From Sipunculus nudus (Eukaryota > Annelida > Sipuncula > Golfingiida > Sipunculidae), in assembly GCA_026874595.1 (NCBI GenBank), contig CM049310.1:39871558-39935557 (forward strand): a DNA stretch of 64,000 nucleotides, in the 5' to 3' direction. Below are positions 1-64,000 of the stretch, piece after piece. The position numbers and the translations under genes were made by a program. The notes beneath the pieces are model-generated. The model was not told the origin of the DNA, searched no databases, and worked only from the letters and a program-made list of their open reading frames with translations. How positions within the stretch are numbered: the first letter of the stretch is position 1; each line of letters begins with the position of its first letter.

Positions 1-279
1 TATGTTTACAGTATACTACAATACTTAATACTTTTAACTGGCAAGCACCATGAACGAACTGAAGTGTAACTTTAGCATCAATTAAATTACACTGTCGTTA
101 TTGGTAACATCTTTATTTTGTTTTTTTACTGGCTGGTATTAGTACAGGTTGTACCAGGCCGTTATCATAAACCACGTGATTTAGGCTGGACGATATCGTT
201 ATTTCCTCAGTAGTTATATATACTTATCTTTATACGTATCCTTGAATTTGACCCCGACCATCAATATAAATATTTTCAC

Positions 280-1166
280 CTCTCCGTTGGCGTCGTGATC
301 TATTTCACTAAATGCAGCTTCAGGTTTAAAGTCCTCCCGAATAAAATGTCTATATGTTTTTGTTTCAACTGAAAGTTAAAAAAAATCCGTTAAAGCAAAA
401 ATTGACTCCAAATATATGTGATATTTGAATACATATCAATATATCGATCACTGCAACAAAAGCTGTCTGATTGGTGTCTCTAACAAGAATCGATAATCTA
501 TCGATCTGCACGGTTATCGGTATCTATGAGAAGATTCGATATAAATTGAATAATTCTTACAACACTTAAAGCATATATGTGTTTTGAAAAGTCTTCTTTT
601 TCATAGTAGAAAAACAAATGACGAATGGCCCAAACCCGACTGAAATTCGATATTTAAATCGTTCACTGAACCCAAACCAATAATAGATATGGGTATATAT
701 TACGTGTAGGCGTAATTTGTTCAATAATCGATATTTAAAATCCTTCCAACGGGCCACCATTGCCTTCATCGCATTCATTTCTTACCTGGAAATGGTGAAA
801 TATCCGTAACACATCTCACTTCCTGCTATTATCCGGAATCTACGTTAATGTGGTATACCATTGTCTTCGATTATATGCGACTGTCTGAAACCCTTGTATC
901 ATTCGACAGTTTACGATATAGTTTATAGTCGAAGTGTGTAAAATGTAAGGAACGGCCGAAATATATATATGCATTTGTATCGCTGTGAGGCCTGCCTTCT
1001 TTTGAGTACCTTTTGAACAGTCACTTTGAATTCATCTAAGGATATATAATTATCAGTGTTGTGGTGAGAGTCGTGCAAGGCAGCCCAGAAGGACTTTGCC
1101 GCTTCCATCATGACGGCGCGTTCTTCAATCTTACGTGTTATGGCGTCGCATTTTCTTGCACGTTTA
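280..1166 (-). pseudogene. Gene 0: 3' part of patatin/EF-hand paralogue, frameshifted (partial)
   Basis: Two exons on the minus strand match exons 8 and 9 of genes A and B. Exon 8 is 1010..1166 (157 nt, same length and phase as in A and B, acceptor ttccag, donor gtactc) and encodes the helix and EF-hand 1, whose loop is degenerate (His at position 1, but N, D and final E kept). Exon 9 is 280..368, only 89 nt where A and B have 90. Its first 11 codons match the family in one frame (ending LFG) and the last 19 match in another (EDF to a DHDANGE EF-hand loop), so one base is missing near codon 12 and the original frame soon meets a stop. Exons 10-12 would lie left of the window. I could not find exons 1-7 between 1166 and 11000, so the copy may be truncated or have very diverged or distant 5' exons. 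It is either a pseudogene or carries an assembly indel. Confidence 0.75.
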
Positions 1167-1169
1167 CTG

Positions 1170-3390
1170 GAAAATAATAAAATAGCTCTTACACAAATGT
1201 AGCGTATGCTCTGGAATGCAATATCCATTACACTGGAGCTGTTAAAACACAAGGTGGTTCTCAAGTCGCATCACCACTTTTCTTTGACGGTTTGAGATTC
1301 CTTGTATAGGATGCTCTGAACATACAGTCGCAGTGATTTACAAAGCCATTTTCCATTTTAATGCAGAGAAAACAATCTTAGATTACTGGTCATAGATTAC
1401 TTGCTTGGTCTAACGTCTACAGATATTTCTGTATAAATGGTGCACTCTGTGTACAGCATTGATTTCATTTTCGGTGAAATTCTTGTCTCTGCGCATGCCC
1501 ATGTAAGTGTCCGTAACCACGAGTTAGCCCTACAGGAATATATCTTCTCTGCATTCAGAGTATTTCCCCTTATGTTTTAAATCTCATCAAACCGAGATAA
1601 TCTACAGCATAACACTTCCAGCACACGGCACGTATACTGTCATTATCTATAATCAGCTTCCCGGATAGATGACACGAATTCTTAATTGCCATAATGATCA
1701 TACAGCTTATATATGGTATCAGGGTAAACCTTTACCGTTCTACACCAAAGTAACTTTTCAACAATGCATAATAAATAAATGACCTGCCACATAGTGTGAG
1801 AACGAGTCAAACTATAACACCGTGTAATTTGATGTTCGGTTGCCGCTTGAGTATTGACACGACACGATCTTACAGAAAACACATTCCGGGTATCACTCGA
1901 CGTCATCGGGGGGGGGGGGGGGGGGGGTCTAAAATTTACTAGCAATTACGCACGGCTTGGGGCGAACAAGACAATTCGTACGGTGGTATCGAAAATCCAC
2001 CGGAGATACGGAAAATCACACAAATCGCGCTACGCTGTTTATATATAGATTCATTATATGTATGGTGTTGTGGAAAAAATCTTTCAGAACAGCCCACGGT
2101 CGACCCAAGCCAGTGCAAAACATGTGGCCGAGGTCTTTGACAAAAAGTCACCAACACATGTACCATGTGACATGAGAATCTGGTCAACAATGTTATCTAA
2201 TACTTATAAAAGGAATTCGGTTCACGTTTGTTCGCAGTGTTCTCTATAACCGCGTTGTGTACAATATTGTGCCATACATCATTTTAAAGGTTATTATCCC
2301 CGCAGTGACATAGGCGATATGAAAATAAATAATTTTCAATAAACATATAATTTTGAGTGATTTTTCCGTTATTTTACCGAGCACAGCCGAACTGCCTTCG
2401 GCAATCACCGAAATGCGTGCATCGTGGTCACATAACCTCTAACACTAAGGACTATTGTTCATATGAATAACGCTTGCTTTCAATGAGGGTTTTTGACCCT
2501 CATGCGTCGTCAGTAAAAGAGAAAAACACATGATTCTCGCTTTATGAAATAGAGAGTTCAACCCAGGAGGATTAATAACAAAACCTAATTCAAGGTCCCA
2601 GTTACAGGAACAGGGCTGGGGTGGTGTCGGGGGTTTCAGGCCCCAAAATTTGTCAGATACGATGAAAAAAGGTTGCGGTGGTTGAAAATGGGATACGGAC
2701 CCACTGCACGGAGTCCCGCTGGGTCCGCTTCTGCTACTTACGATGTATGCACGATGTATTTCTGTTTCCTTCTTCAGGAACAGTTTCCTTTCAACGTACA
2801 TTTAATTAATCTTTCATGTGTTCCTCACATCAACCTATTCTTTATACGACCAACGGGAGAAACCAGTCAAATATCATCGAAACACTGTATGCCTCCGCGC
2901 CTCATTCCGGTTCGCAATGTAAACCATCACTGACCAGGTCTTTAAGATAAACATACCGGGATATGATTTTTGCAACGAGCACAGCGCCACAAAATAACAG
3001 TAAAAATTATTTGTACATATCGTATTGCGAAAGTATCCCACTAAAAATCTATATTTTCTTTTAACTTTTATAATAAAAATTGAGCCAACATTCAATAACT
3101 CAGTAAATATATATCCCAAACCGCGGTAAAAAGCCCGATATACCGGGTTTATCAGCTAGTATATATATAAATACAATAAAAATAGACCCTGGAAGAAAAT
3201 GCTAAAAATGCCAGCTTTATTTTTAAATAAAGTAACAAGATGGCCATGACTTATACGCAGTAAGCATACATACTGAATGAAAGAATTAAAAGTCTTTAAA
3301 AACAAAGAGTATTACATAAAAAAATTTTGAAAATGAGATGGCCAATACATGTAAAAGAAAGCCCTGGACTTCGTGCGACCGTGTGCGCCT
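1170..3390. other. Non-coding stretch
   Basis: No family exon or supported gene was found. It holds a 19-base G run near 1909 and the dispersed repeat at 2445-2745. Short overlapping reading frames lack homology or splice context. Confidence 0.6.
2445..2745. repeat. Dispersed repeat, copy related to 50735-50940
   Basis: The block ttcaacccaggaggattaat...ggccccaaaatttgt...tgggatacggacccactgc is matched, inverted, by gggtccggacaccacc...ttcggcttggacccca...cctcctgggttggacccc near 50.8 kb. Possibly a SINE or MITE remnant. Confidence 0.45.
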
Positions 3391-3397
3391 GCATGTA

Positions 3398-5019
3398 CAG
3401 TATGTCACAAAAGTGAGTACACCCCTCACATTTCAGCAATCATTTTATTAGATCTTCCCAATGGCCAATACTATAGACCTGAAACTTGAATTTAGTTTAG
3501 CATTGTCAATGTACAATTCGTATAGCATCATAGAATTCTCTGAAAAATAACTCTACACAGAGGCATTATATTCTAATTGGCAGGCAACAAAAGTGAGTAC
3601 TCCACACAGCGAAAATGTCTTAATGGCATCCAAAGTGTCAATATTTTGTTTGAGCACCATTATTATCTAGCACTGCCTTAATCCTCCTGGAATTCACTAG
3701 AGCTGCACAGGTTGTTGCTGGGATCTTTTTCCTTTCCTCCATGATGACATCACGGAGCTTGCGGATGTTAGACACCTGGCGCACCTCCAAGCGCCGCTTG
3801 AGGATGCCCCACAGGTGCTCAATAGGGTTCAAGTATGAAGACATACTTGGCCACTCCATAACCTTCACCTTATCTTCTTCATGAAAGCAGTTGTCATGCT
3901 TGGGGTCGTTATCATGTTGGGAAACTGCTGTACGGCCCAATTTCTTAAAGGAGGGCATCATGTTCTTCTTCAGAATGTCACAGTACATGTTTGAATCCAT
4001 GATTCCCTCAATGAACCGCGTCTCCCCAGTGCCAGCAGCACTCATGCAGCCCCACACCATGACACTACCACCACCATGCTTGACTGTAGGCAAGACACAC
4101 TTATCTTGGTACTCCTCACATGGACGCCGGCACACGTGCTGAACACCATCTGAGCCAAACAAGTTGATCTTACTCTCGTCAGACCACAGGATATGGTTCC
4201 AGTAATTCATGCTCTAGGACTGCATGTCTTCAGCAAACTGCTGGCAGGCTTTCTTGTGAGCCAGCTTCAGATGAGGCTTCCTTCTTGGACGACGGCCATG
4301 CAGACCAACTTGTGTGCGGCGTATGGTCTGAGCACTGACAGGCTTACCTACTGCTTCTGCAACTTCTACAGCAATGCTGCCAGCACTCATGCGTCTGTTT
4401 TTTTAAGCCAACTTCTGGACCTGACGCTTAGCACGAGGACTCAGCTTGTTTGATCGACCCTGATGAGGCCTGTTCCGAGTGGAACGTGTCTTGGAAAAAC
4501 GCTGTATGACCCTGGCCACCGTGCTGTAACTCAGTTTCAGGGTTTTACCAATCTTCTTATAGCCTAGGCCATCTTTGTGAAGAGCAACAATTTTGTTTCT
4601 TAAATCCTCAGACAGTTCTTTCCCACGAGGTGCCATGTTTAACATTCAGTGGATAGTATGAGAGAACTATACCCAAAGCACCAATATTGACAACTCAAAC
4701 ACATGATACACACATGGACATTAACTTAATGAATAGAATAAGTGGCTTTGCATGGTTGAATGACTTGTGCCTGTGTCAGGAGAGTGCCAGATGACAATGG
4801 TCATTGAGGGGTGTACTCACTTTTGTTGCCTGCCAATTAGATAATAATGCCTTTGTCTAAAGTTATTTTCGGAGGAAAGTAATTCTGTGCTGCTATGCAA
4901 GTGTACATTGACTATGCTAAACTATATTCAAGTTTCAGTTCTGTAGTATTGGCCCTTGGGAAGATTTGATAAAATGAATGCTGAAATGTGAGGGGTGTAC
5001 TAACTTTTGTGACATACTG
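3398..5019 (-). mobile_element. Tc1/mariner-family transposon with IR/DR ends
   Basis: Flanked by TA on both sides (3396-3397, 5020-5021). Inverted ends begin CAGTATGTCACAAAAGTGAG; a second, inner copy of the acaaaagtgagtac motif lies near 3588-3602 and its complement near 4810-4830, giving IR/DR-type ends of about 220 bp. The interior is one Tc1-like transposase frame on the minus strand. Confidence 0.93.
3638..4645 (-). pseudogene. Tc1-like transposase with two in-frame stops
   Basis: One continuous reading frame of 336 codons, close to the usual Tc1 length. The N-terminus has the HTH motif (MAPRGKELSEDLRNKIVALH), the C-terminus the DDE core: SDES, QHDNDPKH and NPIEHLW. The frame is broken by TAA at 4403-4405 and TAG at 4214-4216. 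The spacing between the second Asp and the Glu is 30 residues, four short of the usual 34, so the protein would be inactive even without the stops. Confidence 0.92.
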
Positions 5020-5021
5020 TA

Positions 5022-5340
5022 GCAGAAAAAAATAATAATAACAGGTATTGTTGTCAGTTACCGCAAGTGTCAATTTACTCTCCTCCCCCAACCCCCGCAT
5101 CAAAAACGTTTATTTTGATTTTTATCTTTCAAGAAGGTGACATAATACAATTTTGATCAGGTTTCCTTTTTTATGTAGTGCTTTTGTCTGTTAAGCAAAA
5201 CAATTGTGATATTTTCATGTTTTTCCCTGATTATATGACATTTTTATCAAAAAATACAAAACAAAGGTAAAATATCGCCAGCCCGCACAGGTTTCTGAAA
5301 AAAATTGCCTGAGGACCACACCTTATTTTTTGGCTTAACC
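5022..5340 (+). mobile_element. MITE family M1, copy 1
   Basis: Shares cccccgcatcaaaaa...ttattttgattt, the gacatttttatcaaaa block and the right end (tgcctgaggaccacacctta) with copies at 14093-14444 and, inverted, 33783-34110. It lies directly against the right end of the Tc1 element. Confidence 0.65.
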
Positions 5341-5932
5341 ATCAAGATTTTCTGTGACCCGATAGATGTGCACTAAAGCATATATCAGGTCATGTGAGGG
5401 GGGTCGCAGGAAGGCCTGCGAAACAATTATTTCAAAGATCCCCCTTTTGAGAAGGGATCGCTGATGGGGATTGTTTCGGGCCGGTGACTGCGACTGTACA
5501 AAACCCAAGACAGGGCCCCGGAGGAAAACTGTCCCACTATCTGTATGGCCATTGTGTTACTGGGCCCGAAGACAAAAAGAAAGAGGCGCCCGCGGCTGAG
5601 CAAATATAAAAACTTATTAATTATGCATGTTATACGCAAATATTGCAAATAAAAGTGGATGGAAACTCTACGGGCATACCCGGAGCGTATGTATGTCGAA
5701 AATCACGGCAATCCGTACCCTGGTATCAGATACTGAAAATAACAAAAATCGCCTTACGCTATTAGTATATGGATTCCGCTGGACAGATCGCAGGATGGAT
5801 AGTCTTTTAAGGATTAATTTTTATAAATGGATAGAATAGTGTAAGGCTCATATTTTCTTGCATAAACTTCCAACGTAGAATAATTTACGTTTTATTTACT
5901 CCTTTTTTATTTGAAAAATACATATATATATG

Positions 5933-5935
<3 letters not shown>

Positions 5936-5977
<42 letters not shown>
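5936..5977. repeat. (TA)n microsatellite
   Basis: About 20 TA units after a short imperfect stretch. Confidence 0.95.
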
Positions 5978-5980
<3 letters not shown>

Positions 5981-6881
5981 CGTCATCTCATTTTTCATTA
6001 TCGTACTTATGCGCATTAATATGGTAATTTACATACACTTTTTCACTTCATTTGTAGTGCTATGTTGCTTTATCTGTGTTTTTACCATGCCTCGCTTATG
6101 TTTTTAGCTAGTCTGTTGCATACTTTTCACTGCATAACTCTACTACATATTTGTTCCCATTTTAGCTCTGCTTAGGTAACTGCGTTTTCGCTTAAAATCC
6201 TCTTATTGTATGATGTCATTTCAGTTCGATGGACCCATTGAACATTGTATTTTATTGTGAATTCTCTTTTACAGGGCTCTTGTAAACATAATTTTGTACT
6301 GATAATGGCTACCCTGGAAACAGTTGTAACAAATGAGTAAATAAATATTTCCGCAGATGGGCAAAACAGATATTCTAAAATAAGAGCCCAAATTTAATGA
6401 GTGCCAACATTTTTATGTAAATCCCGTGATAAAACAAATGGATCGAATTTAAGGGAGAAGGCAATAGAAATATGTTTAACATCACCTGTTTGGTCACTGT
6501 TATGGCGATTTCAGTGTCATATGGAAGTATATGAGTGCCCTGAACCAGATGTGAGTAAACGACCGTGCCAAGGGTGTGAAACAATCGAACTCCGGTCGTG
6601 TGGATGGGACCGTGAGTGCGTGTTTCGGTCATTCATGGCGATACAGAGGACCCCCATACCATCCTTCTACACAAATTACAATTATTACTTCGCAACTCAT
6701 TTCATGTGGAAATGTTTGCGTCAATATTTAATTCTTTAATTTCTAATGTTTAGGTCACATGCGACAATACATATTTCGACCCTTCGCATTATATAGAGCT
6801 GTTAATACGACATAAAACATAGTTTAAGCGTAATAGAATGGCTGTACATAGCCGAGTTCGAGAAACACTAAGTATCTTATC

Positions 6882-6883
6882 CC

Positions 6884-6918
<35 letters not shown>

Positions 6919-6919
6919 A
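6882..6919. repeat. (CT)n microsatellite
   Basis: About 18 CT units with one TTT interruption. Confidence 0.95.
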
Positions 6920-8966
6920 GATACGTTGAAAATGGTTTAATCGTTATAGAAATCAACACATGAATGAAGCCTTTCTTTACACACACATGATCCAGGTAAC
7001 AGACGATCGTTGTCGCATGAGAGTATATATGACATTTCTTGAAAATATAATTGATATCAAATGAATGATCTGGAAGATAGTGGTATGATAAAATTGATAA
7101 ATAATCAGTAAGCCTCCTGTATTTATTCTGTACCCGAAGAAGCCCCTTGTGTTTTATTCTGTTTGCCAGGTTTCTTTTGTACGGCGGTGCTGTGATTTAA
7201 TCGTAATGCTGTTGAGATCTTGTGTCGGAAATGACCGGGAGCGTACTCTCCAAGGTCCTGCGCCTTCTCTGCGAGGCCACTTTACGCCCTTCTGCAAAAC
7301 TGTATTACAATTACACCAATTCATTTTATAGCACTTGTAAACCCTTTCAATTTCATTCCAAATACGACAGGTGGCGCTGCAAATTCACCCCCCCCCCCCG
7401 ATATACATTCTTAGTTTCTGATAGAAACACAGCCCCTCCGGAAAATGATGTTGAATGTATCAATATTTATGGGAATATATAGAAATGGATCCCCATAGGC
7501 CACATTTGTCATCATTCCCGATAGTTTAAGGCACAAAAACTTGTATATCCATGGTATGGGCAAAGAAAAGTTCCGTGACATAGGTCGAGTGGCACCACCG
7601 TCAGTTGTAATATTAGATTAGCTGACACACATTTAAATACGATGGGAATTGGATTCTCACAGACAGTGGTAAACGAGTATACTGGACCTGGAGGTCACGC
7701 TTCTGTTTTAATATTTCCTATATCACATATGAAAAAAAAATACAACCAAATACTACCATCTATACCCAGTATCAGGTATTATTACTATTTGTACAATACG
7801 AGTAAATTAAACTTTAAATTGATAATGCATATAGTTTTTGCCTGTTGTGGTAATTTTTACAAAGCAAAATATTCTCCTGTAATTTACCAAAAACAAGGGC
7901 TAAAAAGGGGGACCTCTGTCATTGAATGGCACAGCAATCGCTGCTCCTGTACCAATTATCAAACTAGCGTACTGAACCTGGAGAAAAAGGAATCGACCAG
8001 AGTCAAAATGGAAAAAAAGACCATGAATAAATAAAAAATTGATCCAGATAACCTCCAAAACTTAATGGATTGTTTCTAACGTATTTCCCTAACCCTCCCC
8101 AAAATATTATCAAAATATGTCATTACCTTTTGCGTTAAGTTACAAACAGACAAACCAACCAACGAACTAAGCGGAACACACAGTAATTTCGTCTTGCCTG
8201 TAGGCGAAGATAAATTGAAACTACGTATGGAATACTGTGTCCGGCTTTATAATCGCGGGTGCATCAAATTCGCATATTCGCCAAAGAAATTTTTTTCTGA
8301 AAAAATTGTTAATAGGAGACCCCATCAGCACAGGTGAACAATCATTCATACTAGGGCTGTATCATTATACTAATATATCGATATACATACCGATACGCAA
8401 CGTCGATACGGTTACCGATAATTAAGCTGGATGCATGTTGTATCGTCGTATCAATGAAACCCCAAAACTGCATACAAATACAGATACAAGTCATGCAACC
8501 CCCACCTTATCTATTATCTGATTTGTTTTTAAAGCTTTAACTGCTGTTTTATTCATTATGTTGACCTTTCAAGACTAAAATAAGATCATGAATTGTCGTA
8601 TGATCGACCGGATGAGGAATGTAAATACAGTTCTCGGTGTTTCCATGACAAGCCATGTGAGCTTGTGAGCGATGCTAGACTAACATAACGGTCTTTTTTT
8701 CATTTGTTCACGAATAACTTTATCCACCCATCATATAATCAGAAATCATACACAAAGAAAAATGGAGCGTTTCGTCAATACATATCGGGTATCCTGTTGA
8801 GAATATCGCATTACGTATTGTACCTGAATGGGCTGACCAATACTCAGCCCTAATTCATACCATTAAAACGTTATCCATGCATTAAGCCTCAAAATTTGAG
8901 AGACAAAAGGTGGGTATAATAAATAATCACTTATTCTTTATGTAACTTGTTAATTAAAGACTGATA

Positions 8967-10819
8967 CACTGAAAATCAAAAATGTGTACGGGAACACATT
9001 TCGCGCGTTCCGGAACTCAAACACATCAAATTTTGCTGTGTATGAGGCATTAAATGTGTTTCGTTTAGTCAGAACACACTCACTGTGTTACCAAACGCAT
9101 TATTCCGCTCAAACACATCTGTTTTCCAAAATGTGTTTGGAAATGTGTTTGGGAACACATCTACTGTGTTTGAGTATGTGTTTCAAAATACATGTAATGT
9201 GTATGCGCCTTTCCCCGAGAGGGAGTTGGTTGTCACGTGATACATAACCGCCAAATTCAAAAACAGTCTGCATGGTCTTTGTTCGGGTGGCCCATCATCT
9301 CAGCAGACATAACTGGCAGAGTACATGCTGCAAGGTCTGAGGTAAGTTAAGAATGTATTGTTTTTTCAAAATCGGCTATATGTGGAATGTCTTAATTATA
9401 TGTACAGTCAGTAAGAGCACTGAGTGTTAATTATCCAGATTTAGATGATGATGCCTGCATTGCATGCCTGCCTGACTGCGACATTGCCCCTAAAATAATA
9501 TGTATACAGTCATGCAGTTTACAAGGAATGTGCAAGGAGATTTATATTATACATGTATATAACATATTTTTGTCGTACTTAACAACTTAACATTACCAAA
9601 GACGTTATTATTATATAATTCCAACTGTTCACTGTATATGCATGTGTATGCATGCAGGGCCATGCACAAAGTTCATGAAGCTTCGCTCAGTACAGGGCAC
9701 ATGTAACAACTGCTGATAAGACAGCAGGCAGCTTGTTGTCGAACAGGGTCAGGTTTGTAACCCTATAAGGTTGTCACAGTCGCAGCGTGCTTTTATACAG
9801 CCACACTCTTGTTATGTTGGTGACTTAGCTACATATATGCCCCCCCCCCTCCCCACCCGAGTAGTAAATGCTAATATACAACTGCACAATGTTTCATGCC
9901 TGTTTGTTTTTTTAATTTCTTATACGTTCGTTTTCTTATTTTATAGGACTTAAGCCCACCCAAGTCTTTATGCTCTTCAAGAAGAGGAGCGAAATGAGGC
10001 TGTCTCAAGACTGCTGGTGATCCAATTAAGAGCTAGAGCTACATCATAGATGAATGCACAATTACTCCAGACTCATTGAACTTATATTTACCATATATTA
10101 TGACATTTCGGCAACTTTCACTCTACATATATACCCCATTTCTGTATATTATAGTATGTGCATCACTTGGTTTAGTTATAATCTGGGGTGTTTTTCTCAG
10201 ATTCTTGGACTGCATACTACAGAAAAACATCATTAGAGACCTGTGTCTCTATATTCAATAAGGTCAAGGACTATAATATATTTTTTTCATAAACTGAATA
10301 AATATACGGTGAAAATATTATGATAAATGGTTCAAATTTGTGTAACTGCTTTTGTTATTTGTTTTCTGTGTTACAGGTGAATATACAGCTGAATTATATG
10401 GATTAGATACTTTTATTCCTTACTTATTCCAGTCTCAAGACCAGGCAAGCTACATGTATTTGGAACTTTTGCAGAACACATTTTAGCACATTCAGAACAC
10501 ATCAAATGCGTTTCAGAACACATTTATATTATCATACACATTTACTGTGTTTCCGTACACATTTAATGCCTCGTCCCAGATACAACTCTCTAACACATCT
10601 CTATGTGTTTCCAAACACATGTGTGTGTTCCGAAACACGTCTATGTGTGTTCCGAAACACATTTATATTTGTTCCCAAACACATCTATGATGTGTTACAA
10701 AACACATTAAATTTATCACACACATTAATGTGTTTCTGTACACATTTTAATGCCTCATCTCAGATACAAGTCTCGTACACATTTAAATGTGTTCCCAAAC
10801 ACATTTTTGGTTTTCAGTG
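8967..10819. mobile_element. 1.85-kb DNA element with ACACATTT subterminal arrays
   Basis: Ends are inverted (CACTGAAAATC... and ...GGTTTTCAGTG) and flanked by TA. About 270 bp at the left and 380 bp at the right are packed with short inverted and direct copies of gaacacat / aaatgtgttt. The middle (9240-10440) shows no recognisable transposase, so the element is probably non-autonomous. Confidence 0.75.
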
Positions 10820-11077
10820 TACAATAAATGCTGTAGATGTTTCATGGCAGCTCACGGCGAGACGATTTATGTACATTCGGTATAGTATATAGGAAAATTT
10901 AACTCTCGCATAATACTGAAAATGGAAAAAAATCGCGAAAATTTAACCTCGCGAATATAAAGTCAAGCCAAGTATTCCCTACAGTTTCTGCAAAGACAAT
11001 CATACGTTTGCTGATCCTATAAAGGTTCCTGAGATTGACGCCAGAAGGCGCCTTCTTCGGCGATATTTCTTCCATAT

Positions 11078-11089
11078 CTTTTTATTCGC
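11078..11089 (-). terminator. AATAAA overlapping the gene A stop codon
   Basis: The minus strand reads GCGAATAAAAAG: the TAA stop (11084-11082) lies inside an AATAAA hexamer (11086-11081). Gene B has the same layout. If used, the 3' UTR would be only about 10-30 nt; this is not shown by the sequence alone. Confidence 0.35.
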
Positions 11090-11147
11090 AGTTACTATGC
11101 TTTTGTACATATTCTTTCAGGAAAGCCAAGGTTGCAATCTCTCCTCT
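11082..11147 (-). CDS. Gene A exon 12: C-terminus and stop
   Basis: 66 nt including TAA. Encodes RGEIATLAFLKEYVQKHSNCE; aligns with gene B exon 12 (EAATIAYLQEYIKKHP). Confidence 0.87.
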   Translation of the reverse strand, partial: RGEIATLAFLKEYVQKHSNCE

Positions 11148-14100
11148 CTAAAAAAAAATTAAAACATTAGATTAAACCTAAAAGATCATGATATATGGGG
11201 CATTTTCCATTTTTATTTCAATTATACATTTATAAAGCATGCACTGCAAAGGTACAGTCTTTTGTCAACGGTATTGTTTTGTAATCATTCTGAAATTATC
11301 GGCGTACAGCAGGACCGTAATCAGGGAAGTGCCGCAGCCCCCCCCCCCCCCTCTGTTTCATACATTACTGATGAAAAAGTTAGTGTCATTTTATATACTT
11401 TAATTTCACATAAATAAAGTGATCTCAATACCTTCTACCGGGACATTCATGACAAATCAGTTGGACTGCCCACAGATTGTGACATTCATGCTTTCAACAG
11501 CGAACAGCACTTCTTTCAATTAGTTGTTTATTGGTTACAATTGTTGTTGTATTTTCGGGTATTTTGCAGCATCAGGCCTTTAAATCCACTGAATATCTTC
11601 ATATTTCACTTTTTTTATTTTAAAGATTCAGTTGCTAAGATAATCACAAAGTGTGATTTTACAAATTTTGTTTGTACGATATTTTTTGCACAAACCCTTT
11701 CTTTTAATTACCCAATAAACTTAACCTATCCCTATGATAACATTGTTATCACTCTGTGGTTCGCCTATTTGCATTTGCCTTTCTTATAAAAGATTATAAT
11801 AAAAAGAAAGATAATACATTCACTTCTTTGCCGGATATATAATCTGCTGAAACCAACCTCTAGTATGAATTCGCGATCTTTGGTTTCCAATGCAAAATCA
11901 GTTGCATCAATATAATCGGTGTGGATTCCAACTGTGCGATGGACATCTCTCGGCTGCAAAAGAAACAGAGAATACCTAGGAGTATAACCGTGCGATGCAC
12001 ATCTCTCGGCTGCAAAAGAAACAGAGAATACCTAGGAGTATAACCGTGCGATGCACATCTCTCGGCTGCAAAAGAAACAGAGAATACCTAGGAGTATAAC
12101 CGTGCTATGCACATCTCTCGGCTGCAAAAGAAACAGAGAATACCTAGGAGTATAACCGTGCGATGCACATCTCTCGGCTGCAAAAGAAACAGAGAATACC
12201 TAGAAGTATAACCGTGCGATGCACATCTCTCGGCTGCAAAAGAAACAGAGAATACTTAGGAGTATAACCGTGCGATGCACATCTCTCGGCTGCAAAAGAA
12301 ACAGAGAATACCTAGGAGTATAACCGTGCGATGCACATCTCTCGGCTGCAAAAGAAACAGAGAATACCTAGGAGTATAACCGTGCGATGCACATCTCTCG
12401 GCTGCAAAAGAAACAGAGAATACCTAGGAGTATAACCGTGCGATGCACATCTCTCGGCTGCAAAAGAAACAGAGAATACCTAGGAGTATAACCGTGCGAT
12501 GCACATCTCTCGGCTGCAAAAGAAACAGAGAATGTCTAGGAGTATGACACTCCCCTCTAAGTCCAAATTTTGTTGGACCCTCCCTAATGTCCCAAATGGA
12601 GAGGTGTACATAAGTAACTTATCCATGTATTTCAAATAACCGATGCAGCTATTATGTCGAAATTTTGTAGACATGAAGATGATTACACTTGCAGGGAGTT
12701 GAGCCGAGGATTCAAAGCCGGGAGATTGTGAGCTCGAATCTCAGCCGAGGCGGTGAGATTTTTTTACGACAGATCCCAAACCAGGGTGAGCGCTCTGCAG
12801 GCTTAATGGGAAGGTCGTGCCCAACGGCACTCATTTCACTCATAATCGAGTGCGCTTTTCAGGGGTTCCTCGAAGGTATTACCCAGCAACAGGGACGATT
12901 ACACACCCAAGGCCCGCAGGTGGAGTAGTCACTGGGCCTGGTCAACAACAGGATATAAAGGGCGTGAGATACTGCCCTGTCATGTACAGTCGGAAGCCGG
13001 AAGGGAATTCTGCAGGTGTACATTTACCTTGATAAGCCAGAATATAAACAGATGATTACACTCCTTGCGCAGCGGTCGCATTTCATTTCGGTAATATATT
13101 TAATTCGACACATGATATATACTTTAAGGATATACTAGGCACGTACTTTAAAGTCTAATTTTATATGTGTCACTTTTAGAAAAAAAAATCCTATATCAAG
13201 TAAAATGCAAAGGTCTAATGTGACATGTTTCACTTTCCAAAATAATCCTAAATTATTTACAAGGTATAGTTAGGGGCGTTAATATGTACATACTTTAATC
13301 GTCAGCCCAACAAGGGTTGCATCAATACTGTTGAGAAGGGCTGCAGTATAACCAAATATACCCTTGACACTGCTTGGCCATATAGCATCCTCTATCGCCG
13401 CCCGGAATGGGAAGTTACGGCTGTCCATGAACCGTATCAACTCATCGTGAGTCAACTGCAAACAAACGTCATATTACTAAATAATGAAGGCATGGTCATA
13501 AGTGTATTAACCTGAAAAGGGGGGGGGGGATGGTTAAAGTTAAGTGAAAACTATATAAGCAGTTTAACTTTTTAAAATCAGCTGGAGAGTATGAGGTCAG
13601 AGGTAACAGTCTATAAGCATGCTGGTAGGTGAAACACTTAATGTGCAACGTTTCTCTATTTAATTTCTTGCGTGTCCATTTAATGTTGATGTTAATGGGT
13701 CCTATAATATTCATGATTTAAAATTAGTGTTAACCTAGGTACATCCAAAAAAGTCGTTGATTTGAGATAAAGCATTGCTCGATGAATTAATCTATATTAA
13801 GGGTAAATGTTAGACTCGATCAACTGGCAAAACAAATCCCTAAACCCAGTACCTGGCCGTTACCATCGAGATCTAACTCCTTGAACACTTCGTCGGCGTG
13901 GAAGTTCTGTCCAAATAAAACGTCCAGATGATGTTGTTCTACCTGTAGACATATAATATCGTATTTGTCTGTTTTACGTATGTATTTCTGATATCACTAG
14001 AGAGAGAACTGCCATTTAGGTTGTTTCGGAATAAGCTGATTTGTGCAGCTGTTTTGATGCATATAAAATCATCTCATCGTAGTATCATTTTGGGCAAAAA

Positions 14101-17100
14101 AAATAAAGGCATGGTTCTCAGGCACCGCCCGCGTCAATTTTAAACCCCCGCATCAAAAATTTTATTTTGATTTTAAATAGAAACTTACCAATTTTGAGCT
14201 CCAGCCGCTCGGACATTTCTTTCAAGAAGATAAAATTATATAATTTTGATAAAATTTCCTTTGTTATGTACTGCTTTTACTCGTTTAGTAAAATAAATAT
14301 ATTATTATCATGCTTTTCCCTTATCATTTGACATTTTTATCAAAAGATACAAAAAAAATTAAAAATAAAAAAAAAAACCGCCCGCCCGCATTGATTTCTA
14401 AAAAAAAGTACCTGAGAACCAAACCTGATTTTTTTGGCCTTACTACATATATTTACCTGTTGATTCTGAGGAATGGAGCCGTGATAACTGAAGTTAAAGA
14501 AAGGTATGCTAAAGGATTCATGTACTCTTTAAGGTTGTCTTATTGTTTAATCATGGATTTTCCGCCTCACAGCCAACTCTGAAGGTTCCATGTACTCTTC
14601 CACGTCCTACTAATAGCATGAAGCCATTACATTCGCCTTGAGAACATATATTTATGTTCTTGTGTACTATTTCTGTATTATTAAGAGATTATACGTTTTT
14701 GAACTAAGAATATAGATACATATATATTGGCTTACCATAACTGGACTGCTTAGGTCTAAATAGAATGATATACCAGAAATTATTATTGATTTTCTCCCTT
14801 CCACAGATATATATCGAATGGAGCATAAAAGCCCACCCAAGGATAGGTAGAACGGTTACTAAAATGTATACCTTCATATATATCTAACATTTGAGTCAAC
14901 CTTAGTGCCTAGTTAATTTGGAACATACCTTTGTCACTGCCAGCTTGAATTCATCATTCGATATCAGACTGTCGCCGTTTGTATCTGACTCATGCAGGGC
15001 TGTCCAGAAGGCTTTTGCAGCGTGGATCATAATGTGCCGGTCTTCAAGTTCTTTCAGCATCTTGTCACAACCACGTGCACGCTTTCTGTAGGATTAACAC
15101 ATTATACCAAATTGGTAAAGTAAACAGAATCTCTGGTGGATATATTGGAATTAATGAGAAGTGTGGCACCTATGATGCCGTGCCACTCGTGAGGTTTTCT
15201 AGATATCCCTTTTCATGTTGTCGCAAACATCAACCCCAGCCAGGACAATCCTCAAGCAAATACCGATCAATACAGCTCTATAACTATGATCTTATTTCAA
15301 GTTTCCTAGGAGATTTGCCTAGGATCTCCCCGGATTAGAAATTTCTAGGTCTAATGGTTATACGACTTGTGCCCTGTTAACGGCAGGACGAACGACTGAC
15401 AAAGGGTGGTCGCTATAGCTGACTGTAAGTCATCTGAGCTTAAAACAGAAATCACGGGGAGTACGTTACACGGGAAAGCTAATCAACTTGTATAATAAAA
15501 TAGCCGTAACATTATCCCTTGAATACATCTATTTATGGTGATCCAAATTTCACATAAAAATTGATGGAATGAGGGTAAAATTTATTACCTCTCGCCAAAA
15601 TTATTGTTCACATATGCCTCATGATAATCGGCGACACCAATAGCTCATTCAGGCAATTTACATCTATTCAGTAAAAACAGATGTCTTAGAGAAGATGGTA
15701 AGGTTTATATTTGGATAAAAAATGAACCAGTCAAAAAATATATCAAAGATTAGTTTCAATCTTGAGGCACTTATCCGGTTTGTCAGCCAAACCCCGGATG
15801 CTTGTACCACTTATTTTGGCAATTCAATCGTTAAACGGTAAATCGACGACAAATAATAACTTTGTGCTTTTATAGACCACTAGAAATATAAAATGAGTAT
15901 TGTAGCATGTACAAAACGAGTTTATCGTAATGGCTGGATTTACAACACATGGCGCTTGGCGCCTTTGGCTAATAGATCAAGTAAATATCGGAATAAAATG
16001 GACAAGTAGTAATTTGCTGCATTGAATTTATAATTGATTTTAGACAAAGACCAACTTGTCAATATTCGGTATTTATTGATGGAACAGAAGTAGAAATTGC
16101 ACAACAGTATAAATACTTAGGTGTAGTATTATATGATAGGCTCAAATGGGATAGAAATATAAATATAGTATATCGTAAAGGGCAGCAGCGTTTATACTTT
16201 CTAAGGAAATTGAAATCGTTTAATATGAATAGTAAACTACTTGTTTTATTCTATTCTAGGATGGTCCTGGTGGAAAAAACTGATCATTAAGAACAATAAG
16301 AAAATTGAACGGATAAAAAAGCAAAGCAGAAAATGTTATTGGTTTTAATTTAGAGGACATAAATATTAATTATAAAAATAAGGTTATGAATGTGATTACA
16401 AGAATGGATGATGGTTAAGGCTTGCTCAGTGATTATATTGTGTGGTAAAAATTAGGCCGATGGTTGAAGTCTCGTAAATGCAAAACAGACAGGGACTGTT
16501 TTAAGGAGTTTTTAAGTTTAAAGTAACATATTATAAAAAAAAAAGACTAAAATAATTCTCGTTAAGTGAAGGACACATTTCATCTATTCAGTTATGTATT
16601 TTGATCAAATCCTTAAAACCAACCATTATCAACCGTTTAAATATGAATAGAATTATAAATATAAATAAAAATATTCACTTTGCCAATTTGGTGTTAGGCC
16701 TCTCCAGTTTGACGCCATCATATCTTTTTTGTAGGGCCATGTACGAAGTACAAAACATTCCGGTAGGGTACTGAAACAACAAACAAGTCTATGTTGTATC
16801 TTAGCCGTATTAACAGTAGAAGTAGTAGTAATGATAATGAATATAATATTAACCACAAAACTTGGTAGGAACGCCTTCATATTTTCATTTTATCCTACAC
16901 ACAACGACCATAATATATAAAAACGATGAGAACATCACCTACAAAAACTGTACAATAAATGCGCCAGTAAAAGAATTAGAAAATCTTAAAATCACATATA
17001 TATATATTGTTTCAGCTGGTATTGTATAAATCATTATAGACATATATCCTGACATTTAATTAATAGATGTAATTATATTCTAATTATAAGGCAAAGCTTC

Positions 17101-20100
17101 AATAAAGTTAATGTGCATGCGGAGCCTATAAACCCCCTTCGTAATCACACTTGTGTATACACATGCAACACCACGCGACAGTCACACGAGTTTTTGAACC
17201 TGGGCACAAAAGAAACCCGGTGTATTGTCATGTGCTAGCCTGTAGACTACCTTTTTTATTTGTGACTCACCGAGATAAAGCCAAGCGTTTTATCATTATA
17301 TTCTCCAAACCTGTCCTCTTCCTCTCCCAATTTGTTTAGGAAGACGTCCTCCGGTTTCATTGACAGGTACCAACCTTATATATATATATATGCGCATATT
17401 CATACAGGCATCACTGATAACAACAGGTGAAAGGTGATTAAAAATCATTTATTACGACAAAAGAAACAAAATGAATCCAAATAAAAAAAAATCAACGGTA
17501 TATACATAGTAGAAAATGCTTTAACGTAAACGTTAATTGGAAATACAACTTCGGAGAAAGTGGCCAAATGAACGATAATGGAGTAAAGAACCCCAAAAGC
17601 GTCCTCGAAGAGAGCCTTCAAATATGTCAATTCTTCGTAGAAAGTTGTTATAACATTGTTTCGTTATGTCCTACACCAAGTGTTTCGAATATAGGTGATA
17701 AATACATATGATATACATATGTCCTGAACATACACTTACTTTTATCCCCCCAAAAGTCAAATTTTAAAGTACAAAACTGTACACGGCATTTATACCAGAA
17801 GAATAATATATATGTCAGAATTATGATCCAAAGGACGAAAGTGAATGTCCTACCATCGTACGCATACAATGGGTAGTTGCACAGGACTCCCCCGTCTACG
17901 TAATAATGAATGCCGTCCTCCAGTTCTTTAACCACTGGTTGAAACACCCCTACAATGAGTAGAGTAAAACCTGTGTTGTCAGTCCAACCGTGGGACTGGC
18001 CTGAAGTGAACTTTATTAATACAAAGGTGGTCTTAACACACAGGTCAGTTACAACCACTGCGAATGCTCTGGGTCAAGACAAAGTGGTCTACTTAGACAG
18101 ATGGTCTTTGTGACAGGTTCCGATGTACATTTAAAATATCGCATTGCATTAATGATTTACTCCGATCAAATTATGGATCCATAGTTTCTCTGTGGCAGTT
18201 TCTGTACAATATTTACGAAGGTAACAAGACTGTTCCGCTGTACATTTAAAATATCACATTGCATTTATGCTTTCCTCGGATTAAATTATGGATTCATAGA
18301 TTCTCTAAGGCAGTGTCTATTCACAGTCGCTCGAATCCCTATTTCAGGGGGAAATGGGTAGAAACAGTGCATATTACACCTCTATAGTGATACATGCTAT
18401 CTCCGTACGAAGTAAGGCATTACTATACACTCATATATAGTGCACGGTTTCGTCCATTTTTCGATAAAAACAATCACAAATAGGATTTCGAGCGACTGTG
18501 GTCTATTCAATATTTACGAAGGTAACAAGACTTTATAAGTTAAAAATATCACATTTTATGTGGAAGCTAGGATATATGTGACAATAGCCAAAGTATTCGA
18601 AAGGTAATTACTGAATCTAAGTCCTCCATATCCTCATCACTTACCGTTAAATATTCTTAGCACAATTTTAATAATGCAGCTGCTACCTACCTGGTATTGA
18701 GACTGACATCCTCACTGCCTCCAGTATAGACATGTTGGGCGTGGTCTTCGGGTGGCAAAACGAGGCCTTTTGTGTGCTGACGTCACAGGCGACAATACAA
18801 AGCTCCGTCCCCTGCTCTTTGTACAACTAAGAAACACATATACGCACAGGCGAAAGTCAAATTGCCATTAATCTGAGCTTCACACAATAATGTTTATATA
18901 TCAAACAAAATTATATGTTATTTTATTATGTTAGTTATGAAGTTATATAGTTGGTAGATATATCTTGAAAAAAATACAGGTATTTCAAATTTCAGAGGCC
19001 ATTGGGTTGGTAATGACTTTTTTAAATGACGCGGTAATCACGTCATCGGGATAAAGTCATAATATATATAGGAAAGCGTGGGCTACGTTGTCCTGTTTGG
19101 CTCCAAATGCTGGAAGAAATCCATTACATATCCGCTCATGGTTAAACATAAAATCTTAACTCTTCACCTGTCCAAACGTTATGTCCGGTTTGCCTAACTT
19201 TTTCATGACAATACTCCGCATGTGATTCGTAAATCTGTCACCAGGGTTCCATCCGAACCTTCGAACCATGTTTGGCACCAAAGAGCAGCAGCCCATGAAC
19301 GCATCTGAATATCACATAAAATATATCACATGTGTTGTTGCATAGAAAAGTGCATAGTGCATAGAAATATACATAGTGTTGTATGCTCTGGGGAGGCCCA
19401 TGTTTGGCCTATATTTTGTCGTTATTTTAGTAAAGTATACCCTGCATGTTATGTAATATTTCGTGACAAAATGGTATATTATATATCATGATGTTAAACA
19501 AATATAATGTTACTATACATTACATCGCTAGTTTATATATCATATGATATAATAAAATTAATATATAATATAATACTCAATAATATAATGATATCTAATC
19601 TATAATCTTATTATTTTGCATTTCATTGACAAACCACGCATGTCATCAATCGCATTAAGCCCCCGGACCTACGCGATAGGACACGTCATTTCTGGTCCAT
19701 ATCGCTGCCGGTTAGTACAGGTTATATCAGCCTGGCACGCGAACCGTCTCGGAATTAAATTAACCAGCATCACTGGTTCCTCTTCCGGGGGTCGGAGGTT
19801 GCGGCTCCCTGTCTGAAGGTAAACGGGAATGGATACCGGAGGGAACTCTTTTATTTTGACAAAAATTACTTACGTAAAGGATGTCTTTGTGATACGTATG
19901 CGTAGCTACAAAAATTGTATTTCGTGATTTGGAAGGACCAATTATATTTTACTCTACTTTTTATACATTAATATTTTACATTATTAAATAAACTTTTCTT
20001 TTTTAAAATTTCATATAATGTATTAATGTAATGTTGAATACTCATGTTTTAAAACAACATGAATGTACAGGGTTCATTCCTAAGTACCCCGCCCCGGGAA

Positions 20101-22621
20101 GAGATTGACAACATGATGGGACCCAGGATGTGTGAGGTTGTTTGCCCATGTGCATTGTTGATGTGTTTCACTCAAGCAGTACGTGAAATACTTCGACCGT
20201 ACGGCTGGCTGTATGCGTTGTCGTTTAATAAAAAAATATTATGAACCGACTTGTTAAACATCAATTGGCTCCCTATGAGAATTAAGGCATCTACTGAAAT
20301 AATCAAAACATTGAAATCAAATCATGTTGGTATGTGTTTTAGTTTTCATTTTACTACATTTATCATTTTAGTTTTTTTATCAGATTAATCTTATATATAA
20401 AACTGATTGAATAAACTGTTGAAATAAGGACCACAAACGATATGTGTTTTGAACATTTTGTCTTATCCTCCGAAACATCAGATATATTTATTAATTTTAA
20501 CACATATAGTCTAATATATTATTATGTTATATGTTATTATACATGTATCACTATTATGTATGTCTGATATTACGAAATAATCTCTTTCTATCTATGTTTC
20601 TTACCACTGGCCAGTTTATTGAAGTCTATTGTGTATGCTTCAATTACTTCCTCCATGTCACAGCCAATGGCCAAAAGCAAGGCAAAGATGGCGCCTCCGC
20701 TTGTACCAGCGAATTTCTTTATCTGTTTCAACATTCCGATTTCATCCATGATCTGGAAAGGAGTGATACACTGTGCAGTCGAAGAGTACGACGCTGCTGT
20801 TTAGGGTTTATGAGCGTCGTAGTCTGGCCCCCATAATGCATCGCGGCTTCTACACACACTAACACACAAACACTCATTTATATATATATATTAAAATATT
20901 TTTCAAATTCTTGCCATAACACCAGTTTAGCGTGATTTCTTCCGTGACCTTAATAGTGTCAAGGTCATCTGTATCCTAACTTGAAATATCCCTTCATGTG
21001 GTGTATCAACGATGCGAGTCTCGTGAGTATGCCTAAGATTCTTTTCAGGTTATGCCCCAGGACCATTTACAATGATCGTCTCTACATGTGACCTTGAAAA
21101 ATGGTCATTATATTCGAACCTGACCTAGCCCTTCATATGGTGCATCAATGGTACGAGTAAGGCGATTGCATTTTGTGTTAAAGTAATGGCGTTTCGGATT
21201 GACGAACGAATGGCGAGACGTAGGGACGCTCACCATTTATCCCCCCCCCCCCCCCCCCCCCGCAAACCCGACAGCGTCTTCGGCGGCAAGGCGAGACGTA
21301 GGGACGCTCACAATTTATGCCCCCCCCCCCCCCCGCAAACCCGACAGCGTGTTCGGCGACAGCTTGCACATATCAGCCACAAAGGAATTGTTCAGAATTG
21401 GCATTTAGCAAGTCAGTCGAAAACTAGTGAAGATGTGTAACCTACGTCTGACAGCAAATAAGAACGCCGAGAAAACATGAACTATTTTATGTTGCATCTA
21501 TGACATTTTTATTAAATTTCTTGGGCCTTTGTCAAAAAGCACCTTGTAACAGACGACATCAGCAGATTTGAGATCGTTTACTCTCCATCGGCTTCAGCGA
21601 TGCACCATCTTGAAATTGACTTAAATATTTTGTGTCAGGCGCAAACTTAATAACACTTTCAATTCAGTACAGCGAGGAATCAAAGGCTTTCAACGTAAAG
21701 TGACACCTCATCTCAAGTGCGCCCTAAAACCAACTCTGAAGTCGAATGCGTCCTTAAACTCCGAATACGCCTTTTCGGAGAGTTACAACAGAAAAGGGAA
21801 ACTGAATGTTTGAAAGCGATCTTTCCCTATGAGGCATAACCTTGTCATTTCCGTATTCCACGACGAGAATACACCAGCGAAGGCCAGGAACGGAGGAAAT
21901 ATGAAAACTTCCCTCTGCATCGAGTCGAACTCACAAAAGCACGTCCCTGCGATCAGGATTGTGGGTAAAGGAATGCAATGGAGCTTCATCAACGGCGTTA
22001 TTATATATGTAGTATATTAAAATATATAGATTTAGGACTGTTTTGAGGCTATTGAAAATTGATATTATTTTCGGTAAGAAAATAACCAATAAAGTTATGA
22101 TTTACAAGCATGCGTATGTGCAATGTAAACAGAATGTCTTTTTCATGAATTGTCACTATAGCTCTGATTTTGAAGTTTTTCAGGTGAGATAAGTCGTCCC
22201 GGCTAACCCCATAGTCTCTAACTGGGAAAGGTTTAATTTGAATAAAACCGTCCTATGGCGGAAGGATGCGTAATCTTAACCTATTTTCCCACGAAGGTCG
22301 TACAACAAGGTTGTTTATGTGCATGCTGCCAGCAAATTTCAAACCCATTTCTCCCAATCCTACTCAGTCTTTCTACTGTAGCCCCGCTATAAATGTACGT
22401 AACACAAAACGTTTGTGGCAGGGCCTTACCATAAAGAGCTGGTACAGTGAACTTGAACTCACCTTACATGCTCCAACATAAGTGTACGTTCTGCTACCTC
22501 CACCAGCAAATGCAAGATTTTCAAACGGGAAGTCAAAGTTTTTCACTTCCGGAGGGATTTCTGGATGTCTTTCTTTGTATCGCTTAGCCGCCTGAGCCCT
22601 CGAGCTTGCCTCGTTACCCAT
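11082..22621 (-). CDS. Gene A: patatin-like lipid acyl hydrolase with EF-hand cassette, 12 exons, 480 aa
   Basis: Exons in transcription order: 22463-22621, 20605-20752, 19168-19304, 18691-18826, 17854-17949, 17271-17374, 16679-16770, 14929-15085, 13853-13942, 13294-13455, 11858-11953, 11082-11147. They total 1443 nt and join in one open frame with GT donors and AG acceptors throughout. The ATG has an in-frame TAA 27 nt upstream and a good start context (accATGG). Residues: MGNEAS at 1-6 (likely N-myristoylation), oxyanion GGGSR at 40-44, nucleophile GTSGG with Ser71, catalytic Asp212 in DGG, EF-hand 1 loop 325-336, EF-hand 2 loop 367-378, patatin C-terminus about 390-480. Patatin-like enzymes cleave acyl groups from phospholipids with a Ser-Asp dyad. 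The substrate here is unknown, and control by calcium is inferred from the EF-hands. Gene B follows upstream in tandem. Human PNPLA proteins lack this EF-hand arrangement, so no symbol is given. Confidence 0.9.
11858..11953 (-). CDS. Gene A exon 11: patatin C-terminal strand
   Basis: 96 nt, phase 0. Encodes HRTVGIHTDYIDATDFAL, the RT-x-x-I-x-T...TDF pattern of patatin-domain C-termini. Its 3' splice site is the source of the 56-bp array immediately upstream. Confidence 0.9.
11943..12546 (-). repeat. 11 x 56-bp tandem array duplicating the exon 11 splice acceptor
   Basis: Eleven units with exactly 56-bp spacing. Read on the gene strand, every unit carries a pyrimidine tract and TTTTGCAG followed by CCGAGAGATGTGCATCGCAC, that is, the 3' splice site and first bases of gene A exon 11. 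The unit nearest exon 11 is the real one (it reads ATGTCC instead of ATGTGC); the other ten are intronic decoys. Units differ by only one or a few bases, so the expansion looks recent. Confidence 0.95.
12690..13025 (+). repeat. Possible tRNA-derived SINE (gene A intron 10)
   Basis: The head contains gtgagctcgaatctcag, close to a Pol III B box, preceded by a weaker A-box-like gagccgagg. A unique-looking body of about 300 bp follows. No second copy is in the window to prove dispersal. Confidence 0.4.
13294..13455 (-). CDS. Gene A exon 10: second half of EF-hand 2 and return to the lipase domain
   Basis: 162 nt, phase 0. Begins LTHDEL, whose Glu378 is loop position 12 of EF-hand 2, then FMDSRNFPF and a hydrophobic helix (GIFGYTAALLNSIDATLVGL) like the helix before the last strand of patatin domains. 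Confidence 0.9.
13853..13942 (-). CDS. Gene A exon 9: first half of EF-hand 2
   Basis: 90 nt, phase 0. Ends DLDGNGQ, the first seven residues of a canonical EF-hand loop that is completed in exon 10. Confidence 0.9.
14093..14444 (+). mobile_element. MITE family M1, copy 2 (gene A intron 8... upstream of exon 9)
   Basis: Ends are inverted relative to each other: aaaaaataaaggcatggttc at the left and gagaaccaaacctga...ttggcctta at the right. It lies in the intron between gene A exons 8 and 9. Confidence 0.7.
14929..15085 (-). CDS. Gene A exon 8: EF-hand 1
   Basis: 157 nt, phase 2 to 0. Encodes a basic helix (KRARGCDKMLKELEDRH), AAKAFWTALHES and the loop DTNGDSLISNDE. The ligand positions 1, 3, 5 and 12 are D, N, D and E; position 6 is Ser rather than Gly. 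Confidence 0.9.
15285..15465 (+). mobile_element. Solo right end of the pearl/Helitron-like repeat (gene A intron 7)
   Basis: Contains one core monomer (tttcctaggagatttgccta ... gattagaaatttctaggtc ... gacttgtgccctgttaac), the GGACG-rich spacer and the terminal hairpin found at the ends of the elements at 23211-26280 and 36853-39030. The hairpin loop is inverted relative to those copies. Confidence 0.7.
16033..16290 (+). pseudogene. Non-LTR retrotransposon reverse-transcriptase fragment (gene A intron 7)
   Basis: An open stretch with no start codon encodes AQQYKYLGVVLYDRLKWD and KGQQRLYFLRKLKSFN, motifs typical of the C-terminal part of LINE-type reverse transcriptases; it ends at a TAA (16288-16290). 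No other part of the element is visible. Confidence 0.8.
16679..16770 (-). CDS. Gene A exon 7: linker into EF-hand cassette
   Basis: 92 nt, phase 0 to 2, acceptor gtttcag, donor gtgaat. Begins Y-P-T and contains QKRYDGVKLERP, aligning with HKRIEGMKVMRP of gene B exon 7. It supplies the two bases needed to restore frame with exon 8. Confidence 0.85.
17271..17374 (-). CDS. Gene A exon 6
   Basis: 104 nt, phase 1 to 0, donor gtgagt. Encodes GWYLSMKPEDVF and RFGEYNDKTLGFIS; the KTLG strand is a late patatin-domain motif. Confidence 0.88.
17854..17949 (-). CDS. Gene A exon 5: catalytic Asp212
   Basis: 96 nt, phase 1 to 1. Encodes YYVDGGVLCNYPLYAYD; the DGG motif supplies the dyad aspartate of patatin-like enzymes. 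Confidence 0.92.
18124..18560. repeat. 116-bp tandem duplication, second copy split by a MITE
   Basis: gtacatttaaaatatc starts at 18124 and again at 18240; both copies run to ggcagt...tatttacgaaggtaacaagac. The second is interrupted by the element at 18322-18500. Confidence 0.8.
18322..18500. mobile_element. 179-bp MITE with 7-bp target duplication (gene A intron 4)
   Basis: Inverted ends CACAGTCGCTCGAA / TTCGAGCGACTGTG, flanked on both sides by gtctatt (18315-18321, 18501-18507). The sister copy of the surrounding duplication shows the corresponding empty site. A hAT-like origin is possible. Confidence 0.88.
18691..18826 (-). CDS. Gene A exon 4
   Basis: 136 nt, phase 0 to 1. Encodes a core strand (ELCIVACDV) and HPKTTPNMSILEAVRMSVSIP, the segment that in patatins leads to the catalytic Asp. 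Confidence 0.88.
19168..19304 (-). CDS. Gene A exon 3
   Basis: 137 nt, phase 1 to 0. Encodes LVPNMVRRFGWNPGD; the GW(N/H)PG motif is shared with genes B and C. Confidence 0.88.
20605..20752 (-). CDS. Gene A exon 2: nucleophile elbow (Ser71)
   Basis: 148 nt with acceptor ttccag and donor gtaag, ending in phase 1. Contains KKFAGTSGGAI, the GxSxG elbow with the catalytic serine as AGC, followed by a hydrophobic helix. Confidence 0.92.
21205..21350. repeat. About 85-bp tandem duplication with poly-C tracts
   Basis: ggcgagacgtagggacgctc, a poly-C run and cgcaaacccgacagcgt occur twice; the C runs are about 21 and 15 bases. It lies between gene A exons 1 and 2. Confidence 0.8.
22463..22621 (-). 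CDS. Gene A exon 1: N-terminus and oxyanion loop
   Basis: 53 codons, ends at phase 0 before gtgag. It encodes the MGNEASS start, a basic/charged linker, the family motif FDFPFENL (residues 29-36) and the glycine-rich oxyanion loop GGGSR before a YVGA strand. Confidence 0.9.
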
Positions 22622-23210
22622 GGTAAATTCACTTTTGCAGAATATTTAAACACCTGTGATATGTGAATCATTAGTCAGACTCCATTCAGGAAGATGTGTT
22701 ACCTTCACTCATACCTACAGCTGAGCGGCGTGCTGGTCTCCAATAAGAAAACCTGTAACATTGGCTCCTTATGGCGGCCAAAATGTTAAGTTTACCACAA
22801 ACATGTGAAATACTTGCCTGTGATAGCGGCCACAATTTCAAAGTTTAAGGTTTTGATCACCTGTTATTATTAGCCCTGACGTGAAATATAATTTAAGACC
22901 GGATGCATGTGCCAGTGTTCACGCTCCGCCGGTGGTACAGTTATTCGCGGTTCAGTGACGGTGTTGATTGTTTCCCTTTGTCCTAAGCAGGATTCGTGCC
23001 TTGGGCGTTATTGAAGGCGCCGCCATGTTGGTTTAGGATCAGTCATGGGAAACAGGTATTTTTTCCATTATAAACAAAGAAGAAAATGTCCATCGTGAAA
23101 TGGCGTAGAGGAAACCACAAATAATATTAATTATAAACGATAATTTAAGGGAAGGCCCAAGCCGAAAATACAGAATGGTGCTCGGTTCTGGAACACAAAA
23201 TCATTTTTAA

Positions 23211-26200
23211 ACAAGTGACCCATGGGTTATGACGCTCAGCTGACTGGGAAGAGATTCGCAAAAGGAAATTTTATCATCAGAATGGTAGTATATACCCATT
23301 CAACTGAAGCATCAAACAGATTAACCAACAGGCCAAGATTTAGTCTGTATTTATATATCTCAAAAATAGAGAAAAATGTGTAAACTTTTAAAACTAGAAT
23401 ACGGGTAACCGACAAGTGACTACATGTATCTGCCAAAATCGGATAGTGAGGCATGGATTGAGTGGCAAGGGGAAATAGAGTGAGGTATGTTGCATATGAG
23501 CATGGATGTCTGCAGCCTAAATGTGTATGTAGGTTGTGCCACCTACCACAAATCCAGAAAGCTGTCCAACTTGAAATCCCCCTTTTCAAAATTTTAGGCA
23601 GAAAAGTCAAACCACTACATGTATATGAGCGATTTTTGCCCATGGCAGACAAACAGACAAACACTGTGCAAAAATCTTTGCAGGTAACCCCTCCAGTTTT
23701 GTGTATGATAAAGACCTATGTGAGATCTAAACACATGCACAATTTTGGCCCAATCGGTCAAATGGTTCCTGAGATATGAGCTTGGATGTGTCCAGCGTTA
23801 ACTAGAATGTAGGTGGCGCCACTTGTCATAAAATCAAGAAAGCTGTCCACGATGTATAAACCTGCAAAATTTTAGGCAGTTATGTCGAACCACTACAGAG
23901 AAATGAGTAATTTTAGGCCACGGCAGACTAACAGACAGACGCTGTGCAAACATTGTTACAGGTGGCGCCACCATTTTTGTGTATGTTACAGAGCTATCAA
24001 AGGGCTACATTTGTATAAATTTTATTTCCTGATCGGTCAAACGGTTCCCGAGATATAAGCTTGGATGTCATCAGCGTGAACGTGAACGTAGGTGGCGCCA
24101 CCTGTCATAAAATCAAGAAAGCTATCCTGGATGTATACACATGACGAATTTCAGGTGAATTAGTCAATTCACTGCAGAGATATGAGTGATTTTAACCAAA
24201 GGCAGATGAACAGATGGACACTGTGCAAACATGGTTACAGGTGGCGCCTCCATTTTTTGTGTATGTTATAAAGCAATCCAAGGGCTACATTTGTATCAAT
24301 TTTATTTCCTGAACGGTCAAACGGTTCCCGAGATATGAGGGTTTATGAGTGGAAACAGACCCACAAATGGACACTGGATAGAGAGGAAAGGTCAGAGGTA
24401 AATGCAAATTGGTTAGGCACCAGTTCACATGTGACCCGATAAAAGGTGTAAGTTTGGGAAAAATCGCTCCATTAGTCTCCGAGGAGCTCTCTGGAAACGA
24501 ACGCCGCCGCGGCGGAGGAACTCGGTCAAAAACATAGTATCCGCAAAACTTCGTTTTTGCGGATACAAAAATACAGGTAGCTCCACCAGTCTGCAGAAAC
24601 TAATAAAAACACTTAATGGTCAATATCCATGCAAAAAATCATGGTGATCTCTGCATTAGTTGTTCAGATACTTCAGTTTTTGTATCAAATTGTCCATTAT
24701 TCTGAGGGATACTTCGGAGTTCTATAGCTTGAAGGATATGGGTAACAGAGACCTAATTTCAAGTTTCCACAGGCACCTTTCATGGGCCTCCTTGCATGAC
24801 AAGAATGTAGATTCTAGGTCCAGTTGTTGCGATTTGTACCCTGTTGACAGATAACCACATCTTTAAAGGTCTCAAAAAAAAAGAAAAAAATTCGTAAAAA
24901 TTTGAAAAAAAATAGAGGTGGCACACCCAGTCTGCAGAAACTGATGGAACAGCTCATGATCAATATGTATGCCGAAAATCATGACCATCAGTGTTGTAGT
25001 TATTGAAATACTGCAGTTTTTGTATCAAATTTTCCATTATTCTGGGGGGGGGGGGGGGGGGGATTTTGGACCCATACAGCTTAAAGAATATGGGTAACAG
25101 AGACCTAATTTCAAGTTTCCATGGAGACTTTTCATGGGTCTCCCTGTGTGTCAAGAATGAAGATTCTTGGTCCAGTTTTTATGATTTGTGCCCTGTTAAC
25201 AGATGTTCATATCTTTAGAGGTCTCAAAAATACAGAAAAATTTCGTTAAAAAAACCGAACAAATACAGGTGGTGCCACTAGTCTGCAGAAACTTATGAAA
25301 CACTCCATGATCAATATCCATGCAAACAATTATGGTTATCTCTGCATTAGTTGTTCAGATACTTTAGCTTTTGTATCAAATTTTCCATTATTCTGAGCTG
25401 TACTTTGGAGTGCCATAGCTCAAAGGATATGGGTAACAGAGACCAAATTTCAGGTTTCCATGGAGACTTATCATGGGTCTCCCTGTGTGTCAAGAACGAA
25501 GATTCTAGGTCCAGTCGTTACGATTTGTACCCTGTTGACAGATAACTACATCCTTAAAGGTCTCAAAAATGGAGAAAACAATTCTGAACATTGAAAAATA
25601 CAGGTGGCGCCACCAGTCTGCACAAACTGATGAAACATCTCATGATCAATATGTATGTCGAAAATCATGACCATCAGTGATGTAGTTAATGAGATATTGA
25701 AGTTTTTGTATGAAATATTTTACTATTCTGGGGGGTAATTTTGGGCCCCATAGCTCGAAGGATATGGGTAACAGAGACCTAATTTCTGGTTTCCATGGAG
25801 ACTTTTCATAGGTCTCTCAGTGTGTCGAAAATAAAGATTCTAGGTCCAGTCGTTACGATTTGTGCCACGCTAACAGATGACAGCATCCTCAAAGGTCTCA
25901 AAAATAGAGGAAAAAATCGTAAAAAATCAAACAGTACAGGTGGCGCCACCAGTCTGCAGGAAGTGATGTAACATCTCATGATCAATATGTATGCCAAAAA
26001 TCATGACCATCAGTCAAGTAGTTAATGAGATATTGAAGTTTTTGTATGAAATTTTTGACTTTTCTGGGGGGTACTTTGGGGCCACATAGCTCGAAGGATA
26101 TGGGTAACAGAGACCTAATTTCTGGTTTCCAAGGAGATTTTTTATGGACCTCTCAGAATCCCAAGTTACAAGGTTCTAGGTCCAGCGGTTACGATTTGTG

Positions 26201-26280
26201 CCTGGTTAACGGACGGACAGACGGACGACGGACAAAGAGTGATCGCTATAGCTCAGATGACTTTCAGTCAGCTGAGCTAA
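23211..26280 (+). mobile_element. Large pearl/Helitron-like element, copy 1, with two tandem cores
   Basis: Begins acaagtgacccatgggttat and ends in the hairpin agctcagatgactttcag / tcagctgagctaa. The first core (about 23480-24350) has three units of about 290 bp, each with the palindrome ggtggcgccacc or a near match. The second (about 24600-26200) has five units of about 330 bp with cagtctgcagaaactgatg, gatatgggtaacagagac and gattctaggtccag. No coding sequence is evident; the similar short reading frames in successive units follow from the repeats. The comparison to bivalve 'pearl' elements is inference from structure. Confidence 0.75.
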
Positions 26281-27689
26281 AAATGTTTGGGTGAATCCCT
26301 TACAATTGTGTATAACAGACCTTTTCCACAAGTATGCGCACTGCTCATATCGGCCATCTGCAGGATCCAATAGACCAGCATCACTGCTTTTGTCAAATTA
26401 TATCAAATAGAAACAAGAAACTATGGGAGATTCCTCTCCATTTAAGATAAGGCGTCCTTGTTACTAGTATTTATATATATAATATTTTAGTCGAAATAAA
26501 GAGCTCGAACATTCAGTGTCAACTGTTGCCGCAGATGTAATATAATATAATATAATATATATGGTATGTTTGTGTGTGTGTGATCAAGAATGATACCCTA
26601 TGGGTAGAAATACTGGTTTAAATGTTTGTTGAGAGTTGTGTTAAACGAATATTTTGACAGTTTTCTGATGATCTGTAATTGAGTCAAATCAAGCATAACA
26701 CAAGCCAGGGAATTCTTCTAAAATATAAATATGCATAATTTACGTGTACGGGATAAGGTGTCGGAACATTTAATAGACAATTAAATGGGACGAAATTGAA
26801 CCATGTTACATCAAAAATTATATTCAGTGCTAATAAATGTGAAATAAGTAAGAGGATAAACCATTTTTTGTTAACAATACCAGCATATAAAAGTCTGTTA
26901 TAAATACATGTGTATATAGGACACATAATAAGATAAACCTATGATTAATTAAAACAATGCACATTGCAGTATACACACCGCACGCAACAATTTTGGGGAG
27001 CCCGAGGCGCTCATTACACAAGTGTGAGGAGTCCGATGGATTCTGGAGCGTCAAAAGTGAGTCCAAATCAAATCTTGAAGGGTCCATTAAAAAGTTTCAA
27101 TATTGTTTAGCGTTGTCTCCCGCAATAATTAACACAGGAAATAAGTCCCATCAGACGCTCGATCTTTCAGAACTGTGCACCCGTTGGCCGTTTCAAGCGT
27201 GACAGCTACCCCCTGCGTTCTTGAACACCTGAATTATTTAACTATGATACATTAAAGGTCTTAAATACATTATGTTACTAAGATATGTGCAGCATACATA
27301 TATTTTAGCCCCGACCCCTCCGGTTACAAAAGTATGTCTGCACCCTGTGTATATTGGTCCTGAGGAGAAACCCTTTGTTGAACTCGTGGACACGGTCACA
27401 CGGTCACGGTGTACTGCCTCGGCGTCACACCAGGGCTAACAGGTCGTCAAGCTCAGCTGAATATGTTCATCACCTTTTTTTTTATTTGACATCACGTGAA
27501 AAACTGCAAAACGCTAGCTTGAGTCGCCTGGTTCGTACATACCATATTTATCTATGTGACCCATAAAAGACTGACCTGGTTAGTTGTTAAGTAAAGCCAG
27601 CTAGTCGCCTGATTTATCGGTGGCATTTGTGAGGAATTAAAGTGTGCATGAACTCTGGGTTAGAGCCGGGAGCCGTGTTATTCACATAA

Positions 27690-29640
27690 ATGCGGCATAC
27701 TTGGACAAAAAGATGGCTGACTTTAGTAGTAAGCCGAATTCCGTGGCTCCACTGGGCTTGCAAAATGTCGGCTGCCTTAATTTGACCTGAAAGCCTATTC
27801 CCCTTACAATGTTTAAAATACCCGTTTTATTTAAACAAAAAAAAATCTATATTACGTGTGAAACAATGCATCCATTTAACATTTAACTTGTTTGTGATTA
27901 AATATGGAGTATAGTTTATCCTGGTGGTTTCCCTGTCATACAATTGTATCGGTTCCTATCAGCGACAAGACAAACAAGTCGTCTGAGGACAACAGAGGTT
28001 TTTCAGAAAACAAAGAGAAGCGCATGCAGGGCTGCGTAATATGCCCGTCATATTTCCGGGGGCCCCCGGCCCTCATTAAATATGCACTGATTTTGGTGGG
28101 ATGAAACTTAGGTGAAATATTATATTGGTTAATATTTCTGTTTAGTTTCATCAAAATCCATCACATACCTGCTAAGTTATCGCAGTGACACCATATAGTA
28201 GCTTGGTGACCTCTGACGTCATCAAATTTGTGTGGAATTTGCCATATATAAACCTCGACCAAGTTAATCTATGGGTAATGTCACAGAATATCCGTGTACT
28301 AAGTTTCAGAGAAATATCTTTATTAGCCATGGATCAGTGAGTCCTACCAGAAAAAAAAACTTTAATCTGATTTGTTCATGAACAAAGGTGGCATGTGACC
28401 TTGACCTTTAACCTTCTAAATTATATGGCAGATTTCTAACCCCCCATATAACATATATAAGAAATATGAAAAAAAAGGGTGAGTGGAGTTTGAGTTATAA
28501 AGACTTATCCCATAACTTTAACCTGAGCCAGGTTGGGATATGTACAGATTTTGTTCGTTAAGTGCCAATAATTGGTGCAAAAATGAAATATGGAGAAAGT
28601 TTTAATAGATGTGATAGGTATTGTAACTGTTCATCAGTATACTAAGTATAACTGAAATATCTTCATTAGCAAATGTAGCAATAAGCCTAACAAAAAAAAA
28701 ACCCTTTAACCGGACTTGTTCAGGAACAATGGGGTGACCTTGACTTTTTTACCTTTTGAAGCCAAAATAATAGGGGGGATTCCAAACCCCCTATACAAAC
28801 ATATATGAAATACGAAAGATATATGGTGAGTTGTTGTTGAGTTATAAAGGGTTATCCCAAAACTTTAACCTGAGCTTGGTAACCTGAAAGCCTTTTCATT
28901 TTACGATGTTACAAAATACCCATTTTTTAAAACAAATTATCTATATTTCATGTGACATTTTGCATCCATTTTACATTGAACTTGTTTGTTATTAAATATA
29001 GAGAAAGTTTATCCCGGTGGTTTCCCTGTCATACAAGTGTATCGTTTCCTATCAGCAACAAGACAAACAAGACGTCTGAGGACAACAGAGCACACCGGTT
29101 CAGGGCATTCAGAAAACAAAGCGCATCCCATGTAGGGCTGCGTAATATGCCCGCCATATTTCCGGTGACTTCTGACCTCATTAAATATGCACTGTTTTTG
29201 GTGGGATGAAACGCAGGTGAGATATTATATTTGTTAATATTTCTCTTTAATTTTTTATCAAAAGCCATAACATTTCTGCTAAGTTATCGCAGTGACACCA
29301 TAAAGTAGCTTGGTGATCGGACCTAATTAAATATGTGTGGATTTTGCCTAAAATAAAAGTCGATTATCTATGGGTAATGTCACAGAACATCCCTGTATTA
29401 AATTTAAGAGAAATATCTTCATTCGTAATGGAGCAGTGAGCCTTAACCTTTGACTTTTTGATCTCCAATCCATAGAGGAGGAATCCTAACTACCTAAACA
29501 GCACACATATGCATAATTTGAAAGCAATCGGGTAAGATGTTAGCATTAACAAAAAAGTTATCCTTGGGTGTCTACGGACGCCACCGACACCGACGACGCC
29601 GGTTGTACGGTATAAGCTCTTCTGAACGTCTTTCCGGCGA
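27690..29640. repeat. Dispersed repeat, two tandem copies
   Basis: The block cctgaaagcc...atctatatt...tttccctgtcatacaa...acaagacaaacaag occurs near 27790-28160 and again near 28880-29270; part of it recurs at 59855-60060. The right edge carries a gacgccaccgacaccgacga tail before ggttgtacggtataagctc. No coding potential is seen. Confidence 0.65.
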
Positions 29641-29649
29641 ACTTAAATA

Positions 29650-32630
29650 GCAAAAACTGTACATTTGTTTCGGACATTATTATTTGTAAACGATTTATGT
29701 TTTTTTTTTGTATAAATTTATCTCAAGCCAAACTGAGCTGTACAAAATTGGCTCACTTCGCCTTAATAAAATATTTGCCATGCCTCCTGATGATCTAGCC
29801 GAGGCTAGATCTTAACTAGGCTGGCGGCTGCGCAAAATGGCGGCGCCGGGCTATACTCTGGGTAATTCCTGTTAAAGAAAGCCCTTAAACGCCTCTGTGA
29901 TGGGTATATGAGCTCGGTTATCTACAAGCTGTTTGTGTAAAACAGCAATGTTGAAAAACGAAAAAAAAACAATGTAACCTACGTTGGTAGACAATTTAAG
30001 TGCGGGTTTTGAAATGTCACTAGTTAAAAACGTACTTAGCAGGGCTCTTGTTTTTCTGGCCTGCCGCCTGTAGTCCTTGTTGAATGCGTGTGAATTATTT
30101 TGGCTGGGCTCCTACATTTGTGATATAAACATACATATAAGCAAAACGAACAGCCTGTGTGTGGCGAGATACACATTTTCTTTTATATTTTGTTAAAAGT
30201 TCAAGGGATTATCTCCGCTATATATTTGCTTATTCGGTCCATGTTTCCAGGTTTATTCGTGCATAAGTGACTGAACATTTGTGAATATTCCCTTATGACG
30301 CTTCACAATCCGGATCATACGCCGGATCCACACCAAAATCTTTTTGATTATTCATTGGCCCATTCCTGAAATCTCCTGAATATTTCATGAAACCCCGTTC
30401 ATGATTGCGTGATTTGTGAACAAACACACATACACACAAACACACTCACGAACGGGGATGAATGCATACCATCCGGCGGAGACAACAAGTACGACACATC
30501 TGTTCTCAAATGTGTATCTGAATAATTGTCTCTTGCTCCACTTGCATGTTTACTTTTTCAAAGTCTCTCTCATACTAGCAGCAAATTTGAGTCGGTCCTT
30601 TTTTAATGACTGTTCAATCACCTGTACCTTTCCTAAGTACGGATTCAGTGATTGAGCTCATTAGGTCATACGGTGAATACACGACTATTATACAGACCAT
30701 TAAACTCATTTATAAGCGAATTGCTGCATTCAACACAGAGCTGCCATGAAACCTCCATAAAGCCTCCATAGAGAAGGGACATGGATGCATGCACAAGCAA
30801 AATAAAGACACCCGATAATGGTCGAATCGTTAAGGATACATCGAGTTCTGTCCTGTGTATAAAAAATATACATTTTACACATAATCGTTAATTGACACAT
30901 GGTCCTATATTTTTTTCTATATTTATAGATATACCTCCAACGGGAGGGGAAGGCCTCATGTTTCCCTTGTTTCGTTGATTGGTTTGTCTGTTTGGCAGCT
31001 TTACGTGAAAAGTAAACAAACAAAAATTTGAAGAGAATCTGGATCACCCTCTCTAATCAAATGCTTCCTTTCATTGTGACACAGAGCTATTAATTTGTCT
31101 CACGTTCAAACAGAAAATTGATAGGAATTATATAGTGCTTGCTCTGCCAGTTCAACAGAACCCGTCTCCGAAGCTTGGCATTGTAGACGTCTGATTCTGG
31201 CGGCGGTTTGTTTCACGACAACACACTGTTGTTCATTTATAAAACCTAATATAATTCAAGTAAAAATGTATACATTTTTACCAGAAGATTATCTTGAACA
31301 GATGGCGTGTGCTCCATTGTATAACTCTTTCTTCTAATTTATAAATTAAAATTAGTCACTTGGCAATACCACGTCCAACTCTCATCGTAGCAATTAAACA
31401 TGTTGTCTCTAAAAAGCAATATAACTACCTCACAAAAATTTCTGTTTTTTTCAAGACAGACCTGCATATGGTCAGGTACTGGCCCAGTCCATAAAACGGT
31501 TAGGACTAACATGTTGCCTCTGACAGAGAAATCAAACGTTCTCTCACGGTCTTGTAACGCTAAGTGTCGGTATTGCAACTCTGTTCCTCTTGTTATAATT
31601 AGAGCAAACACGGAGCTACGTGTATCGGTGCATTGAATCAGGTATTATTTAGGTATTTTAGTAGCAAACACAAATTCTAACGCCCTGGCAGGGCTAATAG
31701 TCAGAGAGCGTGTTGTCGATTTAGTAGCCGAATGGTCTAAGTTACAAACAAACAAACAAACCAAAAAAAAAAAAAAAAAACGGATAATGCCACTTTCTCA
31801 ACCATGTGCAACTTTTTCCTTATTTCAATTTTTTCAACTTTAATTCTGAATCATGATTTTAATATTTTTGTAATCGCCAAATTCATTTTATTAAATAACA
31901 ATATGAAAAAGTAGTGAAAAATTAACCATTTAAACACTTTATGCTCATTTAAGGCATTTTGAGATCTTCCTATCGGGTGGAATTTGATAAAGAAGAATTT
32001 GGTGTCAGTATTCGGAAAGCAGTATTAAAAGGTTTTGTACATCTATCTTTGCAAAGTGTACCTCATTGGTACTCAGAACTTATACAAGTGCTTGCTTGGT
32101 GATATTGCGTGATACATCTGTTTCTAGAATTGTTGAAGATATATGCATATGCAATGTAATCATCCAGTAATACTTGTTATGGCCAGTTCAAGATTATGCA
32201 ACAAGATCACTTGACTAATATGAAGGTAAATGAATATCCAGTATGGTTTGCCGTTATAACAAGTGAGTGCCAAGGTATATAGGGTCACATGTTGTTCACA
32301 GTAATGATAATAAAAATATCTAATAATGTATAAAAATTGTACCCATTTTCAACCCAACAGGGCTGCGATAAATGTTTAGCAAAAATAGAACCAAACCTAG
32401 TCTTCTTCCTTAAGGTATAAGAATTTAAAAAATATGGTTCGAAAAATGTATCAGAATTTTTTGCAATATTATATAACCCCCAGTACTATTTTACAGAAAA
32501 GAGCTTGACCTTGCGTGGAAGATTGCCAGACTGTGTGAATGGACAGGCGCAGGGGCGTATCCTTTGGCCCAATATATCATGCCCCTTCTTAGAGGTTGGC
32601 CCAGACCATTATGATTGCGATGGAGTAAAA
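29650..32630. other. Non-coding stretch between genes A and B
   Basis: Only the partial foldback repeat at 30225-30480 and an A-rich run near 31764 stand out. Nothing coding is supported. Confidence 0.5.
30225..30480 (+). repeat. Foldback repeat family F, partial copy
   Basis: Contains gaatattcccttatgacg, ccggatccacaccaaaatct, attgcgtgattt and acgaacggggatgaatgcat, shared with 45061-45345 and, inverted, with 45600-45866 and 58742-59069. Confidence 0.6.
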
Positions 32631-32637
32631 GCTCTTG

Positions 32638-32718
32638 ACTGGTACCCCGCTCTATTATTGTTCTCTACCAATCATAGATCTATGGCTGAAGGCCATAATA
32701 GAGGGGATACCAGTCTAG
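32638..32718. repeat. Short palindromic repeat
   Basis: gactggtaccccgctctatt at the left and aatagaggggataccagtc at the right are inverted around a 40-bp middle. The same gactggtaccctgctctatt motif recurs at about 60095 and 60569, and its complement near 39780. Confidence 0.7.
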
Positions 32719-33369
32719 TAAGCTCCATCTTTTGAGGCTTTGAGGATAAATGTGACGTTGTTTGTTTACATCAAAACACTCCTGAGTATTTGCCAACCAA
32801 AGACTCTGCATACAAAAAAAACTGCTTTCAGCTTTTCTAAGTGAATGCAGAGAAATGAATTTAGATGAAATAATTTTGAGAAAAGTGTGACGTGTTCCAA
32901 ATTCTGTATCGCGAAAACCAAAGTCATATTCATATGAGGTAGAGACCTACGTGACAGGGGATGATGCTTTTGTTCCCTATTTGCTGGATTATGATTTTGA
33001 GCTTAGTGTTGTTTTTTAGTGGAATTTTACAAATGAATGTTCAAAAAGATATGTTTCTCTGATAGTATATGTTTTCACTCCACAGGGAAGCAATTATCAT
33101 GGACACAAATTACAACTGAAATTACCATTATTTTAGACCTCGCAGTTTTCCCACATTTCATAATCCATCAAAAGTATTTCTCTTTACGAGAAGACAGCTT
33201 ACATATTTGTTACGTATCTTCAGCACACAAAACAACTGAATGTTAGTCCCAGACTATATGGTCAGATTTCTGAGGTTAATTAACAATAAAAGGTCTATAC
33301 CCCATCTACATAATTTATCCTAATTGTTTTATATGACACCCAGAACATTCTAAGATAAGCCTTCGTAAA

Positions 33370-33620
33370 ATGTTCCATAAAGAACCATATACCTAGGATT
33401 CCACAGAGAATCTTTAAAGGTTCCCCACTTAGTCCACTGTCGAGAACCTTTAAAGGTTCCTACTGGAACCTCAAAATAGGTTCTAGACCTTTACGGTTCC
33501 ATGAAAGAACACTCTTAAGAGTCCACAAAGAACCATGTGTTTAAGGTTCCAGTTAGAACCCTGAAAGATCCCCCACTAAGTCCACTGCCAGAGTTCTACC
33601 CGAAACATTTTTTTTCTTAC
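33370..33620. repeat. Array of GGTTC/GAACC short inverted repeats
   Basis: About a dozen copies of aaggttcc / agaacc in both orientations, ending ttttcttacagtgtgat. The layout resembles subterminal repeats of a non-autonomous DNA transposon; only one end is recognisable. Confidence 0.5.
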
Positions 33621-33782
33621 AGTGTGATAAGTTGTCAAATTAAGGAAACTGGTGACAACGAGTTGACAACATGATCTATTTATTAATTTATTGCTTCATT
33701 CATTATAAATAGGTGTTACATGATAGCTTTATTTGCATGTTTACAAAAGCTGTTAGAAATTATTGTCAGTATTATACTTGTT

Positions 33783-34110
33783 GGGCCAAAAAAAATAAAA
33801 AGGTATGGTTCTCAGGCCCTTTTTTAGAAATCAATGCGGGCGGGGGGTATTTTATTTTTGCCTTTTTTTTGTATGTTTGGATAAATATGTCATATGATCA
33901 GGAAAAAGCATGAAAAATAACAATTTTTTTCTGCCAAACAGGTAAAATCACTACATAACAAAGGAAATCGTATCAAAATTGTATTAATTTATCTTCTTGT
34001 AGGATGATAACCAAAATAAAAATGTTTGATGCGGAGGGGAGGGGGGGGGGGGGATTGATGCGGGCTGTGCTTGAGAACGATACCTTTTATTTTTTGGTCT
34101 TATACTGTAT
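33783..34110 (-). mobile_element. MITE family M1, copy 3
   Basis: Reverse orientation of the same family, with terminal ccaaaaaaaataaaaaggta and its near complement at the other end; contains a poly-G run near 34037-34054. Confidence 0.7.
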
Positions 34111-34699
34111 TACTATAGTTAACAATGCCGAAATATAAGTTGTTACACTTAAGATCATATTCGTCATTAGATGCTTTCCTTTATTTATGGGTAATATAAC
34201 AAGGTGTAAGTTAAATGTTTTATTGTTCAATTATTGTGGAAACAAATTATTTAATATTGATCAGACGGAAAGATTAACAAAATCATTCGCATTTTATATC
34301 ATAGCCACGTCAATGTAAAAACCGTTTGAAATTATTTTTAAAATTGTAATAATTAAAACAACGTGCTATAACAACTGAAACAACATTCAGGTAGAAAGCC
34401 TATTATGTACACATTCAAAAACACAGCCGTACGAATGTTTGAACACATTTTAAGAAAGTATAGCAAAACTTCAAGTGTGCTTACAGCACATATCACAAGT
34501 CTTGAACCTTTCCAATCTTCACGGCAGGTCTCACGAATTCCAAGATTTCTTCTGAATGGTAGACAAATAGAAAAGCAGGGAAGTCACATGACCAGATACG
34601 CCGATATTTACATCTCTTGGCGTGTCAATACTCATGCACAACTTGACAGTAGCTCTGTCCATTCTTATATCAATTCTTTAACCTTACTTATTGTCTTCG

Positions 34700-34703
<4 letters not shown>

Positions 34704-34749
<46 letters not shown>
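34704..34749. repeat. (TA)n microsatellite just past the gene B 3' end
   Basis: About 23 TA units, 50 bp beyond the stop codon. Confidence 0.95.
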
Positions 34750-34750
<1 letters not shown>

Positions 34751-34797
34751 AGGATATACCACTCCCGTGACTTTTCAACGAAGCAATTACGTTTATT

Positions 34798-34887
34798 TTA
34801 ACTTTCGTTCTCCGTTGTTTCTCCGTTGTTCTCCGGGTGTTTCTTTATGTATTCTTGCAGGTAGGCAATCGTGGCGGCTTCTGCTTG
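34798..34887 (-). CDS. Gene B exon 12: C-terminus and stop
   Basis: 90 nt including TAA, 8 codons longer than in gene A. Encodes AATIAYLQEYIKKHP then an acidic/Asn-rich tail. An AATAAA lies immediately after the stop (34792-34797). Confidence 0.87.
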   Translation of the reverse strand, partial: QAEAATIAYLQEYIKKHPENNGETTENES

Positions 34888-34903
34888 CTGAGGATTAAAT
34901 ATA

Positions 34904-34953
<50 letters not shown>

Positions 34954-35729
34954 TTTAACTTAAAATAATCAATGATATGCAAGCAGCTTTAGTGCTTATG
35001 CACGTACATGCTCAAGAACACATGCTTGTTGCTAAGCAAAGTGAAAATCAACTATCCACATGTAAAGAATATATTAATACATATTAAGGGACTTTCAAAT
35101 ACGTATATTGAAAAAATTTATATTGAGAGCCTTTATGTTTGAATCAAACATTCATGTATACATACGTTTATGCGTAATAGTGTTTGTCGAAACCAGATAA
35201 CTGTTCAAATATAATATGGCAGTTGAAATGTTAGGATTTAAATTTTTAGATAACGGCTTTTCTGGGACACCCAGGGTAATTTTGCCCATCAAATTATTCT
35301 TACAAGTATAAGCAGTGTATGAAATGGGGCTCGTCGGGAACAAAAAAGGACTTATCTATTATAAAAATAAATTAACAATATTGGTGCACTGTTTACATCT
35401 AAACAACACCGGTCTCAACAGTTTGTTTCATATTGGACAGAAAAGCTAACGGCGCAAAAGGGGACATTACTTGTCATTTTGGTTTTTATGAATCTGTCAT
35501 ATGACCACTGGTTATGTAATGAAATTTACCTTATTCTAAAGTTATTTATATTTCATATTTCATTATCGTAAAATCCCTATAATCCATACTAACCTTCACC
35601 AAGAAATTCTGATCTCCCACAGTCAGCTCAAAGTCCGTCACCCGGATGTAATCCGAGTGGATGCCGATGGTACGTTTAATATCACGATTCTACGAAATAA
35701 GATGACATAAATAGTCGTCGTAGTTATAT

Positions 35730-35779
<50 letters not shown>

Positions 35780-38700
35780 TAATAATAATAATAAAAATTG
35801 TTCCATAGAGATAAAAAAAGATGTTCTTTCCATAAAGTTTATAAACGCAGAACAGCTAAAGTAAAAACAATGGGAATATATAAAAACTAAAGTTAGTATA
35901 TGTACCATTTATATTGAAACCTGTCCAATAAAGCCCAAAACAGACTAACGCGCGTCACGCGACAAATTCAAAACACACTAACGCGGCTACAACGCGCACA
36001 ACACGCGTTAGATTGGATGGTATTATCCAAGCACCTATTATTTTTTTTGTTTATCTTTGTAAAAATAGTAATTTCGATAATCAGCGTTGAATAACTTGTA
36101 TACAAATATATATCTTTTGAGACCTGTTTTAAATATGACAGAACTCACTATTCTTAACGATATTTATATATTTGTGTTGCTTTGTTGCACGTTTTCTATC
36201 CAGATACAAATCAATAATTATAGTTCAATGAATTGTAACAAACGTTTCACCCGCAGTTTTATATAGAACTTGAGTGCTGGGGAGGGTAACCCTCTATTTA
36301 GTTATGTCATAATCAGTAATCTCCACGCGGCTAGCGCGCGTCACGCGTCAAAAATCGCTCCAGGAACAATAGCTGACGCTAGCCGCTTGACGCGCGTCAC
36401 GCGCGCATTAGTCAGTTTTGTCATTACTAAATACAGTGGAGCGACTTTTTCCAGATTTGACGCTTGACGCGTGACGCTTGACGCGCCCGTGACGCGCGCG
36501 TTAGTGTGTCTTGGGCTTTAGACCAACCTAGCTACTGATAAAAATGGTCTTAATTCACAGATTGGTCTTGTATAATCAATGTCTCAGTATTATCAGTGTG
36601 AATGCTTTGGTTCAATCAATCGTGGTCTTATTGGATAAAGTGGTCTTTCAGACAGGTTCCACTGAATTAAATACCTTTAAGAGCAGATCTCCAACGGCTA
36701 ACTCTATACAAGCAATAACGGCAGAGGTGAACTGGAGGAAGCCCTGTAGAGGAAGAGGGAACGGTGTCCCCTCGATGGCTTCTCGGAACGCGACACCTCT
36801 CTGGTCCATGAAGGAAATCAGCTCCCCAAACGTTAACTGAAGTAAAAACAAAACAAGTGGCCCATGGGCCATGACGCTCAACTAATTTTGACTGGGTGCT
36901 CATTTTTTATTAATGTTATATCTTGTCTGTGAGAATAGCATATGGCTAGAGGTTACTGTATTGAAAAAATGGAAAAATAAAAATTTCAGGATTCATAGGA
37001 GAACTGCCCAGGACCCCCCTCGAATTTCACAATAGAGGGTTCCAAGGAAAATGGATACAATGTGTACCCAGTCTGTCTGGGTTTTGAAAATCATGTTTCT
37101 GGTCCAAAGCTAGCAGAGTATAGGTCACCATGCATGATCCAATTTCAGGTTTCAAAGGAGAATTGCCAAGAATTTCCCTGAATGTCATTTTAGAAGGGTC
37201 TAGGGCTAATGGATACAATTTGTGCCTTGTCTGTCTGGGTGCTCAAAACCATTTTTCAGCCCATAGGTCACACAATATAGGTCACCATGACCTGATTTCA
37301 GTTTTCCAAGTACACTTGACTAAGACCTCCCTGAATTTTATGTTAAAAGATTCTAGGCCTAATGGATATAATATGTGCCCTGTCTGACTGTCATGACATC
37401 TTTTCTGATAGGTTGCAAAATATAGGTCATGGTGTCCTAATTTCAGTTTTCAAAGGGCACTGACCAAGGATGTCTCACAATGTTACATTAGAAGATTCTA
37501 GGCCTAACGAATACAATGTTTGCCCTGACTGACTGTCTGGGTGCTTATGACTTCTCTTCCTAAAGGTCGCAAAATATAGGTCATGGTGACCTAATTTCAG
37601 TTTTCCACAGACATTTGCCAAGGACGTCTCAAAATTTTACAATAGAAGATTCTAGGCCTTACAAATACAATGTGTGCCCTGCCTGACATAAAATTTATGG
37701 GTGCTCAAAATCTTGTTTTCGGCCTGTAGGTCACAAAAATGTAGGTAACCATGACCTAATTTCAGGTTTCCAAGGAGATTTGCCTGGGACCTCCCAGGAT
37801 GTTGCATTAGAAGAATCTAGGACTAACAGATGCGATTTGTGCCCATCTGATAAACATGTTGCTAAAATCAGGTTTTTTTTTTCTTGTAGGTCACAAAATA
37901 TATGTCACAATGAACTAATTTCAGGTTTCCAAGGAGATTTGCCTAGAGCCTCCCAGGAAATTGTGCAAGAAGATTCTAGGCCTAACAGATACGATTTGTC
38001 GCCATATGAACTTTAGGGTATTCATACGATATCTTTTCCCTCTAAGTCGCAGAAAATAGGTCACAGTGACCTTATTTCAGGTTTCCAAGGATATTTGCCT
38101 AGGACCTCACTAAATGTCACATTGGAGGATTCTAGGCCTAATGGATACAATTTGTGCCCCATCTGACTGTCTTGGTGCTCAAAATCATGCTTTGGCCCAT
38201 ACGTCACAAAATATAGGTCACAATGAACTAATTTCAGGTTTCCAAGGAGATTTGCCTAGAAACGCCCAGGATATTGTGTTAGAAGATTCTAGGCCTCACA
38301 GATACGATTAGTCCCCATTCGACATTCAGGGTGCTCATATGACATCTTTTCCCTATTGGTCGCAGAATATAGATCACAGTGACCTAGTTTCTGGTTTCCA
38401 AAGACAATGTGCCTAGGACCTCCCTAAATGTCACGTTGGAGGATTCTAGGACTTATCGATATACAATTTGTGCCCCGTCCGACTATCTGGTTGCTCAAAA
38501 TCATGTTTTCCGCCCGTAGGTCATGAAAAATAGGTCATCATGACCTAATTTCAGGTTCCCAAGGAGATTTGCCTAGAAACTCTCAGGATATTGTGTTAGA
38601 AGATTCTAGGCCTCACAGATACGATTTGTCCCCATCCGACATTCAGGGTGCTCATATGACATCTTTTCCCTATAGGTCGCAGAATATAGGTCACAGTGAC

Positions 38701-41700
38701 CTAGTTTCTGGTTTCCAAGGACATTTGCATAGGACCTCTCTAAATGTCACGTTGGAGGATTCTAGGACTTATCGATATACAATTTGTGCCCCGTCTGACT
38801 ATCTGGTTGCTCAAAATCATGTTTTCGGCCAGTAGGTCACAAAATATAGGTCACCATGACCTAATTTCGGGTGTCCCAGGAGATTTGCCCAGGACTACCC
38901 TGGATGTAGAGTTAGATGTTTCTAGGTCTAACAGTTACGATTTGTGCCCTGTTAACGGCCAGACGGCCGGACGGCCGCCGGAGAAAGGGTGATCGCTATA
39001 GCTCAGATGACTTACAGTCAGCTGAGCTAACAAAACTGAAGTTTAAACAAAACCTTGGATATAAGTATAAGATATGAGATACCGCGAAATATTATATCAG
39101 CGCCAAATTAGAATTCATAAATGGAGCCAATAGGAGTACTTGTAACTGTTCGTTGGTGCACCATTTGAAATTAACTCCTCGTACATTACTGAAGAGTTAA
39201 GTTGGCATTCCATATGGGAGTATTCGGTACGTATTCGTTACGTATGCGTATGCAGCTAGGAATAGCACACGTTATATTCTCTCAGAGTAATTCCATATAT
39301 ACGTATGTGTGTATACGTCTGCATATGCAGTATATTTCGATTCAGGAAACTTTTATTTTTGAAAAACGCATACGCATGGTAACAGACGGGGAACTTACAA
39401 ACGTTGACGTCAGTGACAGGGTTGACCTCTGGCACATGGCATTTCTACTCATTCAGCTCTATACTATAGGCCTAATTTTTACTGCAAACGTACCACATAC
39501 ACATACGTATAAATGGAATCACAGGCGTCCGTTTTCTAGCTGCATACGCAAACGTACTGCATACGCATACGTACGACATACGCATATATAGAATAATATG
39601 CAATTTTTTTTTTGTACTGAAAGGAAATCAGTCCTAGTTGATTGCTGAATACTATAAATGTAACGGGAAGAAAATGATTATTGAAGAAGATTAAACTGGT
39701 AACCTGCGTTATTACGTGCACCTGCCCTCAACCAATCATTCTCTCATAGCTATGATTGGGTGAGAACAGTAGACTATAATAGCACGGGGTACCAGTCTAG
39801 AAGAAGATATGCAAAAGACAAAAAAAATGATTATTGGTTAAAGTACAATCCGCTAGAAAACTCCAGCTGCTTTTAAGTGTATGCATGACATTTTTACATT
39901 CACATATGCTTCCGCCTGAAAACAACCAGTTTTACTTCTGAACCGAAATGTTCATTTACCTGTCCATCACCATCAGCATCCATGGATTTAAAAGTCTCTG
40001 CAATGTCAAAGTCCTCACCAAACAAGAATTCCAGATCTTTCCTTTTTACCTGCAATAACAAGATCGCTCCCATTAGTTATACGGTGGAACCTCTCCTTAC
40101 GGGCACCTTTGTGCTAAGGGCACCTCCTAGTTACGGCCACTTACGGGCAGTCCCTTGAAAGTAGGTCCAGAAATTTATAACCTCTCTAATAAGGGAACCT
40201 CTCCGGGCAAAATGTTCGGTCCCGTCAGTGTTCGTAATTCGGGGGTTCTACAGTATATGGTGAGAAATCATTTAATAACCTACATGCCATCTTTTTCAAA
40301 CCCAACTGGATCTAGTGCTTGTTCAGCGATAAGTCTTGGATTCTAGAAAAGCTTAATTTGACATCCACTATTAATGAAGTCATTGTGTAAACCATCCAAG
40401 CGGCTTATGTAGAACAATACGCCAACTCAAACATCGCACTTTCTAATCACTTGAATGACTATTTCTAAGAATTTTTTTTCAAATTATCAAAACCTCATTA
40501 TGTAACAATTTATTTGATTATTTTTTTGGTATTCTGTTTAACCGTCCTTGGTTGGTATTTGTTGGTTGTTTTTTTTGTTGGTTAATTTGTCTGATTTTGT
40601 CAACTTTACTCATTTTATCATGAAATTCGTTGAGGGTCAGAGTGAAACTCTACCTTGCTGAGGGCCTCGGTGAATTCCTCTAGCGTTATCTGTACGTCCG
40701 CGCCGGTGCTGTTACCATGCAGGGCGGTCCAGAAGGACTTGGCGGCGTCGATCATGACCTGTCGATCAGCGACCTGCTTCATGATCCGGTCACACTCGTC
40801 TTGGCGGCTCCTGCGGGCCAGTTATAATACAGTAATCCCTCGTATATGCATGCCTCGTTAATCCGAATATGGATTACCCGGTAAATCAAAACTGGTAACT
40901 TTTAGTTAGACATTCAATGGTTAAACCAGACCCCAAGATACACATTTAATATACCGGAATGTGTATTCGATTTACCATTATGCTATGTCTAATCTCTGTG
41001 GTGTATATTTTATCCATTTTATGTGTAGCTAACTTTACCCAGGACTATATTTAAAAAAAATCCCAACAAATAAGCTGAATAGGCTATTTTGGTAAAACAT
41101 GTTTGTAAATAAAATAAAAATAAAATTAAATAAAATAGTTGCACGACATTAACATGGCCAAGTCGTCCTGTCTTATATGTGTGTACTTGCCCTGTACATA
41201 AAAATGCCCAGCCGACTCGAATAATTAATAACATAATTTTAGTGTATTTTGTTAAGAGAAAACAGAATACTTCAATGGATCTAATTATAAAATATGACCA
41301 TTTTATAATCATTGCCATGAACCTGACAGATACCTCTTGGTGCAATAAAGGTTATAGTAGCAGTATAATATATTGTGTTAAATGATAGTGAACAAAATAT
41401 CACCAGAGATGTTCGGATGTACAGAGCATATATTTTCACATATTCAGAATATATGGTAATTAAGGTATCAACTGCGTTGAGATGCAACAGTATTAAAGAA
41501 TATTAAAGAACCAAAAAAATGTATGCCTTGATTTAATTTTTGCCTAATCGTTGTTTTGAACCGTAATGTATCAGAGTTTATTAATTATATCATCAATGAG
41601 AAATAAATTTTCATTAACTCACGTGGAAAGAAAGGTGTATGGTCTCATTACTTTCATGCCCTCAATCCGTTTGTGCAGTGGCGATCTCAACATGTTCGTC

Positions 41701-44700
41701 TGATTGGTTGAGTACTAAACAAAGGGAACATTCAAATGTTGACCGAACGGAGTGAATGTGTATCATACAGAATATAAATCAGAATCAAAATATGAAATAA
41801 TGAAGGTGTGAACATTTAACGCCAATTGCATAACTAAAATGTATACTCTATACATAATTTGTGACAGGAATATAGAACATTATTATTTTATGAGATGGTG
41901 GCTTTGGTGGATGGGGGCGTCAGCGTCAGGGTTTCATCTCACATGCGGAGCAGTCAATACTCATAAGAGGCAGGTTCGGCACATACAAATCCTACACCAC
42001 TCCGCAACAACGTGTGAACTGACATAAATGAAACCTAGTGTCTGATTTTCAATTACTATAATAATAATTTTTTTTTTTAATTTTGCATTACGTAATCCAT
42101 GCAGGAGTATCTGAACTTTGTTTCATGCCGCCATGGGCTGGGTTTTACTAACCATCATCATTCCGAGGGTTTTGTCATTGTACTTTCCAAACCGTGGTTC
42201 ATCTGTCCCGACCTTGTTCAAGAAGGCGTCTTCATATTCCATGGATAAATACCAACCTAAAAAAGTACCAATAATTATTATAAGTTTTCTGTTTACCAGT
42301 TAGAAATCACAATAGTCTGACACGCGAATTTCATTCTCCAATTTATTTTTAGATTTCCAGTTGTCCTATTTAAAAAAAAATCCCCTCGCGGAATATTTAT
42401 ATAAAAATCTATGTATTTGAAGTCACTGGCCCACCATGTTTGACTTACGTATATAAGCATTTCTGGACATTAATTCAAATAAAAAAAAACATTTCAAGCA
42501 TGATAACGATTCGGCGCTGATAAGAATTGTACCGTATCATTACCATAAAATTAATCTCAACTCATTGCAAAACATTGCTATTACTCCATATATAACCGAT
42601 TGTTTAGTTACAAGTGATATGCCGTAGACATGTACTCCACGTAATAAAATGTGATTTTACCATCAAACGCGAACAGTGGATAACGGCAGAGTATACTTCC
42701 GTCAACGTAATACTGGGGACCGTCATTGTTCTCGATGGTAACTGGCTGATGAAATCCTGGGGAAACAAAGGAATTCACATAAACATGTTCATCAAATAGG
42801 GTTTAGATTACAATACCATTTATTGTATACGTTCATTCCGGATCGTGTGTGTGTGTGTGTTTGTTCACAAAAAAACTCACATATAGAGTTAAAATGTCAG
42901 CAGTCGTTTAATCCGTTGTGGATTACATGACATGAATTACAGTTGTGCGGTAAGAAATAAATGTAGCACTGAAACTTACAAAAGTGAAACTGACAACGAG
43001 TAACAACGATCCGTTCACATTGTAGGTATCACCACTTTACGGTGCATATAATTAATATATGCAGATCAGGATAATTTGTGATATAAAAAACCGTGTTACT
43101 AAATTTAAACCAACAGCTGATAACGAGGTTTTCAAACCTAAGTTCATATCAGGAAACAAGATGCGTTCTCATATACCAAAATATGACTTTTAATAGTATG
43201 ACCTACGCTTTAGACCATGCACATTATATATCCATCATAAATGTCTCTAGTGGTCCACATTCGACAACAGCAATAAATTTGCCAAATAAGAGATAAAGTT
43301 ATCAAACTAATCGTACAGTAAATTATTTTCAGAATAACGAAATTTTATGCTCAATGCTGAAATGGTATGAAAAGCAGATTTCTCAAAATAAGATTGTTTT
43401 CATGACAAGCATAATAAATTAAACTTTTAATAAATATGATATTACATTTTCCGTTTTCCCCAATGAAAATGATGAACAGAGAAATACCTACATATATTGA
43501 TTAGGGTCTGATGCAATTTCATAAACGAACCGGTACCTTTTAATCTGATTCTTAATTTATCAGAACGCATTAACAGTCGCGGATGTTCGGATATGCGAGG
43601 TTTTACTGTTTATATAGCAGTTTATTCCCCTACCTGGAACAGCCATGGACATCTTGATAGCAGTGATTAAAGGAACCCTGGGCGTGGTTTTCGGATGGTA
43701 ATATTCCGTGGATTTTCTGGATATGTTGCTTGTCACTATGCACAGTTCCACTCCCCGGAGTCTGTAGAGCTATCAAAAATAAATACACATAGAACACATC
43801 CTGTATCAGTGTAAGGCCTTAAATGGTCATATTGATGCTTGTTTTTACACTGGGGGCGTCCATGTAAGAGAATAGGGGTATATATTTCCCCATTTTTTTA
43901 GCAAGTGGAGGCTAGGAAGATCAATGTAATCAACCCCCCCTCCCTTATCTATTCAGAAAATGAAATAAATATATTGTAAATAACAATTTTGAAAAATTAG
44001 TATGATAGACTTTTGTTCCCTATCTACATTTCTGTACGATAGACCAGCATTAATAGATGGGTAATAAATTTTTGCCGGATGGGCATTCCACATCCCTGAT
44101 GCAAAATCCGTACATAAAGAATCTTAGCGTTATTACTTATAACTGTATGAATGATAATCGGTAAGGTATAAATAAATAACCCTCTACGTTTACGGTATAT
44201 TTGCATAATACTTTATATTTCAAAATGCCATAACATAACGGACGGACCTCGGCTTTCACTCGTCTTGTACTCCGCATATTTAGCTCTGAAATGCCATAAA
44301 CACCATCATCAGAGCTGGTCATATGACGATTTATCATCACAACCCATCAGTGTCTTCACTGAAGATGTTTGGGCCCGCTGCGACTTGTTACGTTCATTCA
44401 TTTTTGCAGTTTATCAAGGGATATTCCCGATTGGCATCGTCGACCAATCGTAGTTTCGTTCGTAATATATGTAATTTTTAGTTTTTGTGATAGTATAAAT
44501 ATCAAGTACTCAACTACAGTCGAATTATATATCATTGTTAAAAAAAACACCTTGAAACATTTAATGATTAAATAGGAGAGCCATAGAAGTATAAACTGCA
44601 TGACAGTATAGGGCACAAAGAAAAAACACCGTAGATATAGTAGAGTACTGTTGCTCCTGCTTTGTTTAAATGGAAACTACGACGTCAAAGGGCAGCAGTT

Positions 44701-46436
44701 GGACTGGCTTTGCCGAAGCACTTTGAGTCCAGTTTCTGTTTCGTTTGGCGAAGTTTTATTGCTCTTATAATATATTTCCATAGCTGTTGAAGCTGTAGGG
44801 TTATCAAGAATCTGTGCATGCTTTATCCAGTGAATTAAAGAAAAATTAATAGTTTTGGCTCATTATTAGTTGTGTATATACTTATAATAGCTATACCTCT
44901 TCAAAGGTGGTGTTGCCGTCTCCTAACTTCTCCTCTATAATTCTTTGAACTTCCTCCTCGACCTTGTTTCCTGGATGCCAGCCATATTTACGTATAAGGT
45001 TTGGCAGGATGGAGGCCCGGCCGAACGAAGCATCTGAAAATATCATTTGACTAGAAATGTGCATTCTCATGAATGCAGTCCTCCGCCAGAAGGGCGGTCC
45101 TTAATGTGGGGTCCTTAGCAGTTTTGTGAATATTCCTGGAAGTTCTTCCTGGATCGGAATCATGAGCCGGACCCACACCAAAATCTAATCGATTAGCCCG
45201 TTGCCGAGGTACCCTAGAAATTTCATGGGATTCCGTTCACGATTGCGTGAGTTATGTTGTGAAGAAACACCCACCAATACATACACCTAAACACACACAA
45301 ACACCCATGATCGGAATGAACGCATACCCTCCTGTACTGGCAGAGGCAATGATATTTTCAGGGGCGGATGCTGGATGTTAGGGAAGTGGTCTCTCAACAC
45401 CATGGCGCAGGTAAACAAGTGTGCTGGGGGCGCAAACTAGTAGAATTAATACAAAACTGTCTCATGCAGAGCATATAGGTAAGAAAATGTATGAAGAAAC
45501 TATATATTCACACAAGTGATTTGAGGCCAAGAGACTTTGCAAAGAAATCTATATGAGCTTCTGAATATAGGAATTTCTTCTTTTTTGGCTAAGTCAGGAG
45601 GTTATGCGTTCATCCAGTGTGTGTGTGTGTGTTTGTTAACAACGTACCTGACGTAACCTTATAAAATTTTCAGGGCATTTCGAGAATCGGCCAATGAAAA
45701 ATCGATTAGATTTTGGTGTGGATCCGGAACATGATCCGGATTCAGGAACGTAATCATGGAATATTCACAAATGTGCAGTCATTTATGCACGAATGAACCT
45801 GGGAATATGGGCCGAACAAGTTAATACTCACTCGGATACTCCTGCACGGCGGAGGCTTGCATTCTTTAGAATGCAGATTTCTAGTTTGAATTAATGGTTT
45901 ATGGGTTCAGGGTTGCCATTTTACCTGCCCTATACCAGTCTGTCTGAGGAATCGATAGTCCAGTGAACCTCTTATAGGAGAAGGTATAGCAGAACCTTGA
46001 ACACTATAAAGTACTATGACATAATTAATCGTCAGATGGTGCACATAAAACGATAGACACAGCAATAATGTTTTGAATTTTACAGTTTCATGTTATCTTA
46101 ATGAGGAAAGATTATACTTAACATAATTTTCATTTTTTTGGAGGAATTTCCTTTGAAAAAGACGGTTGTCCCTGAACCCAACATTGATGGACCAACTTAG
46201 TTAAACAAAGCCTGTATTTATTAAAAAAAACTAGAATTTGAATAATAAACAGCAATGTACTCTATAAATACCTGCGAGCAATGCGGTGATGTCCGCGGCA
46301 CATATCTTGTATATTTCCTCAAATTTACAACCCACCGCTACAAGTAAACAGATCAGGGCACCCCCGCCAGCTCCGGCAAATCTCTTGATGTTTTTAAGTG
46401 CACCAATATCCTGTAGCACCTATAAGAATTGTATAT

Positions 46437-46498
<62 letters not shown>

Positions 46499-46642
46499 CT
46501 AAATTATTCATATTCATATTCATATTAATATTCTTCTTCTTCTTCTTCTTCTTCTTATAATTATTATTATTAATATTAATATTATTATTATTATTATTAT
46601 TATAATTATTATTAATATTAATATTATTATTATTAATATTAA

Positions 46643-46703
<61 letters not shown>

Positions 46704-48133
46704 ATTATTATTATCATCATCAGTTCACAGTTCATTAGATATTTGACAGTATCCGACAGTTAACTATGATAAAATCGCATTTTCTCTTATTGACCGTGTT
46801 ATGTTATATTTTCTGTATTTTAAAATATTTTGAATAATTGATCCATTTATTTAGTCTATCACATTTTTATTATTAGTGCTTAATAGTATTATTATTTTTA
46901 GTTTATTACAAGAACAAAAAACATTTTAAGCTAAGTAGAACAATCAATCAGCATAATGTCTATCAGTTATTTGATTACTATTTGTTTCATCCCGTTTGTT
47001 ATATTTGTAAATATATCTTTATTGTTTTGTAAACGAAAGCAAGCCACATAAGCCTTTGTTTATACACTTACATTCGTTTAAAATCTTGGGCCATTAACCT
47101 TTTAGTCGGGTGGAAAATAGGTATTCGGTTCTACTATAGTCTGTTTCATCCCCTCATGTCCATCTGTTTTTTTATAAAGAAAATTTTGTATCAGTTATAT
47201 TATAAGGGGGAAATAGTAATTTATAGGATAGAAGAATAAAGGGGATTTTTTAACAAGGTAAAAAATAAATAACGTACACATTATTTAAAGAATAGGATTA
47301 TTTTAAAATATGATCAGGATCAGTTGCTGTTTGGATGATGTCAAACATTATAAAAATTATCACCAGATAAAATAAAGACGGATACTTATCCAGGGACACT
47401 TCTGACCTCTCAGGCCGTGTAAAGAGTCTTAAAAGTTTTTTAACATAAACTGGAGATTTATTGTAAAATTCTTAACTGCAAAACTAGGCTGTCATTTCCA
47501 TATGCCGTTTTCTAGGAAATTATTGAAAAATATAAACTTGTCAGAAAATTATCTCCCAAAATATGTGGACACAAATTGGTGGAACAGGGTATAATAGAAC
47601 CACTATTGGCTTTAAAGATATGGTCGGATGTCAATGAAAGTATGTTAATAGATGGGTGGGTTATGGAGTCATTAAATGATTTGATGTAAATGCCCTAAAA
47701 TGCATCCAGCTTAAAGAATGATGGTGACTGGTGAAGAGATTTAAACTTTGTCAGATCATGGAGGAAAGTAACTGTAAATTATAACCTTCCGGAGTCAATT
47801 ATGAAAATTGCACACTTGACACATATATATCCAAATACATTGCATTGTGTTTTTCTAAAAGTTAATATGACAAAAAATACAGGTGGACAGGGGTTGATGG
47901 AAACCGCATTCATTTGAAATTACAATATGTACAGTGCCTTAATTATTATGCAACAAGTTAAGAATTAACCTTACCCGCAGTCCTCCAATGTAACTCAAGG
48001 TTTTCAGTCCGCCACCCGCCAAAACCAAGTTCTCAAACGGAAATGGATATTCAGCGACCTCTTTCGGGATAGTGAAAGTCCTGTCAGGGAGTGTCGTGGA
48101 CGGCTCAATATTACTGCTATAGCGACTGCCCAT
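34798..48133 (-). CDS. Gene B: patatin/EF-hand paralogue with nucleophile Ser replaced by Gly, 12 exons, 488 aa
   Basis: Exons in order: 47975-48133, 46272-46419, 44897-45033, 43634-43769, 42661-42756, 42153-42256, 41623-41714, 40654-40810, 39960-40049, 36675-36836, 35594-35689, 34798-34887; 1467 nt, open throughout, GT-AG borders. Exons 1-11 have exactly the lengths and phases of gene A. The N-terminus MGSRYS fits N-myristoylation. The oxyanion loop is GGGLK and the dyad Asp212 is present (DGS), but the elbow reads G-A-G-G-G: codon 71 is GGC (46366-46368) where gene A has AGC. EF-hand 1 has lost ligands, while EF-hand 2 (DADGDGQLTFGE) is canonical. With no other lesion it looks like a maintained pseudoenzyme, perhaps a calcium-sensing lipid-binding or regulatory partner of A and C; the role is inference. 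Confidence 0.88.
34903..34950. repeat. (TA)n microsatellite in gene B intron 11
   Basis: About 24 AT units, only 15-20 bp upstream of the exon 12 acceptor. Confidence 0.95.
35594..35689 (-). CDS. Gene B exon 11
   Basis: 96 nt. Encodes NRDIKRTIGIHSDYIRVTDF, the patatin C-terminal strand. Confidence 0.88.
35735..35795. repeat. (AAT)n microsatellite in gene B intron 10
   Basis: About 20 AAT units with one AAC. Confidence 0.95.
35931..36518. mobile_element. 588-bp CpG-dense MITE (gene B intron 10)
   Basis: Inverted ends AAGCCCAA.ACA.ACTAACGCGCG / CGCGCGTTAGTGTGTCTTGG..CTT, flanked by TA. Subterminal regions are packed with acgcgcgtcacgcg-type motifs, a striking density of CpG in an otherwise AT-rich intron. 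No open reading frame of note. Confidence 0.82.
36675..36836 (-). CDS. Gene B exon 10
   Basis: 162 nt. Begins LTFGELISFMDQ, completing EF-hand 2, then a hydrophobic helix (FLQFTSAVIACIELAVG). A repeat element begins about 14 bp upstream of its acceptor. Confidence 0.88.
36853..39030 (+). mobile_element. Pearl/Helitron-like element, copy 2, with about 160-bp tandem core (gene B intron 9)
   Basis: Same left end (acaagtggcccatgggcc atgacgctca) and same right end (gatcgctatagctcagatga ... gctgagctaa) as the element at 23211. Its core is about 12 units of 155-165 bp, each with taggtcac, cctaatttcaggtttcc aaggagatttgcc and gattctaggcct. Confidence 0.78.
39190..39592. mobile_element. Possible MITE with tacgtatgcg inverted ends (gene B intron 9)
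   Basis: Left ttcgttacgtatgcgtatgc agctagg and right tctagctgcatacgcaaacg...gcatacgcatacgtacg are inverted; the middle contains further acatacgtat motifs. Exact ends and target duplication are unclear. Confidence 0.55.
39960..40049 (-). CDS. Gene B exon 9: first half of EF-hand 2
   Basis: 90 nt. Ends DADGDGQ, a canonical EF-hand loop start split by the intron at the same codon as in gene A. Confidence 0.88.
40080..40260. repeat. Degenerate repeat of 'gggcacctc' type
   Basis: Recurring short phrases (tacgggcacct, aagggcacctcc, tacggccacttacgggca, taagggaacctc) resemble the minisatellite at 53-55 kb. Lies in the intron between gene B exons 8 and 9. Confidence 0.4.
40654..40810 (-). CDS. Gene B exon 8: degenerate EF-hand 1
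   Basis: 157 nt. Encodes AAKSFWTALHG and the loop-equivalent STGADVQITLEE; compared with gene A, loop positions 1 and 3 are Ser and Gly, so calcium binding here is doubtful. Confidence 0.87.
41623..41714 (-). CDS. Gene B exon 7: linker
   Basis: 92 nt, acceptor ttgtttag, donor gtgagt. Begins YSTNQTN and contains HKRIEGMKVMRP; ends with two bases completing Thr with exon 8. An earlier gtaatg inside the exon is not used, because it breaks frame with exon 8. Confidence 0.85.
42153..42256 (-). CDS. Gene B exon 6
   Basis: 104 nt, donor gttagt. Encodes GWYLSMEYEDAFLNK and RFGKYNDKTLGMMM. Confidence 0.87.
42661..42756 (-). CDS. Gene B exon 5: Asp212
   Basis: 96 nt, acceptor cccag, donor gtaaaa. 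Encodes YYVDGSILCRYPLFAFD; the catalytic-type Asp is kept although the Ser is lost. Confidence 0.88.
43634..43769 (-). CDS. Gene B exon 4
   Basis: 136 nt. Of two possible acceptors the upstream one (ttttgatag) gives LYRLRGVELCIV, matching LYKEQGTELCIV of gene A and the conserved exon length. Contains HPKTTPRVPLITAIKMSMAV. Confidence 0.85.
44897..45033 (-). CDS. Gene B exon 3
   Basis: 137 nt; encodes DASFGRASILPNLIRKYGWH followed by PGNKVEEE; the GWHPG motif is shared with gene C. Confidence 0.87.
45075..45866. mobile_element. Foldback element F (gene B intron 2)
   Basis: The left arm (45075-45345, starting gaatgcagtcctccgcc) is the approximate reverse complement of the right arm (45600-45866, ending ggcggaggcttgcattc), with about 255 bp between. 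Both arms share the ccggacccacaccaaaatct block. It lies in the intron between exons 2 and 3 of gene B. Confidence 0.7.
46272..46419 (-). CDS. Gene B exon 2: dead nucleophile elbow
   Basis: 148 nt, acceptor ttatag, donor gtattt. Encodes IKRFAGAGGGALICLL. The residue aligned with catalytic Ser71 of gene A is Gly71 (GGC). Confidence 0.9.
46439..46715. repeat. Compound microsatellite in gene B intron 1
   Basis: (AT)n of about 29 units, then ttcata, (TTC)n and a long mixed TTA/TTAATA tract with local symmetry. It starts about 20 bp upstream of the exon 2 acceptor. Long Ile/Arg reading frames here are artefacts of the repeat. Confidence 0.95.
47975..48133 (-). CDS. Gene B exon 1
   Basis: 53 codons: MGSRYSS start, FPFENLVLAGGGLKTLSYIG oxyanion region, phase 0, donor gtaagg. 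Confidence 0.87.
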
Positions 48134-48913
48134 CTCTCCTTGGCCTTCGTGAAGACAGCTTTCCTATTCTTCTCCTATTTTCCTAAAATCTCTAATGTGA
48201 TAAAAGATATATAAATTATTCTGACGGCTATCTCTTTAATGCCATTTTTTGTATGCTGTATATATCTGCTGTGTGTTCTGACAGTTGTCTGTTTAGGTTT
48301 TGCCTGGTATGTCATATGCATCTAAATGTATCTATCATATGTCCTGGTTGGTATCTTTGATATGCTCCCAGAAGGAGTTTCTGTTGTACTTTCTTCAGTG
48401 GTAACAGCAGATATCTCGTGTACGTTTAAGAAGGTATCTCTAAACTTTTTGAAAGGTAGCTGCAATGCGTTCCTGTAGATATATCCTGTACGTTCTGACA
48501 AAGGTCCCGTGTCTGTTCTGGTAGGAATCTCTAAGGTGTTCTGGAAGTTAGCTGCAATGCGTTCCAGTACAGTTTTATCTCGTATGTTCTGGCAAAATCT
48601 CGTGTCTTTACAGGTATCTCTTTATATTCTAGAAGATTTTTCTGGCAGGTATTTCTTATATGTTGTATTTATTACTTTGAAAGAGGTATGCTTGGTATCT
48701 ACCCGGCAGGTATTTCCTTTATTCTGTCAATTACCCATATGTCGGTTATGTTCTTATGTATATCCACTTGAAGGTATCTATTGCAAATGAAGTGCATGAA
48801 TACTTTTTGTCATCCAGCAGTTATTCATAAAGCGATAATTATTCATGTTAACATAAAAGCTCTCTTTCAATTAAGTAGTACATCGCCCTCCCCCCCCCCG
48901 TATAGAACAATGT

Positions 48914-48917
<4 letters not shown>

Positions 48918-48976
<59 letters not shown>
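48918..48976. repeat. (TA)n microsatellite
   Basis: About 29 TA units between genes B and C. Confidence 0.95.
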
Positions 48977-48978
<2 letters not shown>

Positions 48979-49664
48979 GCGTGGTATTCAAAACGTGGTA
49001 TCGTCCCAGTAAATCAGCCTAAGCAGATATTGCACAACTATACCTGTCCAAGCAACGTGCTGTCCGAAAGGGGTATCTCCCGGTTCCTTGAGGAGTATGT
49101 GTCTATATTCCTTACTGTTGTTAGAACAAACCTATCTTCTTTAGATCAAACGAGCTCGTTTGTTACCAATGAGAGTCTGGTGTACGATGATAACATCCTG
49201 AATCCTGTCATCCAAACAATTCATGGTATTCGCTGGTACGTTTCAAGATACGCTCCATGGGCATGAAGGCCTCTGTCCGTGTAAACAGGACAATAGGGCA
49301 TTTAAAGGTCGATACCGTAAAGGGGGTGGCTCACAACTGTCGTGCATGACTTGTGTTCCTTCATTCGTTTCAAGAGTCCCCTCTGAAGGTGATTAAATCA
49401 TTATTTATACAATCATCCTGTTCTATTCAGTGAATTTTATTCAACAGGAAGAATGAAATTCAAACTTCGCATTACGTAATAAACACGTACATACAGTATA
49501 TTTAGAATGCCAATGAAGTAAGTCAGACTGGATCATATATCCATCTCACCATTAAACCCTTTGAGGATTGGGGCATACAAAAAAACAGCCGCTAAAGAGG
49601 CTGGAATATTTACCATTTGACCTTTCCAACACCCCGTGTCTAGTACTAATTGAGTCCGTCAGGA

Positions 49665-49760
49665 AGAGGGCCAGAGCAGCTTTGTGGTTAAGAACTTTGC
49701 CACGGGACGGGAAAAATGTAGACAAGCGGTTAAGGCGTTTGGTCTCGAAGCAATATGATG
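49665..49760 (+). repeat. Possible tRNA-Ser-like SINE head
   Basis: tagacaagcggttaaggcgt ttggtctcgaag resembles the D-arm and anticodon-arm start of a Ser/Leu tRNA, but no T arm or acceptor stem can be paired, so it is not called as a tRNA gene. Confidence 0.25.
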
Positions 49761-49828
49761 ATATCTCAAATTAAATTTTATTAATCAACTCTAATTAAAG
49801 AATGGGTTTCTTGATTATCCTTATCCCT

Positions 49829-49888
49829 ATAATAATAATAATAATACCAACAACAACAACAATAATAATTAATACTAATAATTATAGT

Positions 49889-49931
<43 letters not shown>
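49829..49931. repeat. (AAT)n microsatellite
   Basis: Two AAT/AAC runs around an AT-rich middle. Confidence 0.95.
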
Positions 49932-50734
49932 GGTAATGCATATCCTTACGTCCATTTATTTAGGATAAAACCCCGTTTGTTGTATGACGATATCCATATG
50001 ATAAGACATATTTAAACTTATGGATAACAAACTTTATGGAAAGGGAGCGAAATTGATTGCATATATGCTCTTTGCAGAACTCTGGTTCGTCAGGTTCGCT
50101 TATAGGGATGCATGTACCTGTTGAATGTGTTTGGAATATTTTGGCGCCCCTTCCTTCCCCACCCACTGTCGGCCCCGCATTATATAAACATGTGGATATA
50201 AAGATATAAACAACCTGTGCTCGCTGGAATCGGCGTTTTCTGGTCTATGGGTTTTTTTTATAAAAGGGTCAAATTAAGGGATTATCTTTAGTAAATTGAC
50301 GTCAGCTATTGGAATAGACCCCTTAAATTTTAAAGTTTCACCCCAGGGTTATATTCGCCCTGATCCTTATTCCTGATCCCTATCCTGATCTTAACAATAT
50401 CCCCTATATGTGTTTCATTATATGGACAGGTCATTTATGGACAGAGGTCAAGGGTCATCATTGGCCGTCAGGTACGTTTTTAAGTGTTTTCCATAAAGCC
50501 TAGTTGACGGGTTCATTTTTTTTCGTTGAATGTGTAGAGCTGCCATTTGTCACGCTGATAGTGTGGTCTACGCAGCATGTGGTGACTTTCCATTTTAAAC
50601 CTAATACTGATGTAGTCGGCATCCTTTACATCAGGATAATCGTTTGAGAAAAGTAAGTTCCTAACCAAGGAGGTACTCCATGCGACGGTCAGTATAAATG
50701 AGCTGTTGCTCTCCTATATGCAATATACATATAC

Positions 50735-50940
50735 ACAGAAGCGAATCCAGGGGAGAGTCCATGGGGTCCGGACACCACCCCCCCCCCCCCTTTCAGCAGC
50801 GCAAGCTTTTTTTAAGTGTTTCAGACCAATTTTTCGGCTTGGACCCCACCTTTTTCTGGAGGTGGAAACCTTTTTTAGGCTTTGTAATTAGTCCTCCTGG
50901 GTTGGACCCCTCATTTCCTAATTCTTGGATCCGCCACTGA
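50735..50940. repeat. Dispersed repeat with inverted ends
   Basis: Starts gcgaatccaggggagagtcc and ends ttcttggatccgccactga, weakly inverted ends; contains a 14-base C run. Related to the block at 2445-2745. Confidence 0.45.
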
Positions 50941-53214
50941 TACACCGTGTTGTGCTTGTGTGATTGAAGACACTAAAAACCTAAGGCTTTCAGGTGACTA
51001 ACTATGTGAGCAAGGCACCGCGGGGCTGATTATTAATGCTAATTTTATGTATTTATTTATTTGGGGCTCTTTATATTTCATTTGAAAGAGCACAACGTCA
51101 TGCACTGTCAAGCGGTGACGCGCCTCAGAGAGCCGGAGGTGAAACAAGCAAAGCATCCCACCTCATCATAACCTGACCATGCACAATAAGATGCGGTTAG
51201 TATGACATCATCTGTTGGTACTATTGGACTGTTACATGTGTGAGACCAGTGGTAAAGCTGTATTTACTCTTCAGGTACAATATGAAGTGAAACTGTTCCG
51301 TAGTACCAAAAAGTTTAGTTGAACTCTGTGTATATATAATCGTCTCATATGACATGTTCTATTCAAACATTAAAAAATATTTTAAAAAAGCAAGAAATCA
51401 TTAAAATGTAAACAAAACCTTATCAAGTCAGTAGACCCATAAAGTACCTCTTCCACACGTTCACCACTGGGTGTTTCGGAGCGCCACCGTGCGGCTGTGT
51501 AAGAGACCAAGCCATAAGGTGCAGTTGCCATGTTAGTTGGAAGAGGATATAGATAATAGTTTTTGAGATATCCCGCCGTGTAGATTTTGTTAACTGACAG
51601 GCGTATGGCCGTTCGGTAAGAGAGGCTAGATAGATAGAGCATACTCAAAATCGACCAAGAAAAAAAGAGAAGCATTTATGTGATTTTGAACAAGTTAGCA
51701 TATAAATATGCGTAATTTGTGAATTTCAATATTCTGTGGAGAAGTTTTAGAGCCCAAAACTAGCCCTATAAGATAGAATTGACCCTAGATCAGAATGAAG
51801 GGACAGAAGCATTAGTTTAATTAGATTTGGATAAATAATGATTTTTTAAATTCCTAGTAGAAGCTTAAAAGCCCACACCTTGCCCACCTATCTTTATAAG
51901 ATAAAATAAACAAAAATTAAAATTGGTCAAGACATAAAGAAGAACAAACATTTTTGAAAATTGTTTACGGACGACGGATGGACGGCTCGACGGATACCGG
52001 ACGCCACATCGCCAAGCATACCTCATATGGCTTATATCCGGATTAGCTAAAAATTGAAAAAAAAAAACCTCTATCAGAAGACAAATTCCACGTAAAACCT
52101 GAAAAATCGAACTTAATGGGTTATCTATAATACCTGAGAAACTATCCTTTGAATACATAGCCTCTGCTACAGGCTCGCCACTGGCAACCTCCGCACAGGG
52201 TCCAAATCAATTGAAACGGTGCTAGGCCCCGGCATGCGCTTGTTCACCCGGCACGGTACTTCAGCGGCCTTGACTGACTTTGACCACAGGCGCTTGAATA
52301 ATTGTTAGTACAAATTTTGGCTTAAACAGGTTTCAATCAACTATATAAACCATCCCTACTCTTTTCTAAGCAGTAAACCTGTAAATAATGCCTGCAGTTA
52401 CTTGTTTATATAAATATACACAAGGCTGGCATCTTCATTTGCAACTGGTTTGTATCCATTAATTGGTACTTTCATGGTAGGCCCGCACAGAATTTTTTTT
52501 CACATATATATTAAACAAAAAAATGTACTTAACCGGCTGGCACAGATAATCAGAATGTATTTTTTAATTAAAACAATACATGTATAAATGCAGATTTGAC
52601 ACAAACAGCTTAAATCCTTGTGTAGAACAAAACATAAACCTAACATTTCAAGCACTCGTTCATCAGCATAAGTTGCTTTTAAAACACAGACATAATGACC
52701 AGGCCATATGTATCATGACCATAAACAATATTAATTACAAACAATATTCAATTACATCCACACAGCAAGAAGCCTGATATATGTTTATGAAATAAACCCC
52801 TCATTACTTTTTACGAGAGTACCGTTCATTGTAATTGCATGAGGCCGCACTCCGTCAAGTGATTTAACACCACAGTGAATTCCTAGTGATATGCACATTC
52901 CGCCGCAACGAACTGAACAATTTATGTCTGCTCATGCTCGCTGACCTCTCTGACTTAACCCATGCACTACTCTTTTCTTCTGACCCGGCTGACATGTCAT
53001 CTTGACTCCCATCGACTCGCATGGATCGAATCTTTATCGAGAGCCAGTAAGACGAAGTAGTTCTCCTTTCAGATTTCTACTTTTGTTGAAAGGTCTCTTA
53101 CAAGGTTTCAAGGTACTCTTGTTGTCAGGATGGGGGGGGGGGGGGGGTACTAGGAAACTGCGGCCACGTTATTAGAAGACATCTCTTTATTAAAAATAAA
53201 CTCCTCTATTTTAC

Positions 53215-55330
53215 GGGAATCTCTTTATAACAGGCATATCTATATTACGGACCATTTTTTTTATTATGGACACCTGTCTGTCTGCATTCTGTGGACCTTT
53301 CTATATAACAGGCACCTCTATGTAACGGGTACTACTATATTACGTGTACGTATATATAACAAGCACCTCTACAAAACGGGTACGTCTTTATAACGTGTAC
53401 CACTATAAAACAGACATCTCTGTATAACGAGAACTTCTATATTACGGGCATGCACCTCTATAAAACTGGCACCTCCTTTATCGGGACCTTCTATATTACG
53501 TTCACCTCCATATTACAGGCACCTCTATATAACGGTAACTTCTATATTACGGGTATCTCTATATTACAGGTACCTCTATATAACGAGTACTTTCTTTATT
53601 TCAGGTACCTCTCTGTAATACGCACTTCCATATAATTGGTATTTCTATACTTAGTGTACATCTATATAACAAGGATCTCTGTATAACGGGTACGTCTAAA
53701 GTACGTTGACCTCTATATGAAAGGGACCTATATCTAACGGAAACTTCTATATTACGGGTACCTCCCAAAAATATGCACCTATATATAACGGGTACGTCTT
53801 TATTACGGGTACCTCTATATAACAGGCGTTTATATAACGGGTACTTTCATATTACCGGTACTTCTATTGTTACGAAGACAAATTTTTCAGGGGAAAATAC
53901 TGGGCCGATCCAGGATTCGAACCCATGTGGATGGCGTACCAACCGCTTCGCTAGAAAAGCAAGCTTCACTAGCGAGACAGTTCGGTCCGTAACACACCCC
54001 CTCTTAAGAGCGTTCTGCTATCAGAACAAGACTAATTATCCCAGGAGGTACACTTTGGTGAGCTTATTCCCTGGGCCTCAAAGTTTACCGTCACGTTGGA
54101 CGAGCCCCCAAATTGTTGAGGGGAAAACATTTGGCCGATCCGGGATTCGAACCCATAACGGTGGCGCACAAGTCCGGCGTACCAACCGCTTCGCTTTTAT
54201 GTGCACCCCGTAACACACCCCCTCTAAAGAGCGTTCTGCTATCAGAACAGGACTAATTATCCCAGGAGTCACACTTTGGTGAGCTTATTCCCTGGGCTAC
54301 AAAAACTATCACGTTGGACGAGCTCCAATTTTGTTACGAAGACAAATAGTTCAGGGAAAAATTCTGGGCCGATCCGGGATTCGAACTCATAACGGTGGCG
54401 CACAAGTCAGGCGTACCAACCGCTTCGCCAGTAAAGCAAGCTTCACTAGCGAGACAGTTCGGTCCGCTTTTATGTCACCCCGTAACACTCCCCCTCTTGA
54501 GAGCGTTCTGTTATCAGAACAAGACTAACTATCCCAGGAGTCACTTTTTGGTGAGCTAATTCCCTAGGCCACAAAGTTTACCGTCATGCCGGACGAGTCC
54601 CCATTGGTTATGAAGAGAAATCTTTCAGGGGAAAATACTGGGCCGATCCCGGATCGAACCCATAACGGTGGCGAACAAGTCCGGCGTACCAACCGCTTCG
54701 CTAGCAAAGCATGTTTCACTAGGAGACAGTTCGGTCCGCTTTTATGTGCACCCCGTAATACTATTTAACTGGTTCCTCTATATAACGTGTAACTCTATAT
54801 AACAGGCACCTCTATATAACGGGTACGTCTATATTACGGGTACCTCTATATAAGGGGCTAATCCGCAATTCTATATCACAGACACTTCAAGATTCCTGGT
54901 ACCTCTTTATTACAGGCACCTCTGTATAACAGGCACCTCCATTGAACGGGTCCGTCTATATTTCAGGTACCTCTATATAACAGGCACCTCTATATTACAG
55001 GCCCTTCTAACATAACGGTACTTCTATATTACCGGTACCTCTATGTAACAGGCACCTCTTTTTAACGGGTACGTCTATATTACAGGCACCTCTATATAAT
55101 GGTAACCTCTATATTACAGGCACCTCTATATAACAGACATCTCTATATAATGGGTACTTCTATATTACAGGCACTTCAAGATTTCAGGTATTTCTTTATT
55201 ACAGGCACCTCTATATAACGGGTGTTTGTATATAACAGGTACCGATATATAGCAGGCACCACTGTATAACAAGTAGCTCCATATTACAAGTACCTTTCCA
55301 TATTACCGCCTTTATATAACCTATTTATGT
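53215..55330. repeat. Minisatellite of 'cacctctatataacgggta' units
   Basis: Dozens of imperfect units of about 16-18 bp in alternating forms (cctctatataac, gtctatattacgggta) cover 53215-53870 and 54770-55320. Between them lie four SINE-like units. Confidence 0.85.
53870..54770 (-). repeat. Four tandem tRNA-derived SINE-like units
   Basis: Units of about 230-270 bp. On the minus strand unit 1 has a perfect A box TAGCGAAGCGG (53943-53953) and B box GGTTCGAATCC (53913-53923); B boxes of units 2-4 lie near 54143, 54377 and 54650, the last with one base missing. Each unit also has a ttcggtcc...gtaacac..ccctctt region and gcgttctg.tatcagaaca. Pol III derivation is inferred from the boxes. Confidence 0.7.
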
Positions 55331-55460
55331 GTGTGTGTGTGTGTGTCATATTAACCAGAATTTTTTTTTTGTTTCCAGTCTGAGAAATAACATAGACTGC
55401 ACACAGCAAGTTGTAAAAATTAAACTGAAATAACTTGGTTAATATCTTGGGTATACTATA

Positions 55461-55464
<4 letters not shown>

Positions 55465-55524
<60 letters not shown>
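55465..55524. repeat. (TA)n microsatellite upstream of gene C
   Basis: About 30 TA units, 490 bp before the gene C start. Confidence 0.95.
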
Positions 55525-55527
<3 letters not shown>

Positions 55528-55950
55528 GAACGCAGTGTGCTTTAGGGTACTTTCTAAGGTATATTACCACAAGGAACTGTAAATAGGTTCACTTTTGTAA
55601 TGGATTCCTAAACACATGGTCACATTTGACTAGTTATGAATGAGACATTATGATATAGTAGAGGAAATGCCATTTATTATGCATCACCTTCACGGGCGGT
55701 TAAACCTAAAACTTCTTGCAATGGGCAAAGTGATTTGTAAACTGCCCCTTCACTCTGCAGCGTATGTATAGTTTACGGGCGAGTGAAAGTTCATCAAGTA
55801 TATAACGTATGTTAACACCAGTGGGTATACTTTCTTGTTCACTGCAGTGCTCGCAGTGCGTCGGCGAAAGCGTGCCAAACAGTGTTTATCTGTTCTTTTT
55901 ACGTAGAACTGATGTGTTTGTGAATGCTGGTAGCAGTCTGAGGGTTGATA

Positions 55951-55960
55951 TTTAAGTACG
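55951..55960 (+). promoter_or_regulatory. Possible TATA-like element of gene C
   Basis: An AT-rich gatatttaag lies about 55 bp before the gene C ATG. Position alone suggests a core promoter; genes A and B show no clear equivalent, so support is weak. Confidence 0.2.
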
Positions 55961-56009
55961 TTTATACTACAGCTCCGTTTAGAAGCACTGCTGCGTGCCG
56001 GTCAACAAC

Positions 56010-56949
56010 ATGGGGAACTCCACCTCTCAACACCCAGCCTCCGTGTGTAAAATCCTAGCCAAGAGGAAACCAGACATACCTGAAGAGGTCAGATCTTTTG
56101 ATTTTCCTTTCGAGAACCTGGTCTTAGAAGGAGGAGGATGCAAAACGTTTGCTTACGTCGGTGGTCTAAAAGTGAGTACTGTTGAAACATCAGAATGACC
56201 CGGTTGGTCACTGAACCATGCAGGGACCAACAACCTGGTATATAACATGAAACAATCATAAAAACATCCCCACCATGATGTGAATTAACATAGTTATTTT
56301 ATCTGTACTCGACAATTTCTTACTTATAGACTGTGTTGATTTCTAATACTTTTGTTTTATTTTAGCCACAGGACAGCAAAGAACTTTGTTTTGTTTTTCT
56401 TATTAACCATTCTTATGAATGGAGGCTGAATGTTCAACAAGTTTTATATATATAGAAATTTGTCAGAAAAATCTCGAAAATTATATACTTTTTTTGTCCA
56501 TCTCCATTTGGCAGTAGGGTAATATCACGTCACTGCTACGTGTTAATAACATATCCGCGTCTGCAATTTGCCTTAACCCCATTTCACATGAATGAATATG
56601 GAAGAAATGTCAGTTTAAGGATGAAAAAAAAAAATCAAATGATCCATTAGAATTTTTAAGCAGTTAAGACCAGGCGGTGGTGATCTGGCATGCACGCTTT
56701 TCGTTAAAAATAGATAAATAAATAAAAAAAAGCCCACATTTGGTAGAAGTTCTGTTCTTGTTTCGCTTCCAGGTTCTCGAGGAAGTAGGGATCCTGCAGA
56801 AGGTTAAGAGGTTCGCCGGCGCCAGTGGGGGCGCCATGATCGCTTGTCTACTGGCTGTCGGCTTTAACACCAACGACCTCTACCAGTTCTTCTCCGTAGA
56901 TTTTGAAAAGATGACCGAAGGTGACTCTTTCTCTCTTTCTGTCTGTCTG

Positions 56950-56988
<39 letters not shown>

Positions 56989-57347
56989 ATGTACATAAAC
57001 ATATATTTAATGTTCAGTTAGTGTGACTTCTTTCAGTTTGTACGACAATTGTGACGGCAGTTTTAGAGCTATTGCTCTTTAGGTACAGATCCCGATTGAA
57101 ATGATCACGTTTGACAAGAAGAGTTGACTTAAATGAGATAACGCTGGGTAAGGGACCGTCTCTCCCTGTTTTGTCTGGATATATATATATTTTCACTCCC
57201 CATTTTATAGATGCCAGGATGGGCCGGCTTTCTCTTCTACCGAACCTCCTGAACTATTACGGATGGCATCCGGGGAGCAAGGTCCACGTCTACATCCAGG
57301 AATCCATCAAGAAGAAGTGTGGAAGTGCCGAGTACACGTTTGAGCAG
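56010..57347 (+). CDS. Gene C: patatin/EF-hand paralogue, first three exons
   Basis: Exons 56010-56171 (162 nt), 56773-56920 (148 nt) and 57211-57347 (137 nt), GT-AG borders, open across joins. The start MGNSTS is chosen by homology and context (aacATGG). The three exons encode FDFPFENL and the oxyanion loop EGGGCK, the nucleophile elbow KRFAGASGGAMI with Ser72, and the GWHPG motif. Lengths match genes A and B except for one extra codon in exon 1. No exon 4 (ELCIV...HPKTTP) was found on this strand up to 64000, so the gene continues beyond the edge after an intron over 6.6 kb or is truncated by the repeats there. It is head-to-head with gene B, 7.9 kb apart. What is visible is consistent with an active acyl hydrolase. 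Confidence 0.85.
56950..56984. repeat. (CT)n microsatellite in gene C intron 2
   Basis: About 17 CT units, 30 bp after the exon 2 donor. Confidence 0.95.
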
Positions 57348-57349
57348 GT

Positions 57350-58735
57350 ATGATTACAGGCAATGTTGGATCATTGATATGAGGCGGCTTAGTAGTTCGG
57401 CAAAGGCAAAACATATATGAGTTTAGCGAGTGACAGTTTAACAAATGAACGAAGTATTACCGTAAAGTACATAAATGCAAGGCCAGAACAACCACCGTGG
57501 TCGTCTCCATTTTTAATATACTATCTTAACTAAGTGTGTACACTTGCAGAATTCCTTCATGTTTTCGGACTCCGTGAAAAATAGGAGAAATCCCCGAAAG
57601 ACGCACTCGTTTATGAATGAAACACAGTCGTGGGACACCTTAATCACCATAGATAGACCTTCTGTGTAGAGATCTGGATTTCAGATCAAGCGGTCAGCTG
57701 CATGAACTTTACACCGACCGACCGGTTTACACTTGATTTTGGATGGAATTTATTTTTGGAAAATCTCATTTAACAAAGAGTAAGCCAAATTAAAAAAAAA
57801 AATTGGAATATAAAACTAATTAATGATGAAAAAGTCTCCCTGAATATTAAAGAGCACAAATGATTTTGGATCTGTAAAAACAATTCAGAATTCTTAACAT
57901 TCGACTCTCCGTAATGGAGGCCAAGGCCGTCACTTACATGTAAAATAAAGAGATGTAATTTAAGAGACGGCGATCGGATAATATTATGTAAACACTCTGA
58001 AAAAAAGCAAAATTTTTCTGTCTGTTAGACTATAAAGACGAAAGACAATCGGATTATGAAATATAACCTTGGCCTTGAGAGCTGATGCCTAAATCATTCA
58101 TGGCATATTACATGTTCACTTCCACATTCAGTTTTCTGCCAGAAAAAAACATTATGGAAAAACATTATGCATGCCTTTCTGAACATTATCCAAGTAAAAT
58201 GGGTGGCTCCAATTTAGTGAAACAGAGTCCAGTTTGGCGGAACGATATATGAGTAATCATAATAACAATCCAGCTGTAACGGTATATAAAACACGGGTGG
58301 TGTGCCTCGCAGCGTCAAATACCTGCTAAATTGTCACATTTGCCCCACATGTTTGAGTTGTAGCCGTTAAATTTGACAGCTTAAAATGTCGATGTATAGC
58401 CCCCGCTGCCCATTTCGATCAATCTCACCTTGACAAGACCTTAATCTCTCGAGGCGCCCGTGACGTCACATCACTGCTCATCAGGGTGGCTGTTGTGTCA
58501 TTATCTGTGTATATTAAGGTATAGTTGTCTATGGTAAACCTACCTCCTTACCTCCATCTAATAGCCCAAACACAAACATATACTTTTCACTTATTTTTTT
58601 AAGCTAGAACCCGTAAAGTTTACTTTATCTAGTAAACCCTAAAAGTTTACTTTATGTCATCCATTGACATAGTTACGCATCACTTATTGATAGTTGGTCG
58701 ATGTTCTCAGTTTCTAACGAGAAATATGCACTGTC
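57350..58735. other. Presumed gene C intron 3, first part
   Basis: No exon 4-like sequence was recognised on the plus strand. The sequence is AT-rich and unremarkable. Confidence 0.45.
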
Positions 58736-58741
58736 ACGAAT

Positions 58742-59069
58742 GCAGGCCTCCACCATGTTGTGGTCCTTAATGTTTCCAGATTCATTGAAGCATATGACAT
58801 GTGCATAACTGTTTGCAATCACGTATTTAGCCCATTTTCCCATGTTTAACATACCGCACGCAAACATTTCAGGATATTTCGGGAATGGACCTATAAAGGA
58901 ACGATTATATTTTAGGGTGGATAAGGCACATGATCCGGATTCTGGAACATCATCCAGGAATATTCACAAATAAACAGTCACTTAGGCACGAATGAACCTG
59001 TGAATATAACCTAATAAGTGAATGCAAGCACTTGTCCTCCTACCCCCACGTGGTGGAGGCTTGCATTAT
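58742..59069 (-). mobile_element. Foldback repeat family F, short copy
   Basis: Inverted ends aatgcaggcctccacc and cgtggtggaggcttgcatt; the interior has the cacatgatccggattctgga block seen at 45.7 kb. It lies downstream of gene C exon 3. Confidence 0.65.
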
Positions 59070-59854
59070 GAGTTGTAGTTACTTCGAATGAAATGGAGAG
59101 AAAGACCTGGGACAGATGTCAGACTGGGGATTAAACGTACTAGCTGCCGTGTGCACATGCGATGACAGGGGTATAACTTGAAGAATGGTCGGCTTTAACT
59201 GTTTTCTATCATCACCCTGTCCCTTGATCAGGCATGATTGCTCTCATCAAAGGGAGAATTGTGCTGAGGGTTCTGCGAATAGGCCGCCGTATGAGAGTTT
59301 CTGGGTAAATGGAAAATTTGACACCGATATGAGCCAACCAAATCATACCAAATCACACCGCAGACCATGCGCACCGTGTCGTTTATGACATTGGTCATTA
59401 GATTCGGATCAAATCATACAACACTAGCACTGTGTTTTATCAGTACCAGCCCGGCACACTCAGTGAAGAAATGTCATTAACAATTCGAGTGAATCATGCA
59501 CATTTCCCTTGTTAAAAAAGCTTCACATGGTCCATTCACGATATTCGGCCATATATTCTCGCATTGACATATGGAGTGGATCTAATAACCGTTTTTCTGT
59601 CAACAATATATGGCTACATATTACAAATTACATATTTTTTCAAATGAAAGTCTGAATTTACACCGGACTTTTTCTGGACGTTTTCCTGTAAACCAACAGA
59701 TCGAATGTCAGTCTACATAAGTATAAAACCAGGTTTTTTATGACTGGATATATTTCCAGATACGTGCCATTAGTTTCTAAATCAGCAGCTGTTAAATCGA
59801 ATTGTTTGGGGCTTTTTAGGGCTCGGAGCTTTGGTAACCACACAGATGAGGCTG

Positions 59855-60060
59855 GTTTGGACAAAAAGACGGCTAACTTGGTAGTAAGCCGAGTTTCTTG
59901 GCTTGACTCGGCTTGCAAAATGTCAGCTGGCTTAAACCCACCTGAAAGCCTTTTCATTTGGCGATGTTACAACATACCCGTTTTAGTTAAATAAGTTATC
60001 TATATTACGTGTGACATATTGCATCCATTTTACATTTAATTAGGTAATGATCTCATATCG
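59855..60060 (+). repeat. Third copy of the 27.7/28.9-kb dispersed repeat
   Basis: acctgaaagccttttcattt...acatacccgttttagtt...gtgacatattgcatcc matches 28880-28990, and the preceding 80 bp match 27700-27790. Confidence 0.6.
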
Positions 60061-60090
60061 AGGGTAGTTTTTCCTGGTAGTTTCATAAGC

Positions 60091-60910
60091 CAACCTAGAC
60101 TGGTACCCTGCTCTATTATGGCCATCAGCCAAGCATAGAGACAGGCGTACAACGCCATCTTAAGCACTCCCAGTTGCAACTCCTGACTTACCCGTAGACT
60201 GGTTCCAACTCCAGTATGCACGCTCATATCGAATGTCATTGACTTTCACGCGATGCTGGCTGAATATCCGTGAAGATTTCTTATAAATGACTTCCTTCAG
60301 TTATTTCTAGTTTTTAAATATTTAGAAATGTGTTGTTGCACAAAAATTAAATGATGTATGTATAGATAATATAATATACTGAATCTTTGATAATCCACTG
60401 TACGTGGCATTGATTTAGTATCAATACCTATAAATCTAATCATTAATGTCACGCGAAATGTACAGCCAACTTTTGGCAACTTCTTTGAGCAAACGAAATC
60501 CTTATTTCATCATAATTAATACATACTGGAGTTGGAACCAGTCTGCCGGGAGTACATAAGATGGCGTAGACTGGTACCCTGCTCTATTATGGCCCTCAGC
60601 CAAGCATAGAGACAGGCGTACAACGCCATCTTAAGTACTCCCAGTTGCAACTCTTGACTAACCTGTAGACTGGTTCCAAACTCCAGTATGCACGGTCATA
60701 CGGGTTGCCATGGACGTTCACGCGATCCTGGTTCATTATCCGTGAAGATTTCTTATTAAATAACTTTCTTTAGTTATTTCTAGTTTTCAAATATTGAAGA
60801 ATGAGTTGTTGCAAAAAAATTGAATAATGGATGTATAGATAATACGATATACTGAATCTTTGATATGCCACTATGTGTAGCAGTGATTTATTATTAATAC
60901 CTATAAATTT
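60091..60910. repeat. Tandem duplication, period about 475 bp
   Basis: tagactggtaccctgctcta ttatggcc...aagcatagagacaggcgtac...actggttcca...actccagtatgcac begins at 60091 and again at about 60567; the second copy runs into the inverted structure at 60859. A related fragment ends the window (63890-64000). Confidence 0.8.
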
Positions 60911-63838
60911 TATCAAATGTTATGTCACACGTTATGTCAATAGGGTCTAAAACACTACTGGTCTGGTTGGCAGTACTGCCAACCAGACCACTAAATGTGA
61001 TGTATAAAGTCACCCTCCATGCATTAGTGCACAGCCAGCTACACAGTACCATCTAATTAGATGAATAGCTGTATAAACAGCTTAACAGATAAACCACCAG
61101 GCCATTATCTGATTATATGTGCAGTAGAGCAATTACTGGGGGATGGTGGGTATATACCATAGACAATTAACATTATCCACATAAAAGTAACCTTTAATAA
61201 ATTTATTATTTGATGTAACTGTAACTTTTGCTGATAAAATTAAATACACAATTTGTATAGACAAACCATGCTAGTAAGAGATTTTTTAAAAAATATTATA
61301 AGTTATTTGTTATTAGTAAGATAGCCTTGTGCGACTGCATGTAGCTAATTACCTTTGAACTTGTCATGATATATATAACTGTTAACCTTTAATAAGTTTT
61401 GATGTAACAGTAACCTGTGGTGAGAAGACTGTCTAAGACAGTCAGTTGTCATACTTGGTGATCACAGTACATAAACGTTTCAGTTTCAGTACATTAAAGA
61501 AAGCATGGTATTTATTATAAATCATTAATATTATTTTATATAAATCATAAAAACTACTTAAAATATCCAATATGTACAATAATTGGTACAAACCACACTA
61601 TACAGTACTTATTATCAGTTAGTTACTATTATCCAGATATTATCAGTTATTCTCTCCAAAAGATTACAAATAGTTTAAGCAATAACTTGATAAATCGCTT
61701 TTTAAAATAATGCATCTGCAAATTAATGAAGGTGAAAGCTTCACAAGAGTGTAATAATTATTTGTACAATAGTTCCAACAGATGTTACTATATCCAACAA
61801 ATGGCAATAATTTTATAAAATTTTATTTAACATATAAAAATAGAGTGCACAATTCATAGGAGGTAAACAGTAACTTATTTTTTGCACCAATCACAGAAGT
61901 GATATAGGAAGTAAGTAATATAAGAAAAAGATAACATATTAGATACAATCATACGACAGACAATATATAAATGACTATTACATAAACATGACAAAGAACA
62001 AGAAATGAAGACATCATACATTTACCTACATAAACATGTACAAAACCCTTAATTTATATATATTTGTGTAAGTAGAAGAACTAACATATCAAGTGTTGAG
62101 CAATTAGTTTTGTTGTATATAACACGTTTTAATAAGATAAGCATCATCTATCACAAAATTTAAACTAAAAAAAAGAACAATTTTCTTCATCATTTGATAT
62201 ATCATGTACTGGCATCAATACAGTTTTATCTACGTTTATCTTATGACCTGATGTTTTCTTAAAGTGTTCAAATGTCTTTATAGCAACCTTGATAAACTGT
62301 TAACCCCATAGCTGTCAGTATAAGAGCGGTATCATCTGCATATTATATTAATTTATATTCTTTATCTCTGATATGAACTTCTTTAATATTTTTTTATTTC
62401 TGATTTTACCAGCTAATATTTCAGATGCTAAAATGAATAAATATTCCTTGAGAAATTGTTACTGAGAACTCAGTAGCCCAACCTCTATCCATGACACAGC
62501 TGCTGATGTTAGTGTAAAGAATATAGAGCCATTTTTTTTTTATTCTCCAAATTTGTAGAGACTTAAAGTATTCTGAATGTGGGACCGTTTTTAAAAATCA
62601 AAAGCTTTTTCAAAATCAATTGATATAAAGGAGTTTTTTGTGATGTAAGACAAATTAACCTTTGGCGACTTGTCTGAGTGGGAATGTGTTATGACAGTAC
62701 ATGAAAGGTTGTGGTTGCAGTACATTAAAGATATTCATTCATCATTATATCCTTTGATGTAGAATAAACAAACTTATAATCAACTATGTAAGCCCCCCCC
62801 CCCCCCCCCCCCAAGATTCCAGGTGAGTTTCGGCAGAATGGGAATCGGCAAACTGGAACGTAACCTTCATTGTACCCAGTTTACACTTACAGGACACTTA
62901 GATATTTATCTGTTTATGTATATCATAAATTCTGGATATTCTGTTTCCATAATTCTTATTAACAACACTAATATTATTTATTGTAACAGTAATATGCATA
63001 AATATATATTAGAAAACACCATTTTAAATGTATTTAATCTTCCACACAACAGTAATTAAATAAAATGTAAAATGTGAGACTGAATTTGTGATTTTACACA
63101 AATTAGATTAATATTCATGATTTATTTTGATACTTCCTAAATTTTTCAAAAAAATATAATTGGATATTTGTCAAGCTGGTTATCGTTATTCTATTTATTG
63201 GTTTTGTAGGTGTATGCCTATGAACTGTCACAACATACTCCCACTCTTGACAACCAATTTACCATAGGTTACTTATTGCTACTGTTACATCAAAAATAAA
63301 AACATGAGATCAAATAAGATCAATGTTAATTGACCACACATATACAAGGTTAATGTGTGTGTAAAGTTTACTGGCTATGGAATATATACACCATCGCTAC
63401 AGTTATTATTATATATCATAAATATCTATTATTTTGCTAATTAATTAATGATTTATTCAATTTAATATAGTAAATTTTATCGACTTTTGATTATTTGTAT
63501 AAACACTGATTTCAGATAAAAAAAGATACACCTTGCTATATACGATTAATTGCAACACTACTATATAGTAGTGGTACATAGATTTATCACGCCCCTATTT
63601 GTTTATGTAGCTATTCATCTATATCAGATGGTATGGTGTGGCTGGCTGTGCACTGATGCATGGAGGGTGATTTTATACATCACATTTAGTGGTCTGGTTG
63701 GCAGTACTGCCAACCAGACCTCACTGCCAACCAGACCAGTAGTGTTTTAGACCCTATTGACATAACGTGTGACATAACATTTGATAAAATTAATAGGTAT
63801 TAATAATAAATCACTGCTACACATAGTGGCATATCAAA
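60859..63838. mobile_element. Large inverted-repeat structure with 30-bp palindromes in both arms
   Basis: The left arm (60859-61079) and right arm (63600-63838) are reverse complements over about 220-240 bp. Each arm contains a perfect palindrome made of GGTCTGGTTGGCAGT and its complement (60960-60989; 63691-63720). The 2.5-kb interior is AT-rich and includes LINE reverse-transcriptase remains. Confidence 0.75.
62180..62640 (-). pseudogene. LINE (L1-like) reverse-transcriptase remnant
   Basis: Minus-strand translation shows the polymerase motif YADDTALIL (codons near 62342-62316), preceded by SIDFEKAFDF (near 62620-62592) and LASEILAGKIRN, and followed by FEHFKKTSGHKINVDKT. Stops and frame changes occur between the motifs. 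Confidence 0.75.
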
Positions 63839-64000
63839 GTACTGCCAACCAGACCACACTGCCAACCAAACCAGTAGTGTTTTTAGACCCTTATCCGTTA
63901 TGTACAGCAAACCTTTGGTTACTTCTCTGAGCAAACGAAATGCTTATATTTATCATATATAATACATACTGCAGTTGGAACCAGTCTGCCGGGAGCACAA

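Follow-up and report, generated by a model that had tools for sequence, protein, structure and literature searches.

A pair of EF-hands interrupts the patatin domain of gene A of Sipunculus nudus, following the KTLG strand and preceding the strand with RT-x-x-I-H-T/TDF; sequence profiles and structural models of homologs support this arrangement. Gene A and its paralog, gene B, belong to an old and apparently undescribed family of patatin-like acyl hydrolases, whose activity is predicted from sequence. Both genes lie in a window of 64,000 nucleotides, the whole stretch of DNA that was analysed.

Gene A occupies positions 11082..22621 of the minus strand. Its 12 exons (22621-22463, 20752-20605, 19304-19168, 18826-18691, 17949-17854, 17374-17271, 16770-16679, 15085-14929, 13942-13853, 13455-13294, 11953-11858 and 11147-11082) encode 480 amino acids, and all introns are GT-AG. 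Gene B lies beyond this interval, at 34798..48133 on the same strand, and has 12 exons (48133-47975, 46419-46272, 45033-44897, 43769-43634, 42756-42661, 42256-42153, 41714-41623, 40810-40654, 40049-39960, 36836-36675, 35689-35594 and 34887-34798) encoding 488 amino acids. Exons 1-11 are identical in length and phase in the two genes, and the gene models therefore cross-check each other. When the 92-base exon 7 (16770-16679 in gene A, 41714-41623 in gene B) was omitted, the phases no longer matched and a gap of 30-40 residues relative to the homologs appeared.

Patatins are defined by a GxSxG nucleophile elbow together with a DG[GAS] aspartate, and EF-hand loops by 12 residues with ligands at positions 1, 3, 5 and 12. 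A motif scan of gene A located an AGGGS oxyanion loop (residues 39-43; 22493..22507, minus strand), followed on the same strand by a GTSGG elbow with Ser71 (residues 69-73; 20693..20707), DGG with the catalytic Asp212 (17885..17896) and KTLGF (residues 254-258). The two EF-hand loops come next, DTNGDSLISNDE (residues 325-336; 14950..14985, minus strand) and DLDGNGQLTHDE (residues 367-378; 13441..13873, minus strand, with an intron inside), and both fit the ligand definition. Exon 11 (11858..11953, minus strand) encodes the returning patatin strand and the start of the last helix, with RTVGIHT at residues 433-439 and TDF at 445-447; ATLAFLKEY lies at 464-472. The gene A product thus has the defining patatin elbow and aspartate, and retains the predicted catalytic Ser/Asp dyad along with both calcium loops. 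Gene models, motifs and Pfam together confirmed the motif order described for genes A and B in the earlier note, with the EF-hands between KTLG and RT...TDF.

Pfam matches were found to Patatin (PF01734) at residues 36-221 (E 7.3e-22, 78.9 bits against a curated cut-off of 27.7) and to EF-hand_1 at residues 359-384 (E 1.6e-10, 40.2 bits against 25.4), with E-values that rule out a chance match. The Pfam scan proposed in the earlier note therefore returned both domains, but the Patatin match stopped at residue 221. Because the Patatin model ends there, before the C-terminal patatin part, Pfam alone is misleading on nesting. Scores fell below the curated NCBIfam cut-offs for antiphage patatin effectors (CBASS_lipase, 24.2 bits against 200; DS2_1_antiphage, 24.5 against 400). 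PADLOC phospholipase effector models, which are shown without a cut-off, matched the patatin part with up to 41.9 bits (E 1.8e-11).

A profile was built from 36 microbial patatins lacking EF-hands and aligned to gene A. It matched twice, once at residues 31-258 and again at 398-476, and the 139 residues that separate the two pieces (259-397; 13384..17276 on the minus strand, introns included) are missing in EF-less patatins. The second piece matched the end of the EF-less patatins with E 7.1e-11. The distance from TLG to RT is 179 residues in both gene A and gene B, whereas it is 48-57, most commonly 55, in the 36 chosen EF-less relatives. The pair had been placed at about residues 281-385; the calcium loops do fall inside these limits (325-378), but the extra block defined by the profile is wider.

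The EF-less microbial proteins (P0190, P0215, L020 and others) resemble A and B over the whole catalytic fold and its flanking motifs, and end in the same way, with a helix-strand-helix containing RT-I-x-T...TDF; they differ in having no EF-hand block. An AlphaFold model of the EF-bearing mussel (Mytilus) homolog P0025 (pLDDT 89.7, pTM 0.85) was compared with solved structures. Patatins aligned over residues 10-470 and EF-hand proteins over 277-399, and single-domain solved patatins aligned on either side of the block. The model of the EF-less relative P0190 (pLDDT 88.7, pTM 0.88) gave the identical patatin match minus the insert: 251 of the 253 residues of the PlpD chain 5fya_A aligned with P0025, and 249 with P0190. 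PlpD, AbCapV, CapE and Pat17 are not known to have EF-hands. The patatin match takes in most of their chains of 253-357 residues (5fya, 9kej, 9ioq, 4pkb). The patatin fold is therefore predicted in three dimensions on models of homologs rather than of gene A itself.

The point at which the Pfam Patatin match ends could be taken to indicate a two-domain protein, in which residues 1-280 make up a full patatin and an unrelated C-terminal domain comes after the EF-hands. We regard this as extremely improbable, since it is contradicted both by the match of residues 398-476 to the ends of EF-less patatins and by the alignment of solved patatins across most of the P0025 model. The claim that the EF-hand pair breaks into the lipase domain instead of following it was thus supported by the two profile pieces, the spacing and the homolog structures, and the homolog models did not show a complete patatin fold in 1-280 with a separate domain at 390-480. 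The long hydrophobic helix at about residues 400-425 was considered as a membrane anchor and judged unlikely to be one: it belongs to the second profile piece, and P0190 has a helix at the same place (253-270), though with a pLDDT of only 67-70.

Homologs were sampled as 120 matches listed of 305, with 7997 best candidates scored. At least eight animal phyla, with lineages ranging from sponges to amphioxus, share the nested EF-hand layout, which was also present in 18 bacterial loci and so is not peculiar to S. nudus. Vertebrates, arthropods and nematodes were not named among the 120 matches listed of 305. In the bacterial genes (L001-L013, L015-L019), a single open frame without introns contains the same TLG motif and, downstream of it, the EF loop pattern; the RT motif was recognised in 13 of the 18, and the core is 42-49% identical. 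They are known solely from metagenome-assembled records. A scan of viral contigs gave 39 pattern matches, with no relative among them. When the insert columns were left out of the tree, a branch with 100/100 support parted all EF-bearing rows from the EF-less rows, which fits one insertion; animals formed one side of a branch with support of only 65/61.

The nucleophile serine was present in 119 and the catalytic aspartate in all of the 120 homologs listed. EF loop 2 was kept nearly as strictly, with D1 in 117, D or N at position 3 in 117 and E12 in 113, while loop 1 was frequently non-canonical. In gene B, residues 69-73 read GAGGG, so that the nucleophile serine is replaced by glycine, and EF loop 1 is degenerate (S, G and D at positions 1, 3 and 5). 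Loop 2 is intact and is the sole gene B loop that fits the ligand definition. An incomplete model of gene B scored 84.7 bits against PF01734 (cut-off 27.7). This paralog has probably lost catalytic activity and may still bind calcium. Glycine also occupies the serine position in homolog P0119, and the whole family might be a non-catalytic calcium-sensor scaffold derived from a lipase. This is unlikely given the near-universal dyad, both residues of which are present in gene A.

N-myristoylation motifs begin MGxxxS/T, and the predicted starts of genes A (MGNEAS), B (MGSRYS) and C, a third paralog (MGNSTS), fit this pattern. A Met-Gly start occurs in 74 of the 120 homologs listed, 46 of which have S or T at position 6.

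We consider it on balance probable, as the best explanation, that the inserted EF-hand pair makes gene A a membrane-held, calcium-switched lipase and that gene B is catalytically dead. Most simply, a single insertion would have placed a block of about 125 residues containing the pair in one of the short loops of the catalytic fold, behind the catalytic aspartate and its following strand-helix pair and ahead of the closing helix-strand-helix. The gene A product would be a cytosolic lipase held at the membrane by an N-terminal myristoyl group. Calcium binding, chiefly by EF loop 2, could then press the nested block of helices against the mouth of the active site, which would face the membrane; this movement might switch hydrolysis or docking. 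Alternatively, the nested pair may serve stability, dimerisation or partner binding, calcium being structural or the pair a docking module, with catalysis calcium-independent as in other PNPLA lipases. We doubt this reading but take it seriously. The non-canonical loop 1 favours it, as does the position of the insertion point in a stretch, residues 231-280, that the EF-less model predicts with low confidence (block pLDDT 57-79); the strict conservation of loop 2 ligands and the recurrence of EF loop patterns across the 18 bacterial loci speak against it.

PNPLA/iPLA2 lipases are classed as calcium-independent, and the known calcium control of iPLA2beta requires a calmodulin partner. In iPLA2beta/PNPLA9 (6aun), which has ankyrin repeats, the sensor is a separate protein, whereas in A and B it is in the same chain. 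Built into the enzyme fold itself, a sensor would link calcium signals with lipid release within one polypeptide and, if the calcium-switched reading is true, there would be calcium-dependent enzymes within a superfamily named for calcium independence. The proposed switch draws by analogy on iPLA2beta, a patatin-type lipase that, according to PMC5823874, is inhibited by Ca2+/calmodulin, proposedly via motifs of the catalytic domain. The sharing of the layout by animals and bacteria suggests a lipase family that calcium could switch directly, and makes its origin and transfer testable. More tentatively, and with somewhat less than even confidence, we propose a whole class of self-contained calcium-switched patatin lipases, arising from one EF-pair insertion and exchanged between early animals and bacteria; animals would then have added a lipid anchor at the N terminus and, in the present case at least, expanded a local cluster. 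The EF-less relatives provide natural before-and-after pairs for asking how a regulatory domain enters an enzyme fold without breaking it.

A literature search found no description of an EF-hand patatin among the titles and abstract openings listed. Ilborin (PMC8864356) is likewise a newly described invertebrate family combining an enzyme fold with an EF-hand, but its fold is a TIM barrel with the EF-hand C-terminal, whereas A and B are patatins with a nested pair. It was rejected as a published description of the present family, as the words patatin and lipase are absent from its text.

The window contains parts of two further paralogs. Gene C, with a GASGG elbow, lies on the plus strand at 56010..57347; its first three exons are 56010-56171, 56773-56920 and 57211-57347, and no exon past the third was found up to the window end. 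A fourth paralog, with EF-hand exons at approximately 277..1165 on the minus strand, runs off the left edge of the window.

The EF-hand pair of gene A lies between elements of a single patatin-like lipase fold. This gene occupies positions 22621 to 11082 on the minus strand of the window and has 12 exons, including one of 92 bases (16770-16679, minus strand), separated by introns that are all GT-AG. On its product of 480 residues, the motif order proposed in the earlier note is borne out: AGGGS at residues 39-43, GTSGG at 69-73, DGG at 212, KTLGF at 254-258, the two EF loops at 325-336 and 367-378, RTVGIHT at 433-439, TDF at 445 and ATLAFLKEY at 464-472. Pfam matched both Patatin (E 7.3e-22) and EF-hand_1 (E 1.6e-10). 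Motif positions and Pfam thus confirm that patatin motifs flank an EF-hand pair, but Pfam cannot decide whether the pair is nested, because the Patatin match ends at residue 221.

The arrangement was examined further using a profile of EF-less relatives, which were reached by using the core of eight animal homologs as the query. From the 120 matches listed, 36 EF-less sequences were chosen whose TLG and RT motifs, as located by patterns, are 48-57 residues apart, the commonest distance being 55 (19 of 36). The remaining 84 were largely animal fragments, or sequences whose motifs were missed or misread by the patterns; in EF-less P0219 the distance was misread as 109. The 36-sequence profile matched gene A on both sides of the EF-hand block: profile positions 3-218 align with residues 31-258 (E 1.5e-64), and positions 235-312 with residues 398-476 (E 7.1e-11). 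The two pieces are therefore separated by 139 residues of gene A as against 16 profile positions. When genes A and B were taken together with 120 homologs among the matches listed, both pieces were found within cut-offs in 113 of 122 sequences, the second only in 8 and the first only in one. Gene B and the Mytilus homolog P0025 count as two of these 8, since the first piece of each overran the cut-off (in gene B, 32-314 against profile 4-276); their second pieces are at 404-476 (E 3.1e-9) and 392-469 (E 1.8e-11), respectively. The TLG-to-RT spacing is 179 in both A and B, and has a median of 181 in the 111 of these 122 sequences in which it could be read. These results support nesting of the EF-hand block inside the patatin domain, as the earlier note had argued, rather than a trailing position.

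Among the same 120 homologs from the matches listed, the catalytic serine is conserved in 119 and the aspartate in all 120. EF loop 2 is also strongly conserved, with Asp at position 1 in 117, Asp or Asn at position 3 in 117 and Glu at position 12 in 113. Loop 1 is less so (position 1 Asn in 80 and Asp in 28; position 12 Glu in 112). A strict ligand rule is satisfied by both loops in 22 of these homologs, by loop 2 alone in 89, by loop 1 alone in 4 and by neither in 5. Both loops satisfy it in gene A, and loop 2 alone, which is intact, in gene B. The elbow of gene B reads GAGGG in place of GxSxG (window 46360-46374), with loss of the serine, and its product is therefore probably incapable of hydrolysis. 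The one listed homolog also lacking the serine is P0119, which has Gly at that position.

Two residues of the related lipase iPLA2beta, Cys651 and Trp695, may fall in the stretch equivalent to the region of the EF-block insertion. According to PMC5823874, iPLA2beta is inhibited by calmodulin with Ca2+, Cys651 is an acylated cysteine on the membrane side of the active-site entrance, and Trp695 lies within the dimer interface. If the residue correspondence holds, the EF block would be placed where calcium control already operates in iPLA2beta. There the Ca2+ sensor is calmodulin, whereas the EF-hand patatins would carry a sensor in the same chain. Calcium gating of these proteins is plausible.

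The predicted proteins start with MGNEAS (A), MGSRYS (B) and MGNSTS (gene C, a third paralog), all of which fit the N-myristoylation pattern MGxxxS/T. An MG start is present in 74 of the 120 homologs among the matches listed, 46 of these 74 having S or T at position 6, and several start MGNC. The N-terminal pattern points to membrane anchoring.

Among the matches listed, named rows carrying EF-hand Pfam labels include a brachiopod, an annelid, molluscs, echinoderms, hemichordates, amphioxus, cnidarians and the sponge Oscarella; the listed matches of the search with the eight-homolog core add a nemertean. Most of these proteins bear source names such as 'uncharacterized' or 'hypothetical', with some 'YqhO-like' and some 'Calmodulin'. 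The last is the UniRef name of some of P0005, P0011, P0013, P0024, P0040 and P0063, lipases of 500-700 residues, apparently on the basis of their EF-hands alone.

Scanning bacterial and archaeal genomes with the family core yielded 66 loci, and an ORF was parsed in 65 (all but L021). An EF loop pattern follows TLG in a single open frame in 18 of the 65 (L001-L013 and L015-L019), 8 of them showing two loops and 10 a single loop, and the RT motif was recognised in 13 of the 18. The pattern is absent from the other 47 parsed loci, several of which are incomplete. All 18 EF-bearing loci are metagenome-assembled, so that their labels (Pseudomonadota, Myxococcota and Actinomycetota) depend on binning. 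One neighbouring ORF was checked at each of six of these loci, and all six matched NCBIfam families. The matches include one to EttA at L001, which exceeds the curated cut-off, and others that fall short of it, to elongation factor G (L003), to peroxiredoxin (L016) and, at L018, to trehalohydrolase or glucan branching enzymes. In both L002 (3422-4672) and L003 (3322-4512), reading by eye places the same leucine-rich-repeat-like ORF downstream of the nested patatin; it is a possible functional partner. When the stretch from TLG to RT in 13 bacterial members (that of L002 shortened by the pattern) was made into a profile, it matched all 122 family sequences, with E values of 1.2e-32 to 1.7e-14 in a database of 122. 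On this sequence evidence, the bacterial and animal EF-hand blocks, flanks included, are homologous. No relative was found among 39 pattern matches in the viral collection.

A tree was built with insert columns excluded. Its 62 rows comprise 26 EF-less sequences, 14 of the 18 EF-bearing loci from bacteria and 22 animal sequences, A and B among them. In this unrooted tree, EF-less rows are separated from all EF-bearing rows with branch support of 100/100. The bacterial EF-bearing rows group together (100/99), and the animals form one side of a branch with support of 65/61. Of the 20 animal homologs sampled, Lingula joins A and B (99/84), a placement that makes the source animal probably a lophotrochozoan. 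A single gain accounts for the tree if the root is on the EF-less side; being unrooted, the tree cannot by itself separate gain from loss. Given one gain, gene exchange between bacteria and animals, in either direction, would be the simplest account.

A literature search, in which subscription journals were mostly outside coverage, gave no description of such an EF-hand patatin family among the matches listed. The sequences, like their Pfam labels, were public beforehand, and what is new is recognition of the nested family, not the existence of its sequences. The EF-hand patatins are an apparently undescribed variant among a known enzyme type, and we consider the finding of good general interest.

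Genes A, B, C and a fourth paralog form a local cluster. Gene B (48133 to 34798, minus strand) has 12 exons and encodes 488 residues; the interval 11082-22621, assigned by the earlier note to A and B together, fits gene A, but gene B lies outside it. Exons 1-11 have equal lengths in A and B (159, 148, 137, 136, 96, 104, 92, 157, 90, 162 and 96) and identical phases, despite a protein identity of only 47% (over 313 tree columns), and the two gene models therefore corroborate one another. Three exons of gene C were found on the plus strand at 56010-57347, and five queries (E 0.5) detected no further exon in the 6.6 kb up to the window end; gene C has either a long intron or is truncated. The stretch assigned to the fourth paralog (277-6813, minus strand) has its EF-hand exons at the left edge of the window. 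Its weak match to exon 4 near 6813-6742 (E 0.01-0.2) has in-frame stops on both sides, so its upstream portion may be decayed. A 56-base minisatellite (11 copies, 98% match, window 11930-12545) extends over the beginning of exon 11 in gene A, placing 11 tandem copies of a 3′ splice site and first codons (TTTTGCAG and CCGAGAGATGT, respectively) before or at the real exon 11.
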